64,000 nucleotides of DNA, taken from contig JAYKKR010000003.1 in the NCBI GenBank assembly GCA_036971615.1, positions 1,116,001 to 1,180,000 of the forward strand, written 5' to 3'. Source of the DNA: Amyloporia xantha (taxonomy: Eukaryota; Basidiomycota; Agaricomycetes; Polyporales; Adustoporiaceae). Positions 1-64,000 of the stretch are shown here, piece by piece (positions within the stretch are counted from its first letter, which is position 1; every line of letters begins with the position of its first letter). The notes beneath the pieces were generated by a model. The model worked only from the letters and a program-made list of their open reading frames with translations, made no database searches and had not been told where the DNA came from. The translations under genes and the position numbers were made by a program.

Positions 1-2927
1 GAGGTCGCCAACTCGGAACGACTTGCGATCCCAGATAGCGATCTGTTCAGCTACTTCTTCCATGTTGGAGGTGTCTGCTTGACGGTAGAAGTTGCCTGTG
101 GTGCAGTTCTTATGTAGCGTCGTGAAGCGTCTGTCGGTATGGCAAGATAGGTTGCAAGAGTTGGTGAATTTTCGAGATGACATTTCCGTCCGCGTCATCA
201 GTCTTGAACACTCTGTCGTACGCTTGTTCGGATTAGTCATTGAGCGCGCTTCATGTTATTGCCAATATATCGAGGGTGTCGGCTCCTGTTACTGTATATA
301 GCGCACTTCATCGCATTGACGTTATGGGACAGTTGGATTGTGTATGTGCTTACGCTTCAGTCATCACATTTGCCTTGTATGATGACGTATGACTGGCGCG
401 TACATTGGTAGAGCCTGTCGTTCAGCTACCGGTATTGATTCCTGTGATCGACGGGGCGCAGTAATGAGGAGACGCCATGTTCAATTCCGCTATATTAAGT
501 CACTGGCCGTATGATATGTTGCATGGCGTATACGCGGACGCAGTTGTACATGCTTCCGTTATGTTGAACTGTAAATTGTTTCGCAACTACGACGTGCACG
601 TAGAGTGCGCGTCTAGCCATGACGCGAAGACTTGCAACGCTGAGTTTGTTGATCGTTTATGAGCAAAGATGATGTTAAGCATTGCTGTCCCAAGGTCGAC
701 AGCTGGCTCGTGCATGTGCGTGTATCTGAAGGGTGGTATGTATTAGCCGCCGGATTTATTCTGGAAAAGGGTTGGTAGACCTGGTCTGGGATTGTGCGGG
801 GTTTCTGATGCTTGCTTGATGAATTGTTCCACTATACTAGTCCATGATGAAACTATTGATTGTATCTTGTCGTCGAGGGGTGATTGTTATTGCTTTGGGA
901 GATCGGGGCCTTTCAGGCATTTTAGCCCATGGAGGGGCTTCAATCGAGGTTGGTGGGCACGTGTACACTCCTTATCCAACACTCTTCTTTTTCTTGTACT
1001 ACATCGTGGAAAGCTCGACGTATGAGACTGGACGGAATGCTTGTCTCTCTCGCCACGTCCTTGGCCACTTGTTCTTGGCGACTAAAGCCCGCCCGCTCAT
1101 CGCCCCTGCGCAAACCGTTGCGTCGTATGCCTCGTTGCTGCTGGTATGCTAGCGCATTCGTTCAACTTAAGGATAATGTTTATCTCGTCTTCCTGATCAG
1201 GGATGTCGAGAAGAAGGGCAATAAAGTGTGCGGGAGATCGTGGCAATGGCATGACGCGGTAATGCATGTAGGTCTCCAAGCTTGTCGAATTCACTGTCGG
1301 ACGTACAACGTTACTCTGCTCAGTTGTGTCCGGGTTATCTGAGTTTTGCGAGCTCACATCTGAGTGTAACATTGAGACATATGCGGTGAGCGGTTGATTA
1401 TCTCACAGGCATGCCGGAGCACTGTCGTGTTGCTGCGATGATTCGCCCAAGAAATGTCATTGATTAACGCTCTTTTTGTAGGAGTTTGAACGCGTCGCTG
1501 AGCGTCGCCGTGGACGGCTTCAGTCTCTACCTCTACGCTGATTGTTATTATTATCGACGAGACCGACGACCCACACGAACTCGACAAATTTTCTGACGAT
1601 GTTCGCTCTGTGGATTATTCCTCCATGCCAACGACATCCTTCCCTTTGGGATATTATGGTCCACACTCTGTTTGTATAGAATGCGGTCTGTAGTATAGCT
1701 ATCGTCAATGGTGCGAGGTGCATGGACTGGAATGTGTTGTGTCGTCCGCGGTATATTAGCCGGCCATATATTGGTCACTGTGGTAAGCCTTTCTATTCTT
1801 GAGCGTCTCAAAAGGCTAGTGATGATGGATCTGTTGTCAGCTGATCGGCACATTTTCTCGGACGGTTCACTCCGCGTTGGTGTAGATGGAGACTGTCGGG
1901 GTTTCTACTGCGAATCCGTATTTGCGTGCGTGCTTTGTGTGCCTGCTCGTACACGTAACTGATGACTTTTCGTAGTTTTCTTGATGTGAACATCTCGCTG
2001 TACGAAACCGTACTGTACATGGTACCTACGTTTGTCGAAATGGCCACTGGTACAACTCCGCTGCTAATACTTACTGTTTGCTTATCGCTGATTAACTTTA
2101 TAGCGCGGTTGACGCGAGCGTTCAGCGTCACCTATCACCTGCAGCACCGCGAGCGTTAGAGCTCCGTTTTGTATAAAAATAATACTTCCCACACACTGCT
2201 GCCTGTTTCGGTTGGTGAGCACTTCGGTTTTGTGCAGACGACGTGCAGAGCGGTCTCTATAAATGTAATCGAATTGTCCAGAAGCTATGTGGAGGGTAAA
2301 TTGCGGGCGTCGACCATCGTTGCTGATACTAACACGGGTCGTGTGTCAGTTGTTTCCGACGTTAATGGTAGAGGATTGTTGTACTATTTGCCGCACGAAG
2401 TTAAATATCGCATTATTACGCGACGGCTGTCGTCCGTATGTGTCGCTCAGCTGACGGGAGATTTCAACTTAAACACTACAGCATGTTATGACTTGCCCTG
2501 CTGCTCCACTGCAGAAAGAAAGAGAGGGCTTCGACAGCTATGTGATTTTAGTGTTAGTGGGTTCTTTCGCTGAGATGCCGTGGTCGTATCACGTGCTTGT
2601 CTGTATTGGGTTATGCTGATATACAGCTCATGAAATATGATGCGCTTGGATGATTTACCTCCGGCTTTAGCAACAGTATCATTGTTTTCAGAACATTTCT
2701 ACCTCGTTCTGATTGTTAGTCTGAAATTTTGCTGGTAAGTTGCATGGGATATCATACTAATTGTATTATATCTGTGTATCTTGCTTGACATATCTGGGAT
2801 TGGCCGTTTTTAGGACACCTAATGATTGTGCCCACATACAGAAACATCTGCTACAAGATCGTTGTCAATTCCAGTCTTTCCTTGGCTATGTGATGGCATG
2901 TTTGTATGACAAGTTGTCATCACGTTC
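1..2927. other. No recognisable gene
   Basis: Only short overlapping reading frames on both strands. The longest on the plus strand (2169-2573, 134 codons) has no motif I recognise and no clear start context. CpG is common and there is no obvious repeat or RNA gene. Unrecognised exons of a multi-intron gene cannot be excluded. Confidence 0.5.
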
Positions 2928-3925
2928 ATGACTGCGGATTATTTCCAAATTGGTGATCTCGCATGGTGCAGCTTAAGCGAGGACTTCACATGTTTAGCAT
3001 CAGACATGATACGTCTTCACTTTTACTTCCGACCCATCATCATGTCGCTCACTGGATGGATAAACACTCCTTATGATGCCCTGCTTGCTATCGAGGCCCA
3101 TCGTGCTGGCCTAACAGAACCTATCACACATTGTTGTCTAATGGATAGCGAGCACTTGCACGCTATTGCATTAAGCGGTGTGATTTTTGTCTATTTTGAT
3201 GGTGAATATGGGAACAAGCTTTGGATGGATGGGGTCAAGTGGAGTGATCGACAGTTTGTGAATGGTTTTATGGCAGGTTTTCTCTGTGTGGTCATAATTA
3301 TCGGTGTCAGAGCTGACAGAGATCTGTTAGATGCGTCGGGAATTAAGTCCCAAAGTTCCTCTTACCGACAATCCACTGTCAGACCAGTTCATCTTTGGAC
3401 TTATCACCTCTTTTGCACCTCGACCTGGAGCGTATCCGGAGACCCAATTGGAAGTGTCCATCTGTGGCCCATGGACGGAACATAACTGTCTTGCTGAGGA
3501 TGGATTAATCCAGAAGGCAAGTGTTCTCCCCAACTACTGATATCTCATCATGAAATATGGATTAAATGGCAAAAAAGCAGGTCATGTCTATTACCGTGGA
3601 CGATCGTCTATATCGTGTCGTGTCATATTATCGTGCACGTGATGTACGGTCTGGAGCACTGAAGTCTATATCCGACATTGAGTCTCTCCGCTTCATACCA
3701 ATCAGCAACAGTGTTTACGCTGGTGCTTGCACAGCACATGTGCGTTTACCTCCCATGAGCAAAGGAAACATTGATGCTACTTCTGGTTTCTGGCGGTGAG
3801 TACAATTTGTTGATTGGAGTATAAATCAGTTTGACTCATAACATGTCCATATATTTTTATATCATTTTAGTCGCTCTGACGAGTTGCAGAAACTTTATGA
3901 AGCTCGTTACAGTATTGTTGCCTAA
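2928..3925 (+). CDS. Gti1/Pac2 (WOPR-domain) family transcription regulator, four exons
   Basis: WOPR proteins are fungal DNA-binding regulators of morphology, development or pathogenicity. The first WOPR half is visible from GWINTPYDALLAIEAHRAG through ITHCCLMDSEHLHAIALSG to VFVYFDGEYGNKLWMDG-like sequence (IFVYFDGEYGNKLWMDGVKW). The second half is DGLIQK joined to QVMSITVDDRLYRVVSYY and RARDVRSGAL, matching the family pattern LIKQ-x-S followed by a conserved SYY and a DVRxG. The ATG at 2928 is the first in frame; a later in-frame ATG just before SLTGW is an alternative. Proposed introns: about 3254-3330 (boundaries uncertain), 3517-3577 with a GC donor (AG|GCAAGT), and 3796-3870 (GT-AG). 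The last exon encodes a short charged tail ending at TAA 3923-3925. The domain is diverged from typical WOPR proteins. Family assignment is fairly sure; the regulatory target is unknown. Confidence 0.8.
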
Positions 3926-5616
3926 AAAAAGTATCAAGAAAGATTAGCAGAGCTTCTGCTGTTTGGATCAAATATTTCACCAGTCACTTCTTTACGTAGT
4001 TTGTTGGTAGTATGGATGGTTACAGATAAAAAGAAAATGATACCATTCTTTTGCGCAGCTGCTGTCATGTTATCGAGAAACAGTGTTTTGGTCATTGTTT
4101 CCGATATGCCTGTTTATAGAATTTAAATAGGTCCGGTATACTGGTAGAGTTTGTGCAATCTGTCAAGCACGCCTTGTTCGTAAACTTATGGATAACTTGT
4201 CCATGCTTCTATTGTTGACTCAGTGCGATATGGCGTGAACGTTTGTTCGTACGATTAGTAGGATGCAATTAGTATTGACTACAGAGTGTAGTCACACTGC
4301 ACAGAATTTACTGTTTCATAGGGAGTGCTTCATTCACTCAACTGCTGATGATGTATTTATTGCTTTGTATTTTAATATGTTCTCTCTCTTGCCGCCGTCC
4401 ACACTACCACTGGACCTCATAGAAAGGTTTAATAACACCCATGGCCATCATCTAGCCGCTTACGAGTTTTGTTATATTCGACTCAAGAACCCACATGCAT
4501 CTTAAGTCGGCGAGATGGCATCTCCATAAGCACGACTGCCAAAGGAAAATATGTGCTGAGATATGTATCAGCAATGTCCCGTCACGGTGCGATTGCTGTA
4601 GTACTTAAGCCAATCAATCTCCTCTAAAACGATATGGCGTATTATGGCATATAGGATCCTTACTAATATACCTCAATCAACCATATCAGGCATCCAACGT
4701 CGACACATAAGCGATCTCGTCAATAGTCAGCAATGCCGAGACACTGGTAATAGCCGCAAATGCAGGAAGAGACTTATGGGAGGAGGTGAAGAACTGTGCT
4801 TACTGCCTCATCACATGTGCTCCTCAGTGGCTGCAATCCGCCGAATGCAACGAGATGATACAAAATACACTATTGCGCTCCCGCTGGGGTGTTTTCTTGT
4901 GGATGAGGTGCGCCTGGGAGACATTTGAGGGGCGGTAGTCTCGATAGAAGTCTTGTAGCCGAACGTCCATGGTAGCGTCTTGGTGAGCTCGCCATTTGAT
5001 CTCTCTAGGAGGCGGTGTATATTGAGGCATTGCAGACAGAGGAAATACGCGCAGGAATTGTCTGGGCAGTGCGACAGAAGACGCGTTGAACGCTACTGTA
5101 CATCCCACTGAAGCTTGATCGCAGCCTCTGATCGACGCCGAACTCCGATTAAATTTTAACTAACATCTCCACTTCGAATAGGAGCTCCGCCTTAACTTAC
5201 CAACCTATCGTTGACATCCTCGCGTCAGAAAGACTCTACCGGTTAAGTTCCGTGTAACGGCCGTGTTCATCTTTGTTCTCATGCTGTCGTCTTCGTCTAC
5301 CCCATTACAATGTGACGGAAATTCTCTTACTCTCTTTATATTGGCGCTTGGTTTTCCGCGCTCTAGCTATCTCATATCGCTTATTTCGTGTTACTCGGTC
5401 AGGCTGGCGACGAATTCGGTTGTCCGGCTAGTACGGTGCGGCCCCCCCCCCTCCCTCCGCCTTTCCCCTCCTCCTCCCGTTTCGTTACAATGTCCTCAGA
5501 CCGCGTCTTGCTGACGAGATAGGAATTACGATGAAATGCGACACCTGCGTTTTGTCTCCGTAACACGATGTTTATCCCTGCGGCGATGAAATTGTGTTGA
5601 TTACGCGAGTACTGCG
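3926..5616. other. Intergenic, no recognised gene; pyrimidine-rich tract at 5440-5480
   Basis: Short frames only (for example 4263-4505, 80 codons, no motif). At 5440-5480 the plus strand carries a run of nine C followed by CT-rich sequence, so the minus strand has several G runs. Confidence 0.5.
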
Positions 5617-6327
5617 TTGAGTAGTATATATTATTGTGCAGTTGATCGAGTTTTCGTCAAAGCTCTCGTGACACCTCTCGGCGGTGAGAATAGCGGAACC
5701 GCACTGGAAACATATGGTGAGAGGCTCAAACGCACGCCTGTCGCTATATCATTATGTTATCCTGCAACCCTTATATGTAGACACGGCTCTCATCTATCGG
5801 TGGAGCGTGGACCAATGACTGTGTTACTTCTCGATCTCGAGAAACGCGAATTGCTGTTGGCAACGTAAGTGCGGTCCACGGTTTCATATATATACACTAC
5901 TCACCTCAACTCTTGTCTCCAGTCAACAGTACATCTTGCCCGTCGTGTTTTGGTGTACCCTGTTTTCGGCGACCGGCCTCGATTATTATTGTTGCCGACG
6001 AAACCCGATGCACCCGATGACGCTCCGTGTTGGCCGGAAGACCTGAACATCGACTTTTGGTTTCCCACTGGATGGAGTTCCATCCGTGCTTCTCTGATCC
6101 CCGGCACCTCATGTCTATTGCACAACGAATATTGCCTGTACAGGGCCTCGCGTGATGGACAACAAGGTCAGGTTAACGGTGCAGTTCGTGGTCGTCTCGA
6201 TGTTGTTTGGTACGACAATGTGATTGTTATGAAACTCGGCAAGCGAGACCCAAACCGAGTTGTCAATATCGTTCGAGCTGAGATACCCTCGTGGACGCGG
6301 TCGTGCAGCGGTTGGTTTGCGTTGTAA
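5617..6327 (+). CDS. Hypothetical fungal protein, probably two exons
   Basis: The main frame, about 5935-6327, encodes a continuous stretch with LDVVWYDNVIVMKLGKRDPN and a following acidic, hydrophobic end. This resembles a widespread agaricomycete family of unknown function in which a W-x-GN-I-V-V-M-K-like strand is followed by a short V-N-I segment. An upstream frame (5617-5868) ends at a good donor (GTAAGT at 5867) and an acceptor lies near 5932, but the phases of the two frames do not join as written. No ATG near 5617 is certain. I do not assign a function; the resemblance is from memory only. Confidence 0.35.
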
Positions 6328-7212
6328 TCGCAAATGCTGTGTTTCGATGCTGACGACGTTTCTGTTGTGTATGCAGATGGATGGAGATTGATATAGCGGG
6401 GAGCGTAGATTGGGAAGAGGGGTCTGTACATGTATAACGTACGCGCCGCGGATAATTGTGCAGGGAGCGTACGTGCTTGTGAGCGTATACGTGTATTTGT
6501 GGGCTGCGTACACTACAGGTAGAGCAGACTAGAAAGCACTTCCGTGGATGAAAATCCGCTGCACATAGGTCTGGCAGGGCGTGCCGTCGTCTTTTCTGTA
6601 CTTTTTGCCACACGCTGTTTATAGAATACAAGCTTAGTGCGTGCGTAGCGAACGTGATAAGAAACGACACGGGCATGCAAGGCTCACTTGATATCAGCTA
6701 CGAGTGCTGTTTCACAGAATGATGGACAACATCGACGCATCGTACGTCGAGCGATAGCTTTCAGTGAGGTATTGATCAACATTTCTATTTCCTCGTAGCT
6801 TTCCATTGTTAACGTTCACGTCCATGACAATTAGTATTAATGATATCGTATGTGCATGACCCGCTGTGCATGATTATGACTTTTAAAGTCGGACGGAAGG
6901 GAGCCGGGATTCAGTGATTGGTTGGATAATCCTCCGGCGCTTTCTCCTAGCGCCGTCTCGCAGTCGTCCTCAGCGGCAGTTTGTCATCGACTGTAAATAT
7001 CTGTTGTAACATACTTATGAGTTACTTCTGGTTGGTGAGCAGGTCAAACCCGTGTTGGATTATGTGTGATCTCGCTGTGATATGTTACGTGAAGGAAAAT
7101 GTACATTGCGCAAAGCAGACCCTGTACAATTCAAAGTATCGTCACTGTTGAAATATAACTTCGGTTTCTAGTGTACCACCGTACGGCCAATCGGTGCTGC
7201 CGGCCATGAACG
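6328..7212. other. No recognisable gene
   Basis: Both strands have only short, overlapping frames. Nothing recognisable was seen. Confidence 0.45.
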
Positions 7213-8359
7213 CTACGGAACTGAAAATGGATATTCCCTGTGAGGAAGATTATTATCGTCGTGATAAGAACGTACCTGTATATAAACGGTGGAGCTATTC
7301 GGAGAAATGCTCCGGATTCAACGCAACCGTGTCTTGCGTGATTGATAACGTCGAATTTAACAACGGGATAGCTGTATGCGTTGTGTCTGTCGTGTACACC
7401 TACCATAACAGTTGTCAGTGCTGGACATAACATGCTTCGTTGTGTACTTACAAGGAGCATTAAAATGGAGCACCCAACAGTGTCCATCTTGAGAGTCTCG
7501 ACTTCCATACACCTCCGGCGTGTGCAACTGGGGCACGTAATCGCCTGAACCTAGCACTGCAAAGCCACGATTTTGGTATTTCGTCTTCCATTGCACAGTG
7601 GCTCTCTCCGTTGTATCGCGGCATATATAACTTGTCTTGTCGATGAAGGTTGTTCGAGGGAATAACGCGACAGCGTCCGTGGCGGTAAAAATTCATAACC
7701 GCCGCTATGACATACTGTATCAACCATGTGCGTGCGTACACATCGAGACGACGACAAACGTACTGGAATGGAATTTCAGCACTTGGTGGATCGGGTGCAT
7801 TGCAGATACGACGAGTTGAACGTGGCTGTATTTCGCTTCTTCCTCGTTGTATATTTCGGCACGGATAAAGTTGAATGTGGTAAACTTGTACCGGGTGTTT
7901 ACCGATGAACTTCGTGTCGTATGCGAGACTGGGGGCGCAAAGTGCCGCGACGTCGAAAAATGGGTGTTTTCCTCGAGAAGATTGGTAAGAATAGCCGTTA
8001 TTTTGCAGCCATCGACCCATGGATAAGACGCCGCTGAAAGCGATATATATATCTAAGTCACTGTCAGCGAAACGGCAGCGCGACAGGTACTGCAAAGCTT
8101 GAGACCCCGACACGATAGCATCGCATTCTGTCAACATGGCGCGAAAGTCCGATGGGTTATGAAACCAGGTTGAAAGGAACTTGTCGATGTCCCACGTCCG
8201 ACGACCGTATGCTGCTACAGCGAAGAAAAGATGCGAGCTGATAGCGCGGAGGCGCAATATTGTGTCTGGAGTACAGAAACCCAAACACCTGTCAATAACA
8301 GATGCTCCAGCAGTCAGCATGAAGCACTCGAAGGGCGATATGTAGTCGGTATCCGTCAT
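7213..8359 (-). CDS. Nucleotidyltransferase-like agaricomycete protein with F-box-like N terminus
   Basis: Read from ATG at 8359, the first ~60 residues (CTPDTILRLRAISSHLFF) resemble the F-box-like helical start of a large agaricomycete family. Then comes VSGSQALQYL and, 12 residues after GS, DSDLDIYI. This fits the polymerase-beta nucleotidyltransferase signature hG[GS]-x(9-13)-Dh[DE]h. Further on are HVQLVVSAMHPIHQVLKFHS, a conserved VMNF, LFPRTTFIDKTSYICRD and a C-terminal NRGF with a later CWVLHF. Likely introns are about 7711-7767 (GTACGT...CATAG), one after NAP near 7455 (GTAAGT), and one near 7240-7280. The region 7800-7925 is read in a different frame from the upstream part, and a T5 run just after VMNF (about 7693) breaks the frame again; the latter can be repaired by one base. 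Function in this family is unknown; a nucleotidyltransferase activity is an inference from the motif only. Confidence 0.65.
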
Positions 8360-8761
8360 AGGGAGTAATCGACGCGCAGTCTGCTTCACTTGACTGTTGC
8401 GGGTCGGTATTGTAGTATTCCCGATCCTGCAAGGCGTTACGCTGAGTGACTTCAATATTTAGCATGGAAGTATATTGCACTCTGGCGAGTCATTGTTCTT
8501 CGACGAGTGCGTCAATTTTGATGACTCACCCGTGTTGTCATTCTGATTAGCATGGCGAGCAGGCGACATCGAGGCTATGACACATACTAGAATTCTCTGA
8601 ATTAGCGTTTCATAACCAAATTTCTAGCCGTTTCTACCAATTGTGTCATCTACGTTTGATAAGCGTTGGGAGTTCCTTCGTCCGTGATATCGTGTATGCA
8701 AAGATATATAAATAGCGCGTTTGAATGTGCCTGCTGTGGTGACTGAGTTTCGACCGGTACG
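8360..8761. other. Divergent intergenic region between NTase-like gene and RNR homologue
   Basis: The two genes start about 400 bp apart in opposite directions, so this stretch probably holds both promoters. TATATAAATA occurs at about 8704-8713, roughly 50 bp before the RNR ATG, and is a plausible TATA box for it. Confidence 0.4.
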
Positions 8762-11700
8762 ATGATGTCTGCTTCTAATGACAAGCATAACCCAGCCCCT
8801 CAAGGTTGCATCTATGTTCGGAAGCGAGGTAGGCAAAGGTCGTATCGCATATAACAGTGGTCGATTATTAACGTGTCAATGCTTTGTAGATGGGTAGGTA
8901 TTGCAATCACGTGACTCTTGAACATCGAGTGACTCCATCATTATAGCCGCAGCCAAAACTTCAACAGAGAGAAGGTTAGTAGACTATACTCTATGTCCGT
9001 GTTGTGAAACATTCATCGTCCCCTTTCAGCTTTCCCGACGGTTACAGCGCGTAAGCGTGGTTAACGATTGTGTAATTCATCGTTGCAATGTGCCTTTCTG
9101 CTAGTTACTAGTTGGCTTAGACACGACTCTCGTCGACGTCGAGAGGTATTTTTTTCTCTTGCTTTTGACAACCTGTTTAGTAACGGTGGGCTGATGACGT
9201 GAAGGGTTGTTCTTTTGGTATTGTCCATTCTACTCCGTAGCGGTCAACACAGTTGATTTGGATGTGAGTTAAGTTTGCGGTTATGGTCTGTACGTCCGTG
9301 CTCAATGGCTTGCGTAGGGATTGTTGGCGAAGCACGCCGCTTCTCTCATTACTTATCATCCTGATTATTCTGTTCTCGCCGCGCGAGTCGAAGTATCAGG
9401 ACTCCACAGAAGAGTGGATCGTTCGTTTACGACGTTTGTGGGGATGATACATGCACGTGAGTGTTCTTTATGATGACTTTCGACAGTGCGACCTTACCGT
9501 ACGATTTAGAATATCCCCACTTCTTTACACCTTCATTTCTTTATTGGGTGTCTAAGTTTGGCGCTACTCTGGACGGTACCATCGATCATTCTCGCGATTA
9601 CGTGTTCACATAGTGCGTGGTTTGTTATGCGTCGTTCCTCATGGTTGTAATCATCGCACATGCGCTTTGCAGCACGTCGTACAAAACTTTAGAAAGGGAC
9701 TACCTCATGTCACTAGATGGTTACATCGTCGAACGCCCTCAATTCCTCTGGATGAGGACGGCTGTGGCTTTGCATGAGGGTTTTCGAACGCATCACCGAA
9801 ACTTACCACGCGCTCTCCCGACGACTCTATGTGCACGCTCGTCCTACTGCTCGGCATGCCGGTAGCCACGTGGGGCAGTTAAGTTCCTGTTTTCATTCTT
9901 GTATGGACACTGGCAGTATTTCTGCTGTGTACGATTCTCTTCGTGATTGTTCAATCATGAATCGTCGCGGTGGGACTACAAGCTTCTCTCTTCATTGGTT
10001 GTCAGGGATGACGTGCGTTTCGCACCATACCATTCATGCTGTTGCTTACAATTCACAGTTCGAGCAACTACTTCGATGGCTCTGTTGAGTCTTTGACTCC
10101 CCTGTTGCGCGTGATCGAGTCCAATATTCAATTCGCTGGACGTCTCAACGACAGCGTAGCAAGATCTACTACCGTCTATTTGGAGGTCTGGCATTTGGAG
10201 ATTATTGCTTTCCTAAACGCGAAGAGTTCTAGAACTCGGTCAGACCACACTGCCCGGGCCCTTCACTATGGTTGTTGGATCCCAGATTTATTGTCAGTGG
10301 ACTTTCTTCACTATCATGATAATCACTGGAATTCGTAACTTCCGTAATAGTATGCGACGTGCGGCTGCACGTGCGTCCTGGACATTATTTGACCCAGCCA
10401 CCGTATCGGGATTGTTGTCTGTTTGTGGTCCTGCATTCGATACCGCGTACGAAAACTTCGAGCGCTCTTCTTCGTCCGGTCGTGTCGTGAATGCCGCTGA
10501 TCTCCTGTTGCTGATCGCGAGGACACAAATGGAGACTGGGGAGCCTTTCATGCTATACAAGGATACTATAAATCGTGCGTAACGATATAAGAATCCCTGC
10601 TTTTTTCACCCTGAATTATATCTAGAAAGAAGTAACCAAAGCAATGTTGGAATTGCACATGAAGCCAGCCCTTGCACTGAAAGTGTGCAGGTCAGCTCGC
10701 CGTCGGAGACCGCAACGTGTTCGTCGGCATCTATTGTCCTATCGGCGTTCGTCTCGTCAACGAGCACGTATGACTTTATAGGCCTTCATCAGCTGACCCA
10801 ATTAGTTGTTCGAAACCTCAACCGGGTTATTGACACGGCTAACTATCCTACCCCTGCTGCTCGAAGATCGGCGCTTCGCCATCGTGTTGTCGGTATCGCA
10901 GTAATAGGTTTGGCCGACGTGTTTATGTCTATGCGCCTGCCTTTCGATTCTACGGACGCTCTCCGACTGAACAGGGAGATTTTCGAAACCATGTATCATG
11001 GCGCTTTGACTGCTAGTGTCGATTTAGCTGTCGCGGACGGGTGGTACCAAAGCTGGCGGGGCTCTCCGGCTGCGCAGGGAACGTTGCAATTCGACTTGTG
11101 CGATGTTCACCCGAGCTCGCGGTGGAATTGGGATGCGCTGCGTGCTCGTATGGCAGTACATGGGTTACGAAACGCACTTCTGATAGCGTTGAAACCAGAC
11201 TTTCCTGCAAGTCAGCTAGCTGATGTCAGCAACTCGTTCGATCCGCACATTACGTATGTGCTTTGCAGTCGGACCCGCCGTGCGCTAACTATTACATCTT
11301 TGATCAGTAACCTCCGTGTGCATCGCGAAAGTCACAGCGAGCACTCTGTTGCATGCCGGTGGTTGATCAACGAGCTTGTTCAACTCGGCGTGTGGAACGA
11401 TACTGTTCGACAATCAATTCTGGATGCTGGAGGTAAGCAAGCTGTGGCTACAGCGTAACGTCCACATCCTTATTGTTTCGTACCAGGATCAGTGCAAGGG
11501 ATATCAGATATACCGGAATCCGTTCGGCGCATATACAGGACTATATGGGAGATAAACCCGCGCAGGCTGATCGATATGGCCGTGGATCGCGGCGCGTATG
11601 TTTGTCAGAGTCAAAGCCTTGGTGTGTACATGCTTAGTCCTTCGGTCGATCGTATTGTGGGTCAGCCTACGTATCGTGTGAGAGATGGTGCTAATTTCGC

Positions 11701-11888
11701 CAGTAGGTTAGGTTTCACTTTTACGCGTGGAGAAAGGGGTTGAAAACGGGTATGTTCCATCTTCACTGACGCCAGTCGCGCGAGCGATACCCCTTCTCCA
11801 TCACAATGATGTGAATATCCAAACTCATTTGGAAGACGACGATCGTGTTCGCGAAGCCGAGGGAGGCTACATCAAATGTGAACCGTGA
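8762..11888 (+). CDS. Ribonucleotide reductase large-subunit homologue, diverged and probably catalytically impaired
   Basis: Class I RNR alpha normally reduces ribonucleotides to deoxyribonucleotides with a radical passed from the small subunit. Family landmarks are colinear: CIYVRKRD near the start (KRDGR), HPDYSVLAARVEVSGLH, SYKTLERDYLM, VERPQ, QLSSCF, VYLEVWHLEI, ARALHYGCWIPDL, GEPFMLYKDTINR, SNQSNVG, SPCTES, TANYPTPAARRSALRHR, GLADVFMSMRLPFDS, RNALLIA, DMAVDRGAYVCQSQSL and WRKGLKTGMFHLH. Confirmed-looking GT-AG introns are 9264-9317, 9457-9509, 9613-9672, 10013-10058, 10293-10350, 10579-10629, 11433-11486 and 11671-11711. Missing features: NLCTE is SPCTE (Asn lost; Cys and Glu kept), the phosphate loop PTAST is PDFPAS, and the radical-relay pair YY in GMYYL is FH. 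No C-terminal CxxC tail is seen. Residues ~30-90 are unresolved. Single-base frame changes occur near 8890, 9780 and 11765. The homology is certain; activity is doubtful. Confidence 0.9.
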
Positions 11889-14800
11889 GTTATAGAGGCG
11901 GACGTTACCTATGGTTACTGGGATCAGTCGGATTGGACGTAACCTTAATGTTTGTGGTGTATTAGGTTGTATCATCGACGTTTTCTTAATATTTATGGAA
12001 AATTGATAGTTGCGTGAATATCGTGGAAGATGTGTAGCCCACTGATCGAGCACTACGCAAGCACCTGGTCGCCCCACACACTTTCATGTAAGGGTAGCAT
12101 TGTTGGCTCTCCATAATCCCGGTTTGTGAACACCGACTTAATGTCGGCGTGGATCGTTACAATTTTCTTCTACCGGCTTCGCTTTGCCATCACCTCATTC
12201 ATTACACGCTTGTTCGGTGTGGGTTATCGCCATGCTCAGTGATCTGCTCTGACATGAGGGACTACACTGTACAGTATTGCATGCGTGTTGTTCACTTTGT
12301 TTGTGGTCTCCTTGATGACGCTGGAAGCTTTATAATAATCGTTCAGTTTCTAAACGGCATTGTTCGAGCCTTGTTTCTTGAATATTGTGCGAGTAGCAGC
12401 GCGTCATCCATAAGACTGATCAGCACTGTTACATATTTATGACATCTTGATTGTACTGACATAGTTTTGTTAGGTTTGTCGAGATATCCGTACGGTTCAG
12501 TCCCCGTTAGACAATTTGTCGATCACGCGTATTCTCGCTCGTATGATATAGGCCGTGATAATACCTTTAACATATACATTCACGTTAACGACAATCGGTA
12601 TAACCATTAAGACGGAATACATGACGAAGAGCATCGAGAATATATGAAATTAAAAGTCTACTCAAATATCTGTTGTCCGACGGGCATATACGAGAGAGCG
12701 ACAGTAACTGTGCACATTATGCGCGGTGCGCTACCTGTCATCGACAGCTCACCAACATCGTCTGTTGCTCCATCATATAACATCGACACTCGAAGAGCAA
12801 AGGGCAGCCAGTATAATGACTGGTAAGAGCCGCAGTGGCGCTCGCACTTAAACAGTAAACCACGACCGTCCGACGACCTGTCTTCTGTATGTCAAACTCG
12901 TACGCCTAATTGAAGGTGGAGCGCGTCAGTGTTAGAGGCATGACTGGACACGGTCATGTGGGTGACTGATGGCAATAGACTTGCACGTCAGACCGCAAGG
13001 GTTGCTGCGTCGAATAGCGACGGACAGTGCTGCAGGACATGTCGGAAGGGACACGGAACGTAGCAGAAGTCAGCTTTTGAGAGCAGCAACAATGGAGTGT
13101 CTTGTACATACGTCAGCGGAGACTTGCGCACCAGCGTATCGTTCTGGCACAGGCAGGGCACGCGAATGAAGAAAATAACAGTTTTCTTCACCGGCGGTTG
13201 CAGCTGCCATCGTCTTCATTAATGCTGTCAAGGGCGGGCTTCCTCGCGTCTAATGGTGCTTGGTCTGCCCGGGCTGCTGTGCACCCGCCGGGCGCTCCAT
13301 TCATATGCTCGACCTCCAATAAATTATTAACAACGCAGATGCTGGGACAAGTGATTCATAGTGTATTTACGTCACACCAACGACAAGAAGCAGGAGTAGA
13401 AAACGTAGCATATATAGATGCAGAAGGTAGTGATCGCACAGAGTAGACAGAGATGCCAGCGTTAGAAGGGTTGTGTAGACTCTGTAGAGGCTTGCAGGTG
13501 CTGGAGACGGTGTCGAGGTCGTCAAGAACTACCGCGGCGGAAGCTGAGTCAGCGTCAGTTTGCGGCTTTTAGGCCTGGTAAACAAAGCGACTGCGAACAG
13601 ATATGTTCATTTAGCGAGCCGACTGCCTACCACTCCATCGTCTCAGGCGCCATCTTCACGAGCTTACTGTACTGCATCTTCGTCGGATGCATGATCCCAG
13701 GAATGCCTCACCGCTAACTTTCATGGAGCTTTTCTCACAGCTTTTCTCCACCCCATCTGCCATGCACTCCGGCACGTCGCGCAGCATATACGCCGCGTAC
13801 GCCTCCTGCGTCTGTCCGAGCCTCTCAATCGCTTTCTGGGACGATGATCAAGAGGATCTTCTCATCCGCCTTGCGATCCACGTCGAACAGCTCTCGCGAT
13901 TTGCACAAGTGGAGGCACTATTGGCGTGCCTGCAGTTCATCCTTGCCTTTTTTCGCTTTTCATAGTGGCAACTGATAAGTGTTAAACGACGCCTTGATAA
14001 ACTTATCGTGGATCCTCCATAGGGCCGGACCAGCCCTTTGGCATATGCAGAACCGCGACGCCACGAGCTCACTGTCGTCCATCACTCATTGTCCCGTAGA
14101 TCACACGTTCAGATATCTTCAAGCCATTGGCGTACATGATTGTGAAGACCGTACATGACTTCACGCGGTCGATGTATTTGTTCCCGTTCCACCCGATCGC
14201 TGTGCCCGTGGTCTCCCCCAAGCGTGAGATATGCGGGATATATAGCGTGGAATGAGAGTGCTGGAGATCAATCCTCACTACTGTTGAGCTCTGCGGGCAC
14301 TGTGGATGCTCAGATATTCCCTCACACACGTCTACTCGCGGCGTGTCGACGAAACAGGGACGCGCCTCAACATCTCCATGAGCCGCGTTAGTGGATTTGA
14401 AGGCACAACATAATTGCTATGTAGCGGGCAGTGTGCTTGGGTGAGTCCATCGCACGGCCTGAAATTGTTACTCGAAATCTCACTTTTGGCTGATTTTTTC
14501 CGCTCGGTAGCGCGTACACTCAATGCCGTATACTTCTTGACATTACTATAATGATCCTACGTCCGATCGCCCGCTATAATGATACATGATCGAAGTTTCA
14601 CGGCTCTAGCCATGAAGTGACTATCAATCCGTCCTAGCGTAATGCTCACATATATGTGTACTAACTACGTTTAAATCGACTTATTGGAATGACTCGTGAA
14701 TGTCAGCGCTCCCTGAGTCGCGTGAATGTAGATAATACGTATAGTGCGCTCTAACCTCACCTTCGCGACATTATACGAACGATGATCAGATAGGTTGTCT

Positions 14801-16738
14801 CCAGTTTCCAAATGACTTGTCCTTTGCTTAGCAATTCATATGCGATCTGAACCAGTGGTGAATCAAGCCAGCCCTTTCCCAATCAAATGGTATGCGTTTC
14901 TAGTACGTGTGGAGGTTACTCGCATCTTTAAACTTTGCGGTCACACAGTTCTGCCCTCTCTTGGTTCTGAAAATCTTAAGGAGCACTATATGGACCATCG
15001 CAATCGTCAATAATACGAGAGATACTCTCAGTTTATTACTCTGTGAGTCTCCCTACACTCTGCTAAAATGCGTGGTTCGCGAATTTCGTACGTAGCAAGG
15101 CACTCAATCGCGGTTAACGCAAGCCGGCTATGTCGTACTGCCTATCTTGCGTTAAATTCTTGCTATTAACTACGCAATTCAGAAGTAAGCGCTATAGATT
15201 AGCATCACACTGCATCGAAACAACCGGCTTGCTCGTGGCTACAGGTCAGAAAGGTTTCGACCTCATGTCATTTCGGACACGTTGTGCCCTTGCAAAACAA
15301 TAGCAGGCTCCATTGCCGTGCATGTATGTGACATTCGCGTTCCTCAAGAGCAGCCATACTAGTGGCTGTATTCAGCGACCAGACGCGGAGATATGTAATG
15401 CTATATGTAATCAACAATCTACAAAGTTCGGCGTGTCATTTACACTTCAAAGCTACACTGATCTTATTTTGAACAATGTACGGCGACGGTATGTGTTGTA
15501 ACGTCAATGTCCTGTACAAGCATCGCTGATCATGCTAGGGTAGTACATGATTAACAGGTACGGATTATATAACAAATATATTGGCGAAGTTTTTGTATCG
15601 TCCAGTTCACAGTAAAGGACGTGAGTGTTAGTTCAACAAGTCTGCAGTGCAATGGTGTGTGTTTTAATTCTTCCTTGCTTGACATGATATACGTGTTTAC
15701 CCAATGATAAAAGTCTAATAGTCGGAATGGTTATGATGAAACTGTTCCAGTGTTGTTACGCTGGCGTTCGCGTCTTTTCGTATCTGTTGACAGACCGCTT
15801 ATACAAGCAGTGCACAAACGATTGGTGCGTATACATCTTGATAACCATGCTATTCTCATCTTCAATTCTATTGGCAGACCACGACATATCGTGTATTACG
15901 TTCTAATAAGTTCTGTATGACGAGCTATCTACAGCTTATTCGGTCCGCCTACCGCGCTCTCTCGTACGTCTTGCCTAAGTAGTCCGGAAAACCGGTGCTG
16001 TGCAGGTGGGGAGGAAACACGGGGCGTAACATATCCTCCTGAGATATGTTGCAGTGACAATGCTACAATCTGTGTAGCATATGTATGAGCATTTCGCGTC
16101 TTGGGAGCTGATGCTCGCATATCATCTTCGCAGCTGTAAACAGATGCGTGTCGCTATTCTTCCTAACCTGCTCGCTTATCGTCCCCTCTGAACCGCCTGT
16201 TGCGTGACCGGGGTTGCACTTGACTCTAATATCTCGATCATTTTCCCGATGGTAGTAACTAATTTGGTTTAATCGACTAAGACTGCTGAAGCTGGTTTTG
16301 TCCACGCCTGGTTACGGCACTATGATATGGTGCCCACTAATACCGCCATCGCGGTTGCCGAAAGTGTATGGGAAATGTCGAACGACCCTGGATCTCAAGA
16401 CGTGCATCCGATCTCTCGGTGAGCGCGATGTAGAATGACGCGGATAATACCGCTCACTGTGTGCCCGCGATAGATCTTGCCGTTCCTCGGTTGCTCGTAA
16501 TACATTCGTGTGTGGAACATATTAATCTTTGTTGTCCTTCCGTTTTTCGACGACACTCATTCCTTCCGCCACTCGGTCGTTGTCATGATGTGCTTCGTTC
16601 TCAGACATGACGCGGTATGTCTGATGTGCAAGTTCGGCTCACATATCCGTGACAGTCTTAGTATTGTACGCTGCGCCCTTTGTCGTACCGGTAACTCTTC
16701 GTGCATTTCTACCGAGGTCGTTGGGAGCTTCCTCATGC
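11889..16738. other. Long stretch without a recognised gene
   Basis: Many short frames on both strands. At 13.6-14.3 kb the minus strand shows coding-like fragments in shifting frames (for example RLGQTQEAYAAYMLRDVPEC near 13.8 kb, and YIDRVKSCTVFTIMYANG near 14.2 kb) that may be exons or remnants of a gene I cannot identify. I see no repeat, RNA gene or mobile element in the rest. Confidence 0.4.
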
Positions 16739-17479
16739 ATGCGGACGCCTTCCGTAAACACGCCGCGACCCTTCCAATTTACGACTTGCGCGGAACGGCG
16801 ATTACCTCTTCCAATTCTGACGTTACATACACTGTTAGAACAGTGGCGCCGACCATGTCGTGTCCATACACTGCGTTTACTACGCGCCGATCGCCAGCTC
16901 TTGTATGAGAGTATTCTTCTTGGTTCATCACCGGAATCCACCTCTTTCCTGTCGTATCACCCAGGCGGTCATGATACCATACCTCCCATCTACATCGAAT
17001 GCAGTCCCTCCACCACTGTCGTCGAGAATGGTGACTCGGTAAATGCAATGATCGTTCGTCCCTGGGCAAATTCCTGGGCTCCGAATGTACCAGTCGCTGG
17101 CCTCACCCTCAATGAGCAGACGATAAACTTCTTTATCGTCAGGGACTCTATGTCTTCACGTCGACTTTTCAACGACGCTGCCGGGATTTGGGAGCCAATT
17201 TTCTCCTACACGGACGGTGCTGTCGTGCAAAAACTGAAAAGGAAGTTGGTCGACTTCGTTGCAGCACCTCCCACGGCCGCCGAGTTCACGAGGATCATGC
17301 ATACACACTTTACGGATGATCCATGCGACTCGGACTTCGACAAATACTCCACCACTCGCTTCGTTATGTGTGCGTTTGGCTACTCGGAATTACAGGGTTT
17401 CGCACCAGTGACTGTGATTACGGACCAAGCGCCTTCGATTTTACACGTCTCTGGGCGTCCAGCGGTCGATACGTGGTGA
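16739..17479 (+). CDS. Hypothetical protein, open frame of ~246 codons
   Basis: An uninterrupted frame from ATG 16739 to TGA 17477-17479, opening further upstream without an ATG. It contains PIYIECSPSTTVVENGD near the middle, a hydrophobic INFFIVRDS and later TRFVMCAFGYSELQGF. There is no signal peptide or clear membrane segment. The length of the open frame and its composition favour real coding sequence, but I recognise no family and neighbouring exons may exist. Confidence 0.35.
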   Translation: MRTPSVNTPRPFQFTTCAERRLPLPILTLHTLLEQWRRPCRVHTLRLLRADRQLLYESILLGSSPESTSFLSYHPGGHDTIPPIYIECSPSTTVVENGDSVNAMIVRPWANSWAPNVPVAGLTLNEQTINFFIVRDSMSSRRLFNDAAGIWEPIFSYTDGAVVQKLKRKLVDFVAAPPTAAEFTRIMHTHFTDDPCDSDFDKYSTTRFVMCAFGYSELQGFAPVTVITDQAPSILHVSGRPAVDTW

Positions 17480-19340
17480 AGGTACGTGTGCTACCGCTTT
17501 CTTCCGTTCAAGCTCTGATCGTACTGGTGTTTACCGTCGTAGGCCACGCGGCGGAGGTAGAGAGTACTACCCATGTTGGAAGTATGATGCACCATGCCCA
17601 GAGCAAATCAGATTTGTTTGGATCTATATCGCGAGTAAACGGTCGATCAGAATCCATACCCGTGGAAGTATGTGAGCTGCGTTGTGTTCCACGACATCAG
17701 GGATGTTTGGAGTCGTACTGGGTGAGAAACCACATAAGGCATATTTTATTTAACGTATGACGTGACATATTCATCTATTCTGCCGCTTTACACCGAGAAC
17801 AAATTGTAATGGTTCAATCATTATTGAAGTCAGCACCGTGTTTTAAGTTGTGACGGAGTGAAGGCTTTTTACCGTCTGGTGGTGAACGTTTGTTCAAGGG
17901 TGGGTTCACAGTACTGTTTCAGTACCTCCTTCTATTCGACTTCAACACGATTTTTATTATACGTCTATCACACAATTCATATATAAATCCCCGCTCTTTG
18001 CGGCAACTGTTATTATAAGCCAGAGTACTACAACGGGGCGAACTACGGCGCGGCATGTCTATCAGGGCGGCGTGCGCGTGTGGGGCGATCATCAGCTCGA
18101 TCTCTTCTCGCCGCCTTACCCCACCTTCGAGGTCAAATGAAAATATCAAACCTACCGACCTCCGTCTCCAAAAGGAGCATACACTACACGCGCCTGCTAT
18201 GATCGCTATCAACACGCAGAAGAAGCTTCTTAGAGAGGTGGTGCACTAGAAGTGTGCTGCTGTCGTAAGTTGCATTGCCATTGTCATGTGCTAAAGATGA
18301 ACTGAGGTCATATGGCTTTACCACGAGAGCTATTTTCCCACATCGGCGTGCCACAGACATTTTTATCAGCTTCCTTTCACTGAATAGCGCGCTGTCATCC
18401 TCTGTGTGGAGGTCCGGTTGCAGTCGGGCGGCCTGCTCGAGCCGTCCTGATTTGACGGATGTTACAAGCAGAATGACAGCGTCATCATTCTAGGTCAACA
18501 ATGCTACGGTAGCTAACTGGCTTAGCGCACCGCGGTCTCGACGTGTCTTTTACGTTATTGCGGCTATATCTTGTAGTCACGCAATAGGAACTGAGGATCG
18601 CACAGGCGTTGCTGCTCTTCGTAAGCTGTTCCTGATTCTTTCCATCTTAAATTTACACTCGTACGTAGGCCACACAGATACTACAGCAAGCTTGCACTAG
18701 GGTTAAGAAGCTGACGTGCTTATCATTAATGACTTGCGTGGGTGCGACCCATGCTATGATATGAACCTCTTTTGACGAATTCTGGTCGATTGGGTGTACC
18801 AGACAGACGTGTTTTACGGTGAGCGGTAATACCTTTGTCTTTGGCGTTTTTAGCAACTGAGCTAACGCAGACAATGTGTCATATATCAGCCGTGTTGTTC
18901 GGGAACCGCTAGTGGCTGAAGACGCTGCACTTGGTGTCTATGCCATATAACATCATGCATATTTGCGTCTTGCTTACGGACCATATTTCTGTCATCGCAC
19001 CCATGACCTCCTTATCATTTCGGATGATCAATGCTCGCGAGTGTTTGCGATGAAACACGATATTGTAAGTAGACCAGATAGGGTTTGATTGCTCGTATTG
19101 GATGGTACCAATCAGGTACCGCTTTGCGTCCCTGTGTTATAGAGCTGATCCGTTGATGAAACTATAGCCGTTCTGTTGCGCATTCGCGTCGTCTTAACTG
19201 TATTCTTCATAGCGTACTCTTCACCTTTAACGATTAAGAGGACGTGAAGTGGGGGGTTCTTGAATCTACACCGTATGTGCAATTTATCTTGTCGCATGCA
19301 GTTACTGATGTGTAATTACCTGGCCGGTTCTATCGGTCAG
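17480..19340. other. No recognisable gene
   Basis: Short frames only on both strands; no motif, repeat or RNA gene seen. Confidence 0.45.
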
Positions 19341-20403
19341 ATGAGCGTGGCAGATCTTCCCGTGGAACTATTAGACGTTGTTGCGTCTCTACTTCCCGTG
19401 GGCGATATGAACGCCCTGATGCGTACCTGCCAACGCGTCTATGGCGTTATCGCTCCTTTGATGTACAAGCGGGTAGAGTTGACAAATTCGAACGCTACGC
19501 GCCGTGTGATGCTTCTCTTGGCGCCCTTCCGGTCCCAATCGCATACTGAAGAACGACGTTCCTACATCCCATTCATCCACCATTTCTCCTATATATCTGT
19601 CGACCCCGATGAGGACTATCGGCTTGCAAGTTTGATAATCAAAATTCTACATCACGCTGTGGCCTTGACGAGCCTGCAGCTCAGCACTCACTGAATCTTA
19701 TGGGGCGCTCGCTCTCGCATTCTCCAGAACACTGTTACGGCGTCGCCAAGTATCCCCATGCACAACGCCTGATCTCTGTATTGCCACTCTTCCCGCTCTG
19801 AAAGACATACACATATCTGAATTCGCCCTCCTGCGACATATCGTGGATTTTCGGCCAATCAGGTCGGTAGAATACCTCGTTATGCACAAGACGACGGTTG
19901 CCCTCAACCGTACATTGGAATTATTGGGACAACGGCGATTGTCACATCATCTGGTTGCGTTGTCTATACGTGTCGGTGAGCAAGTGTCCATAACCGACGC
20001 TGTGAATATGGTCGCGCTATACACACCGCGGCTTACGCACCTATCCGTCCTATATTCGGGACAAGATGTTGTACTTGACACTGTGGTATGCAATGTGCCT
20101 CTCATTCTTTGTACTGCACTTTATTTACAGGAATTATCATTAGCTCGCATTGAACCGCATGGTCGAACACGATCATTGGCTTCCCGATTACGGAGCTTCT
20201 TTTTATTCCATGACAGCGTGCCCGGTATCAGTCATGATACTTTGCATACATTTGAGGCAGTGGAGATGATCAGCGCGTCGAGAGAGCGCATGAGGAGGGT
20301 TGTAATATTCGGCCGCGGGTTCCAGAGAGTAGACGGAGAGTCACCTTGGATAGAAGTTGATAAACTACAGGTCATTCAGAGCGAATCGCAACTTAGAATA
20401 TGA
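19341..20403 (+). CDS. F-box protein
   Basis: Starts MSVADLPVELLDVVASLL followed by MNALMRTCQRVYGVIAPLMY, a typical basidiomycete F-box (LPxELL...I...L...D...L..T.R......P.LY.+). F-box proteins usually dock substrates to SCF ubiquitin ligases through Skp1. The rest is LRR-like: PALKDIHISEFALLRHIVD, LTHLSVLYSGQD, LQELSLARIEPHG. The ATG at 19341 opens the F-box directly. The frame changes once between about 19690 and 19770, so the gene is either interrupted or carries a sequence error; downstream coding to TGA 20401-20403 is continuous. Function of the individual protein is unknown. Confidence 0.75.
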
Positions 20404-20801
20404 AGTTTCTGTATCGTCGCTTCCTCATTGTGTTGTATACTTACATGTGGTACAATGATTATTGCCCTGTCGGTGTGCTTTGCTTGGGTATCCCGTCAAA
20501 TATGTTACGCAGGTGGGCAGGTATAATGGAGACTTTGGTTTGACAGCAGTCTGATTTTTGTACGACCACTAAGTCGGGACATGCGGCCTGTATTATTCCC
20601 GTGTGGTATTACCCCCATTTGAATTCACTTTTCGCGACTATTACATAAGAGCAGGCAGGAATAGTATCACTTGCTTGGCGATTTGATGGCGAACTGCGAA
20701 CTGTGACAAGATAACTTCACTGCGATTCCAATCCGTGCAGCATTGCCTGAACATGTATTAGAAGGACGTTGTGTACAGACGGAGACGATTTCCGCTGTAT
20801 C
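20404..20801. other. Intergenic, nothing recognised
   Basis: Tail-to-tail gap between a plus-strand and a minus-strand gene; no motif or repeat noticed. Confidence 0.5.
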
Positions 20802-22798
20802 CTATCTAGCCTTTATATCGACATGCTCTATTGACAACCAATACTCTAACTCGTCTCCAACCAGCATGACCAGTGGGACTGGTTCGCCCGTTCACACCCA
20901 CTCCAAGTCAATGTGCCTTTTACCACCGTCGCGCTAGATTGATTTCCTTCTGGTCTCTCCACAGACCACGTCCACTGTACACCGACCTTCGCCTCAAACA
21001 AACCAATGGGGTGCCAATCAATCTCCTGAAGAGATGGACAACTCCTCGCGAGACGGGCCATGAGTCGTTCAACGCGAGAATAATTACGAATTTCCCAAGC
21101 CTTCATAATCACGTGTGGGTCTGAGTGTAATTCTTCATGGCTAGGACGACATGTGATCGGTAAGATTGCACAGATGGTTTCTTCCGCTTTGATTGTATAT
21201 TCCTGACCAAAGTATTCGGCTATTCGGTCCATCGTCAGCGGCTCTGCTACTCTTGCTGCACCCCGTTGAAGAGAGCCGTCGTAGGCATCATCTTCTGTAT
21301 CGTCCTGGTCCCAAACCGGCTCGGCAGGGGGTAATGCGTCATCCAATAGATCAAACGCTCCCAGTGACGCGTTCGCTGTCTTCGACGAATCCTCGTCCCA
21401 TTTCCAACTGATTGGAATGTCCCAGCTGAGCGCAAGCTTACGCAGTTTGCGTAGTTTCTGAAGCTTATTACTCAACTCGGTCTGTACAATCCGTCATTGC
21501 CACACATGTAGAGAACCGATCTATTGACGTACTCACCATAATTGACGCGAAAGTTCCATCAGTGGACTGTATTGCTGTTGCGATGCGAATTTGTTCTACC
21601 ATAGGGAAATATTCTGTTAACGCGATGATATCGTGTATGTTTGGCTGCCATGTGGAAACATCATTCCAAGGCACGCACTCCAGCAGTGGAAGAGCCACGG
21701 CAGTCGCTATGAACCTGGTAGAGTTTTGTTTCGATGCAGAGACTACTGCCTGGTCGAGAAGTATTCGACTAAACGCAAATGCGCGCCTTGATACGAAGGA
21801 CCCCAAGAATGTTCGGGAGACCGAATTCGCGTGGAAGGGGTAGTCGTAATAACCGCTATTTTCTGAAGCGTTGCTGCCTAATTGATAGCCAGTCGGTGTG
21901 ACCACGGGACATGAATCCTCCCAAGTTCCGCTCCCATCAATGAGTTTCATGAGATTTTCGATACTGAGGCGGACATTGGGAGCGAAGCAGATGTTAACTT
22001 CTCGCAATGATGAATGTTTATGAATGAACGAGTACATCCAACGCACGTTCCGCATTGCCTTTTGAACGTTTAAAGTCCGCAGGTTAGGAAAGACTAGGGC
22101 CGCTACGTGATTGTCCCACCACCTACTACGTCCTCGTTCATAGACGGCAAGTGCAACCAGGCTAACGTGTGTTGTCGGTTTCATAGTTATCGGTTCAATG
22201 TATGGAAAACGTCGCGGCCGGGTGTGGAGGTAAAGCCGTAACGTTCTCAATACAGGCCAAGCGTGTATTTGTGGGAAGGGTGATGTAGAACGCCACACAA
22301 CACAGAGATGGCGCAAATTGGTGCATGTTTCAAGCGGAGAAAGTTCCAAGGGGGAGCATACGCCGTGAAAACAAGTGAAAGATGTCAAGTTGACGAAGGA
22401 GTGTATCGATGTGCGGCAGCGCAACGGGAAGCTCGGGTTACGTGCTCGTGCCATATTTGCTCCGTACAATCCGATACGTACGGTTCTGCGAATGCATAGT
22501 TGATCAGTATCAGGTAATATGCAGTAATCACGATGATTTCTGACTTCACATCATACGGCGTATAACTTCCCGCTCCCCTATATGACCGAACGACTTCGTT
22601 CAAAGCCCTTACCGAGTGTACAACGAGGTGACGTTGGAGATGGACCATGGCGATCGTTCGAAGATACCGATTCACTTGTGATAACGTCACGATTAATTTG
22701 TGCCTTCCAATGGATCGGTCCGTGTCGTGTTCTTGATTCACGATTTCTATGAACACGTCGTACGGAATAAAGCTGAAAGTTGATCGTGTAACGCTCAT
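20802..22798 (-). CDS. F-box/LRR-type protein, paralogue of the gene at 30212-32167
   Basis: Exon 1 begins at ATG 22798 with FIPYDVFIEIVNQEHDTD, an F-box-like start, and ends near SYTPYDVKSEI. The long middle exon has LRR-like strands (LRHLCVVW, LRTLRLYLHTRP, LRTLNVQKAMRNVRWMYSFI, LREVNICFAPNVRL) and a DGTF-x-x-IM end. A GT-AG intron (about 21479-21532) separates it from the last exon, which has KLALSWDIPISWKWDED and a conserved PHVIMKAWEIRN segment. The plus-strand paralogue has the same intron at the same place and matching blocks (FIxxHxxLxEVNICF, LMKLIxGxGTW, LVMLVG-x-ELE). The frame shifts once near a CCC run at about 20898; reading through gives PLVMLVGDELEYW and a stop at 20802. No catalytic domain; substrate recognition is the likely role, by family. 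Confidence 0.7.
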
Positions 22799-23438
22799 CT
22801 TTTGCAGTAGTGCGTGGTCGGTAGGTTCCTCAGCGAAGTCGGTTGAGCTTCAATATATAGTCTCATCTTGACCATGTACGACGCGACAAATCTGGGAAAC
22901 GTGTAGGATTAGGCGGTGTATATAGCAATGCTATAGTAGAGTAACGCAGCATAGCAGTATGTAGCGCCAACGAGGTTTCCAAAAAGCCGGGTATCATGAC
23001 ATATCTTCAATTACGTTAACGCACGTGCCAATTTGCAACAATCGCTCACGCCGCTGGTAACCGCCATAACCATGTACTCGTCGTCGTCCTAGACATTGTG
23101 CGCTGCCTTTTGTAAGCTTGTTCTCACTGCAAGAGTTACTGGCGTGTATTACTAAATATGAAGTACGTAACACGTCGACTGATACTGCACATACATTCAG
23201 TACAATGCAGAGGCCCTGTTGTCCAACAATAGCAGCGACATGTGCATCTTTTTAACTCGAACGGCCGAGGTGATATAAAATGGTCCTCTTGAAGAGATTT
23301 TACTGGACGAGACTGTATTTCAGTGCGTCCTGTATCTTTTATCAAAGGTTTCCGGTACGACAACTGTTTGTTCGATCTCTACGCGTAGTAGGTACACATT
23401 TAATCGCTGATGGGACAATATTACGATGCCCACAGACG
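22799..23438. other. Intergenic, head-to-head promoter region
   Basis: Separates the minus-strand F-box/LRR gene from the plus-strand kinase gene. An in-frame ATG at 23280 could start the kinase earlier. No motif or repeat is clear. Confidence 0.4.
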
Positions 23439-25026
23439 ATGACCGTCTCACAACGCCTTCCTGCCTCTACGGTACCCGGTCACTTAGGGTGTGGCGGCAC
23501 GTACGCCTCTCGGTATCGTTACCTGGCGGGAGATTTAGTATTGCATCAATGTAAGTAACATGTTCCTGTTTTCTTTCAGCATCCCTTCCCTGCGGGTACC
23601 TACCCCTTTCATGATGGTGTCCGGTTCGATGTCACATTTGCATTTTACATAGTCGGCATGGCATATGTCGATATGACATTATGAGTCAGACCGCAATCCC
23701 CGTGATGTAGAATAGTTAACCAATTTATAGACACCGGTCTTACTGTACTTGGCACTGGCTCGTCTGCTACAGTGCTGGCTGCCGCGGATAACAAATCGGG
23801 GGTTGTCGTCGCGATAAAGATCCTGCATAAGGATCCTAGTTACGACGACTGGTATGACCACGAGGCAAACATCTTCTGCATGCTCGCAGATACTGGCCAC
23901 AAAGCTCTACGGTGCGTGGATCTTTTTACCGTGAAGATGGCTTGTAATCAATATCGGCTGACCCTTTGAACGATCAAGACTCTTTCTTACTATCCTAAAT
24001 AGTGGCATGCATATCGGTTTCCATTGTCTGGTGTTCGACCGCATGGCTGCGGACTTGGAATTTGTACTGCATGGCGGAACCGTACCTCGGATTACTCGCC
24101 TACAGCTGCTGAAAATCGCAGTTCAACTTATGGAGGGTTTCCAATGTAAGTGTTTTCTTTTTTTCTCTCGTATTCTGTCTTACTTATTGTGCGGGCAGTT
24201 TTGCATTCACAGTGTGTTGTGCATGCGGATGTTAAACCAGACAACATAATGTTCGTATCAATCGACACTGTAGTCGTCAAGTAAGCTGCATTCTTGTGTC
24301 AGATATAGTGCGCGTAGTGACCTTAGTTGTATTTCCTATATCGCGACTACGCAGCCACGTACTCCAGCTAGAAAACGTCGATATACGAATTATAGACTTG
24401 GGTGGTGCTGTCATATTACATGGCGATGGACACGGGCGTGTAGGTGCTGATGGTTATAGAGCGCCTGAGGTTTCGTTCGGTGAGCGCTGTCGCGCCAGGC
24501 CTGTCGTGGAATACCGCGGTTGATTCGTTCGGGGTAGGCTGTATCCTAACCGAAATATACACTGGCCGTCCGCTCTTTGCCTACTCGGAAGATGATTGCG
24601 ACAGACTAATCCTTCTCGAACGCGTCCTCGGTCCCTTCCCGTTGCAATACGCTAAAATGGTCGAAAACCTGATACCAGGAACATTTAGATTGGGTCGGAG
24701 CGCAAAACTTATCGCCTCTGTTAAAAGAACGTCATTTGAAGCATCATTTCTCGATGATGATCATGCATCGGCCTCCTTAAGTCGGTCATCCCCCTTCACG
24801 TGCGTGCCTATTTTCTTTATTTTCGACAATCGGACTAAGAAACACCGTGAAGATTATTCTCGACGATCACGACTTGTACGATTTATGCCGTAGCCTTCTT
24901 TTGCTAGATCCATTACAACGTGCGTCCATGACAGAGGCCTTGCAGCATTCATGTTTTGCGCAGATCGTGCTGAGCGACGTAGTCCGTGTGGGAACTGAGT
25001 GTCAGAGAGATATTCTCATTACGTAG
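23439..25026 (+). CDS. SRPK/CLK-like protein kinase, multi-exon
   Basis: Kinase subdomains appear in order: GTGSSATVLAAADNKSG (glycine loop), VVVAIKILHKD (Lys), HEANIFCML (alpha-C Glu), catalytic loop VVHADVKPDNIM, IIDLGGAV (DFG replaced by DLG), GYRAPEVSFG (APE), WNTAVDSFGVGCILTEIYTG, LLERVLGPFP, and the terminal LLLLDPLQRASMTEALQHSCF. HxDxKPDN and DLG are normal in SRPK-type kinases, which phosphorylate SR-type proteins. Introns include one ending before CVVHAD (acceptor CACAG near 24210), one after DTVVVK (GTAAGC near 24281) and an apparent 19-nt GT-AG interval at 24480-24498. The stop is TAG 25024-25026. The N terminus is unsure: ATG 23439 and ATG 23280 are in frame, and exons between 23550 and 23770 are not resolved. 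Kinase identity is secure, subfamily is inferred. Confidence 0.85.
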
Positions 25027-25827
25027 TATGTAAGTGATACGACACTTCGCCCGTTCATGGTACTTTTATGTGAGAAAATAAAACCCTCCAGTCGTATAGG
25101 ATAATGGCATTATTATGGCGTATAAAGTGTTACAACACTAAATGGTAATCTTCGACATACCCGCGACGGGAATGGCACGCCGTAACATGCAGTATGATAC
25201 ACCCAGTGCTCCAAAGTAAGATGACCCCTCAAGTAAGACCGTACTAGTGGCATTTGCAGGTACTATTCCATACCTCCATAATCAGGTTCACGTATGTACT
25301 AACGCAGCAGATGACGATGCCGCGATTATGACACTTGCGATAACATAAAGTGCAGCTGATAAACTGTCGTGACATGCAATACTGACTATATCGTATGGGC
25401 ATGACTCATGCCGACTGCGTTTCTCCAGGTGAGAATGAGTCCGTATATTTGTTCGTATGTGTGTATTGGAACAAAATAGCCCTGTAACAGAGTAAGTGCA
25501 TTTCAACGAGATGAGAGTGCACATCTACCATGCTTATGAGGTATAAGAACATTTGGGTCACAGCATGAGACTCGCGTACTAAGCATCATTAGGTATACAC
25601 AGACCGCAAAATTCATTCTCTCGTGGTGTTACTCCCATAAATTTAGTGTGTCATGTCCCTGAACTCAGCCACGCCAAGGCGTCGCTAATGACTTTGTAAG
25701 TACTGTGGTTGTCATTAGGTGGCCCATACATCGCGTTCACAACCGGCTGTGCTTCATCAAAAACTATCTTAGCGCGTAAAACCAGCAATAGTGACGCATA
25801 TTACCCTCGATTACATTCACACATGTT
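25027..25827. other. No recognisable gene
   Basis: Short frames only; no motif or repeat seen. Confidence 0.45.
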
Positions 25828-26252
25828 ATGCGCGGTTTCCTACGATCGTTCCAGTGGCCAGCCGTCCTTAAATGCGGAGAAGAATGCGGATGTGAGTACC
25901 TCTGTCCAATCGGCACCGTTATTCCTAATATCGCGTCTGCTGCAGCCTCCAGTTATTCCATTGACACCAAGGACTTTGGTCGTTCGGCAACATACAAAGG
26001 CCGAACTCGTCGTTCAATACACCAAAATTCTGGTGCGCAATACGTCGTCTGACCTCTTGATTGTATCGCTTACTGTATGTTTTCTTTCAGTACTTTCGTC
26101 AGCACACCTTGAACCTCGACACTTGGGCAACCGTCAAATCCGACCCTTTGGTTCAATTGCTGCGATACTTATCATTTATCCGCTACGTACACGAAGAGGA
26201 TCAGCTTCGGGTCGAGAACCGTGCATATTATTTTGGTGGCAGTACGTAAAGA
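25828..26252 (+). CDS. Hypothetical protein fragment, two exons
   Basis: A frame from 25828 ends near AQY at 26043, where a GT-AG interval (about 26044-26090, GTCGTC...TTTCAG) joins in phase to YFRQHTLNLDTWATVKSDPL and FIRYVHEEDQLRVENRAYYF. The in-phase splice favours a real gene. No domain is recognised and neither the true start nor the end is certain (a competing frame covers 25709-26335). Confidence 0.3.
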
Positions 26253-28150
26253 GTTTTGATCATCCGCTAAGGGCTACAACGGAAAACTTGGATGTCCATC
26301 TTCGACTAAGACTGAAAGGTAACGCGCACGTATAAGTGCACATCCATATTTGAACCATAGAACAGTCTGAGTTATAGGCTTCCGGATTTTGTATGTAACC
26401 TTACACCATTATGCCGAGAAGATGAAAGCGAATATTGTCTTTCGCGGTACTACCGGTTAATAAGAAGAAACATCCTAAATAAACAAATTCCGATATATGT
26501 TAACATACAGGGCGAGCAGAATACTATGCGTGCACCACTCTGTCCCAACTGCGTTCCCAACTCATGGTCAACTTTACAACCTCCCCTTGCGAAGGTGAAG
26601 ATGGGTCAGCACATTGTCCTTAAAGAGTTTGACCGTTACGGTCGCCTTTTTAATGAAGTCCATGCAACAGTGGCTGGCATTGTGGGATGGATAGGGCTTG
26701 GATTCAATTTGTGGTGAAACAGGAGGTGTACCATGAACTCCTCTATCTCTATGTGCCGTGGGAGTGGTGTGAGGTGCCACGATTGGTTCGCTGGTTTAGT
26801 CGGTGGGCGCAGTGGAGTGTCCTCGAAGTAATACCACGTCGACCACGTTCCAGTGTCTCTTCTGCATGAAAAATTGTTGCAGGAATTGACAAGCCAGTGG
26901 AGGGAGATGGGTTATGGCGGCACGAACATTGCTTCATCCACTCGGGCTGGGGGTGAGTGGGAGGAGACGGAGTGCATCATGTGACATGAAGTATGTCGGA
27001 AGAAGTAGGAGGTTCAGGCAGCAGGAGACGGAGATTGACTGGAAGAGAGAAGAAATGGACGGTTCGCAAACATTCTCACTGTCTACGTAGCCATGTCGAT
27101 CGTTGTTGAACTACTACCACTGGTCACTTAATCGTTGTTCCTTCTTAGACCGCATCAACTTCGTTAACGTATCTCTTATCCAATCTGTGTGCTTCTGTCT
27201 TTCGTCGCATTGCGTCTGGGTAATAGTGAGCTCAGACGTCCAGCCGCTGCTGCCCAACGACGGCCTCAAACAAATTCTATTCCTGTTCTTTTCTATGCAG
27301 ATCCGGAAACATAATTCAACAGTAGAGATGCTGCATAATGCTATTCTATTGCGAGCATTGTGGCGTCAGCATGAGAAAGCAACCAATGATGTCGTAAACT
27401 TACCGAAGGGCAAACAAGGTCAGATCGAGAGAGCAGTGTCTAACACTCTCCCGCCGACTCGATTTTTTCCTGCTCGCTGGAAGAGGTTTATTCCCTTTTC
27501 TCTGAATTTCGCTGCCAAGTGGCTGGCACGTATTCCTGCTCCAACGACGAAGGCAGGTATTGCTGTCGTCTTGTCGGTCATGCATAACAGGAGCATGCCT
27601 CTGCTTTTCGACCGCGCAGATTGGTCTTATATAATCAACATGTTCGACGCCACTTATACAGACCAGCAAATATATTATAACAATAGATATATACATGTGT
27701 AGTATCCGTGGACCGATTGCTACTTGGTGGTTGGAAGTCGCGGTGGTTCTCTTAGAAGAAGAGACTGGTTAGCTCTGCAAAACCCCACACACTCGCGGTA
27801 CATTCGCCGTTTGACAAGCTATCGTGTGAAGTGACTGTTGACGGTAGAGCGCGTCACAAATCGTGCGGTCATCCTGGATATAATCAATGAACATCATTTG
27901 CTCCTGATTTGATATAAGATTCTGGACGAGTCGCCGTGATTTGTCCATTCAAGTTGGATGTCTGCGAGATATCGTACGTTACCATGATTTGTCATCTACC
28001 ATGGTGCTTACCGACATTGGCTTACTGTATCATCGTACGTCATATGGTATTACACTGCGTATGACACGCTAGCGCTGTCTATGACACGTCGTCTTGCCAT
28101 GCTCGCGTTCAATGTTCTCCGGTGGTGCTGTTCTCTCGTCTATGGATATC
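26253..28150. other. No recognisable gene; two moderately long open frames
   Basis: Plus-strand frames at 26526-26717 (VKMGQHIVLKEFDRYGRLFN) and 27103-27702 (199 codons, basic) have some coding look but no motif I recognise and no neighbouring exons I can join. Confidence 0.35.
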
Positions 28151-29700
28151 ATTCACGCTTTCAAGTTTGCTTGAGCAGAAAGGTGACACACGAGATTAGA
28201 TTGCAAGCTAGTGGTAGTCCGTGCAAGTGAGGTAAGAGGTATAAAGCAGAACGAGATAGCAACGACAGAGTCAAAGCGAGAGATGATTAGAAACGAAGGA
28301 CGGATGACATAAGTGACGAAAGATAAGGAAAGACGTGTGGCCGAAAGGAGTACTCGCAAAATGAATGGTGTGGGCGAAAGCCCGTTGGGCTCCCCGACGC
28401 GAGACCAAGAACCATGACCTATGGTAAGAAAACAAATCCCGGTGAGCAGCGATCGGGTGGGTGCCATCCAGGGTGTGGTGGGTGGGTAGGACAAAACCGT
28501 AGCCCGACTGCTGTCGAAACCAGATGAGAGGTCGATGGGACCAACGCCCCGAGTCCGAAAGATAACTTGAAAAGCTGCACAAAAGCGTTTAAGAAGGGGA
28601 TGATGTTTGTTTCATTTTTTATTCTTTTTTCCTTGCTTTTTTCCTATCCTTTGTATGGATCGATTGAAGAGAGATAAGGGCAGGGAAACGGATCCGACTT
28701 GTGCCGGGAATCACACCCCCATGACCTGCGCACCTCCCTCCTCCTCGGAATCGAAATCTGAGGCTGGCCGAAGATAGGGATTTTCGACTGCTGGCTGACG
28801 AGAAGGCCTGCATCGACAGGGGAGTAGCTCCAAGGGTACCGTCTGGGAACAATTGTCTCTCCAACGTCCAACAGGATTGGTGAAAGAATCACGGAGGGTG
28901 GGCAGCGTTTCAGGGAGGAAGGGATATCCTAGAAACCACCGAAGTCGATCAAGCGGATGGAGGTGTGCCCATTGGCGAGGTACCACCAGGTATCCCATCT
29001 GACCATCCACGCCCTTCATCCAAAAATTCACCATTCTTTTTTCCAGGACCCAACACCCCTGAACGCTTCCCCGAAACACTGAACGCTTGGTTTTTGTGGA
29101 GATGAGCTCGATTTCCAAGCCTTCTTCAATGAGGGAGGGAGGCTCGCGATTGACCATCCATGTGGAGGGATCGCCTGATGTTCCTTTGGCGATACGTCCA
29201 ACACCACATCGAAAGAGTGAATTTGATTTGGGAGTCGAACGGGGGGTCTCTAAGGAGATACTGACTGTTGGATCGGAAATTCTTCGTCGATGATGTGGAC
29301 AAACTGGGTCAGGGTGGGCTCGGACACGAGAGTAAAGTGGGGGAGGAGGAGACGACATTCCAATGGTTGAAATTGATGTGGTGGTCAAAGTTGTAGGAGA
29401 GGAAAAGGAGGGAAAACAAAGCCTGGAGACGCTGTTGGGCGCCTGACACCTGGAGAAAATGCAAGACCTGGACCTGTTCAGGTACGCAAATAACGCAACT
29501 GATGTTACTGATGGAACAGAAGTCGAAAGCGTGATTCGGCTAGAAGAAAAAGCATTAGTACAAATGGGGTAAAAAGGAGGAATGAAAGTTGTCGGGGGAC
29601 GGTGGGTGGGTGCTTAAACCAAAGGAAAGTCTGCTGAGAGGTAGCAGCGGTTACGGAGAAGGAGGCGCTAAGACTTAAGCGCCCCCCTGCCACTCATCCA
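28151..29700 (-). other. Compositionally distinct block with a 225-codon open frame
   Basis: The plus strand here is purine-rich (many GGA, AAG, GAA runs) and the minus strand correspondingly pyrimidine-rich, unlike the flanks. The longest minus frame (29388 to 28711) begins with a Ser/Pro-rich stretch and continues with a mixed globular-looking segment (MVNFWMKGVDGQMGYLVVPR). Other minus frames overlap it. It could be a lineage-specific gene with long UTRs, or a remnant of a mobile element; no terminal repeats or known domain were seen. Confidence 0.35.
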
Positions 29701-30211
29701 TAGACGTTGCTCTACGATGGCGCTCGTGCCTCGTGATATCTCAGAGCTGCAACTTTGAATCACGTTTCAATAAGCCGCGTGTGAAGACCAGCCCCTGCCA
29801 CTACTCCGATATCCTAGTTACCCATTAATATTACACGACTCACTTGCGCGGCAGCTCGATTACGTGAGGAGTCATACGAATCATCGAATCCTTACTCTGG
29901 TCGTTCACTATTGTATTCCACCGCAACATGTTAGGTGTTAGTCATCCACGAAGACGCATATCTTGGATGACGACTTCATATGACGTTGTCTGTCGTGTAC
30001 GTCTATCTGATTTCCGTCTAATTACATCTGACACACTATCGAAAACAAAGCCCTACAGCTCTGACATGATACTGATGTGAAGCAACTTTCCGATTGTGTG
30101 TATTAGACGCGTGGACACTGACAAAATGTTACTGAAGCGGTCTATAAACTACTACGATAATGACGTACAAGTAGCCATCGTTCATGCCGCCCGCGAACCC
30201 GCTTCCCTGCC
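29701..30211. other. Intergenic, nothing recognised
   Basis: No frame, repeat or RNA gene noticed upstream of the plus-strand F-box/LRR gene. Confidence 0.45.
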
Positions 30212-32167
30212 ATGCTCGATCATCTTCCCGACGACATCTTGTTCTTGATTGTACGCATATTCGGCCTGCAACAAACAATTCCTCGTTGGTATCGATTTGT
30301 ATTCGTACTGTCTTGTCTAAATCGTAGATTCCGTGCATTTGCACTCCCTCTTCTTGTTAAAACGATATACATTCCACGTCACGATCAGCTCATTCGCACT
30401 GTAGAGCGGGTCCGTCGACATTCTATGTGCGATGTCATGGACGTACGGTACGTGTGACTGTTAAGTCGTGTTTATTCGGCTTTCAATGACGCCTTTACAA
30501 CACAGATCAGTTTCTATTGGACGCGAGAATAACGGCAACCGCTTCAACGCGAACCCAGAATTCTTACAAGATACACATGTCGACGTCACCCTTCCCGGTC
30601 TGACAAGCTTTGCTAGCTATAGCGCAGTCTACACCCAAAGCGGTCTAACTGCTCTTCGTGGCTGCGTTGATTTACAGGAGCTGGATATATGTTGGGCCAT
30701 GTCTTCCACGTTCCCTGATATTGCTCCGTGGCATTCGCTAAACACAATTCGATTGCGGCTGTGTCTGCCATCCCACGTCACCCTTCTTCCTCTACCCTCC
30801 GTCCCTCCCACTTACTCTTACGACATGGTCACGACCCTTTCTATACGAGACAAATTGTGGAGCCAATGGTGGGATGCCTGCACAGGTCGGATATTTTTCC
30901 CTAACCTGCAATGTTTCTCGCTTTCCGGTGCCAGTTCTCGACCGGACTGGACCTATGCATTCATTGACAGTCATCCCACCTTACTTGAGGTCAACATATG
31001 TTTTCCACGCTCTTACCGGTTGGGGTTACCGGCCTTAATGAAACTTATTACGGGCACCGGGACTTGGAAAAGTTCCGTATCTTCGCATACTCAAATCATA
31101 CATAGAGACCATCTTCCGCAAACACTGGATAGGAAGAGCGGACGCGTGGTGCAATACGATGACCCGACGTATTGGCGAGGGTCGGGACACGACTTGTCCT
31201 ATTCGCTTTGTCTTGCGAACGCGTTCGCATTTACACGATGCTCCCCTCCTTTTCGCTCAAAGGACCGTTATGCCATTTACATCGAGACAAGCCGCTATTT
31301 GTCGGTACATCGCTTGCAATTGCGATACGCCGTCAACTGCAGTTGCCTCATCTCCCCCCCTCAACCGTTCTCGATTTTTTCCATCTCGCTGATCGCCTAC
31401 CTAACATCACATGTCTTCGGTTGCCATTGGAATCACACAAGACCAAGGCACGTTCGTCGACTTTATGGTAGGCTTTCTTACCCGATCGCGACGTCGTACA
31501 TCTAACTGAAGTATCATAGGAGGATCTCGGTGAACTTTTGAGATCCTGGACGTCACTTCAGTCGTTGACGCTGAGTTGGGAATATCACCGTCAGTGGCGG
31601 TGGACAGAAAATGATCTTTCCGTCGGATGGTTGATTGACGATGTGGTCCCGCCGATCACTTTAGGACAGTACCCGACAGACTTATACGACGACGACGACG
31701 AGGATGACGGGCACCCTCTTCGACGCAACCATCTCGTAGCTAGGACAATAACGCTGGGGCACTTACGAGACCATTTATCCGAGGAGTATGTCGAAAGTAC
31801 AGTGAGTGCAGTACAGACAGTGCTAGGAGATGAGATCGACTTGGAGGATGCGGCCGACGATCCCCACTTATTGATGCGAGCTTGGGAAACGCGCCACAAC
31901 CCGACAGTTGCAGAGTCCGTGCGCTACATAGCCGACTGTTGTCCTACATTGGCAGAATTCGTATGGTATCCGATCACCCCCTTCATAGTATCCGACGCTG
32001 TGCGGTGGTCATGGAAGATTACCCGCACGCCGGTAGATGGTACTGTTAATATGGTTATGGGGAAACTGACATATATCGGCGCCTTAACGGGTCCCGCCGA
32101 TCCCTTTGTTATGTTGGTTGGTGCGGAATTAGAAAGGCGGTCATTTTGTGATAGTACGTTGTTTTGA
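30212..32167 (+). CDS. F-box/LRR-type protein, paralogue of the gene at 20802-22798
   Basis: Exon 1 (30212-30447) encodes the F-box: MLDHLPDDILFLIVRIFGL, then FVLSCLNRRFRAFALPLLVK. Intron 30448-30505 is GT-AG with phase preserved (VMDVR then SVSIGREN). The middle exon has LQELDICWAMSS, LNTIRLRLCLPS, LQCFSLSG and LLEVNICFPRSYRL followed by LMKLITGTGTW. A second intron (about 31468-31518, GTAGGC...CATAG) lies after GTFVDFM, at the same place as in the paralogue. The last exon has LQSLTLSWEYHRQWRWTEND, an acidic run of six Asp/Glu near 31690, and PHLLMRAWETRHN. Two single-base frame changes are needed, near 31234 and at a GG run near 31420; correcting them restores the alignment with the paralogue. 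By family it would act as a substrate adaptor; the partner is unknown. Confidence 0.7.
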
Positions 32168-32573
32168 CACGAGTTCCTAATTTCACTATCACTATACGTG
32201 TTTTACTACTTGGTTGAAGACTTGATTTCCCGATTCAAACGAACGTTACCTACGTGATCCGAAATCATAGGTAACAAAGGGCGATGTCGAGTACGCTACC
32301 CGGATTATGTAGTAGTAAATTTAACATGCGCGGACGCAATTATCGTCCATACCTGTTTCTTACTCTTCTGGTGTGAGGTAAGACCGAACATGCGCGATGT
32401 ACCGGTTAAGACTAGTTTATAAACAAGCTTCATGTATTTGGACTCGACTCATGGTTCACACGACACAATGCAAAACGCGAAAGACAAAGACATTTTAATC
32501 AGACGACGGGAACGATAAATGAGAAACATGTTAACTGCCTAGATGATACGTAAAACTACACACTTGACGAAGC
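32168..32573. other. Tail-to-tail intergenic region
   Basis: Lies between convergent genes; nothing recognised. Confidence 0.5.
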
Positions 32574-33781
32574 CTACCGCCCATCGACTACTTCACGACC
32601 ACTTTGAGAATACCTCGCTGCTAATGCCGGCATGTACTGCGAGATCTCATCGCTTTCCAACATACCATATCTATTACTAGACCTGACGTCCCACACGGTC
32701 AACTCTACCTGTACGCACACCACACCAGACAGTCGGCTGTCCCCAAGGATCGCATCGATGGTACGCCAGCTGACTTCGGCTAATTGCCTTCGAGACATCA
32801 GTTCAAGGCGTATGTCGACATGTGAGATTTCGGTCGATGCCAGGGTCAACAGTGTCTCCGATATCCATATCAACGACGTGAATTGGCTGCTCCCTTGTCG
32901 AAACATTAAGCATAGCGTGTGTAGTCCCGTGTTTCGACTAATGTCGATCGCGGGTATATGCAGGTCTGTAAAGTAGGCATTACTATGGATGCAAATTGAA
33001 TGCGCCAACTTACCGGTGGACGGAAGCCATCGACCATTGTCAAGCGTTACGGACAGGTGCTCCAAACACGCTTCCGTTGTTCGTAATAAAACGGATAGGT
33101 CCTCCACAGATTCTCGGTGCCACGTGAAGTGAATACATCGAATCGAACACGCGGTCCGGTTAATGCTCGCCCACCTAGCAACGACGTTCGGGAATGTACA
33201 ACTGTCGCCTACCACCAGACGTTCAAGTTGTATAGGAAACTGGTCGTGTAATGCCGTGGTGACGTCATCCAAACGAGGCCACCTAGAGTGCGTTATTGTG
33301 ATGCGTGTAATGACACGAAAACGGCCAGAAACTGTAGGAGCTCGCTCGTGCGCCAAAACGAACAGCCCGCAATCGACAGTTCCGTTGCCGTGCTCGCGAA
33401 CTGGGTGAGCAACGTCTCCTTAGCATATGGCGGCAGTGCACCCCATGTTAAGCCTTCTATTGCCAAAACCTTCACGTATTGCAAGGATCGCAAAAGTGTG
33501 CATGCAGCTATCAACACATCGTGTGCCAGACGCCGCGGCCCGCGACATGTGATATGAACCTCGCGGATGTAGTCGGCCAACGGTGACATATATATCTCCT
33601 TCAGCCGTCGTACCCGAGCTGTCGGCGATATAGCCAATATAGCGTGGATATGCGTCCTGCTACGATGCAACCAAGCACGGCATGTGAGGGAGCATGCTAC
33701 CATTGATGCGCGATCGCCGCCCGTCCCAACGTCGTCTATAATCTTGTCGATCAACTCTTGCGGTACGTGCGTACGTGCCAT
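32574..33781 (-). CDS. F-box-like protein
   Basis: From ATG 33781: MARTHVPQELIDKIIDDVGT, then SMVACSLTCRAWLHRSRTHI, the classic basidiomycete F-box (+PQELID.II.......L..CSL.CR.W...+R). LRR-like strands follow (VREVHITC-like IREVHITCRGPRR, VKVLAIEGLTW, ATELSIAGCSFW), then CIHFTWHRESVEDLSVLL, CLEHLSVTLDNG and ISHVDIRLELMSR. The final segment before TAG resembles the usual C-terminal end of this family. The frame changes once at about 33325 in a GG run; one extra G would join FL to GRFRVITRITITHS. No intron needed. SCF adaptor by family; target unknown. Confidence 0.75.
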
Positions 33782-35249
33782 TGCATGCAGAGAGTTGAGA
33801 GTAGTGTGGTTGAATACTGGTGTGTAGCTGATATGCCTAAGCAGTACAACTCCGCGTCAACATACAGGGAAAGTAACAGTGTTGACAGACCAGAACTGTC
33901 ACGGGTGCAGAGACAATTATCACAGAATAACGACGGCCGCAGAAACCTGGTTTCTGGAATAGGCGTGATTCTCAGTTCTTTCGTCCGCGAGTGCGTACAC
34001 AAGAAGAATACGCCGTGTCGGAAACAACGCCGAAAGAGATATCACTCATGTTCACTTTTCCACCCAGCCTTTAAGACAAATTCGGTGAAGTAGCGAAAGA
34101 AAAACACGCACCGTTGCTAAGTGTGGACGGATCGTGCTTGACCTTTACGCAGCCGTAAGCTGGCTTACACTATACGGATGACGACGTAACCGTGTGCACT
34201 ACCCATCCAACCTCGTCTCAGAGTATGCCCTACGAATCTGGCACCCTTAGATACGTGCCGTTACGCGCACTGGGTATACCTGATGGCGGCCAACGTCTCA
34301 CGACTACAGAGGTATTTTTATAACACAATTCTTGCAACAGCTCAACCAGCGACTGATGCGACTGATTCGCGACAAACGGAGACGACTGTGGCCTTTCCCA
34401 ATAGCATATCCGTCGTCGAATTGCCAGATATAACAATCGCGACAGACCTATGTAAGCCAGAAGTATCTCAGCCATACCGGTCCATATAATGAATAAAAGA
34501 TGACAGCGAGTCGTACCAATACGCGTAACAGTGTGCAGTAGATGGCCAGACGTCTTCCTAAGTATTGTTCTCTTGGAGCAGACATACTTACCCACCCCAA
34601 AATCATATGCAGGTAGATACAATACACACGTCCGCGAACCGATTAGGAAAAAGATAATCTCTATTCACAGACGGTAGGAGCCAAAGCACGTGACCGGTTC
34701 TCGAACAGCTTATGGCATCATGGGGCATTAGGACAACGACCAGTGATCATACCAGGCCGGCTCCGACCTCTCCACGCCCTATGAAGAAGAACGGCCGCGT
34801 CGCTTCGTCGACCTAATTGTCAACTACGCGCGGGCGTCCGCCGTTGCGACGTAAAACTGAAGTAGACGACCTCAAAGCACCCATACCAGAAGCAGTTATG
34901 AACAGTGCCTTCACGTACCTTACAGTTCGGCGTTCACCGCTGTGATGCCCAACTGCAACCTCTGCGATGAGCGATTGCCATTCATCTTCCTGCAGTACTG
35001 TGCGTAGTTCTCGATGGTTTATGTGACAATACGATGACAAACTCCACTCACGTACATTCCGTGTCATCCTCCATGGTTGGGGACGTGACATATACATGTA
35101 TCGTTTGGTCATCGAGCCTCCTAATGACACATCACATGAACAGAACACGCGTTGGACGACATCTTGCCGTTAGCATCTATCGCAAGTATGTTCCCGCTAC
35201 TTCAATACGGATATATATACGACAGGCGGCGTCTCGTTGTGAACACAAC
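33782..35249. other. No recognisable gene
   Basis: Short frames on both strands (for example 34230-34622 on the minus strand) without motifs. Some of it must be the promoters of the flanking divergent genes. Confidence 0.45.
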
Positions 35250-35886
35250 ATGACCGAACCTAGCAACTTCTCCTTCCAAATCTATCAGCGACGAACTGAG
35301 GTACGTCGCTCCGTTAATTTTATCGTGTACCGTCCGATTCCACACTGAACAGTTATTTCACAAGCTATGCGTCATCTCTGAGTTATCCGAACATTGTGCC
35401 GCGGACGTTGAGCGGTTCACGTTATTGGTATATCTGACGTTTCTTTGTGCGGGCTGGCGTTCACAGCATTATAGTACCTGTGCATACATAGCGCAATAAC
35501 TGATCATCAATCCGTCACAACCATACAACCAGTCCTTAGTCCCAGTACATCACACAAGGTCAAAAAACAGCCAGATCCTCATAAACCGAAACGCCCGCCA
35601 TCGACGTATCTCATGTTTCAAAATGATGTTCGTGCCGACCTCCGGAACAGGCACCCGAATATGCCACATGACGAGCTGCTGGGAATGATTGCAAAGCTAT
35701 GGAACGAGATTCCGTGCGAGACGAGAAAGGTAAGCCCATCCTCGACTCCTCCTTTCCTTATAGTATTGCTAATTGTAACCATGACAGCAATACGAGCTAC
35801 AATATCGAAAGGCGAAGCAACGATGGTTGCAGGCCAAACTTGATTATCATAATGGTAACCCGCGGTTTTCGGATCCAAAGCCATAA
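35250..35886 (+). CDS. HMG-box protein
   Basis: HMG boxes bind and bend DNA. The box reads DPHKPKRPPSTYLMFQNDV, then LRNRHPNMPHDELLGMIAKL, WNEIPCETRK, a 58-nt intron (35730-35787, GTAAGC...GACAG with GCTAAT as branch site), and QYELQYRKAKQRWLQAKLDY before TAA 35884-35886. The order KRPPSxYLxFQNDVR...HP.M...EL...I...WNE.P is typical of fungal HMG-box regulators, with the box near the C terminus. An upstream coding part is suggested by MTEPSNFSFQIYQRRTE from ATG 35250, a GT-AG intron (about 35299-35350) and LFHKLCVISELSEHCAADVE; its junction to the HMG exon (about 35420-35485) is not in phase as read, so the start is provisional. The box is secure. Resemblance to Exp1-type mushroom HMG proteins is only an impression. 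Confidence 0.75.
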
Positions 35887-37326
35887 CCGGGAGACCACAC
35901 GGTACTACGCCGTCCCTCGGCACGATTGACGTCGAGATAATATATCACGTCAACCACATGACGTGACGTGCACATTCGGGTTTACGACACAGCTAATATC
36001 GATGACATTTCAGGTCAGCAGGATGACGTTGCGATAGTAATCACGTCTATGTCATGATAAATCATGGCGAAATTCGTCCTCTTCCCGATAACGTTGCATC
36101 TGTAAGCTTGTACAATGACCAAAATATTCACAATGTATCGATTTCATGCCTTGGTTGTTATCTCCGCGAACCCTCTTATGACTAACGTAGCGCTACTCGG
36201 GGTGACTGCGAATGCCAATTCAATCCCGTGAACGGACACTATGATACTTATATTTATGGCAAGTATAATGGCTAGACAGTGACCTGTTCCACGAAATTTA
36301 AGAGTAATGCGATCGCCAGAATTAGGGTGCGTTCTTTGAATCAATCGTTGATTAAGAACGGTGAAAATCGAAGTCACTAGACGACTATACGTCACCCATG
36401 ATGTGATATCTGCATGTTATAGCACGGTGAACTCCCCATTTTGTAGCTTTCACGGAGCGACGTATTCTAACGTGTAACCGCGCCGATCTGTCGTCCACGT
36501 CGATCTGTAACAGATCAGTACAAGATATCGCTGAGTCAACCCAGCTCGTACGGACTATCATACATTATCCGGACGCAATATCACAATGTAACTTTACTTT
36601 ATCGGTACGTCTCTCAATATTATTGCCTCGCACGGCAATCGCTACGTCCATTCGCCCAACGACACTGTACTATAGGCAGCGTTTAGGTTCGCCATGCGTA
36701 CTTCCTTAAAGTTATGCACATCACAATTTGACGACGGGTACTTGCTCGAGATGTAGGTCTTATCTCATCCTGCACTGTGACCAATTATCAGTCATACATG
36801 CGTATAACTATTCGCGATCAATGTGGCAAATGCATCCTACTGCTTGTCATCGCGTCATTTACGCAACTTGCCTGTCTCAGTATAACAATATCGAGCAGGC
36901 TCTTTACTTTATTTAAATCTACTGTACGACAAAGACTTACAAACACTCCCGTATGCACGAAGCCATCACAGTGTACAGATCGTTCACCTGCTATACTGCA
37001 TTAGCGGTGCCCGTCGCGCACCACGACGGACTCACAACCCTGCTCCCTGAGGCCTGCAGTATCCACGCACGCCATGATAATTCTCATCATTATGTAGACA
37101 ATACATGAACAACACGCATCGATACAAATATGTATGCTGACTTCAGAAACAATATTTATTCGTATCGTATATCTCGTTATTATGCTCATTGCCCCATGAC
37201 TTTGCTATAGCTGCAGACCACTATAACGTGCGATAGGTTACCCTACAGCAACTATTCAGTTTCAAGAACTCTTAATATCACGCAAATAGCATGCCGCGCA
37301 CCATCATACGATTTCCGGGTTCTATC
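35887..37326. other. No recognisable gene
   Basis: AT-leaning sequence with short frames only; no repeat or RNA gene seen. Confidence 0.45.
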
Positions 37327-39371
37327 TCACGTTGCTCGTCTCGGCTTCAAATTACGCATTTTAACGATTCGCAAACGTACCGCCTGGGCGCGTTCATATT
37401 CCTCCACAAGACGCGGCTCTGCTCGCTCGACCATACATGCCGGCAGCCACATGAGCGGGTTGTTGTGTGACTTGCTAACCGACTGTTTGGCTTTCCCACT
37501 GTTAAAAACATCAGCATGATCCGCCCCCCCCTCGTCTCCTGCGCTTGAAGCCCTATAAGCACTCTTCCCCCTCACATCCGGCCCACAAAGTAAAATGAGG
37601 CATGCAGCATCTACTTCAGTTTTATATTCAAGTACGCCATCGCTAGCTGAAGACTTCCTCGAGGAGTGTATTTTGATGAACAGCGACGCTGTAGGAGAGC
37701 TGTCGACTACAGCGGTGCTCGATCCTGCGCACCTGTCTGTCAGATTGACCTGTACGGACGAAAAGCGCGCAATGATCATAGACCAGGGGACGCCAGATCC
37801 TCTTTGGTGAATAGCATTTACATTCGAACCACCGGCAGTAGGCAGCTGGTCACCACCCCGATTTCCTCGCTCCCTATCCAAGTGCAGAACGGCACATCTT
37901 AAGGCACGTAGCGCGACTACGGGCCATACGGTATTGCGGAGACGTTGCGCTACCACCGGTATGCGATCCCATCCGAACTGTGAAAAGCATAATTGCGCAA
38001 TCTCGTCCAGTCGAGGTTCTCGTGCCCAGTGCAACTCCAATTTGTCAGAGAGCGCTGACGATATAGACGTAGCGGACGTGATCGGATGGACATACTGGAG
38101 TACTACGTCGACATTGGGAAAGCTGTCATTGACAGCATTCGCAATAGATGGGTATTTTCGGCCAATGTAGCCATGCGCGTCCGTTCGCAGTTCCGTGCGT
38201 AAATCTTCGCGCCACACGTGCAGAAACCGGGACAGATCTGCGCGTGGAACAGTGCGTGCGGCCTGAAGAAGAGTCTCACCAAAACCACACCGCGCCAATC
38301 CGCGCGCGATGACCACACCGCAACCCTGTAATCCGGCGGTATGATAATCCCCACCGTGTAAAACAGCGATGAGTATGAGTCCTCCCCGGGTGAGCTGAAC
38401 AGATGGATGGTGTAGCACATTGTAGGCTGTATATGTAGCAACGTGATTCTTGCTAACGCGTGCCCCTTCGAATTCACGCGAACGGGCGGATGTCCCGATA
38501 CCATATACACTTGGACTAAAGAAATAAGGCGTGAATGAGAGTGGTAACAGGCAGAGGATAACATAACGGTCAGAGCACACGACATGCTGGTTCCGACCAT
38601 ACCGCAGCACACTTGTGAACACCCCAACGAGCTGCTAGGGTCTCGGAGGCGCAGGAAGGGTGCGGCTGGGGCAGCCGACGAGCTGCTTGCATTACCGCGG
38701 TGAGTCTGTCGTATTCACACTGACAGCGTCACGCAAGACGACGGCAAATTATAACAATAACTCGCACGGTTACGATGCAGTACAATACTCACTTCCGTAT
38801 GATCTTTACAGCACCAAAAAGTAGCGCATCGACATCATCAGTGATTACCGCATCTATGGTGCCGATACGGTTTAAATAAGCAAGTTCCGCTTCTGCTTCT
38901 CCCGGGGCCTGTCAAGTCATTTTAGACCAACGCGAGAAGGAAAACACGAGAGCGTACAGTGCGATAGTCAAATCCAAATGCATCGAGAATCATACACATG
39001 CCACCAGTCAGACGATGGGGTTCCGCGCTAACTTGTTTGCCACGTTTCGTTCCAGGCCGATGTGGTCCATCGAAAACAAAGAGAGGAAGGAATGGTGCTC
39101 TCACTAGCTTCGCACATTTGAAAAATAATGTTCTTAGTTCCGCATTCTGCCCTCCTCGCCCACCGGCCGCGTGGTAAAACCAAATGCTGGCATCTATACC
39201 GACTCGTAACCCACGCATTCCGTTCGGATTTCCTTGAAGCCGTCAACGACAGCCAAATGTGTCAAAGACCGAATCTCTGCTGCAGGATTGAGAATCTGCC
39301 CGACGATAGTTAAGTTAATAACACGTCAGTCTTAGAAAAAGGCGTACATCCCATAAACCGGCGACCCCCAT
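37327..39371 (-). CDS. GEN1/Yen1-like XPG-family structure-specific nuclease
   Basis: XPG/FEN1-superfamily nucleases cut branched DNA; GEN1 types resolve Holliday junctions. Exon 1 is MGVAGLWD (ATG 39371), followed by an intron with GTACGC donor and GGGCAG acceptor, then LNPAAEIRSLTHLAVVDGF, NPNGMRGLRVGIDASIWFYH, LFVFDGPHRPGTKRGK and MILDAFGFDYRT. A second GT-AG intron leads to APGEAEAELAYLNR and AVITDDVDALLFGA. The last exon holds YNVLHHPSVQLTRGGLILIA, LHGGDYHTAGLQGCG, ARGLARCGFGETLL and a long C-terminal part. All expected metal-binding acids are present (GID, FDG, GEAEAE, DDVD, GGDY). One base appears to be missing in an A run near 39230 (AAGGAAATCCG), which would otherwise join GFKE to NPNG. 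The stretch 38625-38850 between exons is unresolved. Such GEN1-like 'PIN domain' genes are multicopy in agaricomycetes. Confidence 0.85.
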
Positions 39372-41580
39372 AACAGTAGCACATCAACCGTGACGCGCTC
39401 GAACGCAGTACACGTGCGGACTGCAGACCGACCTTTAAATCATGGCATGACACAGCTTGCTTGGGTCATACGAGGTGACAGTCTGAAAGAACGTATTTTC
39501 GTATATATATTGACCGTGACATCAGCAACTTGTCTGACTAACGAGTGTTATGATGGAATGTACCACTGTTCAGAAGGCGGGACGAAGTTTGATTAAGTGT
39601 CGGTGGTGGCAGTGAGCAGTAGAACTCTACGAACTGTTCCTCTGTTGTGTCCCGTACATAGACTTCGACTTGTTGACTCGCAGAAGGAGGGATGATGGGG
39701 ACAATATGGGTCTGTTTCAAACCGCGCCTGGCCTACAGCGTCCCTTCATCCGTGCTGGCCTCAATTTGCCGATACGGGGCCTTAACGGCGGGGTCATAAA
39801 TTAAGGCGGAGCTCATATCCAACGCTGGTAGCACGGTCGGTACTTGATTGGAGTTAGTAAGCGATCAAAGGATGCGACAGAGCTTCAGTGAATTGCTTCG
39901 GTACACAAACTATCATGTACAGCACGTCTTCGTTAGCGTTGCCTATCACCATTTCTCTGTGCACTTCCCGCCTGCAAAGTCTCGACCACGCTGCAAATAA
40001 AATCTGGATGATGCTGCTGAGTCGTGGAACTACTGGGACTACCTAGCTGTATTCACGAGAGCTTTTTTCACAGTATCAGAGACACAATTCCATTAAAAAA
40101 AGGCGATGCATATCATAAGCAGGTGAAGGAATGAAATTTTGTGAGAGAACTTGAATGTAGACTTACACAATGTGTTCAAACATGGCCGACCACACACGTC
40201 AACCGCAAAATTATGAATTGTCTGTGCAATCATCTGACGTGCTGAATGGTGGATCATGATGAACCCTACTGGTCAAAAGGCCCTCCTGGAAAACAGATGT
40301 CACATACAGAATTGCTGAACATGCAAAGATTTCAAGGAAGTATGCACTCTGCTTACAGCAGACTCCTTCATGCTCACCATCGCAGACTTTCTGCTGGTTT
40401 GCCGAATGGCTGATCTGGATGTCACCAGTTGACTTTTAGGACTTATGGCTCTCCCATATATACCTGCACCATGAGTGCTTTGAATGTAACTGTGTGCAGT
40501 TTGTCAAATATTCCTATATACATCTGTATCCTCTGACACTTTAAAGTGAGGGCCAGTGTTGGTTAGAGTTACCCAGTCCGCGGGTTGGATCACACTTCCA
40601 CGCTGTGATTGGGTTGAACCCACGAGGGTTAACTAACACATCAGCAAAATCCGACATTTTTATTATTCACCTTTTTCTCCTTATATGGCCTTGATGCCTT
40701 GGGTAAGGAAAATAAGGCAACTCATAATGCGGAGGGTGTCTTGTCCCAATGTGATCCACACTCTTTTGAGGTCTTATTTTCCTTTTTTTGTAAAAAAAAA
40801 ATAACAAAACCCATAAGGAAAATAATAAAACAGCTGATTTTGCTGATGCAGTGATTTTCACCCTCTTCTTCAAGCAACCAGATTTTGTCCCATAGTGTTA
40901 GATGGGTGGATGCCTTCCACTCAGCAAATGGTATTCATGACATTGTATTGCATGGGCTGTATGATAATGTCCCAACAGAGCAGACTCACATTTTAATTTT
41001 TTTTTGTTTTTTGGAATAGCTGGTAAAGTAACAATAAGTAGAACACACTTGTGCAGCCCATTAGTATTCTAGTCCATACTTGCTTGCGAACACGCTGTGC
41101 CAAAAATCACACTGACTTGGGGGAGGGAATCATTGGTTGTATTCCAACTCAGATTGTTACATGCACATAGAATGCTGTCAGTCGCACTCCCCAAATACAG
41201 GAGAACAGGGCATGAGGTACAACAAAACTGACCCAACATGTACTTTTCCAGACATGACTAAACACATTTTTTGGATTCGCTTCGTAGTGCAGCATTACGG
41301 TTTGTGAGCATTGCCCCTCATCCATACTGCTTACAACTTCTCTTTACGTGCTACCATGCAACATCGATAATTAGCATTCACATCAAAAGTGTGACAAAAT
41401 ATATCACGTAATGAGTAATGATCCGAATCATGATCTGTTGTCATCAATATCTGGACGTAAGCAATGCACAGTCATTATGTACTTCTACGTCCCTCATCTA
41501 CGATCTCTGATGGATTTCTATCAGAACTCCATCATCACATTCTTTCCAATCACATCACCCATCAATGTGCCAGTGGTATG
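39372..41580. other. Intergenic, AT-rich, CpG-poor from about 40.0 kb; imperfect inverted repeat at 40551-40642
   Basis: Composition changes from CpG-rich to AT-rich and CpG-poor around 39.9-40.1 kb. No coding motif was found. An imperfect inverted repeat lies at 40551-40642. The remaining frames are short. Confidence 0.5.
40551..40642. repeat. Imperfect inverted repeat, possible MITE or hairpin
   Basis: The left end GTGTTGGTTAGAGTTACCC pairs with the complement of the right end GGGTTAACTAACAC, and the interior has a weaker second pair (GGTTGGATCACA with TGTGATTGGGTT). It could be a small foldback element; no target-site duplication was identified. Confidence 0.4.
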
Positions 41581-41597
41581 CGACATTACACATCAGA

Positions 41598-41616
41598 TAT
41601 AAATCCCTCTATAAAA
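41598..41616 (+). promoter_or_regulatory. TATA-box pair upstream of the IDO gene
   Basis: TATAAA at 41598-41603 and TATAAAA at 41610-41616 precede a pyrimidine-rich stretch and the first plausible ATG at 41703, a normal arrangement for a fungal core promoter. Confidence 0.5.
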
Positions 41617-41702
41617 CACCGACTTTCCTCAACACTCTTTTTGTGTCGACCATCCTCTGCTAGCTGTGCTCTCTGTTTTGTAACTGTTTACTCTTTGAAA
41701 CA

Positions 41703-43062
41703 ATGTCTTTTACGTGAGCATTATATACACTTGCTCATTAGACACATCCATACCAACTTGCTCTCACATACAGTCACACTACTCTCACTACTTTTGTCGC
41801 TGTACAACCAGGGCTCCGTCTTCCTGCACCTTTCAACATATGGGAGACGACTTTGCTAAATGCAAAGAACTTGGTCCTGCTGCATATGGATCAGTTGCTG
41901 CGAGGCCGACAGGTGCAAGCCACATGTGAGGAGTGGCGAGAGTCTGTCTGTGCTGTGAGTGTTATATACACCCATTTTTGTGCGATGTTACACTTACAGA
42001 ACATCCAATGTTTAGTGGCCAATATTGGACATTTCTGCTGAATTCCATGATGTTCATATTCTGCAGGTTGCGCATATGACACTAGCATTTTGTTTGCACT
42101 TCTATGTCCATTCCTCCAATCCGACCCAGCGTGTACTCGTCCCAAAATCATTGGCCATCCCTCTTCTTCATGTGTCAGCAACTCTGGGAATGCCACCAAT
42201 TCTAACATATGCCGACACAGTGTTGTGGAACTGGCAACGTGTTAATTCCCTCCTACCTGTGTGCATTGAAAATGTGCACATCCTCCATACATTTTCACAG
42301 ACACCCAGTGAAGAGGCATTTTATCGTTTGTCTCTTGCTGTCGAGCTTCAAGGCGATTTCATCTTATCCATTATCGACACAATCATGCTCTCTAGGCGAA
42401 GCCATTCTGTACAGGCTATCGAGTCTGTTGCGCATGGGCTGGCCCATCTTGCTCAATCCGTGGAACAAATGATTCACCTAATGAAACAATTTCCATTACA
42501 CATCGATGTCTGGGAATTCTGTATTCTAATTCGGCCGTGGTGGTGTGGATCACCGATTCACACCGATCCACTTGCATGGGTTTTTGAAGGGGTTCCAGAC
42601 ATGACTAGTTTGTTGCTGGGCGGAGCAACAGCTGGTCAAAGTCCCGTGATTCACGCATTGGATGCCTTTCTTGATGTTGATCATGAACTTCACGATCCCG
42701 ATCGCACTCCATCGCCATCACTACGAACCTTTGGTGCGGATCACTCATTCATGTCACGCATGCGTCAGTACATGCCGGAATCCCACCGTCAGCATATCTC
42801 ACAAATCAAGCCCATTCGCAGCTATGTCACTTCACACCCAGCTTTCTTACTCAACTTATACAACACTGCTGTGCGGGCGCTGCTTGCCTTCAGAACTGAG
42901 CACTATAGTGTGGTCAATCGATTCTTGCCCACTAGTGGTTCTGGAGGACTCAACAACAATGGTGTTACTCAAGGGACGGCTGGCAGTGATGTGCGGTCCT
43001 TGTTAGCTGCAGGTTGTGGTGCTACACGACGAACAGAGATCCGTGATAGATATGATATTTAA
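41703..43062 (+). CDS. Indoleamine 2,3-dioxygenase
   Basis: IDO is a haem enzyme that opens the indole ring of tryptophan to N-formylkynurenine, the first step of the kynurenine/NAD route. Exon coding from ~41740 gives GLRLPAPFNIWETTLLNAKN and CEEWRESVCA, then a 61-nt intron (41955-42015, GTGAGT...TTTAG) and WPILDISAEF. The remaining single exon carries RVLVPKSLAIPLLHVSATLG, PPILTYADTVLWNW, LHTFSQTPSEEAFY, IRPWW, GGATAGQSPVIHALD and FMSRMRQYMPESHR. The last two match the two IDO signatures; the His of YMPxxHR is the proximal haem ligand by family knowledge. The start is uncertain: ATG 41703 would need a 28-nt intron and a one-base change in a T run. The stop is TAA 43060-43062. The gene sits alone in a CpG-poor block. 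Confidence 0.92.
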
Positions 43063-46000
43063 AGTGGCAGAATTATAATTGGTATGACAATTTGACTTCA
43101 GTTTTGATTCTTTTATAATGACTATTAGCAGGAGAGTATTGCAGTAGTGAGTATAAGTGGTCTGCTGCCCTCCAGACTGCATACCAGGCTTTGCAGGTGG
43201 AGGTGCAGAGCGGCCTGTTTTTACACTATTTATGTATACATGGTCTCTTGGTGCTTATGCGATGGCCATATTGTTGTTAATGATAAATCTTTCACACATA
43301 AGATGGTATTAACATGATACAATGTCTTCGTGTAGATATGTTTGGTGTTGTCCTGGAACTGATAATACTATTGTTCACTTGACATGAACATATGTGGCTA
43401 CAATGGCCATGATGATAATATCACTGCTTATGCACTGCGGTCACTGAAGGGAGAGGGAGGGGTAACAAAACTATTAGGTTATACCATTCATCTGCCAGTG
43501 TCTGTTTCCCACACAGTCAACCTCACAGTTCTCAAAGTCAGCATGCTTACCCAGATGCTCAACCCAAACACCACATAATGTCATGCTTAGTACTCCAAGT
43601 GCAGAGAATAGTGGAATAGCACGGTCAGTCACTACTTTACTCTGGATGAAGCTACATAGTGCACACAAATGTGACCCGATGACCCTCCCTCCATGCCCCC
43701 AGTTCATTGACTGAGGCTGTAGTTGTGGCCTGCAAGTGGTATCACAGACTCCGAGGGATAAATAGGCCAAGGCTCCAACCATTCAATCTATTTACCACAT
43801 CATATCTACAAAACCCCACTTTTCCTTAACCCACTTATTTCTTAGTTTCCTTATGCAAAAACTGTAAGACACAAACTGTGAATGAAAATTAAGATACACC
43901 AAGACAAAATTAAGAGTGAGGATTGTTCTTGGCTGTCTTAGATTTGTCTTTATAAAAAGATGAGACCTTATGAGATCAGTAAGGAAAACAGTGAGTTTCC
44001 TGATAGGCTATACATAGCCTTTTCCATTTTTGAAAAAATTACATCCAATATATATAATATATATATATATATATTACATCCATTATCACTTAGAATCAGG
44101 AGAGGATACATGGATAGTATATAAATGGTTTAAATAATATGCTATATATGCTATATCAATGCTATGCTCAAATTCCTTATGCACGAATGATTTTGGGAAG
44201 ACTCAGAAAAAAAAAACTCTTTGTTTGATGGTTCATGAAAGATTTATGCATACATCTCATATAGTTATAATGGAGTATATGGCTGGTCCTTATTAAGGCT
44301 TCCTTAAAAGTGGCATTCATAAGAATATGTTGTGTCTTCTGATGTTAATGGGTTTACAGATGATCATAGAGCTTTTACTTGGCTTGCTTGCATACCAATA
44401 GATTTTGGACAGTGTGGGATAGATGGCAATTCTATTATATCAGTAAAGATTAACCTTTTGCTTAAGGACTCACTTTGTCTTGCTCTCTTATCGAAGAGAA
44501 ACCAAGCACCAAAAACCTCTCCCTTAAATTCTTCTCGATAACAAAAAGATTTCAACCAAATAAACATAGCTAAGGAAAGGTTGAATGTCGGTAATGCTAC
44601 AGCACCGGTAGGCACCCAATTTGTCTACCCTGACTGTGATATTACCAGAAGTGTCCAGGTCTGCCCGGAGGGCCTTTGTATTGGTAGAAGGATCAAAGAG
44701 ATGAAAAAATAATATCTCTCTCTTATGCCACCAGCAAGGATTATAAAAACCTTAGAAGGAGCTTTTGCTACATCTAGTATTTGTATAATATTGCAACCAA
44801 TATTCAACAAGTTATTTTTGACAAAGTCTGACATCAAGATATTACAAATCCTATTCAGTGTTTGGGATTTTTCTCACTACCCTCAAATACTGTGTCAAGT
44901 GGCTCTTCCAAATATAAAGCATTTACTTGGAGTGTCATTGACACCTGTCCATTCTGAATCCTGACAAGCCATAGAAAATGATGCCACTTACTGAGTATAT
45001 TATTGTTCAAGGATATTTGACTGCTCATATAATATGCAAGAGTCATTTATATTCAAGGCAAATGATAGAAATTTAAGGGCCTGGTTCACCTCTAGCATAT
45101 GGTGCAGGCAACAATTGTCAACTAGGTCAACTACCTTTAAGGTTGAGGTGTAAGTCACAGAATGTAGTTGAAATTTTTTCCTAAAGCTGCTATAAGGCTG
45201 TCCTTAATATCCGTGGCCAAAAATGACCCCAGTTTGACCGGGAGGAGGTGGAACAGTATCTTGCGCGAACCGACAAGCCTCTCCCTGTTGAGCGACGGAG
45301 TTTGCCGGACGCTCACCAAAATAGGCAATCGACTCGTTGGACAGCCTAGGTGCGACGTGTTTGACCACCGGTGCTGCCTGCACATAACTTGTCTCTTTGC
45401 TCAAATATCCACAGTAAATGTTAAATCATGTATTGCAGCATAATATAAGAAGTGTATTCCATGAGTTTTTAGTGGGCAACGTATTTTGAGGATGTGGTAT
45501 GGTCACACACAGCATGATCTATGCATTATCTCGCAGCTGTCTGGGGTCCTGGGCTCTTCCGATCTGGCCGAACATCGGAGTGTCAAATCACGTGAGCACG
45601 ACCGTTACGCTTACCATACGCCTCTTCAGGCGCAACGCTCCACCAAAAAAAAAAAAAAAAAAAAGTTCTGTGACTTATTGGGCCTCGGCACAGCCTTGAA
45701 CCAGAACACTGCCTTCGTAAGTACTGATGTGCTGGATTGTAAAGACTGACGACTCTTGTCTGGGTATTCGGCATCTTCAGACGACCGTCACGAGGCTTGG
45801 CTAGGACTATCCAGCAAAGTATCTGAAGTCGGTAAATGTGCCGAATTGATTGTAGAAAGTTCATATATGCGCCATAAGGCCTGATACGTGAGATAGTCAT
45901 CGATGCGCACTGAAATCCGTTTGAACGCGGGACTTCAGATAGCTTCGAACTACACGACCATCGTAAAATGGAAAGAAGCCGTTCTTGAAGGTCGTCCACT

Positions 46001-46162
46001 TCCAGCCACTAGAATGTTCGATCGATCTTTTCACCGCTCTCCAGCCTCACCTTGCTGCGGTCACGTGGCAATACACATATAATACACCCTACAGGTTCAG
46101 CTCGAAGCCTCGAACCGTTGGACCTGCTTATTGACCAACAACACAACAGCGTTACCTGCACA
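43063..46162. other. Mostly non-coding, low-CpG region with AT microsatellite and poly(A) tract
   Basis: No gene is recognised. An (AT)n microsatellite lies at about 44045-44078. Minus-strand fragments at 44.3-44.7 kb (ALPTFNLSLAMFIWLKSF) look like relic coding sequence of unknown origin. A run of about 20 A occurs near 45643-45664. CpG returns to the usual level from about 45.2 kb. Confidence 0.45.
44045..44078. repeat. (AT)n microsatellite
   Basis: Almost uninterrupted alternating A and T for about 34 bases. Confidence 0.85.
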
Positions 46163-46907
46163 ATGTCTACCACTGCCCATTGTGCGCGTGTTCTACCCGC
46201 AATTACACTTCCTTCCGTCGATCAACCTGGTACCAAACGAGTGCTGTCCTTTCCGTTCGTCCCAGCCGTCGGCAGAACGACACGAGCAGTGAGGAGATTG
46301 CCATCCGCTACTCGGTGGTTATATTCATGTTCTTTATATCTAGGACGTTGACCGGGCAGCCGCGAGCGAGCCGTTTTTGACTCTTCCTCTAGCTCTGGTC
46401 CCAAATTCATATCCTTCCTGGAAGCCGCCGGTGATGCATTACGGATGGGAGGCGAATGTGAAGTTCCTTCTTGATCTTGCCGAGGAAATGGGTTGCCTCT
46501 CCCGCAAGGAAAGCACAACCGAGGATGCAATCAAACAATACTACAAAAATCGTTTTCCGCAGAGCGACTCGAAGGCGCACGATGACGCTGACAAGAAGGA
46601 CGAAGACGAGCTGGAGTACGACGAGCTTCCTAAATGGGCAGGTATAAGCACATATGACTCCATGACGAATGTAGTACGGGCCATTGCTCGTCAATTAGGC
46701 ATCCACTTTCCTCCTCGGAAGCTACGTGTCATTCTTGTTCTCAAGGAGGGGCAAGATACGATAATGTCGCTTTATACTAACTATGATCTCCGAGCGAAGA
46801 TCCCACCCGAGGAGGACATCAGGAGACTTGCGGACCGGCTGTGTATATCAGAGCAGCCGAAGTGGTACCTGGATGACATGCAATGGACGTGGACCCGGCG
46901 CGATTAG
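46163..46907 (+). CDS. Tandem-array protein, subfamily A, copy 1 (apparently intact)
   Basis: Family not recognised. Exon 1 (46163-46288) has the conserved PSVDQPGTKR and FPFVP blocks; the intron is 46289-46343 (GTGAGG...TCTAG); exon 2 (46344-46907) has SEPFLTLPLALVPNS, PPVMHYGWEANVKFLLDLAE, a charged Asp/Lys-rich middle, and a C-terminal core SLYTNYDLRAKIPPEEDIRR, LADRLCISEQPKWYLDD and QWTWTRRD. The predicted protein is 229 residues, with no signal peptide or membrane segment. It is the first of seven same-strand copies; the start-to-start distance to copy 2 is 1255 bp and the 3' flank is also shared. Probably a soluble intracellular protein; function unknown. Confidence 0.8.
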
Positions 46908-47417
46908 TAATGGTGAATTGTGCGGCCATCGCTTCATTTCTTGTTTTCGGAATGTATCCTGATTTACTCGTGGACGCACTGCATTTTAGACAAGCTTACC
47001 CATTGCTTCTGTTATATTCGTCGGTATGATTTTTGCTATCAGTCGCTGCATTTCATCTCCATGCGTCGTCATTGTATCAGTATACCTAGTCTATAATAGT
47101 GGATATCACTGTTTTCGTTTCTCGAGTGGACTTGCCAATCACCCAAAATACTAGTAGTGGCGCGATTAGTAATTTCGAGATGTCCTCCAGAAGGAGACTT
47201 GGACACTCAAGGCCCTCAGGGTCTACAGCTACAAGTTGCTTCAGAATCAGTATGATGATGACTTCGTTATAGACATCGACAGTGCGCGAACTGAGTGAGC
47301 ACTGCAGTCCCGCGGACTCTGATTCGCGGTTGACGCGGTCACGTGAGCTCCACAAGTTTTGTATTTGAACGTTGAATCGTTCATCGCTTCCGCTTGTTGG
47401 CTATCATTATCTACGCA
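46908..47417. other. Spacer of the A tandem unit
   Basis: The sequence after the stop (GTATCCTGAT, then CATTTTAGAC) recurs after copies 2 and 3, so the tandem unit includes gene plus spacer. Confidence 0.6.
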
Positions 47418-48152
47418 ATGTCTACCGCTGCTCATTGTGCGTGTGCTTTATCCGCTACTACCCTTTCTTCCGTCGATCAACCTGGTACCAAACGAGAGCT
47501 CTCCTTTCCATTCAAACCAATTATCCGCAAAACGACACTGGCGGTGGGGAGATTGTCAACCGCACCCGGTGGCTGTATTGATGTTCTTTGCATCCAGGAC
47601 ATTGACCGGGCCGCCGCGAGCGAGCCGTTTTTGACTCTTCCTTTAGTTCTCGTTCCAAATCCCTATGCCTCGTGGAAGCCGCCGGTAATGCATTACGGCT
47701 GGGAGGCGAACGTGAAGTTCCTCCTTGATCTTGCCGAGGAAATGGGCTGCCTTATCCGCAAGGAAAGTGGCACAGTGGATTCTCTTAGGGAAGAAATAAA
47801 GAAGCACTATCCTCCGAACAACGATAAGGACGTCGACAATGAGGAGGAGATGTAGTACGACGACCTTCCTAAGTGGGCGGGTGTACACACATTTGCCTCT
47901 ATGGTGAATGTCGTACAGGTCGTTGCTCGACAATTAGGCATTTGTTTTTCTCCTAGAAAGCTACGCCTCGTTGGTGCTCTCAAGGATGGGCAAGATAACA
48001 TAATATCGCTCTACACAAACTACGATCTCCGAACGAAGATCCCACCCGAGGAAGACATCAGAAGACTCGCCGATCGGCTGTGTATATCAGAGCAGCCAAA
48101 GTGGTATCTGGATGATACGGAGTGGACGTGGACCCCGCGCCGTTACTACTAG
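47418..48152 (+). pseudogene. Tandem-array protein, subfamily A, copy 2 (nonsense mutation)
   Basis: Same two-exon layout as copy 1: exon 1 47418-47543 (SSVDQPGTKRELSFPF), intron 47544-47597 (GTGGGG...TCCAG; length divisible by three, so the intron reads through in frame), exon 2 47598-48152. TAG at 47853-47855 replaces the GAG of copy 1 (EYDEL) in the middle of exon 2. Downstream the frame stays open and conserved (SLYTNYDLRTKIPPEEDIRR, SEQPKWYLDDTEWTW), so the stop looks recent. A truncated product would lack the C-terminal core. The change is a substitution, not an indel. Confidence 0.8.
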
Positions 48153-48709
48153 TGAAGTGTGTAGTCATGGGCTCACTTCTTTTGTTCGTGGAACGTATCC
48201 TGATATTGCTCGTGGATGCATTGCATTTTAGACGGTTTTATCCGTCGCTTCCGCTTATCCCACTGCTATGATATTTACTCCCAGTCACTGACTTTTTTCT
48301 CTGTGTGTCGTCATTGTATTGGTATACCTAGTTTATAATGGATATCCCTGTTCATCCCTTGCGTGGACTTTATCGATACAAAATACTGGTAATGACGCGA
48401 TCAGTACTTTCGAGATGCCTTCCACGGGGAGAAACTCAAGGCCGCGCGGGAATACTCCTGCAAGTTGCCTCAGAATCAGTATGATGGTGACCTTGCTATA
48501 GACATCAACAGGACGCGAACTGAAGCGGCCAGAATTGAGCAGGCCACACACGTCGTCTGATTGGCCTTTGAATCCGAGCAGCGTGACGCGGTCACGTGCG
48601 CTCCACAAGTTCTGCACGCTGAACCTTCCATCGTTCAACATTTACCGTAACATTCAGCGCTCAGCACTCAGCTTTCATTTGGAACTTGTTGACAAATATT
48701 ACACGCACA
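48153..48709. other. Spacer of the A tandem unit
   Basis: Repeats the spacer after copy 1, including CGCGATCAGTACTTTCGAGA-like sequence near 48400 that also occurs near 47160 in variant form. Confidence 0.6.
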
Positions 48710-49532
48710 ATGTCCACTAGTGTCCGTCGTGAGCGTGTCCTACCTGCAATCACGTTTCCTTCCGTCGATCAACCTGGCACCAAACGAGAGTTATCCTTTC
48801 CGTTCCTACCAAGTCTCGGCAGAATGACACGAGCGGTGAAAAAATTGTCACCTGCCTCTCGCTAGCTGTATTGATGTTCTATGTATCCAGGACCTTTTTT
48901 GGGCGGCCAAGAGCGAGCCGTTTCCGACTCTGCCTCTAGCTCTCGTCCCAAATCGATACTCCTCCTTGAGGCCTCCGCTGATGCATTACGGCTGGGAAGT
49001 GAACGTCGAATTCCTTCTTGATCTCGCCGATAAAATGGGCTGCCTCGTTTACGACGAAACCGAGGGCAAAGATGCCGATGACAAGTATTTTCAAAAATGT
49101 TTCTCGACCCGCGGCACCGATCTCAATAGCGACACCGATTCCACCAGCGGCGATGACGATGGCAATGAAAAGGAACACGACGATGTTGACAAGAAGAAGC
49201 ATGACAACACCGACAAGACACATGACGATGCCGGCAATAAGGCGCACGACGATGTTCCCAAGTCGACGGGTATACACATATATGAGTCCATCGGGGATGT
49301 GGTACAGGTCATTACTCATCAATTAGGCATCCACTTCCCTCGAAAGATACGCATCGTTTTTGCTCTCAAGCATGGGCGAGAAGCGATAATATCGCTTTAC
49401 ACCAACTACGATATTCGAGGCAAGGTCCTACCCGAGGAAGACATTAGGAGACTTGCCGACCGGCTATGTATATCAGAGAAGCCGAAGTGATACCTCGACG
49501 ATGAGCAGTGGACGTGGACCCGGCGCAGCTAA
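48710..49532 (+). pseudogene. Tandem-array protein, subfamily A, copy 3 (late nonsense mutation)
   Basis: Exon 1 48710-48835, intron 48836-48890 (GTGAAA...TCCAG), exon 2 48891-49532. The middle is expanded and very acidic, with repeated HDD and NTDK-like steps (HDDVDKKKHDNTDKTHDDAG). TGA at 49488-49490 replaces the TGG codon of EPKWYLDD, and the frame then runs on to TAA 49530-49532 with QWTWTRRS intact. The loss would remove only the last 14 residues, including the conserved Trp-rich end, so the 241-residue product might persist. I call it a pseudogene because the end is otherwise invariant. Confidence 0.7.
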
Positions 49533-50121
49533 TTTGTGGTGTAGCGCGCAGCCATCAGTCCATTTCTTTTGTTCGTGGAATGTATCCTAATTCTGCTCGT
49601 GGACACATTGCATTTTAGACAACCTGACACGATGTTGCTTCTGTTTATTTTGTTGCTGTGATTTTTATTCTCTCATTCACTGCTTTTCATCTCTATGCAT
49701 CGTCATTGTATCGAATTCCTAGTCTCCAATGGATATCCTTATTTTCGTTGCTCAAGTGGCCTTGTCGGAGTGATGTATCACTGATTCTGCCAATTGGTCT
49801 ACAATACTGGTGAGCGCGTGATAGTACACGTACTCTCTGGTTGCGTCCAGAATGCTTTCCACATGGAGGGACTCAAAACCTCCGCGCGTTGCTTCTTGTA
49901 CCACTATGTTGGGCTACTAGAGTAGCTCAGCTTCCGTCGGAACGTCCGTGAAGCTTCAGTTCCCGATGCTTCATTACCGCCAGGAGGTAGACGTGAGATT
50001 TCTCGAAAATTGCGTTCTCCTTAGCATAGTTAGCGGCACCGGGTCTTTCTTAGTGAATTTACCAATAATTAGCATAGCGATGACTTCGTTACAGACAATA
50101 ACAGAGTGACAATGACGCTAG
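49533..50121. pseudogene. Spacer with relic of an eighth array copy (about 49940-50025)
   Basis: The first part repeats the A-unit spacer. Near 49966-50005 the plus strand reads MLHYRQEVDVRFLENC, which aligns with MHYGWEVNVEFLLDLA at the start of exon 2 of copy 3. No other part of the gene follows, so this looks like a truncated relic at the junction where the A repeat gives way to the B repeat. Confidence 0.5.
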
Positions 50122-50800
50122 ATGACTATGAAGATCAGAAGGAGTACGATGAATGAATCTACGTATCCTCTTCATTCCACGCCATGCTCATGGAGACGAG
50201 AAAATGACTTTATCCCGCGTACAAAGATGATGTGCCGGTCGCCGTCGCTTGAACAATTCTGGAGATACAATCTAGGGTGCGCTGTCTCAAAATCTCTGAA
50301 GCAGTAGAAGAAATCAAAACGGGGGGAATCACGCTTACACTCTGCACATCATGTTCTGTAGGAATGAAGATCAAGGGTTAGGCCGTTCCAGATCACGGAA
50401 ACAAGGACAAAAAATGAACAAATCCTTGTTCTTCCTTGAGGTTAGCGCACTTTGGAGATGGATCTACATCTTCGCCTGATTCAAGTTCTAAGTTCACACA
50501 AATTTAGCGCACAGACAAATAGTTCGTGCAAATTACGTTCGCGCTTATAAGTCATGAATATGCAATTTTAGGAGGTGAGCCCTGATGGAGGTTATATGGT
50601 CGTCTAGGAATACAGTAAATCGCGAATTTATCCTGTTTACCTGTGACTGAGGAAACGTAGCATGAAATGTCTCGGAGAATGGGCACGGAATGATTCGGGA
50701 GCGAGTCTCCTTTGAATACGTATACTGCAACACGCTGCACATTGGACATCACATCGTACATGCGTTGATGTAGCAGAACTTGATTGCATCCACGTTCTGG
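50122..50800 (-). pseudogene. Degenerate copy of the PD-(D/E)XK-like gene
   Basis: The minus strand encodes pieces matching the gene at 53303-54616: FTVFLDDHITSIRAHLLKLH corresponds to its FTVCLDDHMSFINILLKELY, in scrambled frames. The plus-strand sequence near 50275-50480 is a diverged duplicate of 54015-54190 (for example CTCTGAAGCAGT...GAAGAA). Most of the nuclease-like exon is missing. It lies divergently upstream of array copy 4, as the intact gene lies upstream of copy 5. Confidence 0.65.
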
Positions 50801-51342
50801 GGCACAGAGTATCGATTATGAGTCAAATATGCATGCCACAACCACGAAAGAAAGATTGTTGCATTACGGCTCACGAGTTAGAGATTGGATGAGAGTTTCG
50901 ATTGGCACGGTCCGCCAGACGCATGATTTGTAAAGCGAGTATAGTATTAGATGCCATTGTCGACGAATCCGCAGTAGAGCCATGAGTCAGACGTCCCGAT
51001 CCGAAGAGGATGGGAAGGGAATTGACCTAATTCAGGCAACATGTGTCGTATTAAGAACAGACGCTACATACCACGACTCATTTTGACTCACCTTGACCAC
51101 ACATCAGTCATTCTAGTAGAAAAGGCGCTTTCGTCATGGCCTGGCCAGCCTAAGGCTCTGATAGGGGCGAAAAGGATGAGAGAAAGATCGAACCACAATG
51201 ACTTCCAAAACAGGTCTACTGTAACATGATTGTGGCGGCATTTCACGCGGTGGCGTCGAATATCATTCCCTCAGGCTCTCCCCTTGTCGCGATACTGTTG
51301 CACATCTTCCTATAATTGTCAGATATTTCCCATAAAACGCCT
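50801..51342. repeat. Duplicated divergent upstream region
   Basis: A block at about 50980-51230 (GAGTCAGAC, GATGGGAAGGGAATTGACCT, TCAGTCATTCTAGTAGAAAA) recurs at about 54745-54905 and 55115-55360. It lies between the starts of the divergent gene pair and so probably includes their promoters. Confidence 0.65.
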
Positions 51343-52038
51343 ATGATTCTATTACCATCTGTTGATCCTCCTGAGACAGACTCGACCGCCGACCTTCCGT
51401 TTATTCCGCTTCGAGAGAATCGCACTTCTGAGGTGAGAATTCAATTTACTATGTACACGTAGTACTGTGCAGGAGGCTGTAACAAGAGTACTACCTCTCC
51501 TTCCATATAGGACCTTAGACGTATTCTTCATTCAAAGCCTTTCGCCCGTCTTCCTCGCTCTCTTATACCGGATCCCGCCGTGGTACTACAGCCTCCCCTG
51601 TTGCATTACGGCTGGTATGTGCCTCTCGAACTGCTTCTCCGCCATGCGGACGAACGCGATCTCAACTGCGTGACAGTCAGTCAGCGTGAGAGTATGGGCA
51701 TTAGTGAGGAGGATTGGGTCGAAGAGTATGATGAAGATGACAAAGCTCAGGATGAATTCGTACCCAGAATCGACGAGCCACAGACCGCCGAGAATGCTCT
51801 CAGAGACATTGCGAGAGAGGAGCAGTGTCATTTCTGCAAGGACATTCTGCAAATCACTGTTCCTTTGCAAAAACCCGTGAAGCATATCGTTTCACTCTAT
51901 ACTAATTATGACCTCAAACACGCTCCCTCCGAAAACGACATCAAGAAACTGCAGAAACGGCTTGGTATCGAAGGAGAGCCGAGATGGTTTTTCAATCACA
52001 CACAGTGGTCGTGGAACTGGGCGGGGCGTTACTGGTAG
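51343..52038 (+). CDS. Tandem-array protein, subfamily B, copy 4
   Basis: Exon 1 51343-51432 (LPSVDPPETDSTADLPFIPL), intron 51433-51510 (GTGAGA...TATAG), exon 2 51511-52038. Predicted 205 residues. Exon 2: SKPFARLPRSLIPDP, PPLLHYGWYVPLELLLRHAD, LNCVTVSQRESMGISEEDWV, an acidic stretch, then HIVSLYTNYDLKHAPSENDI, KKLQKRLGIEGEPRWFFNHT and QWSWNWAGRYW. The blocks align with subfamily A, but the C-terminal core is distinct (KKLQKRLGIEGEPRW against RRLADRLxISExPKW). No known domain; uncharacterised. The start is the first ATG and is shared with copy 5. Confidence 0.8.
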
Positions 52039-53302
52039 TGCTGTTTGTTCCCTCCTTTGTATGGGATGGTATGTGGTCCTGCTCTTTGGTCGCGGCATTT
52101 ACAAAGATCTACGTGCAGGATCCTTCCCGCGTTTTGCGGCCCCTTGTTCACGATACCCTTTCTTGCTTTATCGGTGCTCTCGTTATGTCTAACTCTGCCC
52201 ATTGCTGTGTGACAATGCTCTGAATATTGCGGCTCGTTTACGACTGTATTCGAATACGTCCTTTCGGGCTCCTCATTTGAGGACCAGTAATAATCAGCGA
52301 TTGGAGCCATTATTTTTGTGGCCGCGGGACCGGTCGGAGAGTGCACGATATTATGCCAGACCGGCGTACTTGTCACTGTGAAGTTCGGTCGGTATTGTGG
52401 ACCCTGGGGAAGTTGTCTGCAGGCATCAACACAGACGAAATGCAGACGCAGCACAGACGCAGCACAGACACTATGCAAACGCAGCGGAAGAGAGGCATCG
52501 TAAACCTTCCTCAGGTAAGATGGCGAAAAGTGGCCGCAGATTTTGTTGTACACAAAAACATCGAAGTGAGAGCCGACAGGATACATATCCCCTGTATTTC
52601 AGCCTTTGCGCCGGACGGGCGACAAGGCTACGGTCCATGTTAAAGAATGACGTACCTCATGACTGCCAGTGTTGCCCGTCAAGGTGACACTAACCACAGA
52701 CCCAGGCACTAGCAGCCGAAACGCCATCAACATAGTGAGGAAATTACTTTGCAAGGATATATGAGGAGAAATGATAAACCAGAAATGTTAGGATGGCCAG
52801 GCTAGAGCGGCGAGCGAGAGAGAGGAGTCCTACAGCCTGCAGCTGGCAGTGTCTTTGGACGTCTCAGGCGGCCAGTCTCCTGTGAGCAGAGTAGATACTT
52901 CCTTCAATCTTTCGCCGGCGAAGGATATCCGTATCCGAGTCTGACCCAGAGGCATCCTTAGGTGTGCATTGGCGTCCGCGAGCGGCAATAAATTTCCTAT
53001 ACCCCCTGACAATATTAATATCAGTACTCGTTCAGCGTCGTGAAGCCTTTTCGGTGGGCGAACGTAGAAGGATCGATTTATACTAAACTTGAACGACGAC
53101 AGTGACAACCGGAACGAATATAGTAAACACTATGCAGGGCATCCTACGCAGGCAAAGGCATGAATTCCCGTCGTCTCTTCTAGAATCTACCGCTAGGGCA
53201 CTCTTCCCAATGAATGCCAAATTATTCACTCCTATCCCCCTCTTCTTCGTCGTCGTTATCACAGTCGTCGTCCTTCTTCCTCTCGTTGTCTCTCCCCTAT
53301 GC
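52039..53302. other. Intergenic, partly shared with the spacers after copies 5 and 6
   Basis: The segment at about 52180-52215 (CTCGTTATGTCTAA, TGTGTGACAATGCTCTGA) recurs near 56350 and 57615, so it belongs to the B unit. A small direct repeat (GACGCAGCACA) lies near 52443-52463. A minus-strand frame at 52830-53108 (INRSFYVRPPKRLHDAERVL) looks protein-like but is unidentified. Confidence 0.5.
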
Positions 53303-54616
53303 TTATTGGGACTCCTCTGACTCCACATCCGACTTCTCATCCGACTCCACCTCCGACTTCTCTGACCCCGCCTCCTCCTCCTCCGATTGCACCTCCGACT
53401 TCTCTGACCCCACCTGCTCCTCCTCCGATTGCACCTCCGACTCCCCTGATCCATCTGTCGGCACGCTGCTCCCTGCGTCGGCACTATTGCTAGAGATGCT
53501 GTTCGATGGATGATCAGCATCAGCGCCTTGAGAAAATGCTATCGATTGATCATGAGTCGAATTGCGGGCTGTCGGGAAACCTTTGGATTTCTTGTAAGCC
53601 GTCCAAGATGTTTTGAACCGCTGACTATAGTCGGTCTGTCTTTCGTTGAGAAGATGATAATAGGATGGGTTTCGCGGAGTTCCCGAGCTCATCGCAATCT
53701 CCTCGAACGAAATCTCAAAATGTTCGTCATATTTGGGAGTCTTGCTACGAATGAATTTGTATGTCTTGAAGAATAGCCCGACAAAACACATGACGTCGAG
53801 TTGGTTCTCCTCTGGATTATCGGCGAACCCAAACTGCACCTGTTCGAGGATTTGCCGTTGGGCGTCCCTGAACGCCCCTTCCATGAATGCGTCCTGTGCT
53901 TCCTTCGGGGTTACGCCATGCGTATAAAGCGCCGGAAACGGCTTTATCTCGCATATGAACATGATGCGCCGTTCACCCTCGGATGAAGTGATTCTAGCGA
54001 TGAAATCCGGAGTGCGCAGTCCCACGGTCTCTGAAGCAGTGGAAGAACTTGAAATGGGGGCATCACACCCTGCGCTCTGCAACTTCTGTTCTGCAAGAAT
54101 AGAGACCAAAGGTTACGGTTAGGCAATTCCACAAAACGGAAGCGAGAACAGAGAACTAACGAACCCCTGTTCTTGCTTGAACTTAGCGTCGCTTGGGGGT
54201 GGATCGATATGTTCGCCTGATCCAAGGTCGTGCGGACGCTATTGAAATTGAACGCATAGTCAAATAATTCGTACAGATTACTTTCCCGCCTATAAATGTA
54301 TAATTCCTTGAGGAGGATATTGATAAAGGACATGTGGTCGTCGAGGCATACGGTGAATTGCGTTGGCCAGTTTGTCTGCGCCTGGGGAGACATGGCACAA
54401 GCTGTCGCCGAGAATGAGTGCTGAATGACCAGAGCGGGACTCCTTTTGATATTTATACCGCGCAACATATTGTACATCACGCCACGCAAGCGCTGATACA
54501 GCGGAACTTGATCTAAGTCGCGTTTTGGGGCACAAGTATCGACTAGGAATTCAGTGTATACTGCCAAAATTACAGAGCAATAACTGCTTGAATTGGGCTC
54601 AGTGCTTCGTTTCAAG
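53303..54616 (-). CDS. PD-(D/E)XK-like nuclease-fold protein with acidic C-terminal repeats
   Basis: Exon 1 (about 54616-54161) has LYQRLRGVMYNMLRGINI and FTVCLDDHMSFINILLKELY. A 70-nt intron (54160-54091, GTTAGT...TTGCAG) leads to exon 2: EQKLQSAGCDAPISSSS, LRTPDFIARITS, then 15 residues later MFICEIKPFP. PD...(D/E)xK is the core of the restriction-endonuclease-like fold, and this spacing fits it; many agaricomycete proteins of unknown role share the PDF...EIKP layout. After KTYKFIRSKTPKYDEHFEIS and TDYSQRFKTSWTAYKKSKGF the tail is an acidic repeat of SEVQSEEE units to TAA 53303-53305. The exon junction is out of phase by one base at a GGGG run. The true start is not certain. It is transcribed divergently from array copy 5. 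Nuclease activity is an inference. Confidence 0.6.
53310..53455. repeat. Coding minisatellite, about 42-45 bp unit
   Basis: On the plus strand the unit GACTTCTCTGACCCC followed by CCTCCTCCTCCGATTGCACC recurs about two and a half times; on the minus strand it encodes the repeated SEVQSEEE(x)GSEK segment of the nuclease-like gene. Confidence 0.8.
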
Positions 54617-55494
54617 ATGTTTCATCGACAAGCGTCGGAGAAAAAAAATAAGAATTTTCGGCGGCACGGTCCACCGGACGCATTAGTTCCCTTCTGTGAA
54701 AAGTAGCTGCAGTACTAGATGCCATTAGCAACGAATCTGCAGTGAGAAATGAGTCAGACTGTCCAGATTCGAAGAGCATGGGAAGGGAATTGGCCTATTT
54801 TATGCGACATGAGTCGTATTGAAAACAGAAGCGGCACCACGAGTCACCTCGGCCAAGGTGAGCCGTGAATCAGTCATTCTAGTAGGAAACGCACCTACTT
54901 GATCGTAATCACGTTTAAAGGCACAGAATATCAGCTGGGGATTGAAAATGTGCCATAAATACAAAAGAATAACCCTTGATCTGGACTCACTAGTCGGTGA
55001 TTCCTTTGGGACACCCCCCAATCAAGAAACTTCGAAGATGAAATTTCCGATTGTTTCCCTTTCTCGCACAGTGAGCGCAGTATTAGATGCCATTCGCAAC
55101 GAAACTGCAGTAACAACATGAGTCAAACTGTCCTGATTTGAAGAGTATGAGAAGAGAGTTGACCTAATTCAAGGGATATGAGTCGTGTTGAAAACGGAGA
55201 CCACACATCACGAGTTACCTTGGCTCTTCCTAGCCATACATCGGTCATTCTAGTAGAAAACGTGCTTTCGACGAGGCCTGACTGATCTGAGAATCCGATA
55301 GGGGCAGATAGGATGGAAGACAGTGACTTCTCTAAATAAAATAAATCTTAACACTGACTCTGTGGCGACGTTTCACGTGATATTGGTTGAGGTCGTATAT
55401 CACTCGTCGTTCTAAGGCTTTCTAAGGTCGTTGCAGTTCCCTAACTTGCTGCAGTACTCCTGTGCACCTTCGTCCATCTTCCCATTACACGCCT
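54617..55494. repeat. Divergent intergenic region with internal tandem duplication
   Basis: Two diverged copies of the upstream block seen at 50980-51230 lie here, about 54745-54905 and 55115-55360 (shared: GATTTGAAGAG-like start, GGGAAGGGAATTG, CATTCTAGTAG). The region separates the minus-strand nuclease-like gene from plus-strand copy 5 and probably holds both promoters. Confidence 0.65.
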
Positions 55495-56186
55495 ATGATT
55501 GTATTACCATCTGTCGATCCTCCTGGCACTGAATCGACAGCCGATATTCCGCTTATTCCGATTCGAGAGGAGCGCACCGATGAGGTAAATATCATATTTA
55601 CTGCGTCACAGTAGTATCATGCAGGACGCTAGAATGCGATTGTTCACCTCCCACACAGGACATACAACGGGTCCTCGACTCGAAGCCTTTTGCCCGTCTT
55701 CCCCGTTCTTTTATTCCGAATCCCGCTGTAGCACTGCAACCTCCCGTGTTGCACTACGGCTGGGATGCACCTGAAGCTCTACTTCTCAAGCATGCGAAAG
55801 AACGCGGTCTCAACTGCATGATAGTCAGTCAGCGTGAGATCTTGGGTTATAGTAAGGAGGAATGGCTTGAAGAATATGGCGAAGACGAAGAGGAAGGCGA
55901 TGGATTCATACCTTACGTCGACGTGCCTAATACCGCCGAGAGGGCTCTCACAGACATTGCTCGGCAAGAACAGTGTCGTTTCTACAAAGACACACTGCAG
56001 TTCACTATACCTTTACGGTTACCTGCGGCTTACATCGTTTCACTTTATACTAACTATGACCTCGAACACGCCCCCTCCGAAGAAGATATCAAGAAACTGC
56101 AGAAACGGCTTGGTATCGAAGGAGAGCCGAGGTGGTATTTCAACCACACGCAGTGGACATGGAACTGGACGGGGCGTTACTGGTAG
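55495..56186 (+). CDS. Tandem-array protein, subfamily B, copy 5
   Basis: Exon 1 55495-55584 (LPSVDPPGTESTADIPLIPI), intron 55585-55658 (GTAAAT...ACACAG), exon 2 55659-56186; 205 residues predicted. Conserved: SKPFARLPRSFIPNP, PPVLHYGWDAPEALLLKHAK, LNCMIVSQREILGYSKEEWL, IVSLYTNYDLEHAPSEEDIK, KLQKRLGIEGEPRWYFNHTQ, WTWNWTGRYW. Start and splice sites match copy 4 exactly in phase. No stop or frameshift is seen. Function unknown. Confidence 0.8.
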
Positions 56187-56736
56187 TGTTCTTCGTTCCC
56201 TTGTTTGCGTGGTATGTGGTCACTGCTCTTTGATCATGCCGCGGCATTTACAAAGACCTACGTGCAGGATCCTCCCCGTGTTTCGTGACATCTTGTTCTT
56301 GTTTTGCCCTGCTCGGAGTACTAGAATCCTTTACGCTTTACCTCTGCTCTCGTTATGTCTAATCGTGCCCGTTGCTGTGTAACAATGCTTTTAGTGTTGC
56401 AGTTCATGCCCGACCACATTAGACTGCGTCCTTTCGGGATGTGTGTTGTGAGGGCCAGTGATGAATGAGCAGTGATATGAGCCATTCTACTTTTCGCCGC
56501 GGGACCAGTCGCAGAGTGCACGGTATGCCAAATTGGCGTACTTACCGGCCACTGTGGAACCCGGCCAGCACTGTAGACCTGTTCCACAAAACGAAGTTTA
56601 ATTAGATCGCCACAAGCCAATCGTATACAGTGCGAGTCGGAACTTGCGATGATTCGCTTTTGGGGATGCTCACCTTTGGCAGCCCCAAGGTCTCCCGTGA
56701 TCCCTTAATTGTCGCGATACTGTTGTATACTTTCAT
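56187..56736. other. Spacer of the B unit
   Basis: Contains the shared downstream block (near 56340-56410), also found after copies 4 and 6. No recognised gene. Confidence 0.55.
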
Positions 56737-57446
56737 ATGTCCTCCCATTTCACGTCTACGATTCTATTACCATCTGTTGATCCTCCTGGAACGGATTCAA
56801 CCGCCGACCTTCCGTTCATACCGCTGCGAGAGGAGCGCACTGATGAGGTGAGAACTCAATTTCCAACGAAGTACTGTGCAAGAGATTGTAACAAGAGTAC
56901 TCCCCTTCTTCCATATAGGACACTACACATGCTCTTCACTCAGAGCCTTTCGCCCGTCTTCCCCGGTCTCTTATACCGGACCCCGCTGCGTCATTACAAC
57001 CTCCCGTGTTGCATTACGGCTGGTATGCACCGCTCGAGCTGCTTCTCCGCCATGCGGACGAACGCGGTCTCAATTGCATGACAGTCAGTCAGCGTGAGAG
57101 TATGGGTATTAGTGAGGAGGATTGGGTCGAAGAATATGATGAAGATGACGAAGCCGAGGACGAATTCGTGCCTGACATCAACGTGGCGAGGACTGCCAAT
57201 AATGCTATCAGAGACATTGCTAGAGAGGAGCAGTGTCATTTCTACAACGGTATTCTGCAGATCACTATCCCTTTGCAGAAACCCGTGAAGCATATCGTTT
57301 CACTCTATACTAACTACGACCTCAGACACGCTCCATCTGAAGAAGACATCAAGAAACTGCAGAAACGGCTTGGTATCGAAGGGGAGCCGAGATGGTTTTT
57401 CAACCACACTCAGTGGACGTGGAACTGGGCGGGGCGTTACTGGTAA
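56737..57446 (+). CDS. Tandem-array protein, subfamily B, copy 6 (shifted start)
   Basis: Exon 1 56737-56847, intron 56848-56918 (GTGAGA...TATAG), exon 2 56919-57446; 212 residues. The ATG used by copies 4 and 5 is ACG here (at 56758-56760, before ILLPSVDPPG), but an in-frame ATG 21 bp upstream (SSHFTST leader) can replace it. The rest is intact and close to copy 4: SEPFARLPRSLIPDP, LNCMTVSQRESMGISEEDWV, KHIVSLYTNYDLRHAPSEED, KKLQKRLGIEGEPRWFFNHT, QWTWNWAGRYW. Function unknown. Confidence 0.75.
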
Positions 57447-58054
57447 TGCTCTTCGTTTTCTTGTTTGTCTGGTAAGCAGCCACTGCTCTTTGATTATGTT
57501 GCTGCATTTACAAATACTACCGCGCACAGTGTCATTCCCGCATTTCGCGAAACGCTGCCAGTTCATGTTTCGCGTTTCCCGGAGTACTAGAACCCCTTAT
57601 TGTTTTATCGCTCTCGTTATGTCTGACTATACCCGTTGCTGTGTAACAACAGTGCTCTGAGTGTCGCGGTTCATGCACGACTATAGTAGACCGCGTCCTT
57701 TCAGGATCCGTATTCGAGGACCAGTGACCATAAGCAGTGATATGAGCCATTCTATACATGGCTGTGGGACTACTTGTAGGGTGCTCGGCATGACAAACCA
57801 GTTTACTTGTCACCACGAAATCGCTATATACAGTGGGCTTTTGGTCCGGGGATGCTCAACACCTGCTCCCAGAATAGCGGCTCATTGAACTGGCGACCAC
57901 AATGGCTCACGTGCCGCATGTTTACTTCACACTCGTATGTTCAACTCGGCAATTGCAACGTCAACCTTCACGCTCTTGAACCCTAAGAACGCTTCAACTT
58001 AATATTGAGCGTCGAACCACGGTGACCAATAGTGTATTTTTTGCTGCGAAGCCT
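57447..58054. other. Spacer between B copy 6 and A copy 7
   Basis: The first part repeats the B-unit spacer (near 57600-57670); the remainder is unique in the window. No gene recognised. Confidence 0.5.
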
Positions 58055-58780
58055 ATGATTGCTATATCTCCGACAGTTCTTGGTTCTGTCGACCCTCCTG
58101 GTGTTAACCAGGACTTGTTTTTTCCCTTCAACCTGCTCACTCGAACACGGGCGGTGCGGTGCTTTACAACCGCTCTTATGTGACCGAGCTGATATTTCCT
58201 TACTCAGGCCACGAGGGGTGCATTCGAGAATGAATCTTTCCAGACTCTACCTCGAATACTCATTCCAAATCCCTATAACACGTTAAAGCCGCCGGTGATG
58301 CATTACGGCTGGGAAGCGAACTTCGATTCACTTCTTTCTCTCGCGGAGGAACTCAATTGTATTGTCTCAGAAGACGATGATATGAAGAGATCTTCTAGCG
58401 ACAGTGAAGATTCGTTTGACGCTGAGTTAAAGAAAACATACGAGGAAGAGAGAGCCAAAGAAGAGGCCGATTTTGCTGCAACGGGCATAAACCCTAGGTG
58501 GATCGGCGTGCGCATATTTTCCTCCATGTGGGACGTAGTTGAACTCGTCGCCGAGCAATTGGGCCTACACTTTCCTTGCGGGATGTTACGCATCGTCGGC
58601 GCATTCAAGAATGGGCAGGACACGATCATCTCTCTTTACACCAACTACGATCTTCGCGCCAAGATTCCACCCGAGGAAGACATTAGGAGACTTGCCGATC
58701 GGCTGGGCATATCAGAGGAGCCGAAATGGTACTTGGACGATATGCAGTTTACGTGGAATACATACGGTCGTCAATGGTGA
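58055..58780 (+). CDS. Tandem-array protein, subfamily A, copy 7 (apparently intact)
   Basis: Exon 1 58055-58153 (LGSVDPPGVNQD, FFPFN), intron 58154-58207 (GTGCGG...CTCAG), exon 2 58208-58780; 223 residues. Exon 2 has NESFQTLPRILIPNP, PPVMHYGWEANFDSLLSLAE, an acidic and Lys-rich middle (DAELKKTYEEERAKEE), DTIISLYTNYDLRAKIPPEE, DIRRLADRLGISEEPKWYLD and MQFTWNTYGRQW. The C-terminal core is that of subfamily A, while exon 1 (VDPPG) and the GRQW end resemble subfamily B, so it may be close to the ancestral form or recombinant. Function unknown. Confidence 0.8.
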
Positions 58781-59130
58781 AGCGTGCAGCTGTCGGTCCA
58801 TCTACTCTATCCCTGAAACGTCTTTGAGTTCGTTCTTGGACGGTGCGGATTCGGGACGGCTATATCGCTTCAACCTCTCACCTTTCTCGTGTTGTCGCCG
58901 CAGTCACCTTTGCTCCCAGGTACCGTCATTCTTCACCACCATTGCATCGTCTTTGCATCAGTATATGTGCCGTCTCTAATCATTCCCCATGTATACATTC
59001 CACAAGTAGGCTTATCAAAGCAATATACAGTACAAGTACCCTCTCAAGCCGCGTGGTTTTTCATCGCGGCGTAGTTCGCAATTAGAATGATGTCCAACGA
59101 AATCTTCGTTAGCACTTCCTAAAAGCTGAA
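58781..59130. other. Intergenic, nothing recognised
   Basis: Short frames only between the array and the retrotransposon LTR. Confidence 0.5.
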
Positions 59131-59776
59131 CATCGAGTCCTAGGGTGGACATGGGAATGGCCAGTCAACCGTTATGCGAGTGTCTCTAACTTGGGCGTAC
59201 TTGTCGCGACTTAGAGTCGAGCGACAGGGGAAGAACAAACCTAAAAGGCCGAGGGCGTTCGACTGGGTCTTACCGAAGCGATGACGAGCTATGCTCAAGT
59301 CTAAGGCTAGGGACAAGTTAAATAGAGCGTAAGTAGAAGTAAGTAAGTACAAGCAGGGCTGGGCTTACCTAGGGACAAGAGGTCGAAACTGAAGTCCCCA
59401 GGCAGAGGCGTGCTACCTTATATACTGCAAGAGTTCAGGGCAGGCTATCTACATGGTCCGTGCGCAGGTGGTCTGTGCGCAGCCTGAGTAAGCAGGCTAT
59501 GAGTCATAAGTGATGTCGTGAGCGGAGCCCGGCGGGGCCCGAGGTCGGCCGGCACCGTGCTTAAGTAAACGTCTGTAAAGGGAAGGCGGGACAGAGTCCG
59601 TGGGAAAGGGACATGTGACCTGTAATGGTCGACGCGTCTAAGTCCATGAACAGGGAGCTCGCTGTATTCGTGTATCGTAGAATGGCCGTTCGGATAAGAG
59701 GGGAAAATAACGATGAGTAAAAGGAGAAAATCGTCCGTATATAGAAAGGAAGAAACGCTCGATGTCAACTCGTGAC
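59131..59776 (-). repeat. 3' long terminal repeat of the gypsy element
   Basis: Its 5' end (minus strand) is TGTCACGAG at 59776, directly after the polypurine tract. A TATA box (minus strand TATATAAGG) lies at 59418-59427. The inner end is uncertain because the other LTR is not in the window. Confidence 0.65.
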
Positions 59777-61233
59777 AGTACCCCCCTCCCAACGCCGCAT
59801 GACCTCATGCGCGCTTCCTTTCCCCATCTCCCAACCAGAACGGCAACGTGCTTCGGTCATTGCTTCAGGAAGTGGGCGGAACTGCAAGCCGGCAAATATA
59901 GCGGCGTTGAGTCGACGAGGCGCACTAGGGTGTTTACGATGGAAGGTCTCGATGAGTTCTTTCGCGTTTGCAACGTTACGCGCCGGTTCCCAAGACGTAT
60001 GGGACTCATCGTATCCTTTCCATTTGACGAGGTACTGAAGCTGGCGGCGGAATATTCGGGAATCTTTGATTCGCTCAACTTCGTACTCGTCTTCGCCTTC
60101 GACCTCAATTGGTGGCGGTTCGTCAGGTTCCCGACCCGGGATTTCACTACGCGTATGCTTGCTGAGCAAGGAGACATGGAAGACTGGATGAACTGGCACC
60201 GATTTTGGTAACTTCAGTTCATAGTCTAAATCACCGATCTTCCGTGTGACGGGGAAGGGACCAAGGCGTTTGGGACTTAGCTTTCTGCTCGGCTGTTTCA
60301 GCTTTAGATTACGAGCATCCAGCCACACCTTGTCACCAGGTTTGAACACCGGTGCCTCCTGTACGTGCCTATCGTAGTACGTCTTCATGCGTTCAGCAGA
60401 CAGCTCAAGCGCAGCGCGCGTGTCATCCCGTATTTCCTGCAGCAACTTCAACCTATCTTCCGCAGCGGGTACCTTGGACATAGGGTTCAAGCGAATTTGG
60501 AGATCGGGGTTATAGGCTTGGTTCAGGAAGAAAGGGGAGTAACCGGTTGCAGAGTGAACTCGATTGTTCAGCGCAAACTCTGCCAAAGGCAACTGCTTTG
60601 CCCAATCATCCTGTCTATGGCTGACATAAGCCCTAAGATACTGCTCGATCTCCTGATTCCACCGTTCCGTCTGCCCGTCTGTCTGAGGGTGAAATGCAGT
60701 CGACATGGCTGGCTCGATATTCATCCCTTTGTAGATCGCATGCAGATACTTTGACGCGAATTGGGGACCTCGGTCTGATATGACCTTGGCTGGGGCCCCA
60801 TGATGTGAAAAGACATCGCGTATGTAAAGTTCAGCAGCACCTTCGGCAGTCAGCGTCTCATGACATGCCGAGAAGTGCACCATCTTGGTGAAGCGATCTG
60901 CCGTGACCAGGATTGAATCGAACCCATCAGACTTTGGAAGACCCACGATCATATCGGTGGTGATAACCTGCCAAGGGCGCTCCGGAATCTCATTCGGTTT
61001 GAGCGGCCCTTGTGGTTTAGCGGGGAATGTCTTGGTACGGTTGCACGTGTCGCAGGTGCTTACGTACTCATTGACGAACTTGGACATTCCTGGCCACCAA
61101 TAGTTTCGCGACACCAACTCTAGGGTTTTGGCTCGACCAGGGTGACCGGCTGCCGGTGCGTCGTGGTGGATTTTGACAATATCCCGCCGAAGCTCTGCAT
61201 TCTTTGGGACGTAAACGCATCCTCGAAATAGCA
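59765..61233 (-). CDS. Gypsy pol, integrase and chromodomain part
   Basis: About 489 codons after the insert. Zinc-binding HHCC: HHDAPAAGHPGRAKTLELVS, WWPGMSKFVNEYVSTCDTCN. Catalytic core with Asp (VITTDMIVGLP), Asp (VISDRGPQF) and Glu (TDGQTERWNQEIEQYL). Then YDRHVQEAPVFKPGDKVWLD, LGPFPVTRKIGDLDYEL (GPF/Y-like module), HPVFHVSLL, and a chromodomain YEVERIKDSRIFRRQLQYLV, KWKGYDESHTSWEPARNV. Integrase inserts the cDNA; chromodomains guide it toward particular chromatin. The coding sequence ends with GGTVTS and the stop overlaps the LTR start. The front end is cut by the TIR insertion. Confidence 0.9.
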
Positions 61234-61289
61234 CATCAGGAAAAACCCCTTTGGCCCTAGGTTCACCTAGGAGTGACCTAGGCTGCCCT

Positions 61290-61330
61290 AGGGCACTCAG
61301 AGCACTCAGAGTACTCAGAGCACTCAGAGC
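61290..61330. repeat. Subterminal direct repeats CACTCAGAG/TACTCAGAG
   Basis: Four consecutive ACTCAGAG units near the left end of the TIR element; similar CCTGAGA-type units lie near the right end. Possible transposase-binding arrays. Confidence 0.7.
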
Positions 61331-62227
61331 AACCCAGGTTGCTCTCAGAGAAAAGTTATTTAGGTTTTGGAACCCAGGTTGACCTGAGTCAGACCTGAGA
61401 TCAGTCCTAGGTTGACTCAGGATATACCATATTTCAGTCTCAATATCCTTGGAATCACTTCATTTCACACTTATGAAAGACAGCATATAAATATATTCAG
61501 ATATAATACAATACAGATGTGATACAGATAAATGTAACATATATTTGTAAAATACTAGAGGGAGAAATATGCGAGGCACTTACCATTCATTACTATCAAT
61601 ACAATATAATAACTTTCAGTAAAGAGCTTCAGAAGCAAGACAACAGACTTACTCACATTACAATCTCAGATGAAATTGAAGCATAGGTAGATGGTGAAAA
61701 GAATTGTGAAGTTTAAGAACAACTGAGAGATTGAAGTAAGAATGGAAGATCAATATGAGCTTAGACATGTCGACTCACCAATTGCTACAACTTCTTAGAG
61801 GGAGTGAGTGCACACTGAGTACAAGTAATACCTGTCATGCACAGTGATACGTCAGCATCACTGGCAGCTTTGAAAAGATGAGTAGACTTACTTTGTATTG
61901 TCACTGTATGGTTATAGCCAGTACTTATAAGTGAAACTATAGTTGGAGATGAAGAAAGAAGACATACACTTATCGCCTTTCAGGTCAACAGCGTCCAACC
62001 AGTCCTGTGACGTGTTACTCCTCATGCCAGCCCAGAGATAACTTAGATAGTATAAGTAAAACAACAGACCAGATGAGCACCCAGAAGATCAGAGAAAGAG
62101 ATGAATAGACCAGAGGTAGCCAAAGTAGAAGTGACAGCAGGACAGCAAACGCAAGAGTGAAGGACTTAGAAGAGAAATGAGTGCAGTGAATGCTGTGGAA
62201 TGAAGACGTGGCAGATCATGTGAATAT

Positions 62228-62289
62228 CATGTGACCTTCCCAATAAGGAAGCGTGCCATGGCACGCTTCCTTATATGGAAGGTCACATG
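62228..62289. repeat. 62-bp palindrome
   Basis: Left arm starts CATGTGACCTTCC, the centre is CCATGG flanked by GCGTG/CACGC, and the right arm ends GGAAGGTCACATG. Only a couple of mismatches (CA/AT next to the TTCC blocks) break it. It could form a strong hairpin or be the head-to-head ends of another small element. Confidence 0.85.
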
Positions 62290-62881
62290 ACCTTTAACCA
62301 GTGCATCATAACATGCTAATTTCTTACATTTAAAGTCTCTGTTACCTCAATATTGCTCATTCTATCCCTGGATGTGGTCTTTTGTATCAATTAGAATGTA
62401 CAGAATACATATTCCAAGTGCTATACTGTGTCAATACCACCTTATCATTGCTCTTTTTCATAGTAACTATTTGTCCACTTGTATTCTCTATTATGAGAAC
62501 AATTCTACTCTCAGACGTCTTAAGCACAGATTGCTGGTGGAGAAAAATTGTTCTGTCTTCATACTGCTCATATTCTATGATATATTTGTTAGTAATAGTT
62601 TTCACTACTGGTAAAGTGAATGGCTTAGCATTTGATTGAAAAACCACTACATTTGGTGTAAATGGTTGGATACATATATATATACCAAACTGTCTGCAAA
62701 TATTATGACATGGTTCAGAGTACAAAATTACACAAAATCATTGAGTAAGAGATATGTCAAAAAATCTCAAAGCTACCCAAGTTGACCTGGGGTAACCTGA
62801 GATGACCTGAGACAACCTGAGAAATCTCAGGTCTGCCAGAGTGACCCAGGTGAACCTAGAGCAAAAGTGTTTTTCCTGATG

Positions 62882-64000
62882 CAGAAGCCCTTGCTCGGCA
62901 TTCCACTCGGTGAAGTCGCGCTGCAGCCGGGGTGGGCCTAGATTCTGAATCTTTTCCAGGGCGTCCGCCACCTCCCGGTCCTTGTCCGAACATTCTCGAA
63001 TCCGCTTTAGCAGTGATCGATCTGCCACAACTGCTGCATGCCCACGCTGCGTGGAGGAAATGCGGAACTGTTCCGGTTTCAGGACAATCTGATCCACGTT
63101 GTCATCGTCATCTCCAACCTGGAGGTCCGGGCGACGAGACAAGGCGTCAGCCTTTCCATTCGACTTGCCCGACTTGTGAGTGATAGTGAAATCGAAGCGG
63201 GACAGGTACAGAGCCCATCTCGCTTGTCGTCGTGTGAGGTGCTGAGCTGTGCGCCAATACTCGAGGTTCTTATGATCCGAAAGGATCTCGAACGTGTTAG
63301 GACAACCCTCGAGGTAGTGACGCCAGTCTTCCAAAGCTTCGATTATCGCTAGCATCTCCTTGTCGTAGATCTCGTAATTACGTTGGGCGGAATCCATGCC
63401 CCGAGATCGGTAGGCCACCGGATGCCACTTGCCATCCTCCTGCTTTTGCGAAAGTACGCCACCGGTTGCGTACCCAGAGGCATCCACCTCTAGCCGCGTT
63501 TCCCGGTCTTGGTCATACAGTGCTAAGACAGGTGTGGTGCTAAAGCAGCGTTTCAGCTCCTCGAATGCAGACTGCTCTTCCTCACCCCACTGCCAGGGTA
63601 CGTTCCCAGTTAGACGATCAAGGGGTTGCGTGATCTTTGCAAAATCCTTGATGAAGCGACGATAAAAGTTGGCAAACCCTCGGAATTTTTGGATGTCTTT
63701 AACATTCCGAGGGGTGGGCCACTCCATGACTCCGCGGATCTTTGCAGGATCCATCGCCACTTCACCATTCCCTACAATCATGCCTAAGTAGTCTGTTTTA
63801 GGAACATCCCACTCGCACTTCTCCGGTTTCAGAAAGAGATCGTTTTTCTGAAGGCGACGCAATACCTCACGGGTGACTTTCTCATGCTCCAGCTTGTCCA
63901 TAGAGAAGATGAGAATGTCATCGAGATAGACCGTGAGTTTTCCCTCCGCAATGAGATCTCCGAAGATGTCATTCATCATTGCTTGGAAAGTCGCCGGAGA
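62882..64000 (-). CDS. Gypsy pol, reverse transcriptase and RNase H part (partial)
   Basis: Runs in from the window edge with SPATFQAMMNDIFGDL. Reverse transcriptase: catalytic VYLDDILIFS, then LKPEKCEWDVPKTDYLG. Connection: KIRGVMEWPTPRNVKDIQKF, RGFANFYRRFIKDFAKIT. RNase H: LYDQDRETRLEVDASGYATG, PVAYRSRGMDSAQRNYEIYD, KEMLAIIEALEDWRHYLEG, DHKNLEYW, LSRFDFTITHKSGKSNGKAD, ALSRRPD. It ends at EWNAEQGLL where the TIR element begins. The 5' end is not in the window. Confidence 0.92.

Follow-up and report, generated by a model that had tools for sequence, protein, structure and literature searches.

What does a run of seven related genes with no recognisable domain do in a mushroom genome, and does the locus belong to recognition or defence? 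The question is raised by a 64,000-nucleotide stretch of the Amyloporia xantha genome (here, the window), for which the initial annotation described a tandem array of an unrecognised protein family and, from the birth and death of copies in one spot, proposed diversifying selection as in recognition or defence loci. We refer to this uncharacterised family of tandem two-exon genes, found at positions 46163–58780 of the window, as "HYGW".

The HYGW array in the window

All seven copies described earlier were found in this stretch, each on the + strand and with two exons (exon coordinates are given without the stop codon):

46163..46907, + strand: HYGW copy 1, subfamily A, intact (exons 46163–46288 and 46344–46904)
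47418..48155, + strand: HYGW copy 2, subfamily A, broken (exons 47418–47543 and 47598–48152)
48710..49535, + strand: HYGW copy 3, subfamily A, broken (exons 48710–48835 and 48891–49532)
49952..50006 (approximate place), + strand: possible HYGW relic, weak (17-residue match, score 47)
51343..52038, + strand: HYGW copy 4, subfamily B, intact (exons 51343–51432 and 51511–52035)
55495..56186, + strand: HYGW copy 5, subfamily B, intact (exons 55495–55584 and 55659–56183)
56737..57446, + strand: HYGW copy 6, subfamily B, intact (exons 56737–56847 and 56919–57443)
58055..58780, + strand: HYGW copy 7, subfamily A, intact (exons 58055–58153 and 58208–58777)

The predicted introns (54–78 bp) are of the GT-AG type and in phase 0 in 7/7 copies, and they share a single position, as had been proposed; the order of the conserved motifs also matches the earlier description. 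Five of the seven copies are intact, because copies 2 and 3 carry in-frame stop codons: a TAG in the acidic middle of exon 2 in copy 2, and a TGA in the C-terminal block in copy 3. Copies match one another with tblastn E values down to 7e-90 and have relatives in other genera, so the similarity within the array is beyond chance. The additional relic suggested near 49.97 kb was recovered in part: the 17-residue match is there, with a score equalled by 1 of 1000 mononucleotide shuffles, but neither tblastn nor the HMM search gave a match at that place. We regard the relic as plausible but weak. An Rfam scan of the window returned no matches. A Ty3-type element starts just past the array, and a related element lies near the second HYGW cluster described below.

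The division into two subfamilies is borne out by the tree, with support of 100/100 for subfamily A (copies 1, 2, 3, and 7) and 100/99 for subfamily B (copies 4, 5, and 6). The tree also contains genus-specific clades, with each genus having its own expansion. These clades, the two broken copies, and the relics in a second cluster and on another contig agree with the local birth and death proposed at the outset; the family has multiplied by local duplication. By contrast, diversifying selection finds no support at the whole-gene level. Indeed, dN/dS lies between 0.23 and 0.48 in 24 of 24 within-group pairs, these values being pairwise whole-gene averages, with some pairs close to saturation at synonymous sites (dS up to 1.79). 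At the whole-gene level, HYGW genes are on average under purifying selection.

Relatives and predicted structure of the family

A set of 5.8 billion proteins contains 30 HYGW relatives, 23 of them with organism names. All 23 are hypothetical or uncharacterised proteins from Polyporales genera (e.g., Taiwanofungus camphoratus AcV7_004798, Sparassis crispa SCP_0114910, Amylocystis lapponica B0H21DRAFT_306755, and Daedalea quercina DAEQUDRAFT_730232), and a profile built from only five window copies matched 14 proteins outside the genome at E values of 1e-31 to 5e-21. So far, the family has been seen only in Polyporales. The relatives have the blocks S-x-D-P-P, PP-x-x-H-Y-G-W, S-L-Y-T-N-Y-D-L, and P-x-W-Y/F in common with the window copies (E 3e-74 to 3e-12), at an identity of only ~25–40%. 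Across alignments of 25 and 32 rows, the invariant or near-invariant columns are L-P...P-P...G-W, T-N-Y, P-x-W, and a C-terminal W. Neighbouring locus tags and contigs of equal length suggest that HYGW genes are clustered in other Polyporales too, and a comparison of P0001 with P0005 suggests that the relatives may have the intron place in common.

That the family is unrecognised, as first described, agrees with the profile searches. Pfam gave nothing credible for single HYGW proteins or for 32 alignment members (best E 0.053 over the 32), NCBIfam and PADLOC gave no matches for four HYGW proteins, and the best PHROGs E value for two HYGW proteins was 0.24. Searches of PDB sequences with HYGW proteins and with the partner proteins introduced below gave 1, 1, and 2 matches, all at chance level (best E 0.65). 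Prokaryote and viral contigs yielded 9 and 20 pattern matches, respectively, none of which was confirmed, in searches that used a single short pattern each and have low sensitivity. The family is absent among the literature matches listed, and six of its locus tags brought up no papers; this search covered only open-licence PubMed Central, so the family may be published.

The structure model of HYGW is confident (pLDDT 87, pTM 0.83), and the proteins are predicted to be small and of the alpha+beta type. The model found no fold match among PDB structures (best E 0.38), none better than E 0.19 in a viral structure library, and no match in VIA. A ferredoxin-like reading of the order of structural elements was dropped because TM-scores were low. 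Hydropathy gives no clear N-terminal signal and no clear membrane segment; the predicted location of the proteins is probably intracellular.

A nuclease-like gene beside HYGW genes

The array stretch also holds a gene of a different kind and its relic, both absent from the initial annotation:

50148..50652 (approximate), − strand: partner-gene relic (tblastn E 2.5e-4 and 5.3e-4)
53303..54393, − strand: nuclease-like partner gene (predicted exons 54393–54165 and 54090–53303)
54394..55494, no strand: intergenic stretch separating copy 5 from the divergent partner gene (1101 bp)

The start of the partner gene is predicted only, with the frame open upstream to 54621, and the protein has ~338 residues. 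A paralogue, 27–30% identical, lies inside the second HYGW cluster. The PD-(D/E)XK nuclease superfamily is marked by the motif D ... E-x-K. Both partner paralogues keep T-P-D-F-I, then 17–18 residues, then E-(I/V)-K, and so contain the D ... E-x-K pattern, in a sample of two sequences, which is few. The likeness to the superfamily is one of motif, with no profile match or PDB sequence match for the partner, and the label "nuclease-like" is meant at the motif level only. For the partner, no credible match came from Pfam, NCBIfam, PADLOC, or PHROGs, and Pfam gave no kinase match. A search of the genome with PF20516 is uninformative, as the controls were unmatched too. The single-sequence model of the partner is too poor (pLDDT 42) for fold comparison. 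One ORF that resembles the partner by eye gave rise to the idea that the partner is stand-alone kin of the N-terminal part of a fungal kinase; this found no support, with a best E of 0.83 by BLASTP and 0.46 with a two-row HMM. Another argument, that of an acidic inhibitor facing a basic nuclease, was given up, as both partner proteins lack a basic character. With a pI of 6.1 and 5.1 for the partners and of 4.25 to 9.62 for HYGW proteins (41 rows), there is no charge match of the kind seen in acidic-inhibitor pairs.

The pairing extends beyond the window. The second HYGW cluster (cluster B), 109 kb away, has six open copies as well as relics, and one dead copy lies on another contig (C1). Among the 13 near-full-length copies of the two clusters, 11 are open, and their introns are GT-AG with one GC-AG. 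With either partner paralogue as the query, the whole genome gives two partner-gene matches, one inside each cluster. At 3 of 3 HYGW places found in the genome, a partner gene or its remnant adjoins a HYGW gene on the opposite strand. The head-to-head spacing is 1101 bp in the window (partner to copy 5) and 336 bp in cluster B. On C1, short matches to the partner 3′ end and 65 bp of intergenic sequence from the pair lie ahead of the dead HYGW copy, in the same order; the partner trace there is short (30 + 20 bp) and partly of simple make-up.

Within the window, the divergent pair has been duplicated as one block: 50179–51126, which holds the partner relic, corresponds to 53913–54892 (67% identity), and 50943–52403 corresponds to 55079–56579 (72%), with the order of the parts kept. 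The intergenic stretch has an internal duplication of its own (54709–54891 with 55077–55262, 78%). Among 1888 ORFs of at least 50 aa over 184 kb, HYGW and the partner are the sole groups joining the two clusters themselves; the other groups, which join the cluster surroundings, look like repeats (classed by inspection). HYGW and the partner have each diverged to ~30% identity between the clusters. A single ancestral locus may have given rise to all three HYGW places, which for that reason do not amount to three independent observations. The pairing is also seen in one genome only, because no partner homologue was found among 1320 candidates at E <= 0.01. Each cluster has one partner gene per five or six intact HYGW genes, and subfamily A is without a partner of its own.

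Readings of the pairing

Because the pair or its traces occur at each of the three HYGW places, HYGW and the partner may work together. We put a probability of about 0.5 on their forming a functionally linked two-gene module, with linkage of any sort. In such a module, the two genes could be co-expressed from the shared upstream region, HYGW proteins could attach to the nuclease-like protein and either hold it in check or steer it, and the extra HYGW copies could serve variants or states of that protein. That HYGW proteins bind the nuclease-like protein and control it is, taken as a step by itself, rather doubtful.

There is also a substantial chance, short of even, that HYGW is simply one more lineage-specific tandem family, with its own intracellular role (e.g., as a small binding or adaptor domain) and that the nuclease-like gene is a passenger from an ancestral segment, copied along. 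Most HYGW copies lack a partner, HYGW occurs in other species and the partner, among the 1320 candidates, does not, and the loci may have one ancestor, all as expected of a passenger; the pair has, however, been kept while its members diverged so far between the clusters, with nothing else non-repetitive in common. It is hardly credible that the array amounts to repeat-driven debris in decay, with no function. Two of the seven window copies are broken, relics occur in cluster B and on C1, and a Ty3-type element or a related one lies by each cluster, but most near-full-length copies have stayed open with canonical or near-canonical introns, dN/dS is well below 1 in every pair compared, and relatives exist in several genera.

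The boldest subset of the linked-module reading takes the locus for a killer, incompatibility, or anti-element cassette: HYGW proteins would protect against a putative harmful nuclease-like protein. The layout fits, with several partner genes to a single effector-like gene, both proteins are orphans, and the copies undergo birth and death. Fungi offer a precedent: in the Spok spore killers of Podospora, a resistance function goes together with a restriction-endonuclease-like domain (PMC9972908). Spok proteins unite both functions and have a kinase-like resistance domain, whereas the HYGW system comprises two genes and no kinase, a domain layout that sets the two apart. Polymorphic toxin–immunity systems, domains of which are described as having been transferred to fungi, are like the HYGW locus in that a single effector-like gene stands with several possible partners (PMC3482391). 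Their trait of adjacent genes inherited together is seen at all three HYGW places of this one genome, traces included, but profile searches recognised no known toxin or immunity domain in HYGW or the partner. With a nuclease assignment at the motif level, no charge match, selection that is on average purifying rather than diversifying, and no PADLOC match, we consider such a cassette improbable. The same low standing applies to its fullest form, an undescribed mushroom conflict cassette, confined to Polyporales and duplicated inside genomes as a unit of two genes, in which a putative harmful nuclease would face an array of dedicated new-fold protectors. For the recognition or defence role first proposed for the array, the nuclease-like neighbour is the sole pointer, and it is a hint.

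The second HYGW cluster, the dead copy on C1, and the partner gene or its remnant beside HYGW at three places are new here. Fungal genomes have a blind spot in lineage-restricted families that match no domain and no fold, and HYGW offers a handle on one of them: a confident fold prediction, a small set of conserved residues, a natural paralogue series that includes broken copies, and a candidate partner gene that accompanies the family, whole or as traces, wherever HYGW was found in the genome. If the partner is a nuclease under HYGW control, the locus would be a lead into mushroom conflict or defence systems; if it is not, HYGW would still be a new family for description.

The HYGW family and its two clusters

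The window corresponds to C23:1116001-1180000 of the genome analysed. The initial annotation described the window array of HYGW genes (window 46163-58780, plus strand, copies c1 to c7) as seven two-exon genes on one strand with a common intron position, and our analysis bears this out: all seven predicted introns lie at one position, are GT-AG, and are in phase 0. The two proposed subfamilies are recovered in the tree as A (c1, c2, c3, and c7; 100/100) and B (c4, c5, and c6; 100/99). Copies 2 and 3 each contain an in-frame stop; therefore, five of the seven copies are intact. The relic reported near 49.97 kb is weak, with a match of 17 residues and 1 of 1000 shuffles scoring as high.

A second cluster, referred to as "cluster B" (not the same as subfamily B), holds six further open copies and a relic on the minus strand of the same contig, 109 kb away (C23:1041371-1053039). 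Their introns, of 52-64 bp, occupy the same place as in the window copies; five are GT-AG and one is GC-AG. In exon 1 of copy b2 (in stretch L010; C23:1051003-1051738), the short motif S-V-(D/G)-L-P-A is repeated in tandem, to a length not found in the other copies. A coiled-coil-like gene in two frames adjoins the cluster, with a degenerate copy inside it (positions 3459-4916 and 8256-8619 of stretch L009). A degenerate HYGW copy, nearest to subfamily B, is located on another contig (C1:3344569-3344925). Searches of the genome (G000; 46.8 Mb, 60 contigs) with two different queries found no HYGW place beyond these three, and an HMM search of 184 kb around the clusters found no convincing additional copy.

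The array had been suggested to be under diversifying selection. Nei-Gojobori dN/dS values were 0.23-0.48 in 24/24 pairs (6 from subfamily A, 3 from subfamily B, and 15 from cluster B, skipping the stop codon in pairs involving c2 or c3), which counts against diversifying selection overall; single sites could still differ, and dS values reach 1.79, close to saturation.

Relatives in other Polyporales

A profile built from five window copies matched 14 proteins among 2466 candidates (E <= 0.01). A wider, 25-row alignment that already included these 14 matched 30 among 4138 (E <= 10; weakest 3e-12), 16 of them new. Organism names are attached to 23 of the 30, the remaining seven being unnamed metagenome proteins. 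The species are Taiwanofungus camphoratus, Sparassis latifolia, S. crispa, Amylocystis lapponica, Rhodofomes roseus, Fomitopsis serialis, and Daedalea quercina; all six whose placement was checked (all but S. latifolia) belong to the Polyporales. Every named relative (23/23) is annotated as hypothetical or uncharacterised. HYGW is an already existing set of uncharacterised Polyporales proteins to which the window copies belong.

The genes are probably clustered in T. camphoratus (AcV7_004786, 4798, 4799) and S. crispa (SCP_0114910, 0114920), judging by their closely numbered locus tags, and five S. latifolia proteins are probably on one contig, since their source contigs are all 222,568 long. 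Amylocystis protein P0015 has two HYGW units in one chain. In a 41-row tree, built without the partial hits P0026, P0029, and P0030, copies mostly cluster by genus; some of the deep joins have long branches and are uncertain. T. camphoratus P0001 and P0005 are near-identical outside the C-terminus and the exon junction, where they differ by an insert of 19 residues. The insert resembles an intron left unspliced, which makes a shared intron place probable.

Surroundings of the clusters

Domain searches identified the following features in the window:
10583-11458 (+), ribonucleotide reductase large subunit, barrel domain (E 5e-58, one open frame; profile positions 196-445 of 523)
37327-38634 (-), GEN1-type C-terminal domain
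42016-43062 (+), indoleamine 2,3-dioxygenase
59765-64000 (-), on into C23:1180001-1183500, Ty3-type retroelement (integrase, chromodomain)

The Ty3-type element starts just past copy 7 and continues beyond the window end; a closely related copy at C23:1065000-1072000 is ~13 kb from the second cluster. A further repeat, of unassigned kind (C23:1055400-1058400, 1072200-1075600, and 1184100-1186000), comes after the Ty3-type element in two of its occurrences and is also present beside the second cluster. Two related, gene-sized ORF pairs lie 8 kb apart on opposite strands (window 20849-22550, minus; 30465-32164, plus), near an F-box-like stretch under the Pfam cut-off (window 19248-19691). Elsewhere in the genome, the fungal kinase profile PF17667 has 157 exon-level matches (contigs C10, C12, C19, C22, C27, C34, and others), a number with internal stops, and ORF L025 has an N-terminal R-P-D ... 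E-x-K stretch. From these many kinase matches, and from the Polyporales affiliation of the closest relatives of the array proteins, the genome is most likely that of an agaricomycete in the Polyporales.

A partner gene and its possible link to HYGW

The array also includes a second orphan gene, the partner gene, and its relic:
53303-54393 (-, opposite to the array), partner gene, two predicted exons
50148-50652 (opposite strand to the array), partner-gene relic, by sequence match

Whichever paralogue is the query, the genome contains two partner matches, one in the window array and one inside the second cluster. The paralogues are 27-30% identical; in each, E-(I/V)-K comes after T-P-D-F-I, an arrangement that resembles a PD-(D/E)XK nuclease motif. 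Profile and PDB searches and a structure model gave no support for a nuclease, and a protein search found no homologue among 1320 candidates. The window protein has a C-terminal tail of ~70 residues made up of Ser/Glu-rich repeats (window 53306-53525, minus), which the second-cluster paralogue lacks.

In both clusters, the partner is head-to-head with an HYGW gene, at 1101 bp from copy 5 and 336 bp from b7. Within the window, the two-gene unit is duplicated, as seen from two matches in the same order (50179-51126 versus 53913-54892, 67%; 50943-52403 versus 55079-56579, 72%). On C1, the sequence preceding the dead copy matches the partner 3' end twice over short lengths (30 bp at E 1e-4 and 20 bp at E 0.005, in part simple sequence) and the intergenic region of the pair over 65 columns (E 1e-8), with order kept; tblastn found no partner coding match there at E <= 1. 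The pair or its traces therefore occur at all three HYGW places, with the weakest trace at the third. When 1888 ORFs over 184 kb were compared all against all, HYGW and partner were the only groups linking the clusters themselves; other groups linking their surroundings resemble repeats, and among these domains identified only the Ty3-type element.

Because the pairing is kept, the block is duplicated, and no other genes are in common, we give a functional link between HYGW and partner about an even chance (roughly 0.5). The main rival, a passenger gene next to an ordinary tandem HYGW family, is a serious contender at somewhat under even odds. The preferred mechanism for a link, in which HYGW proteins would bind and control the nuclease-like partner, is tentative and less likely than not; the boldest form, a killer or defence cassette, is improbable. 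Several points count against the link, the mechanism, and the cassette alike: the HYGW places may descend from one ancestor, there are five or six HYGW genes for each partner gene, no partner turned up in other species, and HYGW and partner showed no charge match. The tests made found no membership of the pair in Spok-like or toxin systems. Published work describes Spok as a fungal nuclease with a protecting function within one protein (PMC9972908) and toxin domains transferred to fungi (PMC3482391). By analogy, HYGW and its partner may at most work like other systems in which a nuclease is accompanied by a protecting function.
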